This document shows, piece after piece, positions 1-64,000 of a stretch of DNA of 64,000 nt. Location: assembly GCF_003260205.1 (NCBI RefSeq), contig NZ_QERF01000001.1, positions 124,001 through 188,000 of the forward strand. Reading direction: 5' to 3'. Below the pieces are notes generated by a model, which was not told the DNA's origin, searched no databases, and saw only the letters and a program-made list of their open reading frames with translations. The stretch comes from Winogradskyella tangerina. GTDB lineage: Bacteria > Bacteroidota > Bacteroidia > Flavobacteriales > Flavobacteriaceae. Positions within the stretch are counted from its first letter, which is position 1, and each line of letters starts with the position of its first letter. The position numbers and the translations under genes are program-made.

Positions 1-175
1 TCCATGATTGATATTTTTAATTGGTTACGCAAATATGACGCAGCAGTTAAAAAAATGTTACACGCTGTGTTGCAACTATAGCGTACGTTTGAGGGTGTTG
101 ACCTTCAAAAATATCAGTAAAAATATAGGCTGGCTCAATTTTAAAAATTTTCAAAAAAAATTTAAAAAAAGTGTT

Positions 176-1594
176 TTATTGTCCTTTTCCGAACACAAAA
201 TTGAGCCCAAATTGAAGTGACAGACTCTGCGCTTTTGCCAAATTTTGATACTCTAAAACGTTATCGGCTAATACATAGAGGTTTAAAGGACCAATATCCG
301 TTGAAACACCCAAACCGACATTAGTAAACGAAAACGAATCAATAGTGTATGTTGCTTTAAATTGTAAACCTTTAAATACCCTACGGTAATAAAAAGCAGT
401 TAAAGCTAATTGTGGTGCCCTTGGTCTTCTTATAGCAAATAGCTGCGCACCCACTGCATTAAGGTAACCACCATCTTCGGCATAGCAATTACAGTCTTTA
501 GATATTTTCTTTCCGAAGCGATAACGCACAGCAGCATTCAATTTTGTCGGGCGCCAAGTGGTATATTTAGTCGCGGTAGAATCAATATCGAAAAGTTCTT
601 CAAAATTATCAGCGATATCATTCCAGTAATCTTCCGCGGTCTGACCCGTCGGAACTTCAGGGAATAAAGGGTTAATCCCTTCATAAACATAAGTGCCTTT
701 CACCCTGTAGGTTTCAATATCTTTTGCATGACGAACAAATCCGACGTCTAATAAACTACCTTCAATGGTCCACTGATCTGAAGGTTGATACGTAAAACCA
801 AAATCTAATCCCAATCCAAGGTTCCCGCCAAATAGCAACCTTTTTCGCAGCGTTTTAATATCATTTGAAATATCTGAGTTGCTATCTTCCGTAAGGCTTG
901 CAATTCCGGACGAGTTGAAGGTAAAATCGATATTGAAGGTATGGATGAGCAGGTTATTTTGTCCTTCTTCTGTAATAAAGGAACCTCGGTTGTCTGTGGA
1001 AGTTACATTAAAAACACTTGAGTAGATCTTTCCTCTGGCACCAAGAGTTAACTTATCATTCATTTTTTTCGTAATACCAACGTGTAACACAGAAAGTACT
1101 TCGCCAGTAAAATTAAGATCACTCACGTCGAATACTCTACCGATATTAGTTGCATTTCCTTCAAAAGCTAAAACAGCATAATCTTTAGGATGATAGGCAA
1201 TGGCATCGGTCTCTAAATACATTCCGAATGATAAGTAGCGATCTTTCTCTATACCACTTCCAAAGGCAAATCCACCCGAAAAAATATCAACTTGTTGCGT
1301 TGCCATGAAAAAGTCGTTATTATCTAATTGAAAAATAACCTGCCTTAGTTTATCACTAAAATCCCTGCCATCATCGGCAAAAAGGTCGAAGGCACTTATA
1401 CCTGACGAACCAAAGCCTAAATGAATGTGTGATATTAAGGGTAAGCCGACAAACAATTCGTTATCTGGTGTTGTACTTGGATTTATTAATACAGATTGTG
1501 GTATATCGTTGAAGCCAAATAACAATTGTTTATTTTGAGCAAAGGTTACAAACCCAAATAGCATAAGGACTATGACGATTACCCTTTTGCTCAT
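176..1594 (-). CDS. DUF5723 family outer-membrane protein
   Basis: This 472-residue protein begins with a clear Sec signal peptide (residues 1-19, ending TFAQ) and is rich in alternating beta-strand, glycine and aromatic residues, as expected of an outer-membrane beta-barrel. The early motif with INPSTTPDNELFVGLP and the closing strand LQFGLNFVFGKGQ match the Bacteroidota DUF5723 (PorV/FadL-like) proteins as I recall them. Its function is not known. The gene lies 2 bp after the lipoprotein gene on its right, so the two are probably one transcription unit and may form a surface pair. Nothing suggests truncation. Confidence 0.75.
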   Translation of the reverse strand: MSKRVIVIVLMLFGFVTFAQNKQLLFGFNDIPQSVLINPSTTPDNELFVGLPLISHIHLGFGSSGISAFDLFADDGRDFSDKLRQVIFQLDNNDFFMATQQVDIFSGGFAFGSGIEKDRYLSFGMYLETDAIAYHPKDYAVLAFEGNATNIGRVFDVSDLNFTGEVLSVLHVGITKKMNDKLTLGARGKIYSSVFNVTSTDNRGSFITEEGQNNLLIHTFNIDFTFNSSGIASLTEDSNSDISNDIKTLRKRLLFGGNLGLGLDFGFTYQPSDQWTIEGSLLDVGFVRHAKDIETYRVKGTYVYEGINPLFPEVPTGQTAEDYWNDIADNFEELFDIDSTATKYTTWRPTKLNAAVRYRFGKKISKDCNCYAEDGGYLNAVGAQLFAIRRPRAPQLALTAFYYRRVFKGLQFKATYTIDSFSFTNVGLGVSTDIGPLNLYVLADNVLEYQNLAKAQSLSLQFGLNFVFGKGQ

Positions 1595-1596
1595 AT

Positions 1597-2166
1597 CTAA
1601 GCACTTAGGTTTAGATAAAATAGACCTTTCGATTTGAGTATAATCCGACCTGTAGAATTCTCATTAAGTGTTGAACCGTCAGAACTAGGAAGGAGTCTCA
1701 AAGTAATCACAAGTTTGGTGGTCTGCTTAAGTGCTTCAAGGCGTTCATTTTCATAAACTTCTGTAACCATAGTGATCACTTCATTTGAGCCATTTGAAGG
1801 TAAAGCTTCAAAAGTAAAGACATCTAACAAGGTATCTGATTCATCTAGGAACTCAACATCTAATTCAAAACTGCGATCAATGGAATTCGTGACTTCAAAA
1901 ACTAAATCGGTCCGCACTAAATTATCAATTACGAATTGCTCTGTGAATATTTCAATATTAGCAATAGAATCGCGCACCGTTTCAATTTCAGTACCATTTT
2001 CAGAAAAGCGAGATGCCTCAACATCTGTATAAACAACACTAGCTGCTACAATGGGAGTTAGAGTTAAATTTTCTGCTTGGTTAAAATCTACATCTTTTAC
2101 GCAAGACGTGCAGGTTAAGATTAATATGAAGAAACAGACAATATAGTTTAACTTACTGTTTAGCAT
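1597..2166 (-). CDS. Hypothetical lipoprotein
   Basis: A 189-residue protein with a lipoprotein signal peptide: hydrophobic residues 8-18 followed by a CTSC lipobox with Cys22 as the likely lipidated residue. The rest is mainly beta with many Asp, Glu and Thr residues and no motif I recognise. It starts the two-gene unit with the DUF5723 barrel protein, to which it may be functionally tied. Most flavobacterial lipoproteins of this type face the periplasm or the cell surface; which applies here cannot be told from sequence. Confidence 0.7.
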   Translation of the reverse strand: MLNSKLNYIVCFFILILTCTSCVKDVDFNQAENLTLTPIVAASVVYTDVEASRFSENGTEIETVRDSIANIEIFTEQFVIDNLVRTDLVFEVTNSIDRSFELDVEFLDESDTLLDVFTFEALPSNGSNEVITMVTEVYENERLEALKQTTKLVITLRLLPSSDGSTLNENSTGRIILKSKGLFYLNLSA

Positions 2167-2223
2167 GAATTTGGGTGTTATTACATGCTAAGGTAACGTA
2201 TTAAATCAAAAACATATTGTTGG

Positions 2224-3726
2224 CTATCTATTTCTCCAGAAGAAAGGTGTTAGTAATATTAGTACCGTAAAGAGTTCTAAACGTCCTAATAACATCATAA
2301 ATGACGCCCACCATTTGCCTAGCGCAGGAAGCGCCGCATAATTATTTACTGGTCCGAAATCACCAAGAGCTGGACCCACATTTCCTAAGCTAGAGGCCGA
2401 AAGCCCAATAGCCGAGGTAAAGTCTATTTGAAACATTGAAAATACCAGCGCACCAATAATAAAAGAAAGCATATACAGTATGAAGAATCCTAAGACATTG
2501 AATACAATATCTTTTGACACCGATTTTGTATTATACCGCACTGGTAGAATTGCATTTGGGTGAAGGGAACGCTTAAATTCTAGAAAACCATTTTTGATGA
2601 GAATAAGATGTCGTACCACTTTTACACCACCAGACGTACTTCCGGCAGAACCTCCTAAAAACATTAACCCGAAAAAGAATACGGTTAAAAAGGGTGTCCA
2701 CATGGTGTAATCGGCAGTAACAAATCCTGTGGTGGTAACAATAGCTAATACCTGAAATAAGCCATGTCTAATGGAGCTTTCACCTTCTCCAAGTACCATA
2801 GGATGATCTACAGACGATTGTGAAACATCAGCTCTAAAATAAATAAGAAGTGCAGCAACTATAGTAAACGCAAGTATGAACCTGAAATACAGTTTGAATT
2901 CATCATCCTTCACGATCTTGGTAACATTACCCTTGAACAGGTAGTAGCTGAGAACAAAATTTGTACCTGCCAAAAACATGAAGAAAATAATTATATACTG
3001 TACCGCCGGATTATCATTCCAGTGCGCGATACTAGCGTTTTTGGTCGAAAATCCTCCAGTTGAAAGCGTACTCAAGGCATGGTTAATGGCATCAAAAAAA
3101 GACATCCCTGCCACTTGAAGTAAAATCGTTTCGGCAACTGTATATCCGAAGTAAATAAGCCACAAGCGCTTGGCAGTATCTGTTATTCTGGGGTGTAATT
3201 TATCACCGCCAGGACCAGGAGCTTCAGCCGCAAAGAGCTGCATTCCTCCAACGCCTAGTAATGGTAGAATGGCAATGGCCAGTACTATAATTCCCATACC
3301 TCCAATCCAATGGGTCATACTTCGCCAAAAAAGGACGCCTTCGGGTAGAATTTCTATATCATTGAGAATACTTGCACCTGTTGTGGTATAGCCAGACATG
3401 GTCTCAAAAAAGGCTTCTGTAAATGATGGAATGGCTTCAGTAGCGATATACGGTAGTGTTCCTGTAAGTGACATCACAATCCAGCCAAAAGCCACAACAA
3501 TATAGCCTTCGCGCTTATTCATTTCCTTACGGTGATTTCTCGTAGCATACATGGCTACTCCACCCATCAGTAAGGTTGCCAAACTGGCTAGAAACATATT
3601 TATAGTTACACCGTCTTGATAGATCAAACTCATCAAGGTTGCCAATAACATAAAGCCGCCATTAAATAGCAGTAGCAGTCCAAAAAAATGGAAAATGATT
3701 TTATAATTAAGATGCATTCGCGCCAT
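2224..3726 (-). CDS. trkH: Trk-type potassium uptake protein TrkH
   Basis: The 500-residue inner-membrane subunit of the Trk potassium uptake system, with about ten hydrophobic segments. Four pore-loop selectivity motifs are visible: TTTGAS (residues 114-119), LSTGGFS, TTTGFVTADY and SLGNVGPAL. This is the TrkH/KtrB/HKT fold, and the length matches TrkH. It follows trkA by 8 bp on the same strand, so channel and gating subunit are co-transcribed. The start beginning MARMHLNY is accepted because it sits just after trkA; the second Met (residue 4) would also be possible. Confidence 0.95.
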   Translation of the reverse strand: MARMHLNYKIIFHFFGLLLLFNGGFMLLATLMSLIYQDGVTINMFLASLATLLMGGVAMYATRNHRKEMNKREGYIVVAFGWIVMSLTGTLPYIATEAIPSFTEAFFETMSGYTTTGASILNDIEILPEGVLFWRSMTHWIGGMGIIVLAIAILPLLGVGGMQLFAAEAPGPGGDKLHPRITDTAKRLWLIYFGYTVAETILLQVAGMSFFDAINHALSTLSTGGFSTKNASIAHWNDNPAVQYIIIFFMFLAGTNFVLSYYLFKGNVTKIVKDDEFKLYFRFILAFTIVAALLIYFRADVSQSSVDHPMVLGEGESSIRHGLFQVLAIVTTTGFVTADYTMWTPFLTVFFFGLMFLGGSAGSTSGGVKVVRHLILIKNGFLEFKRSLHPNAILPVRYNTKSVSKDIVFNVLGFFILYMLSFIIGALVFSMFQIDFTSAIGLSASSLGNVGPALGDFGPVNNYAALPALGKWWASFMMLLGRLELFTVLILLTPFFWRNR

Positions 3727-3734
3727 ACTAGCGA

Positions 3735-5084
3735 TTATGAGAAAAAGGCTTCTACTTCAGAAATTGAGCGTGGTAAACAACATACCACAACACGATCACC
3801 AGCTTCAATTTTAAAACTTCCCAACGGAATTAATCCGGTGCCGTTTCGAATAACTCCACCAAAAATAGCTGATCTTGGGAAATCGAGTTCTTTAATAATT
3901 TTATTAGTGATTTTAGAATTTGGTTTTACAACAAATTCTAAAAGCTCCGCATTCATGTTGGCAAGCTTGGTCATGGCCACAACTTCTCCTTTTCTAATAT
4001 ATCTAAATATATTGTTTGCAGCCAAAAGTTTCTTATTAATTAGTGTGTCAACACCAATAGATTGCGATAATTGATAATAATCCATATTCTCAACTAAAGC
4101 AATTGTTTTTTTAACACCTTTTGATTTAGCCAAAAGACAGGACATGATATTAGTTTCAGAATTACCTGTTACTGAAATAAAGGCATCCATATCGCCGATA
4201 TTCTCTTCATCTAAAATTTCAACATTTCTGCCATCACCACAGATCACTAAAGCATTTGGAAGTCGATCAGCCAAATCTTCAGCCATCGATTTGCGGCTTT
4301 CAACTAATTTTACATTAAACTTGCTTTTACAGAGGTCTCTGGCCGTTTTATATCCAATTTTACTACCACCAAGAATCATTACATTCTTGATCTGACTTTT
4401 AACTTTTCCTGAGAGATCAAACAATTCAGCATCGCCGCCCTTAGATGTCATAAATACCACCTTGTCCCCTTCTTTAAATTGGGTATCACCTCGTGGTATT
4501 ATGGTATACTGAGTGGCATAACGTTGAATGGCAATTGGGATAAAGTGTAATTCTGAATAGATCTCTGCGGCCTCTCTAACCGTCTTTCCGACGAAAGTTG
4601 CTGTTCGAGACAAACGCAAACCTAACATGGTTAATGCACCATCTTCAAACTCATAGGTGTCATTAAAACCGTATTGGTTGAGTAATAATTCGATTTCTGA
4701 AGCTGCTAGCGATTCAGGTGAAATCAATTCATCGATTCCAAACTGTGAAAACCCAATGGTTTCTTTCTCTTCAATAAATTCAGTGTTCGAAATTCTTGCA
4801 ATCGTACGTTGTGCACCCAATTGCTTGGCCAGAACACAGGCCGTAATATTTGTAGTTTCAGAAGAAGTTACTGCAATAAACAAGGCAGAAGATTCTATAC
4901 GCGCTTCTCTAAGGATAGAAATAGAGGTAGCATCACCTTTAATGGTTTTGATATCTAAATGCTCTCCGGCATAAGATAGGCTATCTTTTCTTGTATCGAT
5001 AAGGGTAATCTCTTGCGACTCGTAGGATAATAATTTTGCTAAATGAAATCCTACCTCTCCAGCACCTGCGATAATTATTTTCAT
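3735..5084 (-). CDS. trkA: Trk system potassium-gating subunit TrkA
   Basis: A 449-residue cytosolic regulator that binds NAD(H)/nucleotides and gates TrkH. It contains two RCK units in tandem. The first begins with the Rossmann motif GAGEVGFHLA (residues 7-16) and the second with LGGSKIGYKTA around residues 234-244; each Rossmann domain is followed by an RCK-C (TrkA_C) subdomain. Length and duplicated architecture are those of full TrkA rather than single-unit KtrA. It is the first gene of the trkAH unit; a TATATTTG box lies about 25 bp upstream on the same strand. Confidence 0.95.
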   Translation of the reverse strand: MKIIIAGAGEVGFHLAKLLSYESQEITLIDTRKDSLSYAGEHLDIKTIKGDATSISILREARIESSALFIAVTSSETTNITACVLAKQLGAQRTIARISNTEFIEEKETIGFSQFGIDELISPESLAASEIELLLNQYGFNDTYEFEDGALTMLGLRLSRTATFVGKTVREAAEIYSELHFIPIAIQRYATQYTIIPRGDTQFKEGDKVVFMTSKGGDAELFDLSGKVKSQIKNVMILGGSKIGYKTARDLCKSKFNVKLVESRKSMAEDLADRLPNALVICGDGRNVEILDEENIGDMDAFISVTGNSETNIMSCLLAKSKGVKKTIALVENMDYYQLSQSIGVDTLINKKLLAANNIFRYIRKGEVVAMTKLANMNAELLEFVVKPNSKITNKIIKELDFPRSAIFGGVIRNGTGLIPLGSFKIEAGDRVVVCCLPRSISEVEAFFS

Positions 5085-5108
5085 CGTGAATTGTTCCTAA
5101 TAAACATG

Positions 5109-5116
5109 CAAATATA
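5109..5116 (-). promoter_or_regulatory. Putative -7 box of the trkAH promoter
   Basis: Read on the minus strand this is TATATTTG, the Bacteroidota TAnnTTTG -7 element, 25 bp upstream of the trkA start. A clear TTG -33 element is not visible at the usual spacing, so the call rests on the -7 box and its position. Confidence 0.5.
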
Positions 5117-5256
5117 GAAAGAAGTTCTAAGTTGGAAAGCCAGAATTCCCTTAAAGTTAAGTTACCATTTGAAGCTTTTAACGATTCGTGAAGAAATTCA
5201 GAAAAACTTTAATACACTTTAAACACTTACAACTTCAAGGACTTAGATGTTATCCG

Positions 5257-5264
5257 TATATTTG
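5257..5264 (+). promoter_or_regulatory. Putative -7 box of the ubiE-porT promoter
   Basis: TATATTTG, matching the Bacteroidota TAnnTTTG -7 consensus, 14 bp before the ubiE start. The implied leader is very short. No good TTG -33 match is visible. It lies back to back with the trkAH promoter in a 194-bp divergent spacer. Confidence 0.55.
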
Positions 5265-5278
5265 CCAAAATTTTTTTA

Positions 5279-6010
5279 ATGGCTGAAAAAGTAAAACCTT
5301 ATAAAAATAGTGAGGCGTCCAAAAAAGAGCAGATCACGGAAATGTTCGACACCATTTCTAATGAATACGATGGACTCAACCGTGTTATTTCTCTAGGTAT
5401 TGATGTAAAATGGAGACGGAAAGTTGTTAAAATAGTTTCTGAAAAAAAACCTGAAAATATCCTCGATATTGCCACAGGAACTGGTGATCTTGCTATAAAT
5501 CTTACCGTTACTAATGCCAAAGAAATTGTTGGTTTGGATATAAGTAATGGTATGCTTGAAGTAGGACGAAAGAAAATTGCATCTAAAAATTTAGATGACA
5601 CCATTTCAATGGTTGTGGGCGATTCTGAAGATCTTCCTTTTGAAGATAACACCTTCGATGCCATCACTGTGGCCTTTGGCGTTAGAAATTTTGAAAACCT
5701 TGAAAAAGGTCTAGCTGAAATTTTAAGAGTATTGAAACCTGACGGAATTTTCGTGATCCTAGAAACTTCTGTTCCAACAAATCCAATCTACAAGTTTGGT
5801 TATAATATCTACTCGAAAGTGGTATTACCAACGGTAGGAAAATTGTTTTCAAAAGATAAAATTGCGTATAATTACCTCAGCGAATCTGCATCGGTATTTC
5901 CATATGGCGAAGCGTTAAACAATATTTTAAGAAAAATTGGGTTTATTAATGTCGAAGATAAACCACAAACGCTAGGCGTAGCCACCATTTATACCGCATC
6001 TAAAGCCTAA
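5279..6010 (+). CDS. ubiE: Demethylmenaquinone methyltransferase UbiE/MenG
   Basis: A 243-residue class I SAM-dependent methyltransferase for the last step of menaquinone synthesis. The SAM-binding motif I is [14 protein letters not shown] (about residues 62-75), and the family signature [15 protein letters not shown] is present near residue 130. The N-terminal [17 protein letters not shown] is the standard UbiE/Coq5 opening. Bacteroidota use menaquinone, so the MenG role is more likely than ubiquinone synthesis. It is followed by porT after 2 bp, an arrangement I recall from other flavobacteria. Confidence 0.95.
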
Positions 6011-6012
6011 TT

Positions 6013-6729
6013 ATGAAGAAAATCATAGTTTTTGTAGCCTTATTATTATCCTTCCAAATGGCAACTGCACAGTTGTTTACCAAGGAAAAAGTTGCTAATA
6101 ATATTGACAACATCGACCAAAAGTTTTTGTCGTGGGGTTATTTTTTGGGCTTTAATCAATATGATTTTAAGTTCAACTATAACGAAGATCTTTCTGATAT
6201 TCTGGTTGATAAAACCTTCGGATTTCACTTAGGTCTTATCGGTGATATGCGAATTAACGACTATTTAAATCTTCGTCTCGAACCAGGTGTGTTCTTTACT
6301 ACAAGAAACCTCATGTATGACGAAAGTTACTTTGCCGGACAAGAATTTAACGATTCTGATTTAATGCGTGAAGTAAAATCGACCTACATTCATGTGCCAT
6401 TATTGTTGAAAATATCCACAAAGCGCATCAATAATTTCAAGCCATTTATTATTGGTGGTGTATCTACAGCCTTAAATTTATCGAGTAACGAGGAAAATCC
6501 TGACGATAATAGTGCTGGTGAATTCAGAATGAAAAGAAATACCTATTTCTATGAGATTGGATTTGGCATTGACCTTTACCTTCTTTACTTCAAATTTACA
6601 CCGTCAATTAGAGCTATCTTCGCTATGAACGATGAGATTGTTAGAGATGCAGACCCTAATAGTCCTTGGACAGGTAATGTTGCTAAAATGCAAACCCGAG
6701 GGATCTTTATCAATTTTACGTTTCAATAG
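6013..6729 (+). CDS. porT: Type IX secretion component PorT
   Basis: A 238-residue outer-membrane beta-barrel protein with a Sec signal peptide (cleaved after ATA at about residue 19). The conserved PorT stretches are visible: FLGFNQYDFKFNY near residue 45, LRLEPGVFFTTRNL near 95, and a final strand GIFINFTFQ. PorT is required for T9SS secretion and gliding in Flavobacterium and Porphyromonas. Three T9SS substrates lie 40 kb away in this window, so the pathway is active in this genome. The 3' end overlaps the convergent SpoU methyltransferase gene by 14 bp. Confidence 0.88.
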   Translation: MKKIIVFVALLLSFQMATAQLFTKEKVANNIDNIDQKFLSWGYFLGFNQYDFKFNYNEDLSDILVDKTFGFHLGLIGDMRINDYLNLRLEPGVFFTTRNLMYDESYFAGQEFNDSDLMREVKSTYIHVPLLLKISTKRINNFKPFIIGGVSTALNLSSNEENPDDNSAGEFRMKRNTYFYEIGFGIDLYLLYFKFTPSIRAIFAMNDEIVRDADPNSPWTGNVAKMQTRGIFINFTFQ

Positions 6730-7450
6730 AACGCCTTTTAAATTCACTTAAAACAATCGCTGTTGCAGTTGCAACATTGAGACTTTCAGTTTCATTATGA
6801 CTCCCAAATTGCGGAATGGACAATCGTTTGCTAACCGTTTTACTGATTTCTTCAGATATACCATTGGCCTCGTTACCCATAATGATAACTCCAGTTGTTG
6901 GTAATTCTGAATGATAAATATTTTCACCGTCCATATATGTTCCGAAGATAGCGCCCTGATAATTCAAGATGAAATCATCAAGCGCTGTATAGCTCACGTT
7001 AACTCGTGTGAGCGAACCCATAGTAGCCTGTACAACCTTCGGATTAAAACAATCAACCGTATTGTTGCTACAAACTAAATCTGTAATTCCATACCAGTCG
7101 CAAAGGCGAATAATAGTGCCTAAATTACCAGGATCTCTTATCGCGTCTAATGCCACAATTAAAGCGTTCTTGTTTATAGATTTTGACTTGGGAATTTTAA
7201 AGATTGCCAGAGCCGTATTAGGATTTTTTAATGATGAAATCTTTTTCAGTTCGGCTTCAGAAATGTTAAATAATACGTCATTATGAACCTTGAACAGGTC
7301 TTGGGTCGTATATAACGCATGAAGTTCTACATCTGAATTCAAAAATTCATTGATGCCCTTAATGCCCTCAACTATAAACAAGCCTTGCTGTTGTCGGTAT
7401 TTTTTTTGAGCTAAACTTTTAATTAATTTTATTTGATTCTTTGATAACAT
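6716..7450 (-). CDS. SpoU-family RNA 2'-O-methyltransferase
   Basis: A 244-residue TrmH/SpoU (SPOUT) methyltransferase that methylates a ribose 2'-OH in rRNA or tRNA. The three family motifs are present: NLGTIIRLCDWYGI (motif 1, about residue 117), IIMGNEANGIS (motif 2, about 190) and the knot ending in SLNVATATAIVLSEF (motif 3). The N-terminal 75 residues look like the RNA-binding substrate domain of the RlmB type. The exact RNA target cannot be assigned. The gene converges on porT with a 14-bp overlap and diverges from the TamL-like gene. Confidence 0.88.
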   Translation of the reverse strand: MLSKNQIKLIKSLAQKKYRQQQGLFIVEGIKGINEFLNSDVELHALYTTQDLFKVHNDVLFNISEAELKKISSLKNPNTALAIFKIPKSKSINKNALIVALDAIRDPGNLGTIIRLCDWYGITDLVCSNNTVDCFNPKVVQATMGSLTRVNVSYTALDDFILNYQGAIFGTYMDGENIYHSELPTTGVIIMGNEANGISEEISKTVSKRLSIPQFGSHNETESLNVATATAIVLSEFKRRSIET

Positions 7451-7549
7451 AAAATGTCTTTACATTTGTTAGCATAATTACAAAGTAAACCTTTTTGGAC
7501 TAATTTTTGTTTAAGCAATCCATATCAATAAATCATAGACCTATAAAGC

Positions 7550-10114
7550 TTGCAAGTTCCCTTCACAATACTAAATAAATATCGCAGTATCTTATTCAAG
7601 CTTTGCTTGTTCTTTTCTGTGGTACTTTTAAACTCTTGTGATGTAGTAAAGCGCGTTAAGTCTAACGAGCACCTTATTACCAAAAACACCATTATTGTTG
7701 ATGAAAAGGTCACAAAAGAAGAGCGTGTAAATAATCTAATCATTCAGAAAACTAATTCGGGTATCGATCGTTTTTTGGGGTTTCCTTTGCGGCTTCATGT
7801 CTATAATTTAGCACGCCCAAATATCGATTCCATTCTCGAAGCTAAAGTTTTGAGCGATTCTTCTAAAGTTAAATGGAAATCGAAAGTTTTATCTAGAAAG
7901 CAGTTCGATAGAGAAATTCAATCGCGTAAAAATTTTAATAGTTGGTTAAAGCGTACAGGTGAGGCACCCACAATTCTAGATGAAGATAAAACGGCTAATA
8001 CCGTTCTTAAGCTAAGAAAATATTATTACACCAAGGGTTGGTTCGACAATGAGGTTACTTATGACATTCAAAAAGACAGCACAAAAAGAGCTCAGGTAAC
8101 TTATAATGTTACTCGCAAAGACCCTTATTTTTTAGATTCTATTACTCCGATTATTAGTAGTCCGGCTATAGATTCTTTATACAGTGATTTTAATAAGGGA
8201 TCACTATTAGTGAAAGGCGAACAATACGACGAGCAAAATTATGAGCGCGAGCGCGAACGTATTAATGATTATTTACGAAATCACGGATTCTATTATTTCG
8301 GGCAAGATTACATCAGGTTTGTAACCGACACGATAGGCACCGATCATAAAGTCAATACAGAACTTGTAATTGCAGACCGGGTGATCAGAACCGATGATTC
8401 AACTACTGTTGAGCCTTTCAAAATTTATAAGATCAAGGACGTCAATATTTTTACAGACGATAATTTCGCCAATCAATCTAAAGCTATATCCGACACTACG
8501 GTCTACAAGGACTATTCATTATATAGCAAGGAAAAACTCAGGTTTAGACCCAAAGCATTGACGGATGCCGTTTTTATTAATAAAGGTGATATTTATAGTG
8601 ATATTGCCCGTAGCCGGACTTCGCGATATCTCAACGATCTCCAAATGTTTAGGTACCCTCGAATTGAATACCTCGAAAACAGAGAAGACACCACACTTAC
8701 GGCCAATATTTATCTTGAGCCAAAGAAAAAATATGCATTGAGTCTCGATTTGGATGTCTCTCAAAGTAATATTCAGACCATAGGATTTTCAGTAACTCCG
8801 GGATTAAAGATCAGGAATATTTTTAGAGGTGCCGAAACACTAGAATTAAGTGGAATTGCAGCTATTGGTGCTTCAGAAGACGGAAATGACAATGACGAAA
8901 CGTTTTTCGATATTAACGAGTTTGGTGGCAATATCAGATTAACAATACCTCGGTTATTTACGCCTTTCAATACCGAAAGTATCATTCCGAAATACATGTC
9001 ACCAAGTACTGCCATTAACCTATCGACAACAAGTCAGCAGAACATCGGATTAGACAAGCAAACACTTTCTGGATTATTGAGTTACAACTGGGCACCGAAA
9101 CCAACGGTTACCAACGTGCTCGAATTATTCAATGTGCAGTTTGTAAAAAATCTAAATACTAGCAATTACTTTGGGGTTTATTCTACATCGTATAACCGAC
9201 TTAATGGCATTGCGCAAGATATTGGCTATATTCCTTCTAACGACAACTTAAGCTTTCCTAGTGAAACAGATCAATTTATTAATGATGTACTTACCGAAAA
9301 TACGAGTTTAAGTCCAGGTGATGACGATTTTATAGCGGTTAATAATATTGAAGAGCGAAAACAACGACTTACTGAAAATAACCTCATCTTCTCTTCGAGT
9401 TTTGATTATGTAAAAGACAAGCGAACCAACATTTTTGATAATAGTTTTTCCATTTTCAAATGGCGTGTAGAGTTAGCAGGAAATTTATTGTCTAACCTGT
9501 CAGAATTATTTGGTTCTACGCAAAATGCCGATGGTAATTATGAGGTGTTTGGTGTGGCTTTTTCGCAGTATTTTAAGACTGAGATCGATTATATAAAGTA
9601 TTTTGATATGGGGCAGAAGAATGTTTTTGCCTTTAGAAGTTACGCCGGAATTGCAATTCCGTATGGTAACTCCAATAGTATACCATTTGCAGAAAGTTTC
9701 TTTGCTGGTGGACCAAACGACAACAGAGCATGGACAGCCTATAATCTTGGACCCGGAAGCTCTTCAACCACAAACGAATTTAACGAAGCAAACTTCAAAA
9801 TTCATCTTAGTGCAGAACAGCGTTTTGGGCTGTTTGGCGATCTTAGAGGTGCACTATTTATTGATGCTGGTAATATTTGGAATGTATTAGATAATGTTGA
9901 AGATGATAGAGCGACGTTTACAAATTTCAACTCGCTTCAGGATATAGCCGTTGGATCTGGATTTGGCTTACGTTATGATTTCGATTTCTTCGTCCTCCGT
10001 GTCGATACAGGATTTAAAACTTACGAGCCTTCCTTACCCGAAGGTAATCGATGGTTTAAAAATTACAATTTCAGAAATGCCGTTTATAACATCGGAATTA
10101 ACTATCCGTTCTAA
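7550..10114 (+). CDS. tamL: BamA/TamA-family outer-membrane lipoprotein (TamL-like)
   Basis: An 854-residue Omp85-family protein that combines a lipoprotein signal (LLNSC, Cys30) with POTRA-like repeats in the N-terminal half and a 16-strand-type surface-antigen barrel at the C-terminus, ending GINYPF. A lipidated Omp85 protein is the hallmark of TamL, the Bacteroidota partner of TamB in outer-membrane assembly. The start is TTG, because an in-frame TAA lies 6 bp upstream and no ATG or GTG gives the full signal peptide. The order ubiE-porT-spoU-tamL is, as I recall, shared with Flavobacterium. Function as TamL rather than an accessory BamA is inferred. Confidence 0.82.
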   Translation: MQVPFTILNKYRSILFKLCLFFSVVLLNSCDVVKRVKSNEHLITKNTIIVDEKVTKEERVNNLIIQKTNSGIDRFLGFPLRLHVYNLARPNIDSILEAKVLSDSSKVKWKSKVLSRKQFDREIQSRKNFNSWLKRTGEAPTILDEDKTANTVLKLRKYYYTKGWFDNEVTYDIQKDSTKRAQVTYNVTRKDPYFLDSITPIISSPAIDSLYSDFNKGSLLVKGEQYDEQNYERERERINDYLRNHGFYYFGQDYIRFVTDTIGTDHKVNTELVIADRVIRTDDSTTVEPFKIYKIKDVNIFTDDNFANQSKAISDTTVYKDYSLYSKEKLRFRPKALTDAVFINKGDIYSDIARSRTSRYLNDLQMFRYPRIEYLENREDTTLTANIYLEPKKKYALSLDLDVSQSNIQTIGFSVTPGLKIRNIFRGAETLELSGIAAIGASEDGNDNDETFFDINEFGGNIRLTIPRLFTPFNTESIIPKYMSPSTAINLSTTSQQNIGLDKQTLSGLLSYNWAPKPTVTNVLELFNVQFVKNLNTSNYFGVYSTSYNRLNGIAQDIGYIPSNDNLSFPSETDQFINDVLTENTSLSPGDDDFIAVNNIEERKQRLTENNLIFSSSFDYVKDKRTNIFDNSFSIFKWRVELAGNLLSNLSELFGSTQNADGNYEVFGVAFSQYFKTEIDYIKYFDMGQKNVFAFRSYAGIAIPYGNSNSIPFAESFFAGGPNDNRAWTAYNLGPGSSSTTNEFNEANFKIHLSAEQRFGLFGDLRGALFIDAGNIWNVLDNVEDDRATFTNFNSLQDIAVGSGFGLRYDFDFFVLRVDTGFKTYEPSLPEGNRWFKNYNFRNAVYNIGINYPF

Positions 10115-10236
10115 TTATTCTTCAGGCTGAAAAGCGATATCGTTTTCGCAAATTTTATCTATGATTATTCGATAAAAACTGTCAATTAGGTCTTCAAAAT
10201 TATGTATTTTTGAAATCTAATTTCAATCATAAAATT

Positions 10237-11304
10237 ATGAGTCACAATATCAAGCCTGGCGTGGCAACAGGACGAGAAGTTCAGGAAATTTTCAAACTAG
10301 CAAAAGAAAAAGGATTTGCCCTACCGGCGGTAAACGTCATAGGTTCAAATACTATTAACGGTGTTTTAGAAACAGCAAAAGCTTTAAATGCACCAGTAAT
10401 CATTCAATTTTCAAATGGTGGTGCGCAATTTAATGCGGGTAAAGGATTAGGAAATGAAGATCAAAAAGGTGCTATTGCTGGCTCAATTGCCGGGGCAAAG
10501 CATGTACATCAAATGGCAGAAGCTTATGGTGTTCCTGTAATTTTGCATACTGATCACTGCGCGAAGAAATTATTGCCTTGGATCGATGGTTTACTAGATG
10601 CCAGTGAAAAGCATTTCGAGGAAACCGGAAAGCCACTTTATAGCTCACACATGATTGATCTTTCAGAAGAACCTTTGGAAGAAAACATTGAGATCTGTAA
10701 GGAATATTTAGCTCGAATGAGCAAAATGGGTATGACCTTAGAAATTGAATTAGGTATTACTGGAGGTGAAGAAGACGGTGTTGACAATTCAGATGTGGAC
10801 GCTTCAAAACTATATACGCAACCCGAAGAAGTTGCTTACGCATATGAAGAGTTAAGCAAGGTGAGTGATCAGTTTACAATTGCGGCTGCTTTCGGAAATG
10901 TACACGGTGTTTACAGACCTGGTAATGTAAAATTGACGCCTAAGATCTTAAAGAATTCTCAAGAATATATCACCGAAAAATACAACGTTGGTCACAACCA
11001 TATCGATTTTGTATTCCATGGTGGATCTGGATCGACGGTTGAAGAAATTAGAGAGGCAATTGGCTACGGTGTTATTAAAATGAATATCGATACGGATATG
11101 CAATGGGCATTTTTGAGTGGTGTTAGAGATTACATACAAGATAAGAGTGATTATTTGCAGACTCAGATCGGTAATCCTGATGGTGCTGATTCTCCAAATA
11201 AAAAATATTACGACCCAAGAGTGTGGTTAAGAAAAGGAGAGCAAGCCTTTGTTGAAAGACTGAAAAAAGCTTTTGAAGACCTAAATAATGTAGATACTTT
11301 ATAA
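10237..11304 (+). CDS. fbaA: Class II fructose-bisphosphate aldolase
   Basis: A 355-residue zinc-dependent aldolase that cleaves fructose-1,6-bisphosphate to glyceraldehyde-3-phosphate and dihydroxyacetone phosphate in glycolysis and runs the reverse reaction in gluconeogenesis. The zinc and catalytic motif VILHTDHCAKK is present near residue 107, as is the DFVFHGGSGST phosphate-binding loop. Length and the Y-D-P-R-V-W-L-R tail are of the class IIA (E. coli/yeast) type. I chose ATG at 10237 over a TTG 27 bp upstream because ATG is followed by the normal family N-terminus. Confidence 0.95.
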   Translation: MSHNIKPGVATGREVQEIFKLAKEKGFALPAVNVIGSNTINGVLETAKALNAPVIIQFSNGGAQFNAGKGLGNEDQKGAIAGSIAGAKHVHQMAEAYGVPVILHTDHCAKKLLPWIDGLLDASEKHFEETGKPLYSSHMIDLSEEPLEENIEICKEYLARMSKMGMTLEIELGITGGEEDGVDNSDVDASKLYTQPEEVAYAYEELSKVSDQFTIAAAFGNVHGVYRPGNVKLTPKILKNSQEYITEKYNVGHNHIDFVFHGGSGSTVEEIREAIGYGVIKMNIDTDMQWAFLSGVRDYIQDKSDYLQTQIGNPDGADSPNKKYYDPRVWLRKGEQAFVERLKKAFEDLNNVDTL

Positions 11305-11323
11305 GTTTAAACAGATATAAAAT

Positions 11324-11372
11324 AAACCTATCAAACCATAACACATTGGATTTGATAGGTTTGTTGTTTTTA
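11324..11372 (+). terminator. Intrinsic terminator of fbaA
   Basis: A perfect 12-bp stem, AAACCTATCAAA pairing with TTTGATAGGTTT, is separated by a 15-nt loop and followed by a T-rich tract. It begins 20 bp after the aldolase stop codon. Confidence 0.8.
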
Positions 11373-11394
11373 TAAATACTATTCTTAACTACTT

Positions 11395-11423
11395 TTGAGT
11401 TTAATTAAATAGTAGTAATTTTG
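11395..11423 (+). promoter_or_regulatory. Bacteroidota-type promoter for accD
   Basis: A TTG element at 11395-11397 is followed after 18 bp by TAATTTTG at 11416-11423. This fits the TTG-N19-TAnnTTTG consensus of the primary sigma factor within one base of spacing. The implied leader to the accD start is about 70 nt. Confidence 0.7.
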
Positions 11424-11502
11424 TCCCAGCTAACTAACTGAAAACATTGATTGCAGACGTCTACGTTAATGCTGCAATTCCAAATCAAAATCGTATATAA
11501 AT

Positions 11503-12360
11503 ATGGCTTGGTTTAAGAGAAAAGACAAAAGAATTCAAACTTCCACAGAAGAAAAAAAAGACACACCAAAGGGGCTTTGGTATAAATCCCCAACTGGTAA
11601 GATCATAGATACTAAAGAACTTGAACAGAATTTTTATGTGAGCCCTGAAGATGGTTACCATGTAAGAATTGGAAGTAAAGAGTATTTTGAAATACTTTTT
11701 GATGATAATAAATTTAAGGAATTAGATGCCAATCTTACATCAAAAGATCCATTAAAGTTTGTTGATACAAAAAAATATCCGGACCGTTTAAAGGCAGCTC
11801 AGGCAAAGACCAATCTTAAGGATGCTGTTCGTACCGCGGTTGGTAAATCTAATGGACAAGATTTAGTGATTGCTTGTATGGACTTCGGCTTTATTGGTGG
11901 TTCTATGGGTAGTGTTGTGGGTGAAAAAATTGCACGTGCTGCAGATTACGCCTTAAAGAATGATACGCCTTTTATGATCATTAGTAAATCTGGTGGTGCA
12001 CGTATGATGGAGGCAGCTTTATCGCTTATGCAGTTAGCAAAGACGTCAGCAAAACTGGCACAATTAGCAGAAGCTAAGATCCCATATATTTCATTGTGTA
12101 CAGATCCTACAACTGGTGGAACCACGGCCTCATTTGCAATGCTAGGAGATATAAATATTGCGGAACCTGGTGCCCTAATCGGATTTGCGGGGCCGCGCGT
12201 TGTAAGAGATACAACCGGACAAGAACTACCTGAAGGATTTCAAACTTCAGAATTTTTGTTAGAACATGGTTTCTTAGACTTTATTTCACACAGAAAAGAA
12301 CTAAAGAAAAAGATCAACTTATATATTGATTTGATACGAAATCAACCTTTAAGAGCATAA
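11503..12360 (+). CDS. accD: Acetyl-CoA carboxylase carboxyltransferase subunit beta
   Basis: A 285-residue subunit of the carboxyltransferase that moves the carboxyl group from biotin to acetyl-CoA, making malonyl-CoA for fatty acid synthesis. The crotonase-like core is clear, with [15 protein letters not shown] and [16 protein letters not shown]. The N-terminal zinc ribbon is degenerate: the positions of its four cysteines carry Ser29, Thr31 or Gly32, Ser47 and Asp50, and there is no Cys in the first 60 residues, although the surrounding residues ([16 protein letters not shown]) still align. I recall the same loss in other flavobacteria. The gene is monocistronic, with its own promoter and terminator. 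Confidence 0.93.
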
Positions 12361-12390
12361 AAAAAGCGAGCCTAACAGCTCGCTTTTTTT
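12361..12390 (+). terminator. Intrinsic terminator of accD
   Basis: The stem AAGCGAGC pairs with GCTCGCTT around a CTAACA loop and is flanked by A and T runs, so it could work in both directions. It follows the accD stop codon directly. Confidence 0.9.
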
Positions 12391-12420
12391 CACCAATCAA
12401 ACTAAAACCAAATAACAATT

Positions 12421-13266
12421 CTAATTTAAAGTTATAGGTATTTCTGTACCGTTATTGAAGGTAAATGTTGCCTGGTTATCGCAACTACCATCACCATAAT
12501 CGAATAATCCACCGAAGTTTGTGCGTTGTACATCGAAAGAGCCACTTACAAAGAATGCACAGATTACTTCTCTTCTTAATGGTTCAATAACTTCATAAGT
12601 GTGCGTGTTACCGTTTACGAAAGTTGCTGTCCAGTCCCCAGAAATTTCAAATACGTTATCACTCCAAACGCCACTACCAAAGCCTTCAACCCATTCTCTG
12701 ATCTTTGTTCCTTCTCTAGAAGCTTGAACACCATTTGGCCAAATAACTGTTATACTGAGATCATGTGTAAATTGAGGGTTGCCATTTTCGTTAGATAATT
12801 CTTTTAAGATAGATCGGCTGGCAATAATATTTTTTCCATCGAAGAAAAAGTCGATCAAATTATAATTGATCATAATTTGTTGAGCTTCAGGATCTCTTGT
12901 ATAATCGAATACAATTTGCCCTTGAATTAAATGGCCGTGAATCATACACCCTTCAGAACCGAAGTCTAAAGTTACTTGTCTATAACCTTGCTCTGCAACT
13001 ACAGTAATAGTGACGCACTCCGGAATTCCGTCAGAGTAGCTATTTCTACCTAACTCACTTTGCTCCTGTCCTTCGTAGGCATCTACAACCAAGTCTCCTA
13101 AAATATTGTCTACCTGATCGATTTCTGCAGATCGTCTAACTTCTAAAGTGTCTTGTGCTGGATCTTGCGTTTCTGAAACATCATTGTTATCACTACATGA
13201 TGTAAAGACTAAGCCTAAAACCACAAGGCCTAACATTCCTTTTTTTAATGATTTGAAATTTTTCAT
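12421..13266 (-). CDS. Hypothetical lipoprotein
   Basis: A 281-residue protein with a lipoprotein signal ending in the lipobox VFTSC (Cys24), followed by an acidic spacer of the kind seen in exported Bacteroidota lipoproteins (S-D-N-N-D). The remainder is beta-rich and holds four Cys residues, two of them bracketing the C-terminal GDGSCDN region. No known domain is recognised. Its upstream region carries AACCTTTT and AGTCTTA boxes like those before two other lipoprotein genes near 19.9 and 21.1 kb, so the three may share control by an ECF sigma factor. Confidence 0.75.
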   Translation of the reverse strand: MKNFKSLKKGMLGLVVLGLVFTSCSDNNDVSETQDPAQDTLEVRRSAEIDQVDNILGDLVVDAYEGQEQSELGRNSYSDGIPECVTITVVAEQGYRQVTLDFGSEGCMIHGHLIQGQIVFDYTRDPEAQQIMINYNLIDFFFDGKNIIASRSILKELSNENGNPQFTHDLSITVIWPNGVQASREGTKIREWVEGFGSGVWSDNVFEISGDWTATFVNGNTHTYEVIEPLRREVICAFFVSGSFDVQRTNFGGLFDYGDGSCDNQATFTFNNGTEIPITLN

Positions 13267-13294
13267 GATTACTTTTTTATTGTTAATGTAGTGT

Positions 13295-13320
13295 TAAGAC
13301 TTGTTCAAATTGAAAAGGTT
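13295..13320 (-). promoter_or_regulatory. Candidate ECF-type promoter upstream of the lipoprotein gene
   Basis: On the minus strand, AACCTTTT (13320-13313) is followed by AGTCTTA (13301-13295), 28 bp before the lipoprotein start. The boxes match those at 19911-19943 and 21067-21099, with one extra base between them. The AAC core fits the usual -35 element of ECF sigma factors. Confidence 0.45.
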
Positions 13321-13339
13321 TAATCTGAACAGAAAAAAA

Positions 13340-14446
13340 TTATACTTTTTTCAAATAAATTGAAAATTCTGTACCTACATCAACCTCGCTGACCACTTCA
13401 ACCTTACCGCCTAAAGATTCTATGTGGTTTCTTGTAATAAAGAGACCAATTCCTATGGCATCTTCATTAAAATGAAAGGTTTTATACATCTGAAATAGTT
13501 TATCACCATATTTTTCCATATCTATTCCGAGGCCATTATCTCGTATTTTAAATATGATAAACTCGTCTTCAATTTCGGTTGACAGTTCAATCACAAGCTT
13601 TCGTTTTTCTGATCTATACTTAATTGCGTTTGTAAGGAAGTTTAGAATAATACTATCTAAATAAGCTGGCAATGCATAAACTTGGAGATTTTCATCGACT
13701 TCGTTATAAATGGTAGCTTCAGCATTTTGAGCCATCGCAATAATACTGTACAATGCTTTTTCGAGATAATTATAAAGGTTGAGTGCTTCTAACTTTGAAG
13801 ATTCAACTTCTTTAATCTTTGCTACCTCCGTAAGATGCGCTACAGTGTCTTCGAGACTTTCAAGTGCAGTTTTTAAAAGTTGGTAGTTGTCACTGTCTTT
13901 AAGATTTGGGCAATCATCTGTAATGAAATTTGTAAGTGTTGAGAGATTTCCAGAATGCGATCTTAAATTGTGTGTAACAATATTGGCAAAAGATGAAAGC
14001 CTCTCATTTTGTTCGCGTGCCACTTGAAGCATTGCTCGTAACTTAGTTTTGATTTTCTCCTGATTTGTAATGTCATTGAATTGCCATATCATATGCGGTC
14101 TTCCCTCTTTGAAGTATACCAGGGATACATATACTAACACCCAAATAAGTGTACCATCCTTATGAAAATAGCGTTGTTTAACTCGGTACTTATCGATCTC
14201 ACCTAGAATTAATTGCTCAAATTTTTCTTCGTGTACGCCAAGATCTTCAACGAACACAATATTATCGATGTCCATATTTGATAATTCAGATCGGCTATAT
14301 CCAAGAAGTTCACAAATGCTGTCATTGACTTTTAGCCAATGGCCAGAAAGGCTTACGACGGCAATTCCGTTGTAGGTATTGTTAAAAATACGTTCGAGAA
14401 GGTCGTTGCTTGCTACAAAATTACCCTGAAGTTGTGTTGCTTTCAT
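13340..14446 (-). CDS. PAS domain sensor histidine kinase
   Basis: A 368-residue cytosolic kinase with no membrane segment or signal peptide. Residues 12-130 form a PAS domain (GIAVVSLSGHWLKVND; YFHKDGTLIWVLV), followed by a short coiled coil and a dimerisation helix with the phosphorylatable His159 in VTHNLRSHSGN. The ATPase domain shows an N box (NFLTNAIKYR), a G1 box (RDNGLGID) and a G2 box (IGIGLFI). No receiver domain or adjacent response regulator gene is seen, so the partner must be elsewhere. The signal sensed by the PAS domain is not evident. It is divergent from rpsO. Confidence 0.88.
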   Translation of the reverse strand: MKATQLQGNFVASNDLLERIFNNTYNGIAVVSLSGHWLKVNDSICELLGYSRSELSNMDIDNIVFVEDLGVHEEKFEQLILGEIDKYRVKQRYFHKDGTLIWVLVYVSLVYFKEGRPHMIWQFNDITNQEKIKTKLRAMLQVAREQNERLSSFANIVTHNLRSHSGNLSTLTNFITDDCPNLKDSDNYQLLKTALESLEDTVAHLTEVAKIKEVESSKLEALNLYNYLEKALYSIIAMAQNAEATIYNEVDENLQVYALPAYLDSIILNFLTNAIKYRSEKRKLVIELSTEIEDEFIIFKIRDNGLGIDMEKYGDKLFQMYKTFHFNEDAIGIGLFITRNHIESLGGKVEVVSEVDVGTEFSIYLKKV

Positions 14447-14567
14447 ACCTCATTATGATTTGGATTTCACTAGAAAGCGCTATTTAGAAGGAAAGGGTAA
14501 CTCTAAAAATGCACAAAATATCAACGATAAAAGTTACGAAAAAAAACTTCAAATCACAAAAAAGTAC

Positions 14568-14575
14568 TATATTTG
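14568..14575 (+). promoter_or_regulatory. Putative -7 box of the rpsO promoter
   Basis: TATATTTG, a perfect TAnnTTTG element, lies 55 bp before the rpsO start. A -33 TTG is not obvious at the expected spacing. Confidence 0.6.
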
Positions 14576-14630
14576 CCGCTTGAAAGAAAACCTTTCAAAG
14601 TACATAACAATCATTTACAATAATATTAGA

Positions 14631-14900
14631 ATGTATTTAACTAAAGAAAAGAAAGCTGAAATCTTCGAGAAGTACGGTAACGGAAAAAATGATACCGGTT
14701 CTGCAGAAGGACAAATCGCGTTATTTACGCTTAGAATTAACCACTTAACTGAACACTTAAAAAACAATCGTAAAGATTTTAACACAGAGCGTTCGTTAGT
14801 AAAATTAGTAGGTAAGCGTCGTGCGTTACTAGATTATTTAACTAAGAAAGATATTTTGAGATATCGTGCAATAGTTAAAGAATTAGGATTAAGAAAATAA
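14631..14900 (+). CDS. rpsO: 30S ribosomal protein S15
   Basis: An 89-residue protein with the classic S15 features: EKYGNGKNDTGSAEGQIALF at residues 12-31, LTEHLKNNRKDF, the conserved VGKRRALLDYL and C-terminal YRAIVKELGLRK. S15 binds the central domain of 16S rRNA early in small-subunit assembly. The reading frame stays open further upstream, but ATG at 14631 gives the normal family length, and the region before it holds the promoter. It is followed by a terminator and then pnp, the conserved rpsO-pnp order. Confidence 0.97.
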   Translation: MYLTKEKKAEIFEKYGNGKNDTGSAEGQIALFTLRINHLTEHLKNNRKDFNTERSLVKLVGKRRALLDYLTKKDILRYRAIVKELGLRK

Positions 14901-14903
14901 AAG

Positions 14904-14929
14904 AAACCACGCTCAAAGCGTGGTTTTTT
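14904..14929 (+). terminator. Intrinsic terminator of rpsO
   Basis: AAACCACGCT pairs with AGCGTGGTTT around a CAA(A) loop and is followed by T6. It starts 4 bp after the rpsO stop codon. Confidence 0.88.
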
Positions 14930-14985
14930 GCTCAATATTTACGCAATCGAAAGCGTCTAAAATTCGAATTGAAATAGCAGAAAAG

Positions 14986-15006
14986 ATTCCAAATTCTATT
15001 TGGAAT
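14986..15006 (+). promoter_or_regulatory. Perfect 9-bp hairpin in the pnp leader
   Basis: ATTCCAAAT pairs perfectly with ATTTGGAAT across a TCT loop, 101 bp before the pnp start. It lacks a T tract, so it is not a simple terminator. In enterobacteria a leader hairpin in the rpsO-pnp spacer is cut by RNase III for pnp autoregulation; an analogous role here is inferred. Confidence 0.5.
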
Positions 15007-15065
15007 TACAGTTTTTCATTGGTCACAACAACTACACAACAACACAACGACCATTGTTTAACATT

Positions 15066-15092
15066 ACTTCGGTATGTTATTATTACTGAAGT
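15066..15092 (+). promoter_or_regulatory. Second hairpin next to the pnp start
   Basis: ACTTCGGTA pairs with TACTGAAGT (one G-U pair) across a 9-nt loop, ending 15 bp before the pnp ATG. Its position could affect ribosome access. Confidence 0.4.
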
Positions 15093-15107
15093 GCGAATAA
15101 AAATTTT

Positions 15108-17366
15108 ATGATTCCAAAAACTTACAAAGAGGTCATAGACCTTGGTGACGGTAGAGAAATTTCTATCGAAACCGGAAAATTAGCTAAGCAAGCGCATGGT
15201 AGCGTTGTGGTGCAATCTGGTAATTGTATGTTACTATGTACAGTAGTTTCAAATTACCATCAAGCAGATGTAGACTTTTTACCATTAACAGTAGATTACC
15301 GCGAAAAGTTTGCTGCAGCTGGTCGTTATCCTGGAGGTTTCTTCAAAAGAGAAGCAAGACCGAGCGACGGTGAAGTATTAACTATGAGATTGGTAGACAG
15401 ATGTCTTCGTCCGTTATTCCCGAAGGATTATCACGCCGAAACTCAGGTAATGATTCAGTTAATGTCTCACGATCCAGAAGTAATGCCAGATGCTATGGCA
15501 GGTTTAGCTGCTTCTGCAGCAATTCAATTATCAGATATTCCTTTTGAAACGGCTATTTCTGAAGTTAGAGTTGCACGCGTTAATGGCGAATTTATTATCA
15601 ATCCAACATTTGCACAATTAGAAGCGTCAGACATTGATATGATGATCGGTGCTTCTGCTGATTCTGTAATGATGGTTGAAGGTGAAATGGACGAGATTTC
15701 TGAAGAAGAAATGGTTGAAGCTATAAAAGCTGCACACGAAGCTATCAAAATTCAGTGTGATGCTCAGTTGAGATTAGCTGAAGCCTTCGGTAAAAAAGAA
15801 ACTCGCGAATACGATCCTGAAGTTGAAGATGAAGAATTAGCTAAGAAAATTCATGAAATGGTTTACGACAAAACCTATGAAATTGCTAAAGCTGGTTCAT
15901 CTAAGCATGAAAGAGGGGCAGCATTTAGCGAGATCAAAGAAGGTGTGTTTGAATCTTTCAGTGAAGAAGAGCAAGACGAACTAGGTAAACTCATCCACAA
16001 ATATGTTGCTAAAGCTCAGAAAGAAGCTATTAGAAACCTAACTTTAGATGAAGGTTTACGTTTAGACGGTCGTAAGACAGACGAGATCAGACCAATTTGG
16101 TGTGAAGTTGATTACTTACCATCAACTCATGGTTCTGCGATTTTCACCAGAGGAGAAACTCAAGCATTAGCTACGGCAACATTAGGTACTAGTAGAGACG
16201 CAAATATTATTGATATGCCATCTTACGAAGGTGAAGAGCGTTTCTATTTACATTATAATTTCCCTCCATTTTCAACTGGTGAAGCACGCCCAATCAGAGG
16301 AACTTCACGTAGAGAAGTTGGTCATGGTAACTTAGCACAACGTGCATTGAAAGGCATGGTGCCAGACGATTGCCCATATACAGTAAGAGTTGTTTCTGAA
16401 GTATTAGAATCTAACGGATCGTCGTCAATGGCAACAGTTTGTTCTGGAACAATGGCTTTAATGGATGCTGGTATTCAAATTAAAAAACCTGTATCTGGTA
16501 TCGCAATGGGTCTTATTTCTGACGGTGATAAATACGCCGTACTTTCAGATATTTTAGGAGATGAAGATCACCTTGGTGATATGGATTTCAAAGTTACTGG
16601 AACTGCAGATGGTATCACTGCAACGCAGATGGATATTAAGATCAAAGGGCTTTCTTATGAAATTCTTGTAAAAGCATTAATGCAAGCTAAGGAAGGTCGT
16701 TTACATATTCTTGAAAAGCTTACCGATACTATTGCAACACCAAATGCTGAAGTAAAAGCACATGCGCCTAAGATCATTACTAAAGTTATCCCAGGTGAAT
16801 TTATCGGTGCTGTTATCGGTTCTGGAGGTAAAGTAATTCAGGAGTTACAAAAAGATACTAACACCACTATCGTTATTAATGAAGATCCTGTTACAGAAGA
16901 AGGTATTGTTGAGATCCTTGGTACTGATCAAGCTGGAATTGATAAAGTAATTGCTACTATTGAAGCGCTTATGTTTAAGCCAGAAGTAGGAAGCGTTTAC
17001 GAGGTGAAAGTTATCAAGATGCTAGATTTTGGTGCTGTAGTAGAATATACTGAAGCTCCTGGAAATGAAGTCTTATTACACGTTAGTGAATTAGCATGGG
17101 AACGTACTGAGAATGTTACTGATGTAGTGAATATGGGTGACGTTTTTGACGTGAAGTATTTTGGTATCGATCCAAAAACAAGAAAAGAAAAAGTTTCTCG
17201 TAAAGCGCTCTTACCAAAACCTGAAGGTTGGCAGCCACGCCCAAAACGCGATAATAATCATCGTGGTGGAAATAACAACCGTAGAGATAATCGTAACAGA
17301 GATAATCGCAATAGAGATAATCGTCGTGACGATAGAAAACCAAGAGAAGATAGAAAAGACGATTAG
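15108..17366 (+). CDS. pnp: Polyribonucleotide nucleotidyltransferase (PNPase)
   Basis: A 752-residue phosphorolytic 3'-5' exoribonuclease that degrades mRNA and adds tails. Two RNase PH domains are visible: the first with [17 protein letters not shown] near residue 85, the second with [19 protein letters not shown] near residue 388. They are followed by a KH domain ([15 protein letters not shown]) and an S1 domain ([18 protein letters not shown]). The last about 30 residues are an Arg/Asn/Asp-rich tail of repeated RDNRN units, likely an RNA-binding extension. It is preceded by rpsO and a structured leader. Confidence 0.96.
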
Positions 17367-17383
17367 TCTTCTTTAATAGTTAC

Positions 17384-17412
17384 AAACCGCTTCAAAATTG
17401 AAGCGGTTTTTT
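17384..17412. terminator. Bidirectional terminator after pnp
   Basis: AAACCGCTTCAA pairs with TTGAAGCGGTTT and is flanked by A and T runs, so it can serve both pnp (plus) and the small convergent gene that ends at 17419 (minus). Confidence 0.85.
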
Positions 17413-17418
17413 ATTTTT

Positions 17419-17814
17419 TCACCATGGCCCAATAATAGCTCCACTAACAAAAGGCCCATTCCAAGTGGCAAAATAGATAATAGAAAGACCTATGGTTGTC
17501 CCTACCACTCCGATGATAATTCCATAAATAATTGACATGGTTTTATCGTGTAGTCTTATCGACTCTAATTCATTGGGTTGTATTAAGGTTCTATTGGCCT
17601 TGCGTTTTACACCATAATATTGTCCGTCTTCGAACACTATTCTTTTGAACTTTAATTTCTGACCATCTTTCGTCTTTAGTTTTACCCTTTTTTCTTCCTG
17701 AACTGCTTTATCTATTGAAACATTGGTTCTGTGGTAGACCCTACAGCTTTGAAATAGAAGCAGCATAGACAGAGAGATCACAGTTGACTTAAGACACCTT
17801 TTTATATTTTTCAT
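17419..17814 (-). CDS. Small lipoprotein with C-terminal membrane segment
   Basis: A 131-residue protein with a lipoprotein signal (lipobox LFQSC, Cys24), a basic middle region (KRVKLKTKDGQKLKFKRI) and a C-terminal hydrophobic segment around residues 94-116 (IIYGIIIGVVGTTIGLSIIY). It is a clear paralogue of the gene just upstream: both share FQSC, a V-S-x-(E/D)-(E/K)-A stretch, K-x-K-F-K-R-I and Y-x-(V/L)-(K/T)-(R/K)-K. Function unknown. The short -LKFKRI- module resembles small membrane proteins that Bacteroidota often carry in tandem. Confidence 0.65.
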   Translation of the reverse strand: MKNIKRCLKSTVISLSMLLLFQSCRVYHRTNVSIDKAVQEEKRVKLKTKDGQKLKFKRIVFEDGQYYGVKRKANRTLIQPNELESIRLHDKTMSIIYGIIIGVVGTTIGLSIIYFATWNGPFVSGAIIGPW

Positions 17815-17835
17815 ATCCTCATAATTTTTTATTCT

Positions 17836-18207
17836 TTAGATTCCACCTCCAGCGGCAAAAGCGATGGCAGGCGCCATTAGAGCTAAGGTTCCTATCATAA
17901 GAATATTCATGAATGTTGATAATCCCTTGTTCTTTGGGCGTATAGATTTAATTTCATCTTCCTTTAATTCGACCTTAACCCACTCTCCTTTTTTCTTTGT
18001 TAGACCATAAAACTTATGGTCTACATACTCAATTCGCTTAAATTTGAGATTTTCATCTCCGTTTGTTCGTACTTTAACTTTTGTCTGCTGCTCAGAAGCC
18101 TCTTCTAGGCTAACCGTGTTAGCTCTGTAAATACTGCAACTTTGAAACATGAATGCTAGAGCTAAAATGACAACAATGGGGCGTTTCATAGAAAAATTGG
18201 TTTTCAT
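17836..18207 (-). CDS. Small lipoprotein, paralogue of its downstream neighbour
   Basis: From the Met codon at 18207 this is 123 residues, with a lipoprotein signal (FMFQSC, Cys24), the LKFKRI core motif and a C-terminal hydrophobic stretch ending in FAAGGGI. The reading frame is open further up to 18255, but that start would overlap the upstream barrel gene by 32 bp and place the signal peptide internally, so I reject it. Tandem duplication with the next gene is likely: the two are 21 bp apart. Confidence 0.65.
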   Translation of the reverse strand: MKTNFSMKRPIVVILALAFMFQSCSIYRANTVSLEEASEQQTKVKVRTNGDENLKFKRIEYVDHKFYGLTKKKGEWVKVELKEDEIKSIRPKNKGLSTFMNILMIGTLALMAPAIAFAAGGGI

Positions 18208-18223
18208 AATTATATAGTTTGAA

Positions 18224-18718
18224 TTAGATTCTATTCCATTGTAAGACAATGCCATAGGTATGAATAGCCCGTTCAGAATTCAAATTGCTCTGAAATCTTA
18301 GGCCAAAAGAAAATCGCTTTCCTGTTTTAAATCGAAGTTGTAGTTGAACTGGTATCCCTAAGGAAAAGCTATTAGAGTCTTCATGCTTTATTCTGAGTAG
18401 TCCTGCACCGATATTGGCATCTGTAAAAAACCAAGGAGCAATTTCAATTTCTCTACCATAAAGCAGATTTACCTGCAAGAAGTTATAGCCATAATTCCAT
18501 ATCGAAAACTCTTCACCGAATCCTGCAGAAACAGTAAAAATGTTCTTTTTTAATCTAAAGCTCACATCAGAACTTATAGATACTCCAAAAGAATGATGCT
18601 CACTAAAAAACTCTAATGGAGAAATGGCAAACCCATTAAATTCCAACTTTTGATCTGCTTTCTTCTGACCAAGAACCGTTGTACTAAATAGGATTAAGGA
18701 TAAAATTAATAGCTTCAT
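18224..18718 (-). CDS. Outer-membrane beta-barrel protein, hypothetical
   Basis: A 164-residue protein with a Sec signal peptide (residues 1-17, ending VLGQ) and about eight amphipathic strands, ending in the aromatic-rich GIVLQWNRI. This is the size of a small 8-stranded barrel. It leads the three-gene minus-strand unit with the two small lipoproteins. Nothing identifies a substrate or ligand. It faces a divergent helix-turn-helix gene, with a palindrome between them. Confidence 0.6.
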   Translation of the reverse strand: MKLLILSLILFSTTVLGQKKADQKLEFNGFAISPLEFFSEHHSFGVSISSDVSFRLKKNIFTVSAGFGEEFSIWNYGYNFLQVNLLYGREIEIAPWFFTDANIGAGLLRIKHEDSNSFSLGIPVQLQLRFKTGKRFSFGLRFQSNLNSERAIHTYGIVLQWNRI

Positions 18719-18805
18719 GATTAGTCAGTTTAATAAGTATCAACACAAAGCTATTTTGCAATTATTGAAAACACTTTAGTCAAAATGCAGACAATAATTT
18801 ATATT

Positions 18806-18824
18806 TTTTGTAATTTTTACAAAA
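18806..18824. promoter_or_regulatory. Palindrome between divergent genes, possible operator
   Basis: TTTTGTAA and TTACAAAA form a perfect 8-bp inverted repeat with a 3-bp spacer. It sits 34 bp upstream of the helix-turn-helix gene and 88 bp from the divergent barrel gene. An operator role is inferred from position and symmetry only. Confidence 0.35.
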
Positions 18825-18857
18825 TATATAATGAAGCGATCAAAATATTAATAAATA

Positions 18858-19859
18858 ATGCAAGAACAGTTTTTTAATGCTCTAAGGCAACGATCTGCCG
18901 ATAATACATCATTTGTTGAAGAAATAGCAGGTATTCTCGACATTGGTTATGATGCTGCCTACCGACGAATCAATCTCAGAACTAATCTATCACTCGAAGA
19001 AAGTGTGATTTTAGCAAGGCACTATAAACTTTCACTTAATAAATTATTTGAAGTCGATAGTCCTAATACCGTAATGACTGAATTACCGCCGCAACCAAAG
19101 GACGAAAAAGGCTTAGAGCAATGGTTTAAAGTGTCTTTGCAAAATGTGCAACCACTTACTAAAGTAAAGTCGGCAGAATTTATTTGGTCAGGAAAAGATA
19201 TCTCCCTTTTTCACACACTAACAGATTCGTTTTTAACACGCTATAAAATGTTTGTTTGGCTCAAGGATTTAGATACCTCAATGACCAAAAGTAAGATTAC
19301 ATTTGATGAATGGGTGAGAGAAATTCCGAATTCACTTTTAGATAGTGCTTTTTCCTTGGGCAATGTTTACAAGAACATCAATATTACAGAACTCTGGAAT
19401 GACAATACAGTTACAGGTACATTGCAACAACTCTTATATTATTATGAAGCCGGACTTGTTGCAAAAGAGACGGCTTTAAAGATCTGTCAAGATATTCATG
19501 ACGTGATCGACCATACAGAGCAACAGACCATTCATCAATCTATTCTAGGTAGCGAGAGTAAAAAATCTTTCAAACTCTATAAATGCGACCTGCACATGCT
19601 AACCAATTGCCTAATGGTTACTACGGCGCATCAAAAAGTATTTTTTGTACCCTTTACCGTCCTAACCTATTTTAAAGTAGAGCATCAGGCCACTTGCGAT
19701 TTAATGTATGGCTTTCTGCAAAAACAAATGAACATATCGAAACTTCTTGTAAATGCTGGTGAAAAAGATCGTGCACTTTTCTTCAATAGAATGCACAAAA
19801 AAATAGATATGCTTAAAACAAGAATTGAGATGGATAACGAAATCTTCAGCCTTGAATAA
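18858..19859 (+). CDS. Helix-turn-helix regulator-like protein
   Basis: A 333-residue soluble protein. Residues 15-65 look like an XRE/BetR-type helix-turn-helix (SFVEEIAGILDIGYDAAYRR, then LSLEESVILARHYKLSLNKL). The remaining 260 residues are alpha-helical with no domain I know. Similar long HTH proteins are common in flavobacteria and are usually annotated only by their N-terminus. DNA target unknown; the adjacent palindrome at 18806-18824 is a candidate autoregulatory site. Confidence 0.65.
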   Translation: MQEQFFNALRQRSADNTSFVEEIAGILDIGYDAAYRRINLRTNLSLEESVILARHYKLSLNKLFEVDSPNTVMTELPPQPKDEKGLEQWFKVSLQNVQPLTKVKSAEFIWSGKDISLFHTLTDSFLTRYKMFVWLKDLDTSMTKSKITFDEWVREIPNSLLDSAFSLGNVYKNINITELWNDNTVTGTLQQLLYYYEAGLVAKETALKICQDIHDVIDHTEQQTIHQSILGSESKKSFKLYKCDLHMLTNCLMVTTAHQKVFFVPFTVLTYFKVEHQATCDLMYGFLQKQMNISKLLVNAGEKDRALFFNRMHKKIDMLKTRIEMDNEIFSLE

Positions 19860-19910
19860 TTACGAATTACATTCCTAAATAGAAGAGAATTTAAGATAGA
19901 CTATTTTTTT

Positions 19911-19943
19911 ACGCAACCTTTTTGAAGTTCTGAGTCTTATAAG
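19911..19943 (+). promoter_or_regulatory. ECF-like promoter, copy 1
   Basis: ACGCAACCTTTT at 19911-19922 and AGTCTTATAAG at 19933-19943, 10 bp before the lipoprotein ATG. Copy 2 at 21067-21099 repeats both boxes at identical spacing, although the sequence between them differs. The AAC core in the upstream box is typical of ECF -35 elements. Confidence 0.6.
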
Positions 19944-19953
19944 AAAAAGACCT

Positions 19954-21012
19954 ATGAATTTCAAAAAACTATTATTTCTGTCCGCCCTTATCTTATCCGT
20001 TTCCTGCAGTAAAGACTTAGACGATAGACTTGGCCTACGACAAGATTATCAGGAGATTAACGCCATCCCGGCCGACTCAGATCTATTTGATAATCTTAAG
20101 GAGGTGGCTTCGGATAGCGACAACCAAAATGAAACAATCGCCTGCATCGACTTTATTTATCCAATCACTTTATTTGTCTTTAACGAAAATGATGAATACC
20201 AATCTACGTCTACCATCAGTGATGATGACGAGTTTAGCAATTTCCTTGCCCCAATACCAGAAACCTATTCCATAAGTATCAGTTTTCCTATTAGAAGCAC
20301 CTTAAACACTGGTGAAGAATTTGAAATAAATGATAAAGAAGAATTGGAGGAATCTATAAGCAACTGTTTAGATATTGAAATGGTTGGTGAATGTGAAGGT
20401 TTAATTAGAGAATGCCTTTGGAAAGTAGGTTATAGTTTTGAGTACGACAATCCGTATCTCGGAAACATCCTTCAAGAATCTGATGGATTTTTAACCTTTA
20501 ACTATGGAGATGACATTCTACCTGGCTCCTGGACGCCATTCGTTATTGAAAGTGAACTTCACATCAATATAAACCTCATCGATACGACAGCGGTTGGCCA
20601 ATTTTTCAATTTCGACTGGAAAGCCGAATATATTGATCAAAACTCGCTAAGGCTCTTTTATGAAGATAAAGAATTGATCTTAAATCAACGCTGTGATCTC
20701 GACTTCAATATTTGTAAGGATTTTAAGTTTGAATCGTGCGAAACTGAACTAGACAGTGGCGTTGCCGAATTTTTACTGGGCGAATACAGCTTTTGTATTT
20801 TCGACACTTTAGACTATGACCAAGAGCAGGATAATTTAACCATAACTTACTATGAGTCTGAAGAAGATGCGCTGCTTATGACTAACCCTATTTTACCCGA
20901 TGAACCTTATTTAACGAATGAAGAAATTCAGATCATTTATGTAAGAATTAACGATCTGGAAAGTGGCGAACATTTTATTGTAGAGATTGAACTCATCGCT
21001 GAGTCTTGTTAG
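19954..21012 (+). CDS. Hypothetical acidic lipoprotein
   Basis: A 352-residue protein with a lipoprotein signal (lipobox SVSC, Cys18) followed by an acidic region. It has an unusually high number of Cys residues for a flavobacterial lipoprotein (about ten, including the final residue), which suggests disulfide bonds outside the cytoplasm. No domain is recognised. An ECF-like promoter lies just upstream, shared with the next lipoprotein gene, and an ECF sigma gene follows 0.6 kb later, so it may be part of that sigma factor's regulon. Confidence 0.68.
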   Translation: MNFKKLLFLSALILSVSCSKDLDDRLGLRQDYQEINAIPADSDLFDNLKEVASDSDNQNETIACIDFIYPITLFVFNENDEYQSTSTISDDDEFSNFLAPIPETYSISISFPIRSTLNTGEEFEINDKEELEESISNCLDIEMVGECEGLIRECLWKVGYSFEYDNPYLGNILQESDGFLTFNYGDDILPGSWTPFVIESELHININLIDTTAVGQFFNFDWKAEYIDQNSLRLFYEDKELILNQRCDLDFNICKDFKFESCETELDSGVAEFLLGEYSFCIFDTLDYDQEQDNLTITYYESEEDALLMTNPILPDEPYLTNEEIQIIYVRINDLESGEHFIVEIELIAESC

Positions 21013-21066
21013 AACTTTAAGCACATCGAAGGTCTTTAAACATTTTCGAAAAAAATAAAGGTAATC

Positions 21067-21099
21067 ACGCAACCTTTTCAAATTATACAGACTATAAAG
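21067..21099 (+). promoter_or_regulatory. ECF-like promoter, copy 2
   Basis: ACGCAACCTTTT at 21067-21078 and AGACTATAAAG at 21089-21099, matching copy 1 at 19911-19943 box for box and in spacing. It lies 16 bp before the start of the lipoprotein gene that precedes the ECF sigma factor; read-through would make the sigma gene autoregulated. Confidence 0.6.
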
Positions 21100-21115
21100 T
21101 AAACCACTTTGTATT

Positions 21116-21562
21116 ATGAAACATAAAATTTTATTGTCGCTCAGTCTCATTATAAGTTGCCTTTTGTTGTCTTGTTCTGAAGACGAACTTGAATTAAATA
21201 ACCAGAATGCTGAAACAGTTTCAGAATGTGATTTAAACATTGTTGAAGATACCCTCATAGCACTGTGCACTGACGGTAGTAATACGGCTCGACCAGATCA
21301 GGTTTTGACTATTTCAGCTTCATTTTATTCCAAAGGAGATAACCCTTCTAATACCGTGTTTACATGGACTATTTCCTCTGGAAGTATGGAGATTTTAAGT
21401 AACGAGTCTATAATTGACAATGAAAATTCTATTGCTAGATCAGTAGTGACGATAAGGCTGAATTCAGATTTTACAGGTGATGGCGTCATTAATGTTTTAT
21501 CTGAAAATAATAGTGGTAGCGCCACGATGAATCATTTAGTGGAGCTCGATGCTTCAGAATGA
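21116..21562 (+). CDS. Small lipoprotein upstream of ECF sigma
   Basis: A 148-residue protein with a lipoprotein signal (LLLSC, Cys20) and an acidic start (S-E-D-E-L-E). The remainder looks like a single Ig-like/PKD-type beta-sandwich, with VFTWTISSGSMEIL and a closing GSATMNHLVEL. Function unknown. It is 73 bp upstream of the ECF sigma gene, with no terminator between them, so the three genes 21116-23292 are probably one unit under the promoter at 21067-21099. Confidence 0.65.
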   Translation: MKHKILLSLSLIISCLLLSCSEDELELNNQNAETVSECDLNIVEDTLIALCTDGSNTARPDQVLTISASFYSKGDNPSNTVFTWTISSGSMEILSNESIIDNENSIARSVVTIRLNSDFTGDGVINVLSENNSGSATMNHLVELDASE

Positions 21563-21635
21563 CAAGTAATTATGAAGAAATCACATTTATGTAATTAAAT
21601 TTGAACTGCAACTGCTGAATTCGGTAAACAACATA

Positions 21636-22196
21636 TTGAAACTAGAAAAATTAATAAAAGGGTGTAAAAAACAAAGCTTGAAGGCACAGGCTGAGTTATA
21701 CCAACTCTATAAAGATAATTTGTTTTCAATTTGCTTGAAATACTGCAGAAACCGCGAGGAGGCACAAGACAATCTTCAAGATGCTTTCATTGAAATTTTC
21801 AGTAAGATCAAATCGTACAAAGGGAATGGTTCTTTCGAAGGATGGATGAAAAGAATAACCATAAATAAAGCTATAGACAAGTATAAAAAAGACAAAACGG
21901 TCAACATCACCATTAATGATAATATAATGATGGATACTTCAATTGAGTCGGGAACTTTGGAAGTCATTCCTTTAGAAGACGTTTTAAACATCATACAGGA
22001 ATTACCACCAAAATATCGATTAGTATTTAATCTCTATGAGTTAGATGGGTATTCACATAAAGAAATATCAGACCTGCTTCAAATTAGTATTAACACATCA
22101 AAATCGAATTTACACAGGGCTAAAGGCATATTAAAAACAAAGATTCAGCAGTCATTACAATTAACGCATCAAAATCAAACCTCTAATGGCATCTAA
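21636..22196 (+). CDS. ECF-type RNA polymerase sigma factor
   Basis: A 186-residue sigma-70 family protein with only regions 2 and 4. Region 2 includes AELYQLYKDNLFSICLKYC and the -10 recognition helix area DNLQDAFIEIFSKIKSYKG (residues 46-64) followed by GWMKRITINKAIDKYKK. Region 4 shows LPPKYRLVFNLYELDGYSHK and the recognition helix SINTSKSNLHRAKGILK. The start is TTG at 21636; no ATG gives the full region 2. It overlaps the next gene by 11 bp. Likely targets are the two-box promoters at 19911 and 21067. Confidence 0.88.
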   Translation: MKLEKLIKGCKKQSLKAQAELYQLYKDNLFSICLKYCRNREEAQDNLQDAFIEIFSKIKSYKGNGSFEGWMKRITINKAIDKYKKDKTVNITINDNIMMDTSIESGTLEVIPLEDVLNIIQELPPKYRLVFNLYELDGYSHKEISDLLQISINTSKSNLHRAKGILKTKIQQSLQLTHQNQTSNGI

Positions 22197-23292
22197 AGAA
22201 GACATAGGATTCGCGGTTAAAAGCAGACTAGAGCAGCACACGGCAAGCCCTGATGATGTTGTTTGGGCTAATATTGAATCGCAACTTAGAAAAAAGAAAC
22301 GACGAAGATTCATCTATATCTGGCTCGTTGGCGGACTGCTTGGTCTATTCGCTGGCACCATGTGGTACACTAATAGTTTTAATACGTCAAATCCAGAAAA
22401 CACAATTTCGAACCCGTCAAATTCGACCACTATAATTTCTGAATCTGATCAAATTGGCGAGAATGATACCACTAAAATTGTCAATTCAGACGATGTTAAA
22501 TCCTTCACATCAACAAATATCAATACGTCTTTAGTAAATAAGACTCAACCAATTTCTACCAAGAACCTTTCAAATAAAACCCAAAAGTCTTCAGACGATA
22601 AGATTCAAGATGAGCCAAATCGGAATACTTCAGAATCAAATGATTCGACTGATAATGAACAAACCCATTTACCGCAACAAACTGAACTAGGAGAAATTGA
22701 AGAAGAAGAAAACAACACTGACGAAGAAATTATCCCTGAAAAGGAATTGGAAGATGAGTTGAATAAAAGTGAAAAGATAAAGGATAGCCTGCCGTCAGAA
22801 AGCCAATCACGATGGAGCTTCACACCACACATAATAGGTTCAAACTATGGTGCTTTGAATGCAACAACTTCCGATAATTTTAGTATTAATTACGGTTTAT
22901 ATGTTAGCTATAGAATGACCGAAAAAGCCTATGTTAGAACTGGGATAAGAAAACTCGATCTAGAGCAACGAATAGACAGCTTAACCAATAGTTCTAAATA
23001 CCTCGAAATTCCATTAGAAATCAAATATGTTCCATTCGACAAAAAATTAAATCCTTATGTAACGGGTGGATTGAGTTACTTTATTTTACAAGATTCTAAC
23101 GCTTCTAATATGATGGAATATAGAGCAACACTAGGTTTAAATGTTGGTCTCGGTGTAGAAACCAAATTATTTAACAAGTTATACCTCAATCTTGAAAGTA
23201 ATTTTAACTATCAATTGCAACCATTTAGGGAAAACAATGCTATACATCCATATATTTTTTCAATACAAACCGGGATAGAATACAGGTTTTGA
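22186..23292 (+). CDS. Membrane-anchored anti-sigma-like protein fused to a beta-barrel domain
   Basis: A 368-residue protein in three parts. Residues 1-41 are a short basic cytosolic stretch (VWANIESQLRKKKRR) like the N-terminus of small anti-sigma proteins. Residues 42-60 are one transmembrane helix. Residues 61-205 are a Ser/Thr/Asn/Glu-rich linker, and from about 209 to the end is an outer-membrane-type beta-barrel domain (YGLYVSYRMTEKAYVRTGI; final TGIEYRF). Its start lies inside the sigma gene (11-bp overlap), which argues for a shared stoichiometry and an anti-sigma role. Similar ECF-plus-barrel pairs occur in Bacteroidota. Which membrane holds the barrel is unresolved. Confidence 0.7.
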   Translation: MASKEDIGFAVKSRLEQHTASPDDVVWANIESQLRKKKRRRFIYIWLVGGLLGLFAGTMWYTNSFNTSNPENTISNPSNSTTIISESDQIGENDTTKIVNSDDVKSFTSTNINTSLVNKTQPISTKNLSNKTQKSSDDKIQDEPNRNTSESNDSTDNEQTHLPQQTELGEIEEEENNTDEEIIPEKELEDELNKSEKIKDSLPSESQSRWSFTPHIIGSNYGALNATTSDNFSINYGLYVSYRMTEKAYVRTGIRKLDLEQRIDSLTNSSKYLEIPLEIKYVPFDKKLNPYVTGGLSYFILQDSNASNMMEYRATLGLNVGLGVETKLFNKLYLNLESNFNYQLQPFRENNAIHPYIFSIQTGIEYRF

Positions 23293-23467
23293 CCATGCAG
23301 GTTTTAAGTGAAGTTTAAAGCTAGTACATCTGTAAGGTTGAAATTCAAGATCAATAATTACCTTCTTGAAAAAAATAATTTGACAACTTTTGTAACATTT
23401 TTTCGAGTTTGTGCGTATAATAATAGTAACCTATTGTTACATAAAATTGCACAAATCTTAAAAGTAC

Positions 23468-24331
23468 ATGAGACAACTTAAAATTACAAAGCAGGTAACC
23501 AACCGTGAAACCGCGTCATTAGATAAATATTTACAAGAAATTGGTAAAGTAGATCTTATTACTGCGGACGAAGAAGTTGAGTTAGCGCAGCGTATTAAGG
23601 CTGGTGATCAGATAGCTTTAGAAAAATTGACTAAAGCAAATTTACGTTTCGTAGTTTCTGTTGCTAAGCAATACCAAAATCAAGGATTAACCTTACCAGA
23701 TCTTATTAATGAAGGTAACTTAGGTCTTATTAAAGCGGCACAACGTTTTGATGAAACCCGTGGTTTTAAATTCATCTCGTATGCAGTTTGGTGGATTCGT
23801 CAATCTATCTTACAAGCACTAGCTGAACAATCACGTATTGTACGTTTACCATTGAACAAGATCGGTTCTATAAATAAGATCAATAAGACATTTGCATTTT
23901 TAGAGCAAAGTCATGAACGTCCACCTTCAGCAGAAGAAATTGCCAAGGAATTAGATATGACGATCAACGACGTAAAGGAGTCTATGAAAAATTCTGGGCG
24001 TCACGTATCTATGGATGCGCCTTTAGTTGAAGGCGAAGATTCTAATTTATATGATGTATTACGAAGTGGTGAATCACCAAATCCGGATAAAGATTTATTA
24101 CACGAATCGTTACGTACAGAAATTGAACGTGCCCTTGAGACCTTAACACCTCGAGAAGCAGATGTGATTCGTTTATATTTTGGATTGGGGAATCAACACC
24201 CAATGACTTTAGAAGAAATCGGAGAAACTTTCGATCTTACTCGTGAGCGTGTAAGACAAATTAAAGAGAAAGCAATTCGTAGATTAAAGCATACATCACG
24301 TAGTAAAATATTAAAGACCTATTTAGGATAA
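23468..24331 (+). CDS. rpoD: Primary RNA polymerase sigma factor RpoD/SigA
   Basis: A 287-residue housekeeping sigma factor of the short Bacteroidota form, lacking the long region 1.1 and the non-conserved region. Region 1.2 ([20 protein letters not shown]), region 2 ([37 protein letters not shown]), region 3 and region 4 ([38 protein letters not shown]) are all present. This sigma recognises the TTG-TAnnTTTG promoters seen in this window. It has its own terminator and is preceded by a 175-bp spacer in which I see no perfect consensus promoter. Confidence 0.96.
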
Positions 24332-24417
24332 GGTTAGTTTTTTGTATATTTAACGACCAACCTAATAAAGGTAACAACAGTTACAAAACATAACTGTTCG
24401 TTTTTTGATTGATGAAA

Positions 24418-24453
24418 GAACCCACGGCTGATTACCGTGGGTTCACTTTTTTT
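24418..24453 (+). terminator. Intrinsic terminator after rpoD
   Basis: GAACCCACGG pairs perfectly with CCGTGGGTTC (10 bp, loop CTGATTA) and is followed by a T7 tract. Confidence 0.9.
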
Positions 24454-24488
24454 GAGCTATATTAGTGTAAATCAACACCTTTATAAAA

Positions 24489-24899
24489 ATGAAGGCTATA
24501 TGTTACATAAGTAACTTTGCAAAAGGTTTGAACCACAGCGCTATTTCAGAATTAATAGAGTTCGTTAATTTGAATAATACGCGTCACAAGATTACTGGCT
24601 TGTTAATTCTGAAGAACAAGCACTTTTTTCAAATATTAGAAGGTGAATCTCAAAAAATTGACGCCTTATACGAAAAAATTAAAGAGGATAAGCGGCATAA
24701 GGGAATCATTAAATTACTAGACACAAATATTGAAGGCCAAATCTTCGATAATTACAATGGTGGAAAATTCGAAACTTTTCAGAAATATGCAGATATGAAA
24801 AGGTTATATTTGTACTTTAATTGGATCAAAAACGCTAACTATTTACCAGCTGACAAATTGATTCATTTAACCACAAATTTCTTAAAACATAACAAATGA
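24489..24899 (+). CDS. BLUF domain blue-light photoreceptor
   Basis: A 136-residue single-domain BLUF protein. The flavin-binding and photochemical residues are in place: Tyr6 in ICYIS, Asn30 in NNTRHKITG and Gln48 in FFQILEG. The semi-conserved Trp and Met on beta-strand 5 (the W-x-M of AppA-type domains) align to Tyr89 and Gly91 here. The C-terminal 40 residues form helices that commonly pack on the BLUF core. No output domain is fused, so signalling must go through a partner. Its stop overlaps the start of rpe in an ATGA, implying translational coupling. Confidence 0.88.
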   Translation: MKAICYISNFAKGLNHSAISELIEFVNLNNTRHKITGLLILKNKHFFQILEGESQKIDALYEKIKEDKRHKGIIKLLDTNIEGQIFDNYNGGKFETFQKYADMKRLYLYFNWIKNANYLPADKLIHLTTNFLKHNK

Positions 24900-25558
24900 G
24901 TAACTGCTTAATTGCACCTTCAATGTTGGCAGCCGATTTTGGCAATCTTCAGCGCGATACAGAAATGGTAAATCAAAGTGAGGCCGACTGGTTTCATATC
25001 GATGTGATGGACGGCCATTTTGTACCAAATATTTCTTACGGCATGCCGGTAATCGCAGCAATAAAAAAGCACGCCACTAAACCCTTAGACGTGCATTTAA
25101 TGATTGAAAAGCCCGAACGCTATATAGAAGAATTCGCAAAGGTTGGAGCAGATATTATTACGGTTCACTACGAATCTACAGTACACCTTCACCGAACACT
25201 CCGACAAATAAAAGATGCAGGTTGTAAAGCTGGTATTGTACTTAATATAACAACTCCAGTTTCTGTACTAGAAGATATTTTACCAGAATGTTATATGATA
25301 TTATTAATGTCGATTAACCCTGGTTTTGGAGGACAAAAATTTGAAGACGTCACCTATCAGCGCGTAAAAAAATTGCGTAAGATGATCAATGACCAAAATC
25401 TAGATACAAGAATAGAGATCGATGGTGGAGTTACAGATAAAAATATTGAAAAATTAGTGGAAGCGGGTGCAGATACCTTTGTCGCCGGAAGTCATGTCTT
25501 TAAAAGTGATAATCCCACAGCGACCATCGAAAATTTAAAACGTTTAGCCAATTCATAA
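24896..25558 (+). CDS. rpe: Ribulose-phosphate 3-epimerase
   Basis: A 220-residue TIM-barrel enzyme of the pentose phosphate pathway that interconverts ribulose-5-phosphate and xylulose-5-phosphate. The active-site motifs are complete: HIDVMDGHFVPN near residue 34, DVHLMIEKPERY with the conserved His, SINPGFGGQKF and the phosphate-binding EIDGGV plus AGSHVFK. Its start codon overlaps the BLUF gene by 4 bp. It is followed by a strong terminator. Confidence 0.96.
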   Translation: MSNCLIAPSMLAADFGNLQRDTEMVNQSEADWFHIDVMDGHFVPNISYGMPVIAAIKKHATKPLDVHLMIEKPERYIEEFAKVGADIITVHYESTVHLHRTLRQIKDAGCKAGIVLNITTPVSVLEDILPECYMILLMSINPGFGGQKFEDVTYQRVKKLRKMINDQNLDTRIEIDGGVTDKNIEKLVEAGADTFVAGSHVFKSDNPTATIENLKRLANS

Positions 25559-25582
25559 AAAAAGCGCCTTTCGGCGCTTTTT
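25557..25582. terminator. Bidirectional terminator between rpe and the CBS gene
   Basis: AAAGCGCC pairs with GGCGCTTT and is flanked by A5 and T5, immediately between the convergent rpe and CBS-pair genes. Confidence 0.88.
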
Positions 25583-25584
25583 AT

Positions 25585-26004
25585 TTATAATTGTTTCAAG
25601 AGATAGTTAATTAAGTCAGTGGTTGTTACGATCCCTACCAGGAAGCCATCATCCACTACTGGCAGCGCATGAAACTCGTTTTCGGATAATATCTTGGCTA
25701 CCTCTTTAATTGTCGCTGTAGATGGAACTGTAACAACATTTTTAACCATCACTTGATCAATTGTAAACATATTGTAAACGAGCGTATCAACCTCCTCGTC
25801 AGTATCATATACGGCATCAGCAAAACTAATGCGTAGTAGGTCAGAATAACTTAGCATTCCGACTATAACATCACCAGCTACGACTGGTATATGTCTTATC
25901 TTATTTCGCTTAAAAAGCATTTCGGCCGTTTCAAGATCATCATCTCTATTAAGAGCAATGATATTACGGGTCATTATTTCAGAAATTGGTGGAACATATC
26001 TCAT
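25585..26004 (-). CDS. CBS-pair protein
   Basis: A 139-residue protein made almost entirely of two CBS domains. The first runs roughly through residues 5-65 (TAEMLFKRNKIRHIPVV) and the second through 75-139 (VAKILSENEFHALPVVDDG, LVGIVTTTDLINYLL). CBS pairs bind adenine nucleotides and act as energy or redox sensors on a partner protein; no catalytic domain is fused here. An 11-bp inverted repeat begins 6 bp upstream of the start codon and may control its expression. Confidence 0.88.
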   Translation of the reverse strand: MRYVPPISEIMTRNIIALNRDDDLETAEMLFKRNKIRHIPVVAGDVIVGMLSYSDLLRISFADAVYDTDEEVDTLVYNMFTIDQVMVKNVVTVPSTATIKEVAKILSENEFHALPVVDDGFLVGIVTTTDLINYLLKQL

Positions 26005-26009
26005 GACTA

Positions 26010-26051
26010 TCGGTTTTAAAATTCACTATTAAAAGTAGTATTTAAAACCGA
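26010..26051. repeat. Inverted repeat upstream of the CBS gene
   Basis: TCGGTTTTAAA (26010-26020) and TTTAAAACCGA (26041-26051) form a perfect 11-bp inverted repeat around a 20-bp AT-rich centre. It ends 6 bp from the CBS start codon. Without a T tract it is more likely an operator or leader hairpin than a terminator. Confidence 0.5.
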
Positions 26052-26111
26052 CAGAAAGTATGATAAAAATCATATATAAGAGTCTGAAACTAAGATTTGA
26101 TCAACTCAGAA

Positions 26112-28451
26112 TTATTCCTGACTACTGCCATAGCCATAATTATATCCATAGTTATAACCGTAGCCATAGGATCTGCTTGCGCCTACATTATTTAGTACAT
26201 AAGCCATATTTTGAAGTTTGCCAGAATCGTGAAGTTCTCTAGAAAACTTTAAAAGATTCTTTTCAGTATAGTTTGCTCTAACCAGGTAAACCGTTGCATC
26301 TGCCAATTGAGAAATTAACATCGTATCTGTAACCAGAATTAAAGGTGCAGTATCTACAATTACATAATCGTAGATTTCTTTTGCTTCTTCAATTAATTTC
26401 TCAAACCTTCCGTTAGTGAGCAAATGAGCTGGGTTTGGAGGTATACTACCAGACAACATAATATGGTGGTTAGGGTGTTTATCAAAACCACTAATTAATG
26501 AATCTTTCCAGTCGAAATCTACATCATGTAGATAATTTGATAGGCCTCTTTTTTGCTTATCTTCAGCAATATGTGTATGAATTTGAGGATTCCTAAGGTC
26601 TGCTCCAATAAGTAGTACCTTTTTATTTATACTTGAAAGTGCCAAGGATAAATTTATACTAATATAGGTTTTACCTTCTCCTTTAATCGTAGAGGTACAA
26701 TAAATTACTCTTCCCAATTTATCTTCTTTTATTGGTAAGATATAATCAACATTAGAACTTAATATCCTGAAGGATTCTGCCAAAGGTGAACGGTCATTTG
26801 GATCTTCAAAAATTATGTTCTTTTTCTTTCTTAGATCTGGTATCTCACCAATAACAGGAACATTTGGCGAATATTTCGTCACATCGTCTTTACTATGTAA
26901 TTTATCATCAAACACAAAGGTCAGATATAAAATTCCGATAGGAAGAAATAGACCACCGAGTATTGCAACAGCATAGATTATACCCTTCTTTGGAGAAATA
27001 GGGTTTGTGCTCGATAAGGCATCTTCTACAATTTTGATAGAAGGTTCGGTAATGGCCAAATTTATAGCAGCTTCTTCTTGCTTCTGAAGTAGTAAGAGGT
27101 ATAAGCTTTCCTTTATCTTTTGTTGTCTTTGTATCGCCTTATATAATCGCTCTTGCTCTGGAATTTGCGAAACGCGACCTGCATATTGTTTATTCCTAAC
27201 ATCCAATTGATTTAAGGATGCTTCCAATTGATTTTTATAGGTTTTAATAGATCTATTGATGTTAGATCTTAGGTCTAAAACCTGATTTTCAGCTGCCTTC
27301 ACCGCAGGGTTATTCTCACCTGCACTACTTTTTAGTTTATCTCTGTTGAGGACCGCAATATTATATTCTGAAATAAGGGTGTTAATACCAGCATTCTCAA
27401 TTCCGAAATTAGCTGGTAGTAAGCCTAATGTATTGTCATCGGTGTTCAGAGATTTGTCGAGAAGGTTTGAAAGTGTAATTTGATTTTGAATTTTGAATAA
27501 TTCTTGCTCAGACTCCGCACGCTGTTGAAGTCCCAATTCTGCATCGGCTGTAATATTTACAATATTGTTGTCTTCTTTGAAGACCTCCTGGTCAATTTCA
27601 ATCGAATCTAATTGCACTTCTAATAGCTTAAAGCGATCTGCTATAAATTCTAAAGTGCGCTGAGACACAAGTTGTCTATCTTTTATTCCGTCAGCATCAA
27701 AAACACCCATAAGAGTATCTAATATGCGCTCGGAAAGCTCTTTACTCTCACCCTTCATAGAGAGTTGTAATAAATCACTTCGCTCTCCAATAGTCTCTAC
27801 TTTAATTTTATTCTTTAAAGACAATGCAGCATTTTTTAGAGTCGCGAACTTTATGATATAAGACTTGTCTGCGAAACTTTCTGCTAAGGCTTTATTCAAA
27901 TTTATATTGAAAGGAAGACGATGGTCTTTACTCTTGGTATTAAATTCGTTAAAGGTAAATGACTTATCAGTATTTAGATTGTCTATTTGCAAACCATTGT
28001 CTAAAATATTAACCTTATATGACATTGGGATGGTAATGCTATCGGGTTCAATGATCTGTTGAAATTCGAATGGTAAATGATCTATTTGAGTTGTTTGAAT
28101 TGTCCCTACTTCATAAAAACTTGTGTTCAGGTCTAGCTTCCTAACCACGCGATTCATTATAATGTAAGACGTAAGAATTTCAATCTCATTCTCTAAATTG
28201 ATGTTACTACGGTTGAATATAAACGCCGACGTAGGTAATTCTAATCCTTCAGACTCGTCGAGGATTTTTATTTTAGAGTAAGTCTCATAAATTCTAGGTG
28301 AGTACCTCAAAAACACATAGGCCGATATTAATGAAACTACCAACGCTGCAAGAAACCACGGCCAATACCTTAATAATCGTTTAATTTCATGTTTAAAATC
28401 AACATTATCATCATCATTTTTTGCGTAGTTATGATCGTATCTAACTTCCAT
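26112..28451 (-). CDS. wzc: Polysaccharide co-polymerase / tyrosine autokinase (Wzc)
   Basis: A 779-residue inner-membrane protein controlling chain length and export of the polysaccharide. An N-terminal transmembrane segment lies at about residues 33-51, followed by a Wzz domain, a long periplasmic coiled coil with a second transmembrane segment near residue 485, and the cytosolic BY-kinase domain: Walker A STIKGEGKT, Walker A' LLIGADLRNP and Walker B YDYVIVDTAP. The tail carries a Tyr cluster of seven Tyr alternating with Gly/Asn, the autophosphorylation region. It follows wza by 3 bp. No wzb phosphatase gene is seen in the locus. Confidence 0.94.
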   Translation of the reverse strand: MEVRYDHNYAKNDDDNVDFKHEIKRLLRYWPWFLAALVVSLISAYVFLRYSPRIYETYSKIKILDESEGLELPTSAFIFNRSNINLENEIEILTSYIIMNRVVRKLDLNTSFYEVGTIQTTQIDHLPFEFQQIIEPDSITIPMSYKVNILDNGLQIDNLNTDKSFTFNEFNTKSKDHRLPFNINLNKALAESFADKSYIIKFATLKNAALSLKNKIKVETIGERSDLLQLSMKGESKELSERILDTLMGVFDADGIKDRQLVSQRTLEFIADRFKLLEVQLDSIEIDQEVFKEDNNIVNITADAELGLQQRAESEQELFKIQNQITLSNLLDKSLNTDDNTLGLLPANFGIENAGINTLISEYNIAVLNRDKLKSSAGENNPAVKAAENQVLDLRSNINRSIKTYKNQLEASLNQLDVRNKQYAGRVSQIPEQERLYKAIQRQQKIKESLYLLLLQKQEEAAINLAITEPSIKIVEDALSSTNPISPKKGIIYAVAILGGLFLPIGILYLTFVFDDKLHSKDDVTKYSPNVPVIGEIPDLRKKKNIIFEDPNDRSPLAESFRILSSNVDYILPIKEDKLGRVIYCTSTIKGEGKTYISINLSLALSSINKKVLLIGADLRNPQIHTHIAEDKQKRGLSNYLHDVDFDWKDSLISGFDKHPNHHIMLSGSIPPNPAHLLTNGRFEKLIEEAKEIYDYVIVDTAPLILVTDTMLISQLADATVYLVRANYTEKNLLKFSRELHDSGKLQNMAYVLNNVGASRSYGYGYNYGYNYGYGSSQE

Positions 28452-28454
28452 AGT

Positions 28455-29216
28455 TTATCTCGACAATAAAATGGTTATACTAAGGGCCAAAGAGGCAATG
28501 GTTAATACGGTTCCGGCATTACCAATAAAACCTGCATTTTTCACTCTTGGATTGTTTGGGTTGACTATAATGATATCATTAGGTTTTATAAAGTAGAATT
28601 CACTATCAATAAATGATACTGAGGTCAAATCTATATGCGAAACTCTACGAATGCCTTCAACCTCTCTTTGAACAAGTATATCATCTCGCTTACCATTGAT
28701 TGTTAAATCACCAGCATATCCTAGAGCCTGTAAAAGCGTAATATTTTGCTCTGTAAAGGTAAAGGTACCTGGTTGATTAACCTCTCCCAAGACAGTTACT
28801 TTTGCATTTATTAAACGCACGCTCACAGTTGGATTTAAAAGATGTCCACCAGAAACGAGTTTATCCTTTATTACTTTTTCTAGTTCTTTAGTGGTTAGGT
28901 CTTTGGTGATAATATCTCCTAATACAGGAAAGGTAATATTATGGTCTACGGACACTAAATAGCCATCAATTTGCATGATCTGCAGATTAGGAACTTGTGC
29001 ACCTCTCGTCGATGTTTTGTTATAGGGTATTGATGCTTCAGGAACTAATGTTGCAACATCAATCTTTAGAATATCATTAGGTTGAATTACAGGGTCTGAA
29101 TAATTAACATTACTGTTGTTAGCGCTGTCTGCATCTTGAAGATATAAAATATCCTTTTTTGAAGCGCAAGAGCTTATAAAGACGAGTAATATGATTCCCG
29201 TAATAAGTTTTCTCAT
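28455..29216 (-). CDS. wza: Polysaccharide export lipoprotein (Wza)
   Basis: A 253-residue outer-membrane lipoprotein with lipobox ISSC (Cys17) and the Poly_export domain (PNDILKIDVATLVPEASIPY, about residues 44-65) followed by SLBB-like repeats (VTVLGEVNQPGTFTFTEQN). A C-terminal hydrophobic segment (residues 230-250) ends in SITILLSR. It forms the export channel partner of Wzc, whose gene starts 3 bp downstream. The length is that of the short Bacteroidota Wza. Confidence 0.93.
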   Translation of the reverse strand: MRKLITGIILLVFISSCASKKDILYLQDADSANNSNVNYSDPVIQPNDILKIDVATLVPEASIPYNKTSTRGAQVPNLQIMQIDGYLVSVDHNITFPVLGDIITKDLTTKELEKVIKDKLVSGGHLLNPTVSVRLINAKVTVLGEVNQPGTFTFTEQNITLLQALGYAGDLTINGKRDDILVQREVEGIRRVSHIDLTSVSFIDSEFYFIKPNDIIIVNPNNPRVKNAGFIGNAGTVLTIASLALSITILLSR

Positions 29217-29309
29217 TTAAATGTTTTTAAAGATTAACAAATATAAATGCAATTATAAGGACTAACAAGAAGCATTGTCCATTTTGGGCTAATATACTTT
29301 ATTATCGTA

Positions 29310-30389
29310 TTACTTCTTAAGAAAAAATGGTAAACTATATAATACCGAACCATAGATCAATAAATAGATAATCTGAGTATTAAGATTGAGGTGTAAAAGA
29401 TTAAAAGCAATTATAATTATTACAAGGTTAATCCCTGAAATCATAAGCGTTGTAACCAAATGACTATATCCTTTATCTATGAATCTATGGTGAATGTGAT
29501 TTCGATCTGCTTTAAACGGACTCTTTTTATGAATAAAAACTCTAACAAAAAATATACGTAAGGTATCCATTAATGGATAGTATAGTAACGCTAAAGCCAA
29601 AGCTGGCGAAGCTCTGTAGTAACTTGATGTTTCATCAATCTGAGCCATATTTATGAAACTAATTGTAAATATCGCTATCAAGTAACCAACAATCATGGAC
29701 CCCGTATCACCCATGAAAATTTTATTTTTATCAGAAAAATTGAGTCTTAAAAAAGCCACCAAGGACCCACCTAAGGCCGCCGAAATTGTGGCAAGGCTAA
29801 GCGCTCCGTTTCTCACAAATAAAATTGCAAATACAATAGATACAGATAGGGCTATGGTGCCAGCTAATCCGTCAACTCCATCAATAAGATTAAAGGCATT
29901 GATAATAAGAATATAAACGAATAAAGTAAAGCCAATAGAAATCCAATATGGTAACATATCGACATCAAGAATTTTTGAAAATCCTATTATTCTTGTATCT
30001 GTAAATACTATTAAAAGAAGTGCTGCAAATAATTGTCCGATAAATTTTTTCCTAGCAGATAAAACTGTTAGATCGTCTTTCAAACCGAGGAAAAATAATA
30101 TAGTTAAACCGCCCATAACCAACAGCAAAACTTTGGTGTTCAAAAATGCCCCAACAAGGGTCATGAGAACAATTAAGCTCAAAAATATCCCAATGCCTCC
30201 AAGGGTCGGAACTTTATTAGAGTGTAAACTTCTACTGTCGGGCTCGTCAACAAGTTGTTTTGTTTTCGCTATATATAGTATGGTAGGAAATGACTGGTAA
30301 GCAATAAAAAACGCTAGTACAAAAGCGGCGACCATCCAAACGACAACATTATTTTCAGGAGCAAAATTTTCGAGTAATGTTTTAATCAT
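29310..30389 (-). CDS. wecA: Undecaprenyl-phosphate HexNAc-1-phosphate transferase (WecA/MraY family)
   Basis: A 359-residue membrane protein with about ten hydrophobic segments that transfers a GlcNAc-1-phosphate type group to undecaprenyl phosphate, the first step of the repeat unit. Family motifs are visible: DEPDSRSLHSNKVPTLGGIG (residues 48-67), NAFNLIDGVDGLAG (the Asp-rich catalytic loop), GDTGSMIVGYL and the His-rich DRNHIHHRFIDKG. The His motif and lack of MraY-only features favour WecA over MraY. Sugar specificity is inferred from the adjacent wecB. Confidence 0.9.
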   Translation of the reverse strand: MIKTLLENFAPENNVVVWMVAAFVLAFFIAYQSFPTILYIAKTKQLVDEPDSRSLHSNKVPTLGGIGIFLSLIVLMTLVGAFLNTKVLLLVMGGLTILFFLGLKDDLTVLSARKKFIGQLFAALLLIVFTDTRIIGFSKILDVDMLPYWISIGFTLFVYILIINAFNLIDGVDGLAGTIALSVSIVFAILFVRNGALSLATISAALGGSLVAFLRLNFSDKNKIFMGDTGSMIVGYLIAIFTISFINMAQIDETSSYYRASPALALALLYYPLMDTLRIFFVRVFIHKKSPFKADRNHIHHRFIDKGYSHLVTTLMISGINLVIIIIAFNLLHLNLNTQIIYLLIYGSVLYSLPFFLKK

Positions 30390-30479
30390 ATAATCTGATA
30401 TTCAAACATCTTAGGGGTTTAGTAAGGTACAAATTTCTGAACAAAGTTCGACAAGTCCTAACAAAATCTAATGTTTGAT

Positions 30480-31580
30480 TTAATTCGCAATAAGTTTCAA
30501 AATATGTGAGACAATCCGTTGTGCTGTTTTACCATCCCAAAGAGGTATGGTTTTAGTTTGTTTCCATTCACCTGCAAATAATTTTTCTAAATATGGTTTT
30601 ATTGATTTTGGATCTGTTCCGACCAGTTCATTCGTTCCTAATGAAATAGTTTCAGGGCGTTCGGTATTATCTCGCATTGTCATGCATGGCACATTCAATA
30701 TTGAGGCTTCTTCAGTAATACCTCCAGAATCTGTAATCACAGCTCTAGCCTTTTCAACTAAATAGTTAAATTCGAGATAACCCAATGGTGCAATTGTGTG
30801 TAACCTAGGATGCGTAATCTCTAGGCGTTCTAAGATTTTGGCTGTTCTAGGATGAACAGGAAATATCAATGGTAATTCTCTGGTATGATGAATAATTTCA
30901 TCTATCATTGCCTTTAATTGACTTTCTTCGTCAACATTGGCAGGACGATGAAGTGTCATTACAATGTACTCCTTCGGACGAAGATCTAATTGACTCCAAA
31001 TTGAGGGTTGTTTAAAATTAGCTCTTTGTTTCAGTAGGGTATCAATCATGGTGTTACCGACATAAAAGATCTGATCTTCCGCTTTACCTTCCTTCAAAAG
31101 ATTAGAATTGGCTAATTCAGAAGTTGTAAAGAAATAATCGGTTATACTATCTGTTACTAATCTATTGATCTCTTCGGGCATACTCCAGTCATGTGATCTT
31201 ATACCACCTTCAACATGGGCCACTTTAATGTGTAATTTCTGAGCTACCAATGCGCACGCCATTGTTGAAGTTACGTCACCAACAACTAAAACTAGATCTG
31301 CCGGATTAGCCAGGAGTTCTCTTTCAAAATGGATTAGAATGGCCGCTGTTTGCTCGGCCTGCGTACCGCCACTACACTCTAGATTGACATGTGGCTCGGG
31401 TATATTAAGTTGTTCAAAAAAGCTACCCGACATATTTTTATCATAATGCTGACCAGTATGTACTAATCTATAATCTAATCTTTCACCTTTGGATTTGGCG
31501 GCATCAATGGCATGTATTATCGGAGCAATTTTCATAAAATTTGGTCGTGCTCCTGCTATTATGGTAATTCTAAAACTCAT
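30480..31580 (-). CDS. wecB: UDP-GlcNAc 2-epimerase, non-hydrolysing
   Basis: A 366-residue enzyme that converts UDP-GlcNAc to UDP-ManNAc. Typical motifs: AGARPNFMKIAPI (residues 8-20), HTGQHYDKNMSGSFF, VEGGIRSHDWSMPEEINR, LHRPANVD and DSGGITEEASILNVP with the C-terminal RDNTERPET. It sits just upstream of wecA in transcription order and after a WecG/TagA-type transferase, so it probably supplies ManNAc for the second sugar. No wecC dehydrogenase is visible, which argues for ManNAc rather than ManNAcA. Confidence 0.94.
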   Translation of the reverse strand: MSFRITIIAGARPNFMKIAPIIHAIDAAKSKGERLDYRLVHTGQHYDKNMSGSFFEQLNIPEPHVNLECSGGTQAEQTAAILIHFERELLANPADLVLVVGDVTSTMACALVAQKLHIKVAHVEGGIRSHDWSMPEEINRLVTDSITDYFFTTSELANSNLLKEGKAEDQIFYVGNTMIDTLLKQRANFKQPSIWSQLDLRPKEYIVMTLHRPANVDEESQLKAMIDEIIHHTRELPLIFPVHPRTAKILERLEITHPRLHTIAPLGYLEFNYLVEKARAVITDSGGITEEASILNVPCMTMRDNTERPETISLGTNELVGTDPKSIKPYLEKLFAGEWKQTKTIPLWDGKTAQRIVSHILKLIAN

Positions 31581-31645
31581 TATTGTTCAACATCATTAAC
31601 TTAAAATACAGAATAATTTCCTTCAATTAGTAGCTTTGCATAAGT

Positions 31646-32401
31646 TTACAAACAACTTTTGTTAAATAGCTTATAGCTCAACATTTCAAAAATAAACTTT
31701 GGTGTTGATACTAAGTTTCGTTCTGCTAATCTTCTTGGCTCCTTTAAAAAACGTGGCAGCCATTCTAGTCCCATTTTTATCCAAATCTTATTTGGTCGTT
31801 TTACATTTCCGGCATAAAAATCAAAAACAGCACCGATGGAACAGATGACTTTTGCATCTAGATTCTGTTTAAAACTATAAACCCATTTTTCTTGTTTGGG
31901 CGCAGTCATTCCAACGAACAACACATCGGGCTTGTGCTGATTTACCATGGCACACATTTTTGCACTATCCTCTTGAGTAAAACTTGGTTTATAAGGTGGC
32001 GAATAGGTGTTCAGCGTAATATTAGGATATTCTTTGCTGGCCTTTGCTTTGATCATCTCAAGTGTCTTTTCTGAAGCACCTAGAAAGAAACAAGAGCCAT
32101 TATTTTCATTCAATATCTGCATAAGATGTAAAAAAACATCGTAGCCAGCAATTTTCTTAATCGATTTTCCTTTGAGAAATTTTGATGCTAAGACTATACC
32201 CACACCGTCCGGCAGTAAATAATCGCTATGATGCAATGCTTCATTGAATAATTCATCTTTTCTCGAAATACAATAGGAATGTGGATTTATAGTATTAACA
32301 ATCTGTTTTTGATCATTGATACTTAAATTTTCAATAGTGGCGTTTACATTAAAGCCAAAAATTTCAACCTGATGTTTTCCTTTGTCTATCGCTTTATCCA
32401 T
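31646..32401 (-). CDS. WecG/TagA/CpsF family glycosyltransferase (GT26)
   Basis: A 251-residue transferase that adds an N-acetylmannosamine-type sugar to the lipid-linked GlcNAc. Motifs: LLPDGVGIVLAS (about residue 57), FFLGASEKTLEM, DVLFVGMTAPKQEKW and CSIGAVFDFYAG with the C-terminal GLEWLPRFLKEPRRL. These are the conserved parts of TagA/WecG. With WecA and WecB it predicts a ManNAc-GlcNAc-PP-lipid start. It overlaps the upstream NKWYS-like gene by 16 bp. Confidence 0.92.
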   Translation of the reverse strand: MDKAIDKGKHQVEIFGFNVNATIENLSINDQKQIVNTINPHSYCISRKDELFNEALHHSDYLLPDGVGIVLASKFLKGKSIKKIAGYDVFLHLMQILNENNGSCFFLGASEKTLEMIKAKASKEYPNITLNTYSPPYKPSFTQEDSAKMCAMVNQHKPDVLFVGMTAPKQEKWVYSFKQNLDAKVICSIGAVFDFYAGNVKRPNKIWIKMGLEWLPRFLKEPRRLAERNLVSTPKFIFEMLSYKLFNKSCL

Positions 32402-33273
32402 GTTTCTATCAACTCTGATTTTTGGTCTTCGTAAAAAGTTTTGAAATATCGTGTCCCGTATAAATTTTCTAGAATTTGCTTATCTAATTTTATGGTGTTC
32501 TTAATCGCTTTATAGGCCTTGTTATAATACTTTTCACCACCATCATTCACCGTAATTAATTCGATACTATCCTGATTATTATAAAGTTTAGAAATCGCTT
32601 CATCCCAACTGTCATTTAGGGTTTCCATTTTTAAGATCAGTAAATTTAGATTTTCTTTTCTCTCAACAACATAATTGTTTTTTTCGATTTCATTTTTGTG
32701 ATATATCGAAAATCCGTGAGGTCCAATGAGCTCTTGCTCTATCCATTTATCCTCCTCATCTATTATGCTATTAAAATAATCGTTATTTAGCACTTGACTA
32801 GCTTTATTTACATCGAATTGTAACCCTTTAAGATCAACTTCATTTTTGAATTGATCTAAGTTTTGAAAAAATGATGAAAGCTTGCGTTGCAGTGGTTCAC
32901 GAAAAACTGTAATGAAATAGATATCTTCATCTACTTTCTTAAATAATCTATTTAGAATCTTGCTTGTAATAAGGTGTAGTGGAACGGATTTTCTACTCGA
33001 GTTTTTATGCTGTTCCCAAGAGGATTTAATTCCTTCTTCTGAAATATAATGAATGTGAAAAACTCGACTTGTTAGTTGTTCTTTAATACTGTAGTATACC
33101 GAGGACGACCCAACTTTACCAATTGTTAAAACAATAAATAGTGGTTGAGACTTACTTTTAATAAACAACTTATAATACACCGAAATATATTCAACCAAGT
33201 AAACCGGATAGAATAGCCATCTAGCGATCCATCGTCTTAGTAATATTCCTGTATTTGTATTTCTAAAGTGCAC
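32386..33273 (-). CDS. Sulfotransferase-like capsular synthesis protein (NKWYS type)
   Basis: A 295-residue protein of the family annotated as putative capsular polysaccharide synthesis. A P-loop-like 5'-phosphosulfate motif, TIGKVGSSSVYYSIKEQ (about residues 50-66), and a 3'-phosphate motif, FREPLQRKLSSFFQN (about 123-137), indicate a PAPS-dependent sulfotransferase fold. The product may sulfate a sugar of the capsule; the acceptor is not predictable. It overlaps its neighbours on both sides (16 bp and 11 bp). A second sulfotransferase-like gene lies at 42331. Confidence 0.75.
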   Translation of the reverse strand: MHFRNTNTGILLRRWIARWLFYPVYLVEYISVYYKLFIKSKSQPLFIVLTIGKVGSSSVYYSIKEQLTSRVFHIHYISEEGIKSSWEQHKNSSRKSVPLHLITSKILNRLFKKVDEDIYFITVFREPLQRKLSSFFQNLDQFKNEVDLKGLQFDVNKASQVLNNDYFNSIIDEEDKWIEQELIGPHGFSIYHKNEIEKNNYVVERKENLNLLILKMETLNDSWDEAISKLYNNQDSIELITVNDGGEKYYNKAYKAIKNTIKLDKQILENLYGTRYFKTFYEDQKSELIETWIKR

Positions 33274-34390
33274 TATTTTTATCGTTTATCGTCTTATACA
33301 CTTCTAACATATTCGTTTCAAATACTTCCATAGTAAAATAGTTATAGAAGTCTTCATATGCTTGCTTTGAAATCTGTTGCCTAAGCGCCTTATTTTCTGC
33401 TAATTCTGTCATTGCCTTTTCTAAGGACTCGATACTTTGTTTATCTACGATCAGTCCGTTTTTCCTGTCCTGGATCATGTCACTAATCGCCCCTTCATTT
33501 GTTGTGATAATAGGCAATTTCATTTGCATAGCTTCTAAAATTACACCAGGAAAAATCTCATTATAGTAGTAAGTAGGAAAGACAAAAATATCTGCATTAT
33601 TGAGAGCTTCAAATTTTTGATTACCGTATAAAGGTCCTTTAACATCGACCTTGTCTTCAATCTTATGACTTTTACAGAAATCATTAATTACATCAAATCC
33701 AATGTCGCCTTCATCACCAACTACTGTTGCGGAAACCTGATATCCTTTATCACTAAGCTTCTTTAAGGCTTCGAGAAACTCCATAATACCTTTTGATTTT
33801 CTTAAATGAGAAAGATAAATAAAATTCAAACTTTGGGTCTCCGCCTTCTCTTCGACCTTCACTTCGGAAACTTTTATCCCGTTAGGAACAATATATAACT
33901 GAGAATCGTTTATGAAATCAATGATATCTAATGAAATACTTTTGCTCAAGCAAATCACCGAGCTGTTTTTAAAAACCCATTTGTAAATTATCTTAAGAAA
34001 TTTATTCTTGCTATATACCTTAACTCCCTTATTTCTTAAGTGATATAAGAGTTTTACATTAAATAATCTTAAAATGAAAATTATAATGGCATCTCTGGTT
34101 ATGCCTAGAGGTCTTACAGAGATTGTATAATATGCGAATGAGAATTTATTTTGAAATAGCAACTTAATCAAGCGAAATACAAAACTCAGAAAAAGAAAAA
34201 ATTTCTTAAATGAAGTTTTTCCAAGCTCCTTTATCGTTTTTGAAAAGCTTAATGGAAGAATAATTAGGTCGAAATTTTCATTAATTATTTCACTTTCCGC
34301 TACAGATAAATTCCGTTGAGATGCACCATGAACAGGTGGTGGTAGTTGGGCTAAAAATAATATTTTAGGTTTTTGCTTATCGTCTTGCAT
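33263..34390 (-). CDS. Glycosyltransferase family 4 protein
   Basis: A 375-residue GT-B retaining transferase. The N-terminal acceptor domain opens with FLAQLPPPVHGASQRNLS; the C-terminal domain has the nucleotide-sugar E-x7-E motif within FPGVILEAMQMKLPIITTNE (about residues 281-300). It should add one sugar of the repeat unit at the cytosolic membrane face. Donor and linkage cannot be read from the sequence. Overlaps the genes on both sides by 11 and 14 bp. Confidence 0.9.
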   Translation of the reverse strand: MQDDKQKPKILFLAQLPPPVHGASQRNLSVAESEIINENFDLIILPLSFSKTIKELGKTSFKKFFLFLSFVFRLIKLLFQNKFSFAYYTISVRPLGITRDAIIIFILRLFNVKLLYHLRNKGVKVYSKNKFLKIIYKWVFKNSSVICLSKSISLDIIDFINDSQLYIVPNGIKVSEVKVEEKAETQSLNFIYLSHLRKSKGIMEFLEALKKLSDKGYQVSATVVGDEGDIGFDVINDFCKSHKIEDKVDVKGPLYGNQKFEALNNADIFVFPTYYYNEIFPGVILEAMQMKLPIITTNEGAISDMIQDRKNGLIVDKQSIESLEKAMTELAENKALRQQISKQAYEDFYNYFTMEVFETNMLEVYKTINDKNSAL

Positions 34391-35570
34391 TTAAATAAAG
34401 TCTCTGATAACAAATTGAAAAAAAAGTAAGAATAAGAAGAAATGTCAATGATTCGGGGTAAATATGTTCGCCAATATACCCCTTACTTCCGCCATTTACA
34501 AATGCTGCTGCTAATCCACCTATAAAGCCAAGATATGATGGTAATTTTTGACTTAGGTACTTGAATAACTCTCTAATCAACATAATAAAGCCAATAAAAA
34601 ATACTAGGATTCCCAACAAGCCCATTCCGCCTAAAATAGAAATGAGAAAAAAGTGTGTATTGGTGGTATAAAACTCAGCACTACGCGCAATAATATCGAA
34701 CCCCCAACCTAGGAACGGCTTTTCATAAATCATATCTAAATACATTTCCCACAGCCTCGTACGTCCATTTAATCCTTCTATTTCTTCAGCATCCTTGTTA
34801 ATTAATATGATTTCCTGTATGGCATCTGCATTAATAACCCCTATAACAATTACGGCAGCAACCAAAAGAATAATAAATATAAAGGTCTTACTTTTTTTGG
34901 GCGATAGTGTCATTATGATCAAGACTGCCGTCAGAAAGGATAAAAATGAGCCCAAACTCGTTCCTAAAATGGTTAGAAATAAACCAAAAGCTAAATATCG
35001 TTTAAGTAGCTTTCTACGGTTTTTATACCATTCTGGTTCCATTAGACCACCAAAACAATAAGATGCAAGAATAGCGCCGGTAATGGTATAACTGTTATTA
35101 TGAAGTCCTGCTAAGGATAGTGAATCTCTTCTTAGTAATAAACCTACAAAACTCAAAGCACCTATGATCAATACTATTTTAAGAAATAGTTTTTCAATTT
35201 GCATATAATCATAACTATTGTAATTAAGAATAGTTATACAGGCCATAAATAGTATAAACGCCTCAAAGGCTCGATAAGAGGAATAAAATAGATTTTCAGA
35301 CCAAATCCCTGAAATAATACCTAATATAAAAAGAGCAATAAAGAAATTGATGGATTGATTTTTCAGTCTAATGATAAGACTCTTATATTTCAATAATAGA
35401 ACCGCTAGCATTATCACACTACCAATCTGAATCAGATTATAAAAATCAAGACTTGTATAAGTGCTTGAATCTCTGGTTCTGATAAGCAGCGTAATTCTGA
35501 ATACAAAAACAAGGACTAAAAACAATAATGCATAGACCCTAAGCTTGTATTTTTTGCTGAGATTATTCAT
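34377..35570 (-). CDS. wzy: O-antigen/capsule polymerase (Wzy-like)
   Basis: A 397-residue inner-membrane protein with about eleven hydrophobic segments and a large periplasmic loop around residues 235-300 that includes NGRTRLWEMYLDMIYEKPFL and GWGF. That stretch is the conserved Wzy_C/O-antigen ligase signature. Given wzx, wza and wzc in the same unit it is most likely the Wzy polymerase rather than a WaaL ligase; the fold alone does not separate the two. Confidence 0.85.
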   Translation of the reverse strand: MNNLSKKYKLRVYALLFLVLVFVFRITLLIRTRDSSTYTSLDFYNLIQIGSVIMLAVLLLKYKSLIIRLKNQSINFFIALFILGIISGIWSENLFYSSYRAFEAFILFMACITILNYNSYDYMQIEKLFLKIVLIIGALSFVGLLLRRDSLSLAGLHNNSYTITGAILASYCFGGLMEPEWYKNRRKLLKRYLAFGLFLTILGTSLGSFLSFLTAVLIIMTLSPKKSKTFIFIILLVAAVIVIGVINADAIQEIILINKDAEEIEGLNGRTRLWEMYLDMIYEKPFLGWGFDIIARSAEFYTTNTHFFLISILGGMGLLGILVFFIGFIMLIRELFKYLSQKLPSYLGFIGGLAAAFVNGGSKGYIGEHIYPESLTFLLILTFFSICYQRLYLNARR

Positions 35571-36687
35571 TTAGGAGCGCATTTTTAACTTGACTAATCC
35601 AATTTTCTAATGAAATTTCTTGGCTTTTCTTTTTTGCTTCATCACAATACTGGTGAAGTAAAGTTTGATCTTGTAATAATTCCTCTAACAACTTCAAGTT
35701 TGCCTCAGTGGTATCCTGAGGAAGAATTAAACCATTAATTTGATTATTAATATAACTAATTTCTGGCCCATGATTTTTAGACTCGAGCGTTATGTATGGT
35801 CTACCATAAGCAAAAGCGTGGTTTATTGATAGTCCGGAGTCGCCCGGTAAAAATACGAAACTTGCCTTTTTTAAAATTGGTGCAATTTCATGTTCTTCAA
35901 TTAATGCTCCGTGCCAAATAATATTGGTATTCGCGGCTGCAGCTTGCTTCACCACTTCTTGGTCTGGGCCTTCTCCAACGACATCTAGAACCAATTCTTC
36001 ATCTGGCAAGCTTTTCTGAAGCAATTCGAAATAAGAAATTGCAATGTTCACTTTTTTAGAAGGAATTAAACGACCAATAAAAACGATATGCTTTGGCTTT
36101 TTTAGAGGATAATCAAAACTGTAGTTTTTATCTACCTCGGAGGTATCTATTGTATTGTTTGCCCAATAAGCCTTAGACTCATCAATATATCCTTGTTCTA
36201 CGGCTAAATTGTGGCTTTGTTCAGTATAAAAGATGACACGATCAAAGTTTCTAAAGAAGAATTTTGTAATCACTAAATCAAAATAGGTGACTTTACCACC
36301 ACCAGATTTGGTTAAAGGATGACAATAGGTAAACAACTTAACATTCTTGCCCTTCTTTTTGGCTAATGACCTAAGTCTCAATAGAGATATGAAAAGCAAT
36401 AAATTCTTCTTTTCAGCAGAAATTAGTATCCAATCAAATTCGTTAAACCTTTTCTTAATGGTCTTTGCTGCTTTACGGGAAAATCCAAACTTTTTCTTCG
36501 AAACCGGAATTTGTTGGTATTTAAAAGACCAGTCTTTCTGAAGTGTTTTATCGCCAAAACCTGTTCTACCGGTGCCGCTTAGCAAATGTAAATCAATATC
36601 TGACTCCTTAGCTAGATGATTTAAAAATCGAGCTTTGTAGTGATTAAAATTGGGCGTTAACCAAAGTACTTTTACCATTTCTTTCAA
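35563..36687 (-). CDS. Glycosyltransferase family 4 protein
   Basis: A 374-residue GT-B transferase starting MKEMVKVLWLTPNFNHYKAR. The C-terminal Rossmann half shows HIVFIGRLIPSKKVN and the donor-site GDSGLSINHAFAYGRPYITL in place of the classic E-x7-E, where the first Glu appears to be replaced by Ser (GLSINHAFAYG). Such variants occur among GT4 enzymes. The order and the overlap with wzy (8 bp) place it in the capsule unit; the sugar is unknown. Confidence 0.85.
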   Translation of the reverse strand: MKEMVKVLWLTPNFNHYKARFLNHLAKESDIDLHLLSGTGRTGFGDKTLQKDWSFKYQQIPVSKKKFGFSRKAAKTIKKRFNEFDWILISAEKKNLLLFISLLRLRSLAKKKGKNVKLFTYCHPLTKSGGGKVTYFDLVITKFFFRNFDRVIFYTEQSHNLAVEQGYIDESKAYWANNTIDTSEVDKNYSFDYPLKKPKHIVFIGRLIPSKKVNIAISYFELLQKSLPDEELVLDVVGEGPDQEVVKQAAAANTNIIWHGALIEEHEIAPILKKASFVFLPGDSGLSINHAFAYGRPYITLESKNHGPEISYINNQINGLILPQDTTEANLKLLEELLQDQTLLHQYCDEAKKKSQEISLENWISQVKNALLNE

Positions 36688-36700
36688 TACTAAAATTTGA

Positions 36701-38593
36701 TTAGAACCATCGTTTATACCAATTCATTAAGAAATAAATTGTCCAGATATTATTAGTGTATTCCTCTTTGCCTTGTTTTAAGAGTTCTAGCTGTTCATTG
36801 ACCGTTTTACTATTAAAAAAACCTGTGTCATTATTGAACTGTTTGATGTTGTCTTTTACGGTGTGATAAATAGTTTCATTGGCCCATTCTTTAATTGGTA
36901 AACAGAAGCCCATCTTCTTTCTGTACAATATATCGTGAGGTAATATGCGTTCAAGGGATTTTTTCAGGATATATTTATTTATGCCATTTTTGATTTTATA
37001 TTCACCCGGAATTGCCAAGGCTAGATGTACCATTTCATGATTCAAAAAGGGACTACGTGCTTCAATAGAATTAGCCATTCCAAGTCGATCCGCTCTAAAT
37101 AAAAATCGTTCGGTAATAGCATTTCTGTAGCCTGAATAAGACAACCAATTTATATAATCAAATTTATTTCCATTTAAAAATTGCTCATAGTCCTTTTTAA
37201 GTTCCTTCACATAATTGTAAGAAGAATGGTTTCCTATACTAGTTTTAAACTGATCAGAGATGAGATCAGCTTTTATTCCTTCTTTAAACCCGCCAGCACC
37301 CGGCCAATAAAAATCTTGATTATTCGCAAGTCTATTCGCCATTTCGTGCATTGGTGCACCCTTATTGATCATTTTAGTCACCATAGGAATGATCTCTTTA
37401 AAGAAATGAGGTGCCTTTTCAATAATTTTAAAGTACTTATTTAATTTTACGTACCGCTCGTAACTACTATAACCACTGAATAATTCATCTGGTCCATCAC
37501 CATTGAGAACCACTTTTATGTTTTCTTCACGAGCTAGTTTTGAAATAAAGTAGATGGGTATCGCTGTTGTGTCGGCCTGCGGCTCATCGTAGATCTCAGT
37601 GATCTTCGGAATAAAATCTAGTAGATCATTAGGCGTTACTGTTTTTACAAAATGATTTGTATTAAACATTTTTGAAACCTGCTCGGCATAGGTCAATTCA
37701 TTATAATCTGGTTGCCCTTCAAAACCAACAGTAAATGTTTTAATTTCATGAGCAGTATTTTCTCGCATCAAAGCAACAATGGCAGAAGAATCCACACCAC
37801 CACTTAAGAATGCACCCACGGGTACATCAGAAATCATCCGTGATGCTACTGATTCTTCTAACTTCGAATACACCATATCCGAGAGTTCTTTTTCTGAAGA
37901 AAATTCAAGCGAATTTTGAGTTAGATGCTGATATGGCTCATAGGTTTTAATACCCTTCTTATTCACTACCATATAATGCCCAGGAACAAACTTATGAATG
38001 TCCTTAAACATTGTCTTGGGTGTAAGAACATTATTAAAGGTCAGGAAGTCATAGAGTGCTTCTTCATCAAGTTCTTTTTTAATCCATGGTAATTCGAAGA
38101 TGCCTTTTAATTCTGAAGAAAACACAAATTTACCACCCATGGTAGTGTAGTACAATGGCTTTTTTCCTGAACGATCTCTTGCTAAAATGAGTTCTTCTTT
38201 TACGCCATCCCAAATAGCAAATGCAAACATTCCGTTTAGCTTTTCGATGGCATTAATGCCTAGCTTTCCGTATAATTTTAAAATGGTTTCGGTATCTGAA
38301 GTAGAAAAGAATTTTTCATCATTCAGGTAGGATTTATTCAGAAATTGATAATTAAAAACCTCACCATTATATACAATGGTATTTCTATGATCTATCATCG
38401 GTTGGTGACCAGCATTAGAGAGGTCTAGTATGCTCAGTCTGGTTTGACCAATTCCTAAATTTTTTGCTTCGTTTAGCCACAATCCGCTATCATCTGGACC
38501 ACGATGATTCAGTCTGGTGTTCATTTTGCTGATGGCACCAACTAAGTCTATTTCATTGTCTGAAAGCTCAAAAACTCCATTAATTCCACACAT
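36701..38593 (-). CDS. asnB: Asparagine synthase (glutamine-hydrolysing), AsnB type
   Basis: A 630-residue two-domain enzyme. The N-terminal class II glutaminase domain begins MCGINGVF with the catalytic Cys2 and contains RLNHRGPDDSG and GHQPM. The C-terminal ATP-pyrophosphatase domain has FLSGGVDSSAIVAL (about residues 263-276) and NGDGPDELFSGYSSYERY. Within polysaccharide loci such proteins often amidate a uronic acid or amino-sugar of the glycan; making free asparagine is the alternative. It overlaps the upstream GT4 gene by one base. Confidence 0.92.
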   Translation of the reverse strand: MCGINGVFELSDNEIDLVGAISKMNTRLNHRGPDDSGLWLNEAKNLGIGQTRLSILDLSNAGHQPMIDHRNTIVYNGEVFNYQFLNKSYLNDEKFFSTSDTETILKLYGKLGINAIEKLNGMFAFAIWDGVKEELILARDRSGKKPLYYTTMGGKFVFSSELKGIFELPWIKKELDEEALYDFLTFNNVLTPKTMFKDIHKFVPGHYMVVNKKGIKTYEPYQHLTQNSLEFSSEKELSDMVYSKLEESVASRMISDVPVGAFLSGGVDSSAIVALMRENTAHEIKTFTVGFEGQPDYNELTYAEQVSKMFNTNHFVKTVTPNDLLDFIPKITEIYDEPQADTTAIPIYFISKLAREENIKVVLNGDGPDELFSGYSSYERYVKLNKYFKIIEKAPHFFKEIIPMVTKMINKGAPMHEMANRLANNQDFYWPGAGGFKEGIKADLISDQFKTSIGNHSSYNYVKELKKDYEQFLNGNKFDYINWLSYSGYRNAITERFLFRADRLGMANSIEARSPFLNHEMVHLALAIPGEYKIKNGINKYILKKSLERILPHDILYRKKMGFCLPIKEWANETIYHTVKDNIKQFNNDTGFFNSKTVNEQLELLKQGKEEYTNNIWTIYFLMNWYKRWF

Positions 38594-39678
38594 TACAAAA
38601 CTTCTTTATATTCATTAAAATAGGCTTTTTCCATTCGTTCAGCAGCAAAATATTTTAGTTTTTCGTCATTCTCTTCATCCCACTCGAACTTCTTTTCTGA
38701 ATAAAAAAGCATTCGATTCACCATGGCTGTTTTATGGTCACAAATATCGTTAGGATTAAACATTTCAATAATTTCACAAATACCACCACCGTCATTAAAA
38801 ACAAGCACTGGTTTTTGCAATTTTAAGCATTCTACCGCAACTAAACCAAAGGGTTCATTTTGCGACGGGAACACAGCCACATCGAAAGCAGATTGAAAAC
38901 TGGCCACCTCTTGTTGAAACCCTTTGAAAACGACGCTATCATCAATATTTAAATCCTTCGTCTGTTGGATTAAATTCTCCTTTTCAGGGCCGTCACCAAC
39001 AATAATTAAGACGGCGTTTTGATGTGTTTTCTGAAAGATTGCGAATACGTCTATTAGTCGATCAATTCTTTTAAAGCCGGCTAATCGCGTTGATGTACCT
39101 ACCACAAATTTACCTGAATATTCCTCCTTTAAATCATTGACCATTGAAGAATTGACCTTTCTGTCTAACAAAACGCCATTATATACTGTTTTAACACTTT
39201 TGCCCTTGTAAAAATGCGTCCTTAAATAGCCTTCAGTAAATTTAGAATTACAGCAAATTGAAACAGACTTATTTTTAAAAAATTGACGTCTTAACCAAAA
39301 GCTTAATTTATCTGATAAACTATGCTTTCTTCCGAAACCAAAATTTCCGTGTTCGGTATAAATAATTTTGCGTTTAGACCAAATTGCTGCTATTGCTACA
39401 CTTAGGTGAAAACCGTGTAAATGAATGATATCTTGCTTTTTAAACAGACGATAGATCCTTCTAATCTTGAATGGATTAATATCAAAACCGGAATTAAGCT
39501 TCAAATCGAACAAAGAAACATTTAATCCTTCAAACTCTGCCTTAAATTCTCCTTTCAATTTTGCAATGGCAATGGAAGGACTAACCTCAGAATTTTTTTT
39601 CTGCTCAGTCACTAAATCATAAACCAAACGCTCTATGCCTCCAAATCCTAGACTAACAATGTAATGTATTACTTTCAC
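38593..39678 (-). CDS. Glycosyltransferase family 4 protein
   Basis: A 361-residue GT-B transferase. The N-terminal glycine loop IVSLGFGGIERLVYDLV is clear, and the C-terminal domain has the full E-x7-E motif in NEPFGLVAVECLKLQKP (about residues 262-278). It is the third GT4 enzyme of the locus; together with the WecG-like enzyme this suggests a repeat unit of about five sugars including the initiating one. Sugar specificity unknown. Confidence 0.9.
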   Translation of the reverse strand: MKVIHYIVSLGFGGIERLVYDLVTEQKKNSEVSPSIAIAKLKGEFKAEFEGLNVSLFDLKLNSGFDINPFKIRRIYRLFKKQDIIHLHGFHLSVAIAAIWSKRKIIYTEHGNFGFGRKHSLSDKLSFWLRRQFFKNKSVSICCNSKFTEGYLRTHFYKGKSVKTVYNGVLLDRKVNSSMVNDLKEEYSGKFVVGTSTRLAGFKRIDRLIDVFAIFQKTHQNAVLIIVGDGPEKENLIQQTKDLNIDDSVVFKGFQQEVASFQSAFDVAVFPSQNEPFGLVAVECLKLQKPVLVFNDGGGICEIIEMFNPNDICDHKTAMVNRMLFYSEKKFEWDEENDEKLKYFAAERMEKAYFNEYKEVL

Positions 39679-39696
39679 CTGTAGATCTTTGTTTTG

Positions 39697-40659
39697 TTAG
39701 TGTATGGATAAACTTGTAGTTAGCGGAATAAAGTGCCTATATGATGTTTTATTCGCCATGACCAACTTTTTATAAAAGCTAAATCTATCTTCTATTATTG
39801 AGTCTTTTTCTGGTAATTTATAGGGTATTTTGTACGAGAACTTATTAAATCGAGTTTGGAGATTTATATACTTTCTCCCCAAAAAACTGAATATATTCGG
39901 AAGCACAAAACCTTTATGTTCTGCTATGAATTTGTCATTTTGAATTAGCCTGTAATCATGAGGTAATTTAATATCTAAACTTGGCAGATAGAAATCCTTA
40001 TCAACCAGCTCTGATTCTAAAAATTGCCCTAATTCATTATGAAAATCTAGTATCAATTTTGAAAGATTTGCTTTATCTATTTCTTCCTCAAACCATGTTT
40101 TACGACATTCAATAACTTCTTTTACTATTTCGTAAAGTCGTCCTTCAGAAACGTTCAGAAGTTCTAGATCAAAAATTATAGCTCTGGCTTCTAACAAGAA
40201 AGATTTCAATTTTATGATGCCTAAAGTTACTTGAACATCGAGAGAAATAAACATCTTTATAAGATACTCAAAAGCAATTTGAGTATTAACTTCTTTGTGT
40301 GCAGGACCAATATTTTTATCGCTTAGTAAATCCTCACCATAAAGCAATTTCAAATTAGAAACTAAACCATAATTAAGAGCTTTGGTAAAACTCGCTTCTT
40401 CTATACCAAACAAATCATGAGTTAATATACTTCTTTCATTATCGCTTAAGGAACTTCTAAGATCTATATCTAAATTAGAATCCGTTTTAAATACGCAGAT
40501 TATATCTAGATCTGAAATCCCAGGATCTCGCACTGAGCCCATCTGATACACACTTTTTACAGCTGCTTTATCTTTTAATTCGGCGACTAATTTCGTTTTT
40601 AGAACTTCGTATTTTTTAGGCTCTATATATTTTGGAGAATCTATAAATTTTAATCCCAT
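39697..40659 (-). CDS. Nucleotidyltransferase-fold protein, function unknown
   Basis: A 320-residue protein with a Pol-beta-type nucleotidyltransferase signature MGSVRDPGISDLDIICVF (about residues 41-58): the Gly-Ser followed after about ten residues by Asp-x-Asp. The rest is alpha-helical with a C-terminal region rich in Lys and aromatic residues. Proteins of this fold transfer nucleotide groups to drugs, proteins or small molecules; its role in a capsule locus is not established. It shares locus and fold, not overall sequence, with the 280-residue protein at 41496. Confidence 0.7.
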   Translation of the reverse strand: MGLKFIDSPKYIEPKKYEVLKTKLVAELKDKAAVKSVYQMGSVRDPGISDLDIICVFKTDSNLDIDLRSSLSDNERSILTHDLFGIEEASFTKALNYGLVSNLKLLYGEDLLSDKNIGPAHKEVNTQIAFEYLIKMFISLDVQVTLGIIKLKSFLLEARAIIFDLELLNVSEGRLYEIVKEVIECRKTWFEEEIDKANLSKLILDFHNELGQFLESELVDKDFYLPSLDIKLPHDYRLIQNDKFIAEHKGFVLPNIFSFLGRKYINLQTRFNKFSYKIPYKLPEKDSIIEDRFSFYKKLVMANKTSYRHFIPLTTSLSIH

Positions 40660-40677
40660 TTGTTGTTTAGTTTGAAC

Positions 40678-41421
40678 TTAAACTTCTTTTGGTTTTTTAA
40701 TTAGAAAGACAAATCCAAAAGGGTATTCACCAAAATACTTTTTCAAACCTTTTTCCACAAAATTGATTTTAATTAGCAGAAAATACAGCAATGCCGGAAT
40801 TTTCAGAATTGTTTTGAACAGAAAGTGTAGGGGTTTGATTTTTCTAATAGGTTTTATAAAAACACCGAAAACTTTAGTGAAAATATAGGTTAATACGCCT
40901 AAATTATCGCCTACGTAATCTAACTTTATGATCTCAAAACCATTGTCTTCAAACATTCGTTTCAGACAAAAATAAGTGTACCTATGAAAATCGTAAGGCT
41001 TTTCATGTTCCCACATAAAAAAAGGCACCGTACCAATAACATAGCCTTCAGGTACAACAATGCGTTTTATTTCTTGTAATGCTTCATGAGGTTTATAAAT
41101 ATGTTCTAACACCTCAGATAACACAACACATGAGAAGGCGTTATCTTCTACATCGACTTTTTGATTATCATCGATTGAAATTTCTGCCCTATTTGAATGC
41201 TTTAAATTTGTGACTTCATAGTCTGCTGAAACATAGGAATCGAAGTATTCGGTTAGCATTTTCCTATATGGCCCATCACCAGAACCATAATCTAAAATAG
41301 AGTCTCTTTTTTCAACATGTTTAAAATATTCGATAAACAATTTTGCTTTCAAAACCCGTGATATGGGATGGTGAAATACAGAATAATAATACTTCCCGTA
41401 TTTGTGGCTTATAGCTAACAT
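40678..41421 (-). CDS. Class I SAM-dependent methyltransferase
   Basis: A 247-residue methyltransferase with motif I DSILDYGSGDGPYRKML (about residues 39-55), acidic loop SADYEV and SCVVLSEVLEHIYKPHEAL. The fold is of the UbiE/Coq5-like small-molecule type. It lies between the two nucleotidyltransferase-fold genes and may O-methylate a sugar of the repeat unit. The stretch KIKPLHFLFKTILKIPALLY near the C-terminus is hydrophobic and could dock to the membrane. Confidence 0.88.
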   Translation of the reverse strand: MLAISHKYGKYYYSVFHHPISRVLKAKLFIEYFKHVEKRDSILDYGSGDGPYRKMLTEYFDSYVSADYEVTNLKHSNRAEISIDDNQKVDVEDNAFSCVVLSEVLEHIYKPHEALQEIKRIVVPEGYVIGTVPFFMWEHEKPYDFHRYTYFCLKRMFEDNGFEIIKLDYVGDNLGVLTYIFTKVFGVFIKPIRKIKPLHFLFKTILKIPALLYFLLIKINFVEKGLKKYFGEYPFGFVFLIKKPKEV

Positions 41422-41495
41422 AATTTACTCTAGGTTAAAATCAAATTTGATGACTATTAATTGCAATATATTGAAAAGGTTAAGATTAAACATAA

Positions 41496-42338
41496 CTAAA
41501 TGTCTTTTCTTATTCTTTTGATAAATAGCATCAGATTTACATAAAATTCACTTGACAATTCTTGCTTTATACTTTCATTAATTTTTGGTGCATATAGACG
41601 GATTGCTTTTTTTCTAATACGCCAATTGGTAATACTTAAAAACCGCTTCTGAATTGGGTTTAAGGGATAGTTCCAATTCGTTCTTATTTTTGATGCCACT
41701 TTGATTGGCATCCATTCGTTTTCATTGAAGTTATCTTTTACAGCATTAAAGCTATCTTTTTTAAAAATACCACTATTGTTTTTCAATGAATAATATAGGC
41801 TCGGAATTAACATGATCTCACTTAAAAAACTCTTTAATTGGTAACTATTACTAGGCCTCCAATTTGATGATAATTGTTTCTCCAGCTTATCTATCAAACC
41901 AATTAAAGCATTGTTATAATTAACGGTGGACTTTATTTTCAAATCTAAAGTCAATTCGTCCTGTTGAGGATATATTAATTTTGAATGTTCAAGAATGGCA
42001 CAAGGAAAATAATCTTCAGGATAATTTATTAAATCGCTCTCTAAAATCTGAAACCATCTATGATGCTGAAGTGGATCAAATTCAAAAATAAGCTTTAGTG
42101 ATTTTCTCTCAAATTGTTTTAATTCTTCAGAATCGACGTAATTATCTTTCACAATTAATAATCCATCAAAATCGCTATAAGGAATAACTTCATCGGTAGC
42201 AATACTACCATGAATAATAACTGCATAAAACAAAAAGGAATACTCATTTACAATTAGATCGCTAATTTGAGAAACTATGAGTTCCTTGCCGTCATAGCGA
42301 TTTAAAGTAATTCGCTTTATTGTTGAGACCTCATTCAT
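41496..42338 (-). CDS. Nucleotidyltransferase-fold protein, function unknown
   Basis: A 280-residue protein with the nucleotidyltransferase motif VIIHGSIATDEVIPYSDFDG (about residues 39-58), again Gly-Ser then Asp-x-Asp. A helical C-terminal part follows with no recognised domain. It overlaps the sulfotransferase gene by 8 bp and is separated from the methyltransferase by 74 bp. Two unrelated-looking proteins of the same fold in one capsule locus are unusual. An antitoxin-like MNT protein is the main alternative, but no HEPN partner is present. Confidence 0.68.
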   Translation of the reverse strand: MNEVSTIKRITLNRYDGKELIVSQISDLIVNEYSFLFYAVIIHGSIATDEVIPYSDFDGLLIVKDNYVDSEELKQFERKSLKLIFEFDPLQHHRWFQILESDLINYPEDYFPCAILEHSKLIYPQQDELTLDLKIKSTVNYNNALIGLIDKLEKQLSSNWRPSNSYQLKSFLSEIMLIPSLYYSLKNNSGIFKKDSFNAVKDNFNENEWMPIKVASKIRTNWNYPLNPIQKRFLSITNWRIRKKAIRLYAPKINESIKQELSSEFYVNLMLFIKRIRKDI

Positions 42339-43104
42339 AACCGAGCTTTAACATTGTATCTCCACAGATCTCATTAAACTTATGCTTATAATCGTCTGAC
42401 CAATCTTCATATTTAGGCAACCTGTCTTCAACAAAACCTTTACCCTTATACTTAGCATAAAGAAAACGATACAGCTTAGATTTTGTCTTATTCTTTTTAA
42501 CCTGAACTTCGTTCTGCCAAGACCCTTTATCCATGGTTAACCCGATCTTATCTAATAGATTGGTTTTGAAATAGTCGTAATCTGAAATGATTTTTTCAAA
42601 AAGAAGGATATCTAGACCTTCATTGATCAATAATTCTGTATCGGTTTTCCAATTCCAGCAAATTCGACTAAACTTATCTGCTTTGAGCCACCATTCTATT
42701 TCAGTTTCTGTTTTTGGTATAAAATGAACATTTCTCTCATCTCTTCGGGTGTATAATGATCTTACTACATCTTTGGGGTTTCTTACGAGATGAAATACTT
42801 TTTCTGTTTGAAAAACTTCACAAAGCTCATTAATACAATGTCTGTAACCACCATTAACCTCAACGAATTTAGACGCTGAAGAATTTTTACTTTCAATATC
42901 CTCTTTTAAAACTTTTAAATATGGTATGGAATAGGTTTTACCTAAATACCAACTTAATAACTGAAATTCTCTGGTTCGCTCATATTCATGATGAATCGTT
43001 GCTCCCTTACAGTTAGATAATAAATGTGATAAAAAAGTAGTTCCTGATCTTCCTACTCCAGTTACAAATGCATAATCTATATTGGTCATTTTTATACTTT
43101 TCAA
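42331..43104 (-). CDS. Sulfotransferase family protein
   Basis: A 257-residue PAPS-dependent sulfotransferase. The 5'-phosphosulfate loop is FVTGVGRSGTTFLSHLLSN (about residues 13-31) and the 3'-phosphate motif is FHLVRNPKDVVRSLYTRRD (about 100-118). It starts 1 bp after the flippase gene and overlaps the next gene by 8 bp. Probably sulfates a sugar of the capsule. MTNIDYAF at residue 6 is an alternative start. Confidence 0.85.
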   Translation of the reverse strand: MKSIKMTNIDYAFVTGVGRSGTTFLSHLLSNCKGATIHHEYERTREFQLLSWYLGKTYSIPYLKVLKEDIESKNSSASKFVEVNGGYRHCINELCEVFQTEKVFHLVRNPKDVVRSLYTRRDERNVHFIPKTETEIEWWLKADKFSRICWNWKTDTELLINEGLDILLFEKIISDYDYFKTNLLDKIGLTMDKGSWQNEVQVKKNKTKSKLYRFLYAKYKGKGFVEDRLPKYEDWSDDYKHKFNEICGDTMLKLGYE

Positions 43105-43105
43105 A

Positions 43106-44365
43106 TTAAATCTTGAGTTTGCCCAAAACTTTATCCCATGGTAAAATTTTCACCCCGACATACTTGTATACGTAAAAAACTCTCGTAAAATTCATTCCAA
43201 CAATTAAGATCATAAAAGCAATGGCAGCACCTTCAATGCCCCAAATAGTTATAAATAAATAGTTAAGAATAAGATTTAAAACCATAAAAAAGGTATTTAC
43301 CGAGAGTAACTTCTTTTCAAAGCCCGTCATAGTTAATATAGTTCCCACGGTACCTGTTGAAACATTAAAAAACTGCCCTATGGCCAAGAATACTAAAACC
43401 ATATAACCTGCTTTGAACTCTGAACCCCAAATGGACAGAATAAATTCTCCAAATACGATGGATATAATTAAAATAAATAAAGCTGTAACTAACAATGCGC
43501 CAGTTAAATACTGAATTAGGGTTTGAAGTTCAACCTTCTTATTATCATTATATAAGACTGCAACTTTGGGTGCTACTGCAGAATGAGCGACATTCAATAG
43601 AAACCCAGAGATAATGGCCACTCTAGAAGCTACAGTATAAATACCAACTTCTTTAGCAGAACATAACCAGCCTATCATAATAATATCCACATTCTTATAA
43701 ATAGTTTCGGTGACCGTAACTAATAAAATTGGAAACGCGGTCTTTAAAAGTTCTGAGGTCTTTTTTTCTCTTTTCTCAGTAGACTCGAAAAGTGTATTCC
43801 AATAAGCACCGATAACTAGCATGGAAATAAATCTTCCAGCAACATACGCAATGATGACATTAATAATATCAATTTCAATATTACAGATGTAATAAATCGC
43901 AAGGACTAAAAATGTAATAAAGGTATTTAAGGTCTGATCAACTAAACTCGCTTGCCATATTTTTCTAAATCCAGCTAAGCCAGATGAAAAAATTCGCGAT
44001 AAAATTTGAAATGGAAAAACAATAAAACTAATAATGAGAACCTCTTCTAACTCAGGCACCTCAAAGAAATTATTAGCCAGCCACGGACTTAATAATATTA
44101 ATACTACAGAAACAAAAGCAGATAATATTAAATTAAAAAAGTAAGCCGTTTTTAATGAGTCACCAATGCGCTTGTTATCACCAGCGCTAAATCCAATAGC
44201 AATCTCCTTGATGAGCACTTGTCGCATTCCAAACATGCAGACTACTAATAAAATTGCAACTATCCTATTGGAAAGGTTAATAACACCTAAGCCTTCGGCA
44301 CCAAGCATTCTACCCAAAAAAACACTTATTAGAATAGAAAGAACCATACCTAAAACCTTAACCAA
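43106..44365 (-). CDS. wzx: Wzx-type oligosaccharide flippase (5' end uncertain)
   Basis: A polytopic membrane protein of the MATE/MOP (RfbX/Wzx) type with about twelve hydrophobic segments and the family-typical GRMLGAEGLGVINLSNRI near the N-terminus. It would flip the lipid-linked repeat unit across the inner membrane. The only recognised start in this frame is TTG at 44365, which cuts into the first transmembrane segment. The frame stays open for about 36 further codons with family-like content (EVFKKSVPTALVKVLG) but holds no ATG, GTG or TTG. An ATG at 44469, 22 bp after a good -7 box, is one base out of frame. See findings. First gene of the locus. Confidence 0.85.
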   Translation of the reverse strand: MVKVLGMVLSILISVFLGRMLGAEGLGVINLSNRIVAILLVVCMFGMRQVLIKEIAIGFSAGDNKRIGDSLKTAYFFNLILSAFVSVVLILLSPWLANNFFEVPELEEVLIISFIVFPFQILSRIFSSGLAGFRKIWQASLVDQTLNTFITFLVLAIYYICNIEIDIINVIIAYVAGRFISMLVIGAYWNTLFESTEKREKKTSELLKTAFPILLVTVTETIYKNVDIIMIGWLCSAKEVGIYTVASRVAIISGFLLNVAHSAVAPKVAVLYNDNKKVELQTLIQYLTGALLVTALFILIISIVFGEFILSIWGSEFKAGYMVLVFLAIGQFFNVSTGTVGTILTMTGFEKKLLSVNTFFMVLNLILNYLFITIWGIEGAAIAFMILIVGMNFTRVFYVYKYVGVKILPWDKVLGKLKI

Positions 44366-44490
44366 GGCTGTAGGTACAGATTTTTTAAAAACCTCAGATG
44401 TATTACTATCGAAGTTAAGACGGTTTTTTAATTTATTGAAGATTGGTGCGATTTTTTTTAAAGGCTCATAAAAACCCTAGTTAATGGTTA

Positions 44491-44498
44491 CAAATCTA
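44491..44498 (-). promoter_or_regulatory. Putative -7 box for the capsule operon
   Basis: On the minus strand this reads TAGATTTG, a TAnnTTTG match, 22 bp upstream of the ATG at 44469. It is the best candidate promoter for the long minus-strand polysaccharide operon. No TTG -33 box at standard spacing is visible. Confidence 0.45.
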
Positions 44499-44594
44499 AA
44501 ATTTTTAGATAATCTTAATAACCTATTATACTTAAATTCTACCCTACTTGTTAACACAAAAATTACGACGTAAGAAACTAACTACTTTTTTTAG

Positions 44595-44602
44595 TATATT
44601 TG
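44595..44602 (+). promoter_or_regulatory. Putative plus-strand -7 box in the spacer
   Basis: TATATTTG, a full TAnnTTTG match, reading toward the hairpin at 44638 and the first T9SS gene. The -33 region is not convincing. Confidence 0.45.
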
Positions 44603-44637
44603 CGCGAAATCAATCTTTTATAATCATTTCAGCTTCT

Positions 44638-44662
44638 AAAAAATTAATGATATTAATTTTTT
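44638..44662 (+). repeat. Perfect 11-bp AT hairpin
   Basis: AAAAAATTAAT pairs perfectly with ATTAATTTTTT across a GAT loop. Ending in T6, about 30 bp past the likely transcription start, it could act as a weak attenuator for the transcript starting near 44609. Confidence 0.45.
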
Positions 44663-44666
44663 GATT

Positions 44667-44846
44667 ATGAAGACCAGACGAAAGTCTAAGCATAATAACC
44701 CACTCATTAGCAGAGCTTTAGAAGTTATTGCCGAGCTACTACCCTCTAATTTTTTAATCAATAATTATTTCTCACACTCAATTTACATTGGGTTGTGTGT
44801 AAGGAATCTTGCTATAAACAAACAAATTATAACAATTAACCAATGA
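44667..44846 (+). CDS. Doubtful small ORF, 59 residues
   Basis: An ATG-led reading frame of 59 residues with a basic N-terminus (KTRRKSKHNN) and a mildly hydrophobic middle. It has a -7 box and hairpin upstream, but no recognisable homology or domain. The region's high AT content makes chance ORFs common. I list it only because it is the one plausible reading frame in the 669-bp spacer. Confidence 0.2.
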   Translation: MKTRRKSKHNNPLISRALEVIAELLPSNFLINNYFSHSIYIGLCVRNLAINKQIITINQ

Positions 44847-45138
44847 AACTAAAAACATAAAATTGAAGTAAAAGACCGTTAATTAATTCTTGTGACTATT
44901 TCTTAACTAATGTGTCTTATTTACGATTAACCCTTAAATAATAACATTGAAGATTCTACATTTTATGAGTCCCCTAACTTAACCCTACGTTAAATCTCAA
45001 AAATCCATTTTCAGTGTTGTAGCCGCAGAATTAAAGAATTCTGGCGGAGGATGTTTTATATAGGTATATCAACCTTTATAGGCAACTTCCTGCAGTTCTT
45101 TTTCTGCTAAAAATTTTATGTAATAAAACAACACAGCT

Positions 45139-48100
45139 ATGAACAAGATTTTCATGACCTTTGTATTAGCACTACTTTGTTTTAAAGGCATTAGCCAAAC
45201 AACAATTTATACAGAGGATTTTACCAATCAAGTTGGTAAAGGCGCAATTGGCTCTAGTACAAGTAGCCCTACCATCGATCTTTCTGGTGTCGACTGGACT
45301 ATCGACGTTAGCAACGCCACCCTTTCAGCAACAACAGATTATTTTAGTGTAGTTACTGTAAGCGGAAATCAATTACTAGAAGGTAGAGACTTAGACGTAA
45401 GCGCAACATGGTTTTCACCAAATATTGATATTTCAGACTTCACAAATGTTGGCTTTACAATTAATGTTTCGGAATCTAATGGAACAGGTGGAAATAACCT
45501 GGAAAGCACAGATACTGTTCTCATTGAATATCGAATAGATTCGGGAACTTGGACTACGGCCTCAACCAACGGAAGTTTTTCAGACGATTATGATCTTACC
45601 GTAAGTAGTGAGACTGGATTATTAGGCTCAAACTTAGAAATACGAGTAACCATGACCAACAATGGTGGTGGTGAACGTCAACGAATAGATGACATTGAAG
45701 TTACAGGTACTCGTGATTGTAATGTTGCGTATAGTCTACCTTTTAATGAAGGGTTTGAAGGAGGCGTCTTCCCTCCTGAATGCTGGCAAAGTTACAGAGG
45801 AAGTAACGGTTTAGGAACAGTCAATGACTGGACTACCTCAACGCTCGTCTCTAACTCTGGTACAACATCGGCCTTTGTAGAGTTTGAAGTTGTTTCTGGC
45901 GGAAATGCACAAGATTGGCTGGTAACGCCTGCTATTGATCTTGGTACCGCTCAAACCCAGCTACGATTTTTTGCAAGAGAGCAGTTTACAATAGATTTCA
46001 ATACTGAATATTCGATACGAATTTCGCAAACATCTGCTACAGATATTTCAAGTTTTACAACTATTCAAACTTATAACGAATCTCAACTCGGTAATACTTA
46101 CAATGAAAAAACAGTAGATTTATCAGCCTACAGTGGTGTGGTTTACATTGCCTTTGTAATGGAACAAAATGACGGTGACAATTGGTTTCTAGACGATGTT
46201 TCAGTAGTTGAACTTCCTGCTTGTACAATTCCAGACGAAGTTTCAAACGTGACAGTAGGATTTGACGATTCTGTTGTTAACTTGAACTGGGCACTCGGCT
46301 CTTGTTATGATGATATTCTAGTGGTAGCTAAAGAAGGAAGTCCAGTGACCACAACACCAACAGGAGATGGAAGCTCATATACAGCAGATTCAATTTTTGG
46401 TAATGGTACCGAAATCGCTACTGATGAATTCGTAGTATTCAATAGTATTGGTAGTAATGTGGATATTAGTAATGTTTCTGTGGGGAATACTTATCATTTT
46501 TCAATTTTTACCAGAAAGGGGACAACTTGGAGTACGGGAGTTCCAATTAGCATTACCTTAGATTATTGCACCGTTTCTGGCGACACTGCCTTTGCTACGG
46601 CAATTACATTGGTAGATTTTGGGGATATCAACAATATCACTGGTCAAGGTTCTGGATACGACGATTTTACGGCACAATCCACGAGTATTGAAAGAGGTGA
46701 ATCTGAAGACTTAACCGTTAATCTTAATACAGATGGTGATTTTAGAGTGTACAGCTATGCTTGGATTGATTGGAACGCCGACGGAGATTTTGATGATGCT
46801 GGTGAAACTTATGACCTAGGCGAATCTGAAAATACCCCAGATGGCCCAACCTCTAATAGTGCTTTAACGATTACAGCTCCTGTTGATGCCGTTATTGGAG
46901 ATACGAGATTGCGTGTACTTTGCCAGTATTTCGCTACAACAATTCCTACAAATGGTCCATGTGATGGATCAACTGATGGTGAAATTGAAGATTATACCAT
47001 CACTGTTTTACCAGGGATCACTTATGTATACGACGATGGATGGTCACCTGCCGATCCAAATGGTGTTGCTACATTGGCAAACCCTATTCAGGTAATACGT
47101 GGGAATGCGGTTATTTCAACCTCAACCCAATGTGAAAGTGTTGTTGTAGATCCGGCTGCAAGTTTAACGGTCAATACCGGAGTTACTTTAGACATTGCTA
47201 ATAGTCTAGACTTAGAATCAACAAGCATTGCTTTTTCAAGTTTAATTCTCGACGGCACAATTAATGGTACAATTAATTACCTAAGACATGTCAACTCCGC
47301 AAGCGGAAGTGGAACAACAACAGGTAATAACGATCTTATTAGTCCACCGTTACAAGGGCAGACTTTTGGAGAATTTACAAGTGCTAATCCCAACATTTTA
47401 TCGGGTACAATTGGGGGTAGTCCTGCGTTTTTATTTGGCACTTTTGATTCGGCGACAAGTACGTATTTGAATTTTACTCCAGCAAATAACCCAGATCCAT
47501 TAGCCACCGGAATTGGTTATCGCACTGGCTCAACAGATAACGGCACTTATACCTTCACAGGTACCGTTGAAACGGGTGATGTAGAAATTAGTGTAACGAA
47601 TGGAGGCGCTTCCAATTGGAATTTAATAGGAAACCCTTATCCGAGTTATATCAATGTTCAGTCAATATTAAATGAAACCACTAACCGAAATCGTTTTGAT
47701 GAAAATGCAGTCGGAATTTATGGATATGACGGCTCAGCAACCGATGGATGGACCATCTATAATTTAGCCAATACTGATGGTTCTACTATAATTGCACCAG
47801 GGCAAGGCTTTTTTATTGATGCCGAAACATCAGGTACATTTAGATTTACTCCTAGTATGCGAATGACAGGCACTTCAGATGATTTTATTTTAGGCAGAAA
47901 CAGTCAGCCACTCACCTTTTTGAAACTTCAAATAAATGATGGGTCTAATAATTTTCATACCGACTTTTATTTTAACGACAATGCAAGTCTAGCTTTAGAT
48001 GAAGGTTATGACGCTTCAGTTTGGAATAGCACTCCTGCCAGTTTCTCTGTTCACTCTTATTTAGTTGAAAATGATAATGGCAGAGCTATGGCAATTCAGG

Positions 48101-48597
48101 CTTTACACAGTAATGATGTTTCAGACGTTACAATTCCTTTAGGAATAAATGTAAATCCAAATCAAACTGTAGTGTTTAGCATTCAGGAATCTACCTTGCC
48201 AAATGACGTTAATGTTTACTTGGAAGATGTAGTGACCGAAACGACAACGTTGTTGAATGATGAAAATTATGAAGTGGTATTAGATAGTCCTACTATTGAA
48301 AAAGGAAGATTTTATCTAAGGTTTGTCAATCAAACGTTGAGTGTTAATGAAAACACCATGAATGCATTGCAAATTTTCACAGATCAACAGCAACGTTCCT
48401 TGACCGTTAAAGGCCAACTTCAAAGTGAAGCGCAACTCAAACTATATGACCTTCAAGGTAGAGTTGTAAATATTTTTACTTTAAAGGAGGATACCACGCT
48501 TCAAACATTTGATATTTCAGAATTACCATCTGGTATATATGTTGCAGACATTCAGAATCAAAATGCACGTAAAACGCAGAAGATTATTCTGCGATAA
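45139..48597 (+). CDS. T9SS-secreted protein with choice-of-anchor J and GEVED domains
   Basis: A 1152-residue surface or secreted protein with a Sec signal peptide (ends FKGISQ). After an N-terminal beta domain, residues about 195-360 form a choice-of-anchor J/MAM-like module (GFEGGVFPPECW; DGDNWFLDDVSV). Residues about 480-625 carry a GEVED domain (WIDWNADGDFDDAGE; CDGSTDGEIEDYTI). From about 629 to the end is the C-terminal half shared with the next two genes (NLIGNPYPSY; GIYGYDGSATDGW), ending in a type A sorting tail (LYDLQGRVV; SGIYVADI; KIILR). The cargo function is unknown; adhesion is a reasonable guess. Paralogous in its C-terminal half to 48835 and 52084. Confidence 0.85.
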   Translation: MNKIFMTFVLALLCFKGISQTTIYTEDFTNQVGKGAIGSSTSSPTIDLSGVDWTIDVSNATLSATTDYFSVVTVSGNQLLEGRDLDVSATWFSPNIDISDFTNVGFTINVSESNGTGGNNLESTDTVLIEYRIDSGTWTTASTNGSFSDDYDLTVSSETGLLGSNLEIRVTMTNNGGGERQRIDDIEVTGTRDCNVAYSLPFNEGFEGGVFPPECWQSYRGSNGLGTVNDWTTSTLVSNSGTTSAFVEFEVVSGGNAQDWLVTPAIDLGTAQTQLRFFAREQFTIDFNTEYSIRISQTSATDISSFTTIQTYNESQLGNTYNEKTVDLSAYSGVVYIAFVMEQNDGDNWFLDDVSVVELPACTIPDEVSNVTVGFDDSVVNLNWALGSCYDDILVVAKEGSPVTTTPTGDGSSYTADSIFGNGTEIATDEFVVFNSIGSNVDISNVSVGNTYHFSIFTRKGTTWSTGVPISITLDYCTVSGDTAFATAITLVDFGDINNITGQGSGYDDFTAQSTSIERGESEDLTVNLNTDGDFRVYSYAWIDWNADGDFDDAGETYDLGESENTPDGPTSNSALTITAPVDAVIGDTRLRVLCQYFATTIPTNGPCDGSTDGEIEDYTITVLPGITYVYDDGWSPADPNGVATLANPIQVIRGNAVISTSTQCESVVVDPAASLTVNTGVTLDIANSLDLESTSIAFSSLILDGTINGTINYLRHVNSASGSGTTTGNNDLISPPLQGQTFGEFTSANPNILSGTIGGSPAFLFGTFDSATSTYLNFTPANNPDPLATGIGYRTGSTDNGTYTFTGTVETGDVEISVTNGGASNWNLIGNPYPSYINVQSILNETTNRNRFDENAVGIYGYDGSATDGWTIYNLANTDGSTIIAPGQGFFIDAETSGTFRFTPSMRMTGTSDDFILGRNSQPLTFLKLQINDGSNNFHTDFYFNDNASLALDEGYDASVWNSTPASFSVHSYLVENDNGRAMAIQALHSNDVSDVTIPLGINVNPNQTVVFSIQESTLPNDVNVYLEDVVTETTTLLNDENYEVVLDSPTIEKGRFYLRFVNQTLSVNENTMNALQIFTDQQQRSLTVKGQLQSEAQLKLYDLQGRVVNIFTLKEDTTLQTFDISELPSGIYVADIQNQNARKTQKIILR

Positions 48598-48621
48598 CAT
48601 CAGCACCTTATATTTAGTGAC

Positions 48622-48655
48622 AAAAAAGGTATTCCTTAACAAGAATACCTTTTTT
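48622..48655 (+). terminator. Intrinsic terminator after the first T9SS gene
   Basis: AAAAAAGGTATTC pairs with GAATACCTTTTTT around an 8-nt loop, 24 bp after the stop codon. Confidence 0.88.
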
Positions 48656-48741
48656 ATTTGTCCTATTACTAATTCGTAATTAATGAATTAGTTGATTGAC
48701 GTAAATATTAGATTTTTAACGCATTGTTAATATTTAAATAG

Positions 48742-48770
48742 TTGGCAAGTGTTTTGTTTTGCTATATTTG
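48742..48770 (+). promoter_or_regulatory. Bacteroidota-type promoter for the second T9SS gene
   Basis: TTG at 48742-48744, an 18-bp spacer and TATATTTG at 48763-48770 give a near-perfect match to the primary-sigma consensus. The leader to the start codon is about 57 nt. Confidence 0.75.
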
Positions 48771-48834
48771 TCTTCCCCCCTTTTAATAGCATAACCTACG
48801 TTGTAATAATTTTAGAAAATACTTTAACTACAAT

Positions 48835-51800
48835 ATGAAACATTTCTATTCTTTTTTAATGATTTTGTTTTTGACATTTATTTTTAGTTCTGCAGGAATG
48901 TCACAAACTGTAATATTTGATGCGGATTTTTCAAATAACGGTGATGGATTTCCAGATCATACATCATCCTCTCCTCCTGCATCAGGACCGGCCTCAGTGG
49001 GACCTTTTGGGACAGCCCCAAATGCTTGGACTTTATCATATACATCAACTCCGCTTACTGATGGAACCGCCAATAGTTTTAAAGTAGTTAGTGGTGAATT
49101 ACAGAGTGATGATTGGGGTGGACAAGGAATTTTTACAAGTCAGACAATAGATGTTTCTGGAGTTTCTACAGTTGACATTTCAGCAACAGGTGTTAATTCT
49201 GGTGCCAATGATGACGATTTTACATATTTCTACATATTAGATGGTGGAAGTAGGGTAGAAACCGTCATTGGAGTAACCAACAATGGAGATCCTATAAATT
49301 ATTCCATTATGGGCTTAGATGTTTCTGGAGCAACAACATTAGAAGTAGGATTTGAATTTAGTGAAAATGGTAGTGGAGATGGATATGACGTAAGTGAGTT
49401 TACCGTAACCGATACCGGTGGTGGTGGCGCAACCACAAGTGTCCAATTCACCTCAACTTCAGCTTCTGTTTTAGAAAGTGTAGGAACAGTAGATTTAACT
49501 TTAGCCATCACGGATGAGGATGGCTCAAATGCAACGACATGCGATGTTGTAATTATTTCTGGTGATGCAGCGGATGTTGATAGTTATACAACCCAAATGG
49601 TAACCTTCCCAGCCGGAAGTTCTGCCAATCAAACAGTTACAATAACCGTAACCGATGATAGTATTTTTGAAGGTGATGAAACTATTTCTTTCGAAATACA
49701 AAATGTTGCTGGTGGCAATAGTGCTGCCGCTGGAACTGATGATCAGTTTGATTTGACTATCGAAGACAACGACCCCGATCCATCAATAACTATTTTCATT
49801 GAAGATTTTGATGGTACTTTTCCAAATTGGAGTAATGACATTGAATCACAGCTTTTTGTTGATCCAACAACACCTTCTGAAGGATTATTTATTCAGGCGG
49901 CCTCTTCAAATAATGCTAATTTTTCAGGAAATACTGCCTTTGGACGTGATTTGGATGGAGAATCCGGAGAACCATCTTTATCCCCATACACTTTTACATT
50001 CTCTTCAGTAGACGTTTCAGACTACACTTCAATAATGGTAAGTTTCGATTATCATGCATTTGCGAATGCTGAAACTGGTGATTATGAAATAGTAATCGAT
50101 GGTGTAGGACAAGGATCTGTAGAATATTTTAATGACCCTGATACTTCACCTGGTGTGAATGGTACAATAACGATTCCTGTAGCAAATGGCACTAGCACTG
50201 TTGGTCTTATTTTAACTGGAACCCTAAATGGTGGAAGTGACGTTATTGAATTTGATAATTTTAAAATAACAGGAATATTTTCTGGTCTAACTTACTCTGG
50301 AGGTTCTTGGTCGCCAAGTGCTCCTGATGGTTCTACTGGTGCTTCTGATGCCATTATTGTAGATGGTACAGCTGTTTTTGCTGCAGATGCCTCCTTAAAT
50401 GATGTATCTGTTTATCCTGGTGCTGCTTTACAAGTAGATACAGCAGTAACTTTAACCGCTAGTAGTGTTACTTTAGAATCAGAATCTGATAGTTACTCTA
50501 GCTTAATCTTAGACGGTACCATTACTGGAACTGTAAATTACAATAGATCAGTAAATTCGTTTACTGATGATGCAACCAATAACGATAACGATTTGATATC
50601 TGCACCTTTAACTGGGCAAGCATTTAGTTTATTTGATGGTGCAAATACAAATTTATTAGCCTCCACGACGGTTACGACTTTAAGAGCTTTTGCAACATTC
50701 AACAACGATACTGGAGCATATGATAACTTTGACACTACCACTAACGCTGGTACAACATTAGACGCCGCAACTGGTTATAGAACAGCAACGACAGATGGTG
50801 GCACATTAACCTTTACGGGAACTGTAAACACAGGTGATGTCGATAAAAATATTACAATTGGTACAGATGCTACTTTTTCAGAATGGAATTTAATTGGAAA
50901 CCCTTATCCTTCATATGTTGACATACAAGCTTTCTTAGAACACGAAGTAACCACTGGGATTACTAATTTTGACCTTTTAGAAGCTGGATCTGGGATTTAT
51001 GGTTATGATGGAGATGCCTCTGATGGATGGACAGTGATCACCTTGGCAAATGATGATGGTGAATTCTTTGCACCTGGACAAGGATTCTTCGTTGCTGCAA
51101 ACGGAACGGGAACATTAATCGCTGACCACGACATCGAATTTAGAGCATCTATGAGAGCCGCTGGCACCTCTGATGATTTCATAATTGGTAGAAATAGTAG
51201 CCCATTGACATTCCTTAAATTAAATGCTTCAACTATTGATAAAAATTACAGAACTGAGTTTTACTTTAATGAAAATGCAAGTCAAGGACTAGATCAAGGT
51301 TACGATGCAAAATTATGGGGTGGATCTGCTCCAGAATTTGCACTTTACTCTCATTTGGTTCAAAATAATACAGGTTTACCAATGGCTTTACAAGCTTTAA
51401 GCGACACTGATTATAATGATGTAATCATTCCTTTAGGTGTTAATGCTAATGCCGGTGAAGAATTAACCTTCAGTATTACTGAAAACACTTTACCAAGTGA
51501 TATTAACGTCTACTTAGAAGATAATGTAACCAATACTTTTACACTACTTAATGACAGTGATTATATTTTCACACCACTAAATAGTTTGAATGGTACAGGT
51601 CGTTTCTATCTTAGATTCTCAGCAAATGTTCTGTCAATTGATGATAGCGATCTAACTGATATCAGTATTTATAACGATGGTGACAGAGCCATTGTCATTG
51701 CTGGTGAATTGCTTCAGCCTACTACAGCCAAAATGTATGATTTACAAGGCCGTGTAGTAATGACAAAAACTTTAGATATTACTAGTAGAGAACAACGTAT

Positions 51801-51888
51801 TGAAACGAACCAGTTTAGCTCTGGAGTCTATATTATCCAACTGAACAATGAAATTCAAAGTATTTCACAAAAGATCATAATACGCTAA
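48835..51888 (+). CDS. T9SS-secreted protein with Calx-beta domain
   Basis: A 1017-residue protein with a Sec signal peptide (ends SSAGMSQ). After an N-terminal beta domain it has a Calx-beta repeat at about residues 203-318 (SASVLESVGTVDLTLAITDE; DDSIFEGDETISFEI), then a jelly-roll-like module (ITIFIEDFDGTFPNWS; VIEFDNFKITGIF). From about residue 482 to the end is the C-terminal half shared with its two neighbours, closing in a type A sorting tail (MYDLQGRVV; SGVYIIQL; KIIIR). Calx-beta domains bind calcium and occur in adhesins. Own promoter and terminator. Confidence 0.85.
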   Translation: MKHFYSFLMILFLTFIFSSAGMSQTVIFDADFSNNGDGFPDHTSSSPPASGPASVGPFGTAPNAWTLSYTSTPLTDGTANSFKVVSGELQSDDWGGQGIFTSQTIDVSGVSTVDISATGVNSGANDDDFTYFYILDGGSRVETVIGVTNNGDPINYSIMGLDVSGATTLEVGFEFSENGSGDGYDVSEFTVTDTGGGGATTSVQFTSTSASVLESVGTVDLTLAITDEDGSNATTCDVVIISGDAADVDSYTTQMVTFPAGSSANQTVTITVTDDSIFEGDETISFEIQNVAGGNSAAAGTDDQFDLTIEDNDPDPSITIFIEDFDGTFPNWSNDIESQLFVDPTTPSEGLFIQAASSNNANFSGNTAFGRDLDGESGEPSLSPYTFTFSSVDVSDYTSIMVSFDYHAFANAETGDYEIVIDGVGQGSVEYFNDPDTSPGVNGTITIPVANGTSTVGLILTGTLNGGSDVIEFDNFKITGIFSGLTYSGGSWSPSAPDGSTGASDAIIVDGTAVFAADASLNDVSVYPGAALQVDTAVTLTASSVTLESESDSYSSLILDGTITGTVNYNRSVNSFTDDATNNDNDLISAPLTGQAFSLFDGANTNLLASTTVTTLRAFATFNNDTGAYDNFDTTTNAGTTLDAATGYRTATTDGGTLTFTGTVNTGDVDKNITIGTDATFSEWNLIGNPYPSYVDIQAFLEHEVTTGITNFDLLEAGSGIYGYDGDASDGWTVITLANDDGEFFAPGQGFFVAANGTGTLIADHDIEFRASMRAAGTSDDFIIGRNSSPLTFLKLNASTIDKNYRTEFYFNENASQGLDQGYDAKLWGGSAPEFALYSHLVQNNTGLPMALQALSDTDYNDVIIPLGVNANAGEELTFSITENTLPSDINVYLEDNVTNTFTLLNDSDYIFTPLNSLNGTGRFYLRFSANVLSIDDSDLTDISIYNDGDRAIVIAGELLQPTTAKMYDLQGRVVMTKTLDITSREQRIETNQFSSGVYIIQLNNEIQSISQKIIIR

Positions 51889-51911
51889 ATAGTAGTGATT
51901 TAAAGAGTTTG

Positions 51912-51946
51912 AAAAAACGTATTCTTGTTCAGAATACGTTTTTTTT
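51912..51946 (+). terminator. Intrinsic terminator after the second T9SS gene
   Basis: AAAAAACGTATTCT pairs with AGAATACGTTTTTT around TGTTC, ending in T8, 24 bp after the stop codon. Confidence 0.9.
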
Positions 51947-52035
51947 ATATCTTTAGGTAATCCCTTAAATGTTTCAATCCTAGAATAATTAATTAATTCT
52001 CAAACATTTGCATTCTTAAATCAGTGAAAAAACTT

Positions 52036-52043
52036 TATATTTG
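52036..52043 (+). promoter_or_regulatory. Putative -7 box for the third T9SS gene
   Basis: TATATTTG, 40 bp before the start codon. The nearest TTG (52008-52010) is 25 bp upstream, wider than the usual 18-19 bp. Confidence 0.5.
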
Positions 52044-52083
52044 ATTATATATATTTACCATAAACCATATCTATTTTAAGCTT

Positions 52084-54327
52084 ATGAGACAGTTCTACAT
52101 TCTTTTTATTTTACTTTTTACAGCACCATTTATTGGTTTAAGCCAAACTTTAACAACAATTTCCGAGGACAACGCAAGTAACTACGGAGGCACATGGAAT
52201 AACGGTGACAACAATGGCACAGGTTTTCAGCCTTGGGTACTCACTGATAATCCAAACGGAGGTTTTGCAGGTCGTTATGTCGGTTCAACAGCTATTGGAG
52301 ATCCAGCATTTGGATTATTTTCAGGAAATAATGCTGCCGCTGAATCTTTGGCGCAACGCGGTTTTAGCCAAAGTATGCAGCCCGGAGATATATTCTCTGT
52401 GGTAATTGGACATACATCAACAATAAATGGAGAACTTGGACTAGTTTTATTAGATGGTAGTACTGTTGTTTTAACGCTAAAGTACGTTCAATTTGCGGCT
52501 AGTTGGGTTTTAAACGATGGTGGTAGCGATTTTGCAATCGCCCAAGGATTTAGTGCAAATACAAGTCTAACTTTTACATTTACCTACGAAGGAAACAATC
52601 AATATTCTTATTCTTTTGGTAGTGCATCAGGAAGTAATTTCACCTTCAATGGTACTGTTACTAACATTGATGGTGTAAGATTTTTTGATATTAATCAAGG
52701 GCCTGGTGAAAACTTTGGTATTAATAATCTGAGTATCCAGCGTCCGACTTTTACAACTATTGCAAATGGTAGTTTCAATGATGGAGCGACTTGGGAAAAT
52801 GGTGATATTCCAGACGGTCAAGGCCGAGTAATTATTAATCATGATGTAACTGTAGCTGAAGATCAAAATTTAGTGGCAACAGATTTAGAATTAGGAGGCT
52901 CAGGTAGTTTAACAATGAATTCAGTTAGCAACAATTATTCAAGTTTAATTGTAGATAATGTATCTGGAAGCGGAACTGTAAGTTACAATCGATTTGTAAA
53001 TTCTAGTGCTAATGGTAATGATCTAATTTCATCACCATTACCTGGTGAAGACTGGGCCGATTTTTTACTTTCAGGTACTAACGAAGTCGATTTATTAGAC
53101 GATGGAGGAGTGCCAACTAAAACTTATGCCTTTGCGCCATTTGACAAATCTGCTTCTGATTATGTCAATTTCGATGAAAACACTACTGCATCATTAGGTT
53201 TAGGTACTGGATATCGAGTTGCCACTGATGCCGGTACAACCTTAAGATTTACCGGTACACCATTAAATGGAACTCAATCCGTTAATATAGTTGATACTGG
53301 TAGTAGTTTTGCTGACTGGAATCTTATTGGAAATCCATACCCTTCCTATGTTAGTATGCTAGATTTCTTAAATCATGAAGTTGATACGGGTGTTAGAAAC
53401 ATAGACTTATTGGAGAGTGCATCTGGAATTTATGGTTATGATGGCGATGCTTCCGACGGCTGGACAGTGATTACTTTAGCCAATGCTGGCGCTCAACTAT
53501 TTGCTCCTGGTCAAGGCTTCTTCGTAGCTGCGGATGGTTCAGGAACGCTGATTGCCGATTACGACCTTGAGTTTACGAACGCTATGCGTTCTACAGGTAG
53601 TAGCGATGACTTTATTTTAGGAAGAAATAGCAGTAGTAACTTAACATTCTCTAAAATCAATATTAGTACGGCTACGAGTTCATATAACACAGAAGTTTAC
53701 TTCGACGCCAATGCAACTTTAGGTTTAGACCCTGGATATGATGCTGCAATTTTTGGTGGCTCTGCACCAGCTTTCTCAATTTACTCACATCTAGTTCAAG
53801 ATAATACAGGTATTCCTATTGCATTACAAGCCGTTGGTCTAACAGACGTAACCAATGTAACTATCCCATTGGGCGTCAATTCCAATGCAGGAGAAGAACT
53901 TACTTTCGACATGTCTTTCTTTTCACTTCCGGCTAATGTAGAAGTCTATCTTGATGATAATGTTGAAAGCACATCAACATTATTAAATTCGTCAGATTAT
54001 GTTATAACGCCATCATCGAATTTGAATGGCACCGGACGATTTTTCCTGAGATTTGTTGATAATTCATTATCTACACCAGAGAATTCCCTTGAAAGTTTGT
54101 CAATTTATACAGATCAAGGTAGTCGATCAATTCATGTAGCGGGTCAAATATTAGACAACACTATTGCCAATGTTTATGACATCCAAGGTCGATTAATATT
54201 GAGTAAAGCATTAGACAGCGACCTAAGATCACAAAGTATTGATGCACAGTCATTAGGTACTGGTATTTACGTGGTAGAATTGTCTAATGGAAACCAAAAG
54301 AAAGTAGAGAAAATAATTTTAAAATAG
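52084..54327 (+). CDS. T9SS-secreted protein, short member of the tandem family
   Basis: A 747-residue protein with a Sec signal peptide (ends FIGLSQ) and a single N-terminal beta-sandwich of about 200 residues (NNGTGFQPWVLTDNPNGGFA; YVGSTAIGDPAFGLF). The remaining 525 residues are the shared C-terminal half (NLIGNPYPSY; GIYGYDGDASDGWTVITLAN; APGQGFFVAADGSGTL), ending in a type A sorting tail (VYDIQGRLIL; GIYVVEL; KIILK). It is closest in the shared region to the 48835 protein. The three genes look like successive duplications with swapped N-terminal modules. Confidence 0.85.
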   Translation: MRQFYILFILLFTAPFIGLSQTLTTISEDNASNYGGTWNNGDNNGTGFQPWVLTDNPNGGFAGRYVGSTAIGDPAFGLFSGNNAAAESLAQRGFSQSMQPGDIFSVVIGHTSTINGELGLVLLDGSTVVLTLKYVQFAASWVLNDGGSDFAIAQGFSANTSLTFTFTYEGNNQYSYSFGSASGSNFTFNGTVTNIDGVRFFDINQGPGENFGINNLSIQRPTFTTIANGSFNDGATWENGDIPDGQGRVIINHDVTVAEDQNLVATDLELGGSGSLTMNSVSNNYSSLIVDNVSGSGTVSYNRFVNSSANGNDLISSPLPGEDWADFLLSGTNEVDLLDDGGVPTKTYAFAPFDKSASDYVNFDENTTASLGLGTGYRVATDAGTTLRFTGTPLNGTQSVNIVDTGSSFADWNLIGNPYPSYVSMLDFLNHEVDTGVRNIDLLESASGIYGYDGDASDGWTVITLANAGAQLFAPGQGFFVAADGSGTLIADYDLEFTNAMRSTGSSDDFILGRNSSSNLTFSKINISTATSSYNTEVYFDANATLGLDPGYDAAIFGGSAPAFSIYSHLVQDNTGIPIALQAVGLTDVTNVTIPLGVNSNAGEELTFDMSFFSLPANVEVYLDDNVESTSTLLNSSDYVITPSSNLNGTGRFFLRFVDNSLSTPENSLESLSIYTDQGSRSIHVAGQILDNTIANVYDIQGRLILSKALDSDLRSQSIDAQSLGTGIYVVELSNGNQKKVEKIILK

Positions 54328-54347
54328 AATCAAATAATTATATGAAT

Positions 54348-54415
54348 AATTATTGAGTGGGTTTGCTAGCGGACCTGTTTTAGTCAAAATCGTGGCGTCA
54401 ACTCACTCAATAATT
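54348..54415. repeat. Long inverted repeat after the third T9SS gene
   Basis: AATTATTGAGTGGGTT (54348-54363) pairs with AACTCACTCAATAATT (54400-54415), a 16-bp stem with one G-U pair and a 36-nt loop. It has no T tract. It may serve as a factor-dependent stop, a processing site or a structured RNA upstream of the peptide cassette. Confidence 0.5.
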
Positions 54416-54476
54416 TATAAACAATTTATTTTTAATAAACCTTATTATATTTATATCGTTAAATAAATAATTTTAT

Positions 54477-54484
54477 TATTTTTG
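54477..54484 (+). promoter_or_regulatory. Putative -7 box for the peptide-kinase cassette
   Basis: TATTTTTG, matching TAnnTTTG, 20 bp before the ATG of the small peptide gene. No standard -33 TTG at proper spacing. Confidence 0.5.
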
Positions 54485-54504
54485 AACCAAATCTAGGCTT
54501 GGCC

Positions 54505-54666
54505 ATGAAACACAACAACACCACTGATAAACTAACACGCAAAGATGCTATTAAGAAAATGGGCAAGTATGCTGCATTGACTGCAGTAGGTACTTTCGTG
54601 ATTTTAAATCCACTTAAAGCACAATCGTCTTCACCTCCAGATCCGGGAGGGAATCCATTTGATTAA
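54505..54666 (+). CDS. Short signal-peptide-like precursor (53 residues)
   Basis: A 53-residue peptide starting MKHNN, with a basic n-region (KLTRKDAIKKMGK), a hydrophobic core (YAALTAVGTFVIL), a likely cleavage site after LKA and a 14-residue mature tail: QSSSPPDPGGNPFD. The opening resembles the twin-basic start of Tat-like leaders but with only one Arg. It lies between a -7 box and an HPr-kinase-like gene 13 bp downstream, an arrangement typical of modified-peptide precursors. The three adjacent serines are possible phosphorylation sites for that kinase. I recall similar Pro/Gly-ended mini-proteins in Bacteroidota, but no studied function. Confidence 0.65.
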   Translation: MKHNNTTDKLTRKDAIKKMGKYAALTAVGTFVILNPLKAQSSSPPDPGGNPFD

Positions 54667-54679
54667 TTCTTAATTTATT

Positions 54680-55813
54680 TTGAATAACCATTTAGCACCA
54701 ACATATCAAGTTCAGTTCGGTGGTTATTGGATATTGTGGTATTCCTCATCAAATAATTATAGTGTTGTTGACAACGAATTCAAAATGCTATTGGAAGCAT
54801 ATTTAAATGCAACTTCTGTTGAAGCCTTTTCCTTAGAATTACCTGAATTCGACACCGTCTCGGATCCTCGTAATATTTCAGAAAGCCTGCATGTATATTT
54901 AGAACAGTGTAATCTGCAAGATTCGGAAAAGAAAGACCTAAACTTTGAATTTGAAAATTCAAAAGCTAAAATCAAGAGATTTTATAGCATTCGAGATCAA
55001 ATCATTCAAATTAACTACGACTCGGAACTCGTAGAAAAAACGATTCACCCTTCAATTGCCTATTTAGAACGATCTGAAATTCAACCAACCAATGCAATTT
55101 TTGATGTTTATTTAGATAAAGAACACCTTTGTCTATTTAAGAATAATAAACTTATAACTGCGGTTCCAAAGCGCCAATACCATTTATTACAGGGTAAATT
55201 CATAATGAATCTTTTATCCTTAATTCATAATAAGAAGGAAAGTGAATGGTTAGGGACTTTTCACGGGTCAACAATTTCAAATGGTAACAGCTCAATCTTA
55301 CTAGTTGGTGCCTCGGGTAAAGGAAAAAGTACCCTATGTGCGTTACTTTCTGTCCATGGTTTTGAACTGGTTGCAGATGATGTTTCACCAATGTTATCTG
55401 AAGATGGAAACATCTATTATAACCCTTCAGCAATTTCGATTAAAGAGGGCTCTTTTGATATTTTAAATCCAATCATCGCTCAATTTGATCAACTGCCAGA
55501 AACAGTTTTCAATAAGACTAAAGGAAAACTCAAATATCTCCCTTGTAAACAACCTTCAAACATCAGCTATCCTTGCAAAGCTATCGTAATGGTTAATTAT
55601 GAAAAAAGTGCTGAAACTGTTTTAGAATCAATCACAGTAAAAGAACTTTTGGAAACCTTAATTCCAGAATCCTGGATATCACATCGTCCACAACATTCTA
55701 AACAATTTTTAGATTGGTTAAAAAGTGTCTACTTTTATAAACTAACGTACAGTGAAACTGAATCTGTTATTGACAAAATGGTTTCCCTTTTTGAAGAATC
55801 AGATCGCAATTAG
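54680..55813 (+). CDS. HPr-kinase-like protein with PqqD/RRE-like N-terminus
   Basis: A 377-residue protein with a TTG start 13 bp after the peptide gene. Residues 8-80 (YWILWYSSSNNYSVVDNEF; SVEAFSLEL; SESLHVYLEQC) have the strand-strand-three-helix look of a PqqD-like RiPP recognition element. The C-terminal half is HprK-like: HGSTIS, P-loop LLVGASGKGKSTL (about residues 207-219) and, 14 residues later, the Mg-binding VADD (231-234). HPr-kinase homologues phosphorylate serine; relatives of this type modify lasso peptides. True HPr kinase is unlikely, since the N-terminal domain and context differ. The fusion suggests it binds and phosphorylates the peptide upstream. Confidence 0.72.
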   Translation: MNNHLAPTYQVQFGGYWILWYSSSNNYSVVDNEFKMLLEAYLNATSVEAFSLELPEFDTVSDPRNISESLHVYLEQCNLQDSEKKDLNFEFENSKAKIKRFYSIRDQIIQINYDSELVEKTIHPSIAYLERSEIQPTNAIFDVYLDKEHLCLFKNNKLITAVPKRQYHLLQGKFIMNLLSLIHNKKESEWLGTFHGSTISNGNSSILLVGASGKGKSTLCALLSVHGFELVADDVSPMLSEDGNIYYNPSAISIKEGSFDILNPIIAQFDQLPETVFNKTKGKLKYLPCKQPSNISYPCKAIVMVNYEKSAETVLESITVKELLETLIPESWISHRPQHSKQFLDWLKSVYFYKLTYSETESVIDKMVSLFEESDRN

Positions 55814-55847
55814 TTTTGTTTTTACCTTCAGTAATTAAAAACACAAA

Positions 55848-56909
55848 ATGGCTAATCTAGCTACTATATACCAGCATATTGCCGATATCCTTAGTTTCGA
55901 AAATTCTTCGAGTGCACTGGAATCAAAACTCAGTGATTCAAAATTTAACTGGGATGATATTGTTGTTGAAGGAAGCAGGCATTTAATGCTCCCTGCCATT
56001 TATTGTAGGTTGAAGCAAAAAGAATTGACACATCTTTTACCCATTGACCTTAAAGACTACTTAAAAGAAATTACACAACTTAATAAGGATAGAAACCTTG
56101 CTATTATTCGCCAGATTAAAGAGGTATCCGAGTTGTTTAATAATCATCTAATTGACTACGTATTTATTAAAGGTACAGCATTGCTAATGTCTGAAACATA
56201 TGGCGATATCTCTGAACGAATGCTAAATGATATTGATATTTTAGTAAATACAAATCATTTAAAAGAATCCTTTGAATTACTAATTAAAGAGGGCTATTAC
56301 CCTTCTAAGCAGACGCTAAAAGAAATCCATTTTGAACATAGGCATTTACCCAGACTAAAAACCGATCAGTTTATTTGTGCCATAGAATTGCATGGCAAGC
56401 TTTTTAAAAAAAATAATCACTTATCCATAGAAGAAGTATTGTCTCAAAAGGAGCGTATTAATAAGGTTTTCGTACCGTCTAAAAGGCATCTTATTGAACA
56501 CAATATTCTTAATTATCAAATTAACGATAATGGTTATTTTTTCAATGCAATTAGTTTCAGATCTGCGTTCGATACAGTGTCACTTTTACAATCTGAAGGC
56601 TTATTTTCAGATATTAATTCAAATAAATACACAAAAAGATACTTTAACCTAATCGCCTTATTCTTTGAGGATATATCGGCTAGGCATATCAAAACCAACC
56701 AAACCTTCATTACTACATTTTATCGTTTCAAATTGAAACATATTAGGTTTTATAAAATTTGGCATCGATTTTTGTCGTTCATTCATTTTTTTGGTGTTGT
56801 ATTGGGTAGACTCCCTCATTTCTTCACTAATAGCGCATATAGAGCCGCACTTTTAAAGGATAGAAAACGTATTTTCGGTCATTTTAAGTCTGTTTTCGGA
56901 AATTCTTAA
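55848..56909 (+). CDS. Nucleotidyltransferase family protein (NTP_transf_5 type)
   Basis: A 353-residue protein of the uncharacterised nucleotidyltransferase family. The catalytic pattern is FIKGTALLM (about residues 106-114), Arg124, then LNDIDILV with Asp128 and Asp130, and the third acidic residue in AIELHGKL (Glu180). The C-terminal 100 residues are basic and aromatic, with a hydrophobic stretch near residues 310-325 that could contact membrane. It follows the kinase gene by 34 bp. Members of this family accompany HprK-like and PqqD-like genes in polysaccharide or peptide-modification loci, so it may add a nucleotide or sugar-phosphate to the peptide. Confidence 0.8.
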   Translation: MANLATIYQHIADILSFENSSSALESKLSDSKFNWDDIVVEGSRHLMLPAIYCRLKQKELTHLLPIDLKDYLKEITQLNKDRNLAIIRQIKEVSELFNNHLIDYVFIKGTALLMSETYGDISERMLNDIDILVNTNHLKESFELLIKEGYYPSKQTLKEIHFEHRHLPRLKTDQFICAIELHGKLFKKNNHLSIEEVLSQKERINKVFVPSKRHLIEHNILNYQINDNGYFFNAISFRSAFDTVSLLQSEGLFSDINSNKYTKRYFNLIALFFEDISARHIKTNQTFITTFYRFKLKHIRFYKIWHRFLSFIHFFGVVLGRLPHFFTNSAYRAALLKDRKRIFGHFKSVFGNS

Positions 56910-57001
56910 AGACCTAAAACAAAATTCAATAAATAACTTTACTCCATTATTTGTTTTATAAACCATAAAGTTTAACTTTGATAATCAAAATAGCACGTTT
57001 A

Positions 57002-57577
57002 ATGAGAAAATTAGTTTTACTTTTAACTTTATTATTGGCGTTTTCATTTAATTCAAATGGACAAGCCAGTAGAAGCGACAAGGAGTGGTTCGCAAGCGTT
57101 GGTCTCAACGCGATTAATAGTCAAGGAACGCGATCTCCGGTAGGCAAAATGGATGAATGGGCTATTAATATCCCCATTTCACTTGCAGTAGAAGTTGCTT
57201 GGACTTCTGGCCTATCTATCGAACAGTCGTTTACTATTAATTCCTTTTCAGAAGGTGACATCATTGATAATGGTGTTTTAAGAGAAGATTTTACATACTT
57301 TTCATTCGATACACATGCCAAATATTATTTTGGTAAGCATATTTTCCCTCAAGTAGATTGGATTGATTTTTATGGTAATGCCGGAGTTGGATTTTTTAAT
57401 ATTGATGAAACAAACGTCTCGCTTAATTTAGGTGGTGGTGTATTGTTTTGGCTCAATAGAAGACAAACCATTGGTATCAGAGCACAGGTAATTGGTAAAT
57501 TTGCTTTAGACCATTCTGAAAGCGGATTTGACAATAACCATTTCCAAACCCATCTTCAGGCGATATTTGCATTATAA
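57002..57577 (+). CDS. Outer-membrane beta-barrel protein, hypothetical
   Basis: From ATG at 57002 this is a 191-residue protein with a Sec signal (LVLLLTLLLAFSF, ends SNGQA) and eight predicted strands, including YFSFDTHAKYYFGKHIFP and a final HFQTHLQAIFAL. A TTG 24 bp upstream would add eight residues; the ATG gives a cleaner signal peptide. It lies 92 bp after the peptide-kinase cassette with no terminator between, so co-transcription is possible. Function unknown. Confidence 0.65.
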   Translation: MRKLVLLLTLLLAFSFNSNGQASRSDKEWFASVGLNAINSQGTRSPVGKMDEWAINIPISLAVEVAWTSGLSIEQSFTINSFSEGDIIDNGVLREDFTYFSFDTHAKYYFGKHIFPQVDWIDFYGNAGVGFFNIDETNVSLNLGGGVLFWLNRRQTIGIRAQVIGKFALDHSESGFDNNHFQTHLQAIFAL

Positions 57578-57595
57578 TACTTAGAATCTATATAG

Positions 57596-57624
57596 AAAAA
57601 GGCGCTCATTAAAGCGCCTTTTTT
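57596..57624. terminator. Bidirectional terminator
   Basis: AAAAAGGCGCT pairs with AGCGCCTTTTT around CATTAA, between the plus-strand barrel gene and the minus-strand sugar decarboxylase gene. Confidence 0.9.
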
Positions 57625-57643
57625 ATTGTTGTATAGCTTCTTA

Positions 57644-58588
57644 TTAAGACTCGCTCAATAGATTATCAAAATACTGAATGGTATGTTGTAAGCCTTCGCG
57701 TAGATTCACCTTAGGCTCCCAACCATTGAGTTCTTGTTTTGCCAAACTAATATCTGGTCGGCGTTGCATAGGATCATCTTTTGGTAACGGCAAATAGGTG
57801 ATTTTTGATTTTGAACCGGTTAATTCAATTACCTCATCAGCTAATTTAAGCATGGTGAATTCACTAGGATTACCTATGTTAACAGGTCCTATAAATTCAT
57901 CTCGAGTATCCATCATACGGACAGTTCCTTCAATTAGATCATCAACATACTGAAAACTCCTGGTCTGAGTACCATCTCCAAATATGGTTATATCATCTCC
58001 CCTTAATGCCTGAACTATAAAGTTCGACACTACTCTACCATCTTGAGGATGCATTCTAGGACCATAAGTATTAAAAATTCTAATGATCTTTATTTTTACA
58101 TCATTCTGATTATGGTAATCCATAAACAAAGTTTCAGCACAGCGTTTACCTTCATCATAACAAGATCTAAGCCCAATAGGGTTTACATTGCCCCAGTAAC
58201 TTTCTGGTTGTGGATGCACCGTAGGATCACCATATACCTCACTCGTAGATGCCTGTAATATCTTTGCTTTTACACGTTTGGCAAGCCCTAACATATTAAT
58301 TGCACCCATTACAGAGGTCTTCACCGTTTTTATTGGGTTATATTGATAATGAACTGGTGAAGCCGGACAAGCAAGGTTATAAATCTCATCAACTTCAACC
58401 ATATAAGGATTTGTAATATCGTGACGCACCAATTCAAAATAATGATGATCCATCAAATGCTCGATATTACGTTTAGAACCTGTAAAATAATTGTCTAAAC
58501 AGATAACTTCATTGCCTTCGTTTAGTAGTCGTTCGCAAAGGTGAGAGCCTACAAATCCGGCACCTCCTGTTATCAATATTTTTTTCAT
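57644..58588 (-). CDS. uxs: UDP-glucuronate decarboxylase (UXS)
   Basis: A 314-residue extended short-chain dehydrogenase that makes UDP-xylose from UDP-glucuronate. The Rossmann motif [12 protein letters not shown] (residues 6-17), the UXS motif [15 protein letters not shown] (71-85), Glu117 in STSEVYG, and the catalytic Tyr144 and Lys148 in CYDEGKR are all present. These distinguish it from GalE and RmlB. It lies outside the capsule operon but could supply xylose or a related pentose to it. Confidence 0.93.
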
Positions 58589-58635
58589 TGGTTCAAATGA
58601 TTAATTAACCAAAAATAACGCTTATTTCTTACACT

Positions 58636-59496
58636 TCAGTATCCTGCAAATCTAAAATTCAGCATTTGTCTTACATACTTATACAGCTCAGGAAACCTCG
58701 ACCTAAACTCCGTCGGTGTTTCGATGAAATTTTCTAATATCACCGCGAAAAATTCATAGTGATTTGTATAGGCATAGGCTCTGAAGTACTTAGAGGATAT
58801 AAGTTCTTGTCTGACGTCTGGATTATTCTCTAAATAAGAAATGATCTCCTTAAAGCCTCTCTTGAAAATTTCACTACTTATATCATCATTACTAAATGCA
58901 TTCAAGTGAATAGCATGGCCAAACTCATGGATTCCAAGGTTTAAATTATCGTCTCCAACATGATATCCCTTTTTGAAGTCTTCCCACGAAAATACAATTG
59001 CACCATGTTGAGGATTGGTTTCTCCTTGATGATAAGCATCATTTAATCTTGAATAATAAGCCTCGGGGTAAATGATGATCTTATCAAATAATTCTAATTT
59101 ATACTTTCTAAACCCAAAGGTTAGCATCACTGCAGTAGCTGATATAAGAGTTGCCATTTTTTCACTAACATCTTGCCCATCTCTTCCTATAAAGTTTTTA
59201 CTTTCTATGAAAGTGGCCAGTCGATGATGGAATATCTCCTTATCCTTCAAGCTTAACTTATTATAAAAACTAAACTCTTTGCGAAGTATACTTGACTGAT
59301 TTATAGATATTTTTCTATTAGACAAAGGAAAGTTTAAAAAGAAGGGCTTTCTATACATATAAGCATATAATTGCTCAACATATATCATTATTCGTGCGAG
59401 AACGAACAAAGCTAGGGCTACCATCAAAATGTAGGGAAACTCCATATATAATGTAGGGTCAATTTCAGGAAGTTGGGTCTCCGGTAGGTTCATCAT
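58636..59496 (-). CDS. MtfA-like zinc peptidase (M90 family)
   Basis: A 286-residue protein with one N-terminal transmembrane helix (residues 20-38) and an MtfA-type domain. The zinc site is HEFGH at residues 190-194, and YEFFAV near 247-252 offers the third ligand Glu248. E. coli MtfA is soluble and acts on the Mlc regulator; this membrane-anchored variant is usual in Bacteroidota. Substrate unknown. Confidence 0.85.
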   Translation of the reverse strand: MMNLPETQLPEIDPTLYMEFPYILMVALALFVLARIMIYVEQLYAYMYRKPFFLNFPLSNRKISINQSSILRKEFSFYNKLSLKDKEIFHHRLATFIESKNFIGRDGQDVSEKMATLISATAVMLTFGFRKYKLELFDKIIIYPEAYYSRLNDAYHQGETNPQHGAIVFSWEDFKKGYHVGDDNLNLGIHEFGHAIHLNAFSNDDISSEIFKRGFKEIISYLENNPDVRQELISSKYFRAYAYTNHYEFFAVILENFIETPTEFRSRFPELYKYVRQMLNFRFAGY

Positions 59497-59610
59497 GGCT
59501 AAATATAGTATAAATTAAAAAACCTTACTGATGAAGAATAAATTTTATCGTTTTGACCACTGTAGGAGTATAGCTCCTAATTGCGCTCCGCCTTGAAAAT
59601 AGCACAAACA

Positions 59611-59641
59611 AAAAAACGCTCAAGCGAGCTTGGCGTTTTTT
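59611..59641 (-). terminator. Terminator after tRNA-Arg
   Basis: AAAAAACGC and CAAGC pair with GCTTG and GCGTTTTTT across a GA loop, with one unpaired T. It sits downstream of the tRNA on the minus strand. Confidence 0.8.
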
Positions 59642-59661
59642 CTTATTGGGCTATTTATTCG

Positions 59662-59735
59662 TGACCACGGTAGGATTCAAACCTACGACCGCTGGAGCCG
59701 AAATCCAGTGCTCTATTCAGCTGAGCTACGTGGCC
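59662..59735 (-). tRNA. tRNA-Arg (anticodon TCG)
   Basis: The minus strand folds into a complete cloverleaf. The acceptor stem GGCCACG pairs with CGTGGTC (one G-U), the D arm is AGCTCAGCTGAATAGAGCA, and the anticodon arm CTGGA-TTTCGGC-TCCAG has anticodon TCG, reading CGA codons for arginine. The T arm contains GTTTGAATC with flanking CGTAG/CTACC pairing. The 3' CCA is not encoded. It begins 12 bp downstream of yqeY, so the two may share a transcript. Confidence 0.93.
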
Positions 59736-59747
59736 ATTATTTTGTGC

Positions 59748-60200
59748 CTAAGCCATTAATTTAGCCTTTACAATGGTAGAGATAGTCTTACCATCTGCTC
59801 TACCTGCTAATTCCTTATTAACAATTCCCATCACCTTACCCATATCTTTCATACCAGAAGCTCCGATCTCGTCGATGGTCATCACTACTACCTTTTCAAT
59901 TTCTTCTTCGCTTAACGCTTCAGGTAAAAACTGACTGATCACTTCAGCTTGGTCTAATTCGGGTAAAGCCAAATCTTTTCGATCTTGCTCTAAATAAATT
60001 GCCGCACTGTCCTTGCGTTGTTTTACTAACTTCTGAAGTAATTTTAACTCTTCTTCTTCCGTTAACTCGTCTTTATCGCTTGACGATGTCAATGCTAACA
60101 ATATGGCCGATTTAACCGCTCTTAAGGCTTCTAATGCCACCTGATCTTTTTCTTTCATGGCTGTTTTCATGGCAGCCATAACGTCCTGTTGTAAGCTCAT
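59748..60200 (-). CDS. yqeY: GatB/YqeY domain protein
   Basis: A 150-residue protein of the YqeY family, related to the C-terminal domain of the GatB amidotransferase subunit that contacts tRNA. Conserved parts: MKEKDQVALEALRAVKSAIL near the start, QFLPEALSEEEI, GASGMKDMGKVMGIVNKEL and the C-terminal AGRADGKTISTIVKAKL. I start it at 60200, because the longer frame to 60311 runs through the ftsZ terminator. Function is not settled; stress-related tRNA handling is often proposed. The tRNA-Arg gene lies directly downstream. Confidence 0.9.
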   Translation of the reverse strand: MSLQQDVMAAMKTAMKEKDQVALEALRAVKSAILLALTSSSDKDELTEEEELKLLQKLVKQRKDSAAIYLEQDRKDLALPELDQAEVISQFLPEALSEEEIEKVVVMTIDEIGASGMKDMGKVMGIVNKELAGRADGKTISTIVKAKLMA

Positions 60201-60273
60201 TTCTGTCTTAATTAAATTGAATTGCGAAGATACTAAAAAAGTTAAGCGTAAATTAATTTTAAGTGGTAACAAA

Positions 60274-60306
60274 AAGCCCAAAAAGTTGGAGGGACCTTTT
60301 GGGCTT
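60274..60306 (-). terminator. Terminator of ftsZ
   Basis: On the minus strand, AAGCCCAAAAG pairs with CTTTTTGGGCTT across a GTCCCTCCAA loop and continues into T-rich sequence, 37 bp after the ftsZ stop codon. Confidence 0.85.
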
Positions 60307-60342
60307 GACAAGGGTGAGTAAACACTTAACTTAAACTTGCTA

Positions 60343-62265
60343 TTAATCTACGTTGTCGTGTAAAAATGAATTGTTACTTCTCAACTGAACATCATCATTA
60401 TCATCTGTACCAACCGATAATCGAGAAGCATTGGTTTCTGATGAATGCTGTGCATCCTCTAAATTAACACCTTGTCTCTTGTAAGCAGGCTCTTTTTCTA
60501 TTTCGTCAATTTTGGCATTATTGAACTTATAGTTAAAATCTTTCATGTGTTTTCTGCGCTCATTGGCTCTCGCCTTAATAAGTTCAGAAATTGGACTATT
60601 CATTGGGTCGATCTCATCTTCAGCTACCTCTTCGGTTTCTTCGGCTGGAAGAATCTTCTTCTCAAAAACGACTTCCTCTTTTACCTCAACATCTTTAGTT
60701 CCTGTATTCATTGATGATTCGAAGGTTTCAAAATCATCTAAAGCATAACGTTTTTCGCCTTCCTCATTTACTTCGGTTACAGCAATTATTTCAACAGGTT
60801 CATTGACATTCATGTCCTTTACCTCATCATCTAAACTAAAGAACATCTTTTCTTCAGCAGTCTCTGGCTCTTCAACTTTTTCTGGTTCTTTATTTGAAAG
60901 TGGCAAATCGAAGGTTAAAGTAATCTGCTCTTCAGGTTCTGATTCAATCGTTTCAGCTTTATTTTCAATAGGTGTAATTATGAATTCTTCTGCATCGACT
61001 TCAGTAGAAACCGAATCTAAAACCTCCTCATAAACCACATCCATATTTTTCAATAATTCTGTAGTTGGAATGATATCCATATCTGTAGTTACTTCAGATT
61101 CTAGATCATCTTCATCGATCAAAGTATGACGTACAATAGGATCTTCCTTCTTCTCCTCTAAAACAATATCGGGTGTTATGATCGCTGGTTCCTTTTCTTG
61201 AGTACTCACTTCTTCAATAACATCTTCTTCAAGGGCATGAATTACTTTTTTAGTTTCTGTATTGGAGATTTCGTTTTGTTGATCAATATTAAATCCGGTT
61301 GCAATAATAGTTACAGCAATTGCCTCTTGTAACGACTCATCCTCACCAACACCCATAATGATATTGGCACCATGACCTGCTTCATTCTGAATATGATCAT
61401 TGATCTCGCCAATTTCATCGATGGTTATTTCCTGCGAACCAGAAACAATTAATAATAATACATTCTTAGCACCCGTAATCTTATTATCATTCAGTAATGG
61501 TGAATCCAAAGCTTTCATAATGGCTTCTTGTGCTCTCGTCTGACCTGAAGCTGTTGCTGATCCCATGATTGCAGTACCACTATTACTTAAAACGGTCTTA
61601 GCGTCACGTAAGTCAATATTCTGAGTATAGTGATGCGTTATTACTTCAGCAATACCTCTCGAAGCAGTAGATAATACTTCGTCTGCTTTTGAAAAGCCTG
61701 CTTTAAATCCAAGGTTACCATATACCTCACGAAGTTTGTTGTTATTAATAACAATTAATGAGTCCACATGCTGTCTAAGGTTTTCAATACCTCGTTGAGC
61801 TTGCTCGTTACGCATTTTACCTTCAAACTGAAAAGGCATAGTAACAATTCCAACGGTTAGAATATCAAGTTCCTTAGCCATCTTAGCAATAATAGGTGCC
61901 GCACCAGTACCAGTTCCTCCACCCATACCTGCGGTGATAAAAACCATTTTAGTATTGGTATCGAGCATTCTACGGATGTCTTCTAAACTTTCTACAGCAG
62001 CTTGCTCACCAACATCGGGGTTGGCACCTGCACCTAACCCTTCAGTTAGGTTAACACCTAATTGAATTTTATTAGGCACACCGCTATTTTGAAGTGCTTG
62101 AGCATCTGTGTTACAGATCACAAAATCAACGCCTTTAATTCCTTGTTGAAACATGTGATTGATAGCGTTGCTACCGCCACCGCCAACACCAATGACTTTA
62201 ATGACGTTTGACTGATTCTTAGGCAAATCAAATGAGATACTTCCAAATTCGTTGTTGTTACTCAT
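60343..62265 (-). CDS. ftsZ: Cell division GTPase FtsZ
   Basis: A 640-residue tubulin-like GTPase that forms the division ring. The N-terminal GTPase has GVGGGGSNAINHM (about residues 26-38), the tubulin signature GMGGGTGTGAAP (about 113-124) and NNNKLREVYGN. The domain ends near residue 325, followed by a very long acidic linker of about 285 residues and a short conserved tail, NNSFLHDNVD, expected to bind FtsA. Long linkers are normal for flavobacteria but far exceed the E. coli length (383 residues total). It follows ftsA by 47 bp in the division cluster. Confidence 0.97.
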   Translation of the reverse strand: MSNNNEFGSISFDLPKNQSNVIKVIGVGGGGSNAINHMFQQGIKGVDFVICNTDAQALQNSGVPNKIQLGVNLTEGLGAGANPDVGEQAAVESLEDIRRMLDTNTKMVFITAGMGGGTGTGAAPIIAKMAKELDILTVGIVTMPFQFEGKMRNEQAQRGIENLRQHVDSLIVINNNKLREVYGNLGFKAGFSKADEVLSTASRGIAEVITHHYTQNIDLRDAKTVLSNSGTAIMGSATASGQTRAQEAIMKALDSPLLNDNKITGAKNVLLLIVSGSQEITIDEIGEINDHIQNEAGHGANIIMGVGEDESLQEAIAVTIIATGFNIDQQNEISNTETKKVIHALEEDVIEEVSTQEKEPAIITPDIVLEEKKEDPIVRHTLIDEDDLESEVTTDMDIIPTTELLKNMDVVYEEVLDSVSTEVDAEEFIITPIENKAETIESEPEEQITLTFDLPLSNKEPEKVEEPETAEEKMFFSLDDEVKDMNVNEPVEIIAVTEVNEEGEKRYALDDFETFESSMNTGTKDVEVKEEVVFEKKILPAEETEEVAEDEIDPMNSPISELIKARANERRKHMKDFNYKFNNAKIDEIEKEPAYKRQGVNLEDAQHSSETNASRLSVGTDDNDDVQLRSNNSFLHDNVD

Positions 62266-62312
62266 ATTTTTTGAGATTATGGGATTTTATATATCTTGAT
62301 TAATTAATTCTT

Positions 62313-63644
62313 TTATTCTGCGTTATCTAAAAATTCCTTAACACGTTCGGTCAATTTATCTAAGAATGAACGTCTTTCCTTTCTTGGCTCTTCAACAATT
62401 TCTTCTTGCTCTTCGGTTTCAGAAACTTCCAATTCTGCTGCATTCTGAATAGTTTCTTCTATCTCCTCTGCCTTTTTTCGTTCTTGTCGTTTTAAGCCAT
62501 CCATCACCAAACCAACTGCCGTAGCATATAAAGGACTGGCAATATCTTCATCACTATCTCCTGCTAAATGCTCGTTAGGATAACCAATTCTGGTATCCAT
62601 TCCTGTGATATATTCCACAAGTTGTTTTAAGTGCTTTAGTTGACTTCCGCCACCTGTTAAAACAATACCGGCAATGAGTTTCTTCTTTTGCTCCTCATGA
62701 CCGTAATTCTTTATTTCTACATAAACTTGTTCAACAATCTCAACCACTCTTGCATGGATGATTTTAGACAAGTTTTTTAATGTGATCTCTTTTGGCTCTC
62801 TACCTCTTAAACCAGGTATAGATACAATTTCGTTATCCTTGTTTTCTCCCGGCCATGCCGAACCAAACTTGATTTTCAATAGTTCGGCTTGCTTTTCGAT
62901 GATTGAACAACCTTCTTTGATATCTTCGGTAATCACGTTTCCTCCGAAAGGAATCACAGCTGTATGACGGATAATTCCATCCTTGAATACCGCAAGATCT
63001 GTTGTTCCACCTCCTATATCTATCAAAGCAACTCCAGCCTCTTTTTCTTCCTGACTTAAAACAGCATTTGCAGATGCTAAAGGTTCTAAAGTGATGCCTT
63101 CTAATTCTAATCCGGCACTCTTTACGCACCTTCCAATGTTTCTGATAGAAGACACCTGACCTACAACTACATGGAAATTAGCCTCTAATCTTCCTCCATA
63201 CATGCCGATTGGTTCTTTTATTTCGGCTTGCCCATCAACTTTAAACTCTTGTGGTAGGACATGAATAATTTCTTCACCTGGCAACATCACTAATTTATGA
63301 ACCTGATTGATCAATCGATCAATATCCATCTCATCGATCACAAGTTCAGAATTTGGTCTGGTGATATAATCGCTGTGTTGTAAACTTCTAATATGCTGAC
63401 CAGCGATACCAACGGTTACCTCTTCAATCTTTTCTGACGCCGCAGCTTCAGCTTCTTGTACCGCCTGTTGAATAGATTGAATAGTTTGCGTAATATTATT
63501 AACTACACCACGATGTACACCTAGGCTTTTTGACTTGCCTACACCCAGAATTTCTAACTTTCCATACTCATTTTTGCGCCCAATCATGGCCACAATTTTT
63601 GTAGTTCCAATATCTAAACCTACCGAAATATTCTGCTTGTCCAT
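62313..63644 (-). CDS. ftsA: Cell division protein FtsA
   Basis: A 443-residue actin-fold ATPase that tethers FtsZ to the membrane. The phosphate-1 motif VGLDIGTTKIVAMIG (residues 8-22), the SHS2/1C domain, phosphate-2 LIDIGGGTTDLAVF (about 206-219) and adenosine motif IVLTGGGSQLKHLK are present. A Glu-rich insert precedes the C-terminal amphipathic helix FLDKLTERVKEFLDNAE, the membrane-targeting tip. It follows ftsQ by 3 bp. Confidence 0.96.
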   Translation of the reverse strand: MDKQNISVGLDIGTTKIVAMIGRKNEYGKLEILGVGKSKSLGVHRGVVNNITQTIQSIQQAVQEAEAAASEKIEEVTVGIAGQHIRSLQHSDYITRPNSELVIDEMDIDRLINQVHKLVMLPGEEIIHVLPQEFKVDGQAEIKEPIGMYGGRLEANFHVVVGQVSSIRNIGRCVKSAGLELEGITLEPLASANAVLSQEEKEAGVALIDIGGGTTDLAVFKDGIIRHTAVIPFGGNVITEDIKEGCSIIEKQAELLKIKFGSAWPGENKDNEIVSIPGLRGREPKEITLKNLSKIIHARVVEIVEQVYVEIKNYGHEEQKKKLIAGIVLTGGGSQLKHLKQLVEYITGMDTRIGYPNEHLAGDSDEDIASPLYATAVGLVMDGLKRQERKKAEEIEETIQNAAELEVSETEEQEEIVEEPRKERRSFLDKLTERVKEFLDNAE

Positions 63645-63647
63645 AGT

Positions 63648-64000
63648 TTATCTTTTGGTGCAAATAACTTGTTTATCAAATTTGAGATTAACCCGTTTGT
63701 AATTATTCAAAATATTATCCTTTAAGGCCTTTTGATAAAAGGCTTTAAAATTATTTATCTTCTTTTCAAGCATTTTTAGAGTTCCGACATGAACAATAAA
63801 ATCGCTTTTTCTAATTTTAAAATCAATGGTTTTATCGTCATTCTGACGAATTTCAATGACATGTTTTTTTAAGAATTCATCCTCATCAACGGCTTTAGCA
63901 AACTGAAAAACTGTTTCGAGATTATTCTTCTTAACATTACCAGTAACTAATGGTACTCTTGCTGCATAATTAGATGACAAAGGCATGTATGAACCCTCAT
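63648..64000 (-). CDS. ftsQ: Cell division protein FtsQ, 3' part only
   Basis: The C-terminal 117 or so residues of FtsQ; the 5' part lies beyond the window edge. The visible part includes the conserved MPLSSNYAARVPLVTGNV near its start and the beta-rich periplasmic domain (FIVHVGTLKMLEKKINNFKA), ending NLKFDKQVICTKR. The frame remains open to base 64000 (upstream codons E-G-S-Y), so the Met at 63986 is internal and not the start. FtsQ is the periplasmic hub of the divisome. Confidence 0.9.
   Translation of the reverse strand, partial: EGSYMPLSSNYAARVPLVTGNVKKNNLETVFQFAKAVDEDEFLKKHVIEIRQNDDKTIDFKIRKSDFIVHVGTLKMLEKKINNFKAFYQKALKDNILNNYKRVNLKFDKQVICTKR

Follow-up and report, generated by a model that had tools for sequence, protein, structure and literature searches.

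A small open reading frame in Winogradskyella tangerina lies between a gene for a cargo protein of the type IX secretion system (T9SS) and genes for an HPr kinase-like protein and a nucleotidyltransferase. This arrangement raises the question of what these enzymes modify, and whether the product has to do with the secreted neighbor. All coordinates below are positions within the window, i.e., the whole stretch of 64,000 nt that was analyzed (NZ_QERF01000001.1, 124,001–188,000).

A Conserved Three-Gene Cassette

The precursor gene (54505–54666, + strand, stop codon included) starts with ATG at 54505 and encodes 53 residues: a leader resembling a signal peptide (residues 1–39) and the tail QSSSPPDPGGNPFD (residues 40–53), with the predicted mature tail encoded from Gln40 at 54622–54663 (+). 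A gap of 13 bp separates its stop codon from the TTG start of the kinase gene (54680–55813, +; 377 residues), whose product carries the P-loop GASGKGKST (codons 55307–55333) and a VADD motif. The third gene (55848–56909, +; 353 residues) encodes an NTP_transf_5 nucleotidyltransferase with the motifs KGT..R..DID and ELH. It matches PF14907 with 109.9 bits (cut-off 31.2) and is the sole such match in the genome; a sequence search found no solved-structure relative. This succession, including spacing and motifs, had been described in a sequence-only reading of the DNA and is confirmed. An outer membrane β-barrel gene (56978–57577, +; 199 residues; OMP_b-brl 25.1 bits, under the cut-off of 28.7) is the last conserved gene of the neighborhood and directly follows the nucleotidyltransferase gene in 70/70 named loci with kinase and nucleotidyltransferase. 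The conserved block consists of cargo, precursor, kinase, nucleotidyltransferase, and β-barrel genes.

The three genes occur together at 30 of 30 kinase loci in the W. tangerina genome and those of its genus, which bears out the expectation that the small open reading frame is conserved beside homologous kinases. The kinase frame is broken at two of these loci, L025 (two pieces) and L026 (internal stop), which were left out of A1, so that A1 took 28 of the 30. Because all 30 loci share the cassette and pN/pS is 0.105 for a 30-codon stretch of the leader (29 sequences), comparative sequence evidence establishes that the cassette is real, beyond chance; purifying selection acts on the precursor. 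A possible Bacteroidota −7 element, TATTTTTG (54477–54484, +), starts 28 bp upstream of the precursor ATG. The claim that such a box precedes all three genes did not hold: on the + strand of 54328–56910, TAnnTTTG occurs only at 54477 and at 55811, the latter over the kinase stop codon; the kinase gene has no such site ahead of it, and two sites are no enrichment over the 1.5 that shuffles predict.

A cyclase had been said to be missing, and indeed no macrolactam cyclase lies in the conserved block, and the lasso B2 leader peptidase (PF13471) has no match in the genome. One candidate lasso cyclase, an Asn-synthase at 36701–38593, was rejected: it reaches 266.3 of 525 bits with the lasso profile, has its highest score for asparagine synthase (479.3 bits, above cut-off), and sits among polysaccharide genes. 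The window holds a polysaccharide locus with a flippase and Wzy_C at about 29–44 kb.

The Precursor Peptide

Among 45 aligned precursors, the most invariant columns belong to the leader, with its highly conserved I-T-R-K-E-A-I-K-K-M-G-K-Y-A-A, and to the hydrophobic segment rather than to the tail; Q40 and S43 are nearly invariant as well. Tail length varies, and some loci carry tandem precursors; the form of the tail is mostly shared: of 101 distinct precursors, 88 have GG and 70 have DPG. A-Q at the expected signal peptidase site, found in 91/108 precursors, is the site type of Q-rule substrates in Bacteroidetes, according to the accessible part of the published description (PMC5837995), and by analogy cleavage would occur before Gln40. 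The tail contains Ser or Thr in 99/101 distinct precursors and S-x0-2-P in 96/101, and Ser43, ahead of Pro, is the likeliest phosphate acceptor predicted from the sequence. A single precursor (L083, genome G341) has a full-length tail yet no Ser/Thr, and no kinase was found in G341.

Three other possibilities were considered and rejected. The leader's T-R-x resembles a twin-arginine (Tat) signal, but the R is followed by K in 102 of the 108 precursors, by N in five, and by Q in one, and never by a second R. Only 10/101 precursors end in a Ser that could be the acceptor, the arrangement of paeninodin, and thioether or lanthionine chemistry would require the Cys that is present in 1/101.

A Predicted RRE Domain Fused to the Kinase

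Residues 1–83 of the kinase (54680–54928, +; AlphaFold2 pLDDT 87.8) are predicted to adopt a β3α3 winged fold, that of an RRE like PqqD or lasso B1. Structurally they come closest to two lasso B1 proteins, 6jx3 with Z 7.4 and 5v1u with Z 6.9 (rmsd 2.5 and 2.8, 76 aligned in each case), and the top 14 matches are all RiPP-pathway proteins. Structure prediction thereby agrees with the RRE-like N-terminus suspected earlier. The assignment is one of fold and not of sequence family: Pfam gives no PqqD match in the kinase, and a profile search of solved structures returned weak, unrelated matches only (best E 0.49). The weak Foldseek result (best E 0.26) counts against it. A stand-alone RRE gene is absent from the conserved block.

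Beyond the RRE, the predicted structure has an HPr-kinase/PEPCK fold: residues 188–377 match the HPr kinase 1ko7 over 130 aligned positions (Z 12.8, rmsd 2.7), and residues 85–377 match PEPCK over 279 (Z 13.0, rmsd 5.5). Sequence profiles score below their cut-offs (Hpr_kinase_C, 22.2 bits against 33.3; HprK_rel_A, TIGR04352, 63.2 bits, E 2e-17, against a curated 200). The kinase and the nucleotidyltransferase probably decorate the tiny exported peptide.

Linkage to T9SS Cargo Proteins

Three genes upstream of the precursor encode proteins that meet the cut-off of a T9SS type-A sorting domain (TIGR04183 or PF18962) and share a C-terminal module: the immediate neighbor (52084–54327, +; TIGR04183 32.8 bits, cut-off 23; module at about 52984–54324, +, profile E 2.6e-174), a protein with a Calx-beta domain (48835–51888, +; TIGR04183 38.2 bits, cut-off 23), and one with a GEVED domain (45139–48597, +; PF18962 38.5 bits, cut-off 27). 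N-terminal domains of module cargo are diverse (M14 peptidase, GSDH, Calx-beta, GEVED/fn3). The genome contains six module cargo genes (507–580 bits, next score 114), three in the window and three elsewhere, against one precursor; that three of the six have no precursor match behind them counts against a partnership.

Cargo is the nearest upstream gene in 76/79 named precursor loci by BLAST, a set that favors close kin, being the best 79 of 452 relatives. By HMM, which gives slightly different counts of precursor neighbors, 78/82 precursors at named loci follow cargo, whereas 69/82 precede a kinase; the corresponding values in the family sample are 31/38 and 24/38. That no module cargo gene lies upstream of seven of these 38, one of which sits at a contig edge, speaks against the linkage. 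Regions L092–L130 were picked for holding a kinase or precursor match, and one of them (L116, genome G063), with a precursor followed by kinase and nucleotidyltransferase in swapped order, was scored as having no adjacent kinase. Two genomes, G440 and G653, encode six precursors each, and in 12/12 cases the gene ahead encodes cargo of a single subfamily, with the one kinase/nucleotidyltransferase locus on a different contig. Both the neighbor counts and these dispersed precursors make it doubtful that the system is self-contained, as the sequence-only reading had it. Gene order suggests that the peptide is tied to one T9SS cargo subfamily. A literature search, with most subscription journals outside its scope, found no link between such modified peptides and the T9SS among the results listed.

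Occurrence across genomes points in the same direction. The precursor profile matches 32/299 Flavobacteriaceae genomes, and among the 249 that are at least 90% complete, the same 24 carry both the kinase and the cargo subfamily, and 25 carry the precursor, the additional genome being G353. For the kinase, 15 of 44 matches in the family sample were discarded as weak (E 1.6e-9 or worse); for cargo, the “strong” class (E ≤ 1e-44, 33/299 genomes) depends on a cut-off chosen after the scores were known and on a profile built from precursor-adjacent genes, which counts against the co-occurrence, as does the fact that related genomes are not independent in these counts. A fragment with a high score per residue (G219) would raise this class to 34, and G180, a 99% complete genome without the kinase, lies near the cut-off with 148 bits over 333 positions. 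G107 has a kinase without a precursor match, and the contig ends 27 bases from where the kinase match starts; precursor and strong cargo without a kinase match occur in G333 and G341, two incomplete genomes (82 and 89%). The nucleotidyltransferase was found in 24/24 kinase genomes and in 0/24 kinase-less genomes, the latter hand-picked, not random, among the listed genomes that lack a strong kinase match. Within the genus, the kinase match is missing from 8/36 genomes, a point against the pathway proposed below. In a phylum sample, the precursor occurs in 5/395 genomes, all Flavobacteriaceae, which are also the five with the full-length kinase. Kinase-profile matches at E ≤ 1e-5 extend to 185/395 genomes; outside these five, those among the matches listed are short and for the most part cover the P-loop region (best E 3.1e-12).

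Proposed Pathway and Alternatives

The reading that we favor, with slightly better than even confidence, is a pathway like that of the linear polyphosphorylated peptides (LPPs), with RRE and kinase fused; its substrate, which it would phosphorylate and might also glycosylate or nucleotidylate, would be a short Sec-exported peptide that partners RemA/RemZ-like T9SS surface proteins. In the cytoplasm, the predicted RRE would bind the conserved precursor leader, the HprK-like domain would phosphorylate the tail Ser ahead of Pro, and the NTP_transf_5 enzyme might put a sugar or nucleotide onto that phosphate. Export by Sec and signal peptidase I would then expose Gln40, which could convert to pyroglutamate, giving the tail pyroGlu-SSSPPDPGGNPFD. 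At the cell surface, the decorated tail might be a docking, anchoring or assembly partner of T9SS type-A module cargo.

This pathway is preferred because an RRE fold and an HPrK/PEPCK fold meet in an enzyme whose loci in this genome and its genus all hold the three genes, because nearly all tails offer Ser or Thr, because kinase, nucleotidyltransferase and cargo subfamily co-occur, and because cargo precedes most precursors, including those of G440 and G653. It also draws on precedent, since LppK phosphorylates Ser (PMC13381572) and the pseudomycoidin nucleotidyltransferase attaches hexoses to the phosphate (PMC8498205), as far as the accessible parts of these accounts go. Support for the nucleotidyltransferase step is weak even for LPPs, because LppN showed no activity in the heterologous host of the available account (PMC13381572). 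A broader version makes the modified peptide a dedicated part of this surface-display class: peptides decorated by the single RRE-kinase/nucleotidyltransferase pair would serve every cargo protein with the RemA/RemZ-like module as anchor or linker, or even as a sortase acceptor. This version, a RiPP pathway whose product would serve protein sorting and be neither toxin nor signal, is tentative and on balance doubtful.

Alternatively, and in line with the sequence-only reading, the product could be a free secreted linear phosphopeptide RiPP, a signal or antimicrobial, with the cargo linkage reflecting only regional synteny or co-expression. Enzymes of the kinds found in LPPs and in the lasso cluster of G304, variable tail lengths, and tandem precursors would all suit such a product. 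We nevertheless consider it improbable: the dispersed precursors of G440 and G653 follow module cargo away from the enzymes, the conserved block lacks an ABC exporter, and most tails have a common form. Slightly less credit goes to the idea that the small protein retains its hydrophobic segment to anchor it in the membrane and escorts module cargo in the periplasm, phosphorylation being a regulatory switch; A-Q at the expected cleavage site, as in Q-rule substrates, argues against it, even if leader and hydrophobic segment hold most of the invariant columns and several cargo proteins could share one peptide. That the enzyme pair modifies another target, either the cargo proteins or an intermediate made by the neighboring polysaccharide locus, with the small open reading frame as an accessory, is the least probable, for the polysaccharide genes nearby and the two incomplete genomes with precursor and cargo but no kinase match (G333, G341) are set against a kinase that starts with a precursor-binding fold and against the sole full-length Ser/Thr-free tail, found where no kinase was detected.

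If the LPP-like pathway with a T9SS partner is correct, it would add to type IX secretion an accessory of a new kind. The linkage gives an LPP-like enzyme set a concrete class of partners, the T9SS surface proteins, and makes its role testable in culturable marine flavobacteria.

Comparison With Known Systems

The sequence-only reading, partly supported as a whole, knew of no described product of this composition; LPPs from Bacillota, published in 2026, already combine RRE, HprK-like kinase and NTP transferase without a cyclase (PMC13381572). According to the accessible part of that account, the peptide is likewise linear, LppK phosphorylates Ser3 of the AQSNWK core, i.e., a Ser after A-Q as here, the loci also lie among polysaccharide genes, and the authors describe what LPPs and paeninodins do biologically as unknown. 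By the same account, the LPP RRE is a discrete protein, whereas here it is fused to the kinase; the present conserved block lacks the SpI-like (archaeal-type) peptidase and MsbA-like transporter; and the YxxPxV motif of LPP leaders, whose YxxP lasso leaders also carry, is not found here ([YW]xxP occurs anywhere in only 1/108 precursors). The present leader instead resembles a Sec signal, and the system is linked to T9SS cargo. Lasso clusters of the paeninodin/pseudomycoidin type share the HprK-like kinase and nucleotidyltransferase, but the present genes include neither B2 nor cyclase, and the acceptor of paeninodin is the last residue, rarely Ser here. The lasso cluster of G304 (L128) has a PF14907 nucleotidyltransferase, B1 as PqqD, and a kinase of 296 residues, about 80 shorter than the present one.

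On the cargo side, the C-terminal ~370 residues of RemA and RemZ from Flavobacterium johnsoniae (T9SS type-A; PDB 8gl6, 8gl8) match the present module (127 bits, E 7.6e-36, and 106 bits, E 1.4e-29, respectively), far below the six W. tangerina proteins; the accessible part of the published account mentions no peptide or kinase partner for them. Anchoring modes described for the T9SS, in the part of the source available, are lipopolysaccharide linkage (type A) and PorP-like binding (type B; PMC9143113). Type-B cargo, exemplified there by SprB/SprF, resembles the present system in that a class of cargo has a surface partner of its own; the partner of SprB is an outer membrane β-barrel, whereas here it would be a modified peptide of ~14 residues, and the cargo is type A.

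Gene Content and Conservation of the Cassette

The cassette comprises a small ORF of 53 aa (54505-54666), the presumptive precursor, a kinase of 377 aa with a TTG start (54680-55813) and an NTP_transf_5 nucleotidyltransferase (NTase; 55848-56909). A gene for a small outer-membrane barrel (OMP, 56978-57577) follows, and three T9SS cargo genes (45139-54327) lie directly upstream of the small ORF. Further upstream (~29-44 kb of the window) lies a polysaccharide locus; the ten of its genes that were scanned include those for glycosyltransferases, Wzy_C, a flippase and a sulfotransferase, as well as an Asn-synthase-like protein (36701-38593, minus strand). This last protein scores 477.8 bits with the XrtA/PEP-CTERM amidotransferase model and so does not reach the cut-off of 816.9.

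In protein searches, the kinase was present in 29 of 60 genomes, i.e., the own genome and 28 of 36 congeneric ones, and in none of the 23 genomes from other families of the order. All 30 loci compared (one genome contributes two) carry the small ORF just 5′ and the NTase just 3′ of the kinase, so that the expected conservation of the small ORF beside homologous kinases was borne out. In these loci, pN/pS is 0.105 for the precursor (30 leader-region codons, 29 precursors) and higher, 0.245, for the kinase (60 codons around the P-loop); the small ORF is a protein under selection.

Predicted Structure of the Kinase

The AlphaFold2 model of the kinase, built from 28 sequences, has a pLDDT of 90.1. 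Residues 188-377 of the prediction match HPr kinase 1ko7 (Z 12.8, rmsd 2.7, 130 aligned), in agreement with the HprK-like assignment of the sequence-only reading, and residues 85-377 match PEPCK (Z 13.0, rmsd 5.5, 279 aligned). When residues 1-83 were modelled alone (pLDDT 87.8), the best structural matches were lasso B1 proteins: 6jx3 (Z 7.4, rmsd 2.5, 76 aligned), 5v1u (Z 6.9, rmsd 2.8, 76 aligned) and 5v1v (Z 6.6, rmsd 2.8, 77 aligned), followed by TigE, by a sactipeptide enzyme and by MccB, all with Z below 8. Foldseek alone gave weak matches (best E 0.26), with RiPP proteins in the first four rows and unrelated chains among later ones. The predicted fold makes a good case for an RRE at the kinase N-terminus, as had been proposed.

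Association With T9SS Cargo

In most cases, a T9SS cargo gene stands upstream of the precursor, and its product ends in a conserved C-terminal module of ~430 residues, sorting domain included. Homologues of this module are the C-terminal regions of two F. johnsoniae proteins, the gliding adhesin RemA and its homologue RemZ, both described as type-A substrates (PMC10994853). The own genome has six genes with the module (507-580 bits, next 114), three in the window and three elsewhere. The other domains of these six vary (Calx-beta, GEVED, fn3 plus sortilin-like, M14 carboxypeptidase, glucose/sorbosone dehydrogenase); with one C-terminal module common to very different proteins, the module cargo looks like a display class.

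Among the 79 named loci (the best of 452 relatives), the nearest gene upstream of the precursor is a module cargo in 76, and the kinase lies directly downstream in 71; the NTase follows the kinase in 70 of these 71, and the OMP follows the NTase in 70/70. By HMM, module cargo lies ≤1.2 kb upstream in 78/82 and the kinase ≤0.6 kb downstream in 69/82 precursors of named loci; the corresponding figures for family-sample regions are 31/38 and 24/38, and 9 of 14 precursor copies without an adjacent kinase still sit behind a cargo gene. The clearest test of the cargo link comes from G440 and G653, congeneric genomes that each carry six precursors: a module cargo gene precedes 12/12 precursors, one being the second of a tandem pair, while the single kinase of each genome lies on another contig next to an NTP_transf_5-like gene. 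If these precursors are its substrates, the kinase would act in trans, with the peptide being tied to the cargo. In another genome (L057/L117, G114:C14, ~1270-3310), the kinase's neighbor resembles, by eye, a sugar-phosphate nucleotidyltransferase (MAAGSGSRYGKL) rather than NTP_transf_5.

In one set of 299 Flavobacteriaceae genomes, the kinase (E < 1e-40) was found in 29, the precursor in 32 and strong module cargo (E ≤ 1e-44, set after seeing scores) in 33; the kinase shares 29 genomes with the cargo and 28 with the precursor (Fisher P < 1e-33 for both, values that are inflated by relatedness). Counted per genus (n = 236), the numbers are 23, 24 and 25, with overlaps of 23 and 22. In the 249 well-assembled genomes (≥90% complete, ≤5% contaminated), kinase and strong cargo occur in the identical 24 and the precursor in 25. 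NTP_transf_5 accompanies the kinase in 24/24 of these genomes and occurs in 0/24 kinase-less genomes, the latter picked from lists and not at random. In the phylum sample, the precursor profile matched 5 of 395 genomes, all Flavobacteriaceae, and the full-length kinase, among the matches listed, the same five.

The Precursor and Its Proposed Modification

A pattern search of the collected loci yielded 101 distinct precursors, in which the leader is highly conserved and the tail has a median length of 14 residues. Tails contain Ser or Thr in 99, S-x0-2-P in 96, GG in 88 and Cys in one. The two exceptions lacking Ser/Thr are L055 (ending at KAQE) and a precursor of G341 (L083/L121, G341:C2 ~666610; tail AQYPPDPWG). 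The latter sits behind a module cargo gene. The kinase was not found in G341 (89% complete), possibly a natural loss of modification. Some tails are long (~46-57 residues), Ser/Thr/Asn-rich or with KPG repeats (L035, L037, L043, L079). A second precursor copy, a few kb away from the first, occurs in L095, L149, L105, L109 and L115; apart from one of the two L105 copies, all of these lie behind module cargo genes. Near a lone precursor, L122 (G182:C1) carries a tandem array of five consecutive, evenly spaced 119-aa ORFs (2080-4003).

A-Q occurs near the predicted cleavage site in 91 of 108 precursors, and signal peptidase I of Bacteroidetes is described as mostly exposing Gln, which becomes pyroglutamate (PMC5837995, PMC10653852). 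Because the leader is signal-like, the precursor may be exported via Sec, trimmed to Gln40 and cyclised to pyroglutamate. In lasso pathways, HprK-like kinases target Ser of the precursor for phosphorylation, and a nucleotidyltransferase of the pseudomycoidin cluster puts hexoses on the phosphate (PMC8498205). In the LPP pathway, Ser3 of the linear core (AQSNWK...) receives several phosphates from LppK; for LppN, no activity was apparent in the test host (PMC13381572). By analogy, the Ser before Pro in the tail would be the kinase target here. The likeliest role of the decorated tail for the cargo would be docking, anchoring or assembly.

Comparison With Lasso and LPP Pathways

A lasso cluster in a Flavobacteriaceae genome (L128, G304:C2:435000-450000, 761-8493) encodes a cyclase (409 of 525 bits), B1, B2, an ABC transporter, an HprK-like kinase of 296 aa and NTP_transf_5. 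The cassette kinase is ~80 residues longer than this lasso kinase, a surplus the size of an RRE, so that B1 and K are in effect one protein, with no B2, C or D alongside. Compared to the LPP pathway, a discrete RRE, SpI, an MsbA-like pump and the YxxP motif are all missing from what was tested. The pathway is neither lasso nor strict LPP; the cassette is a variant of the lasso/LPP kind whose proposed partner, the T9SS cargo, is both new and informative.
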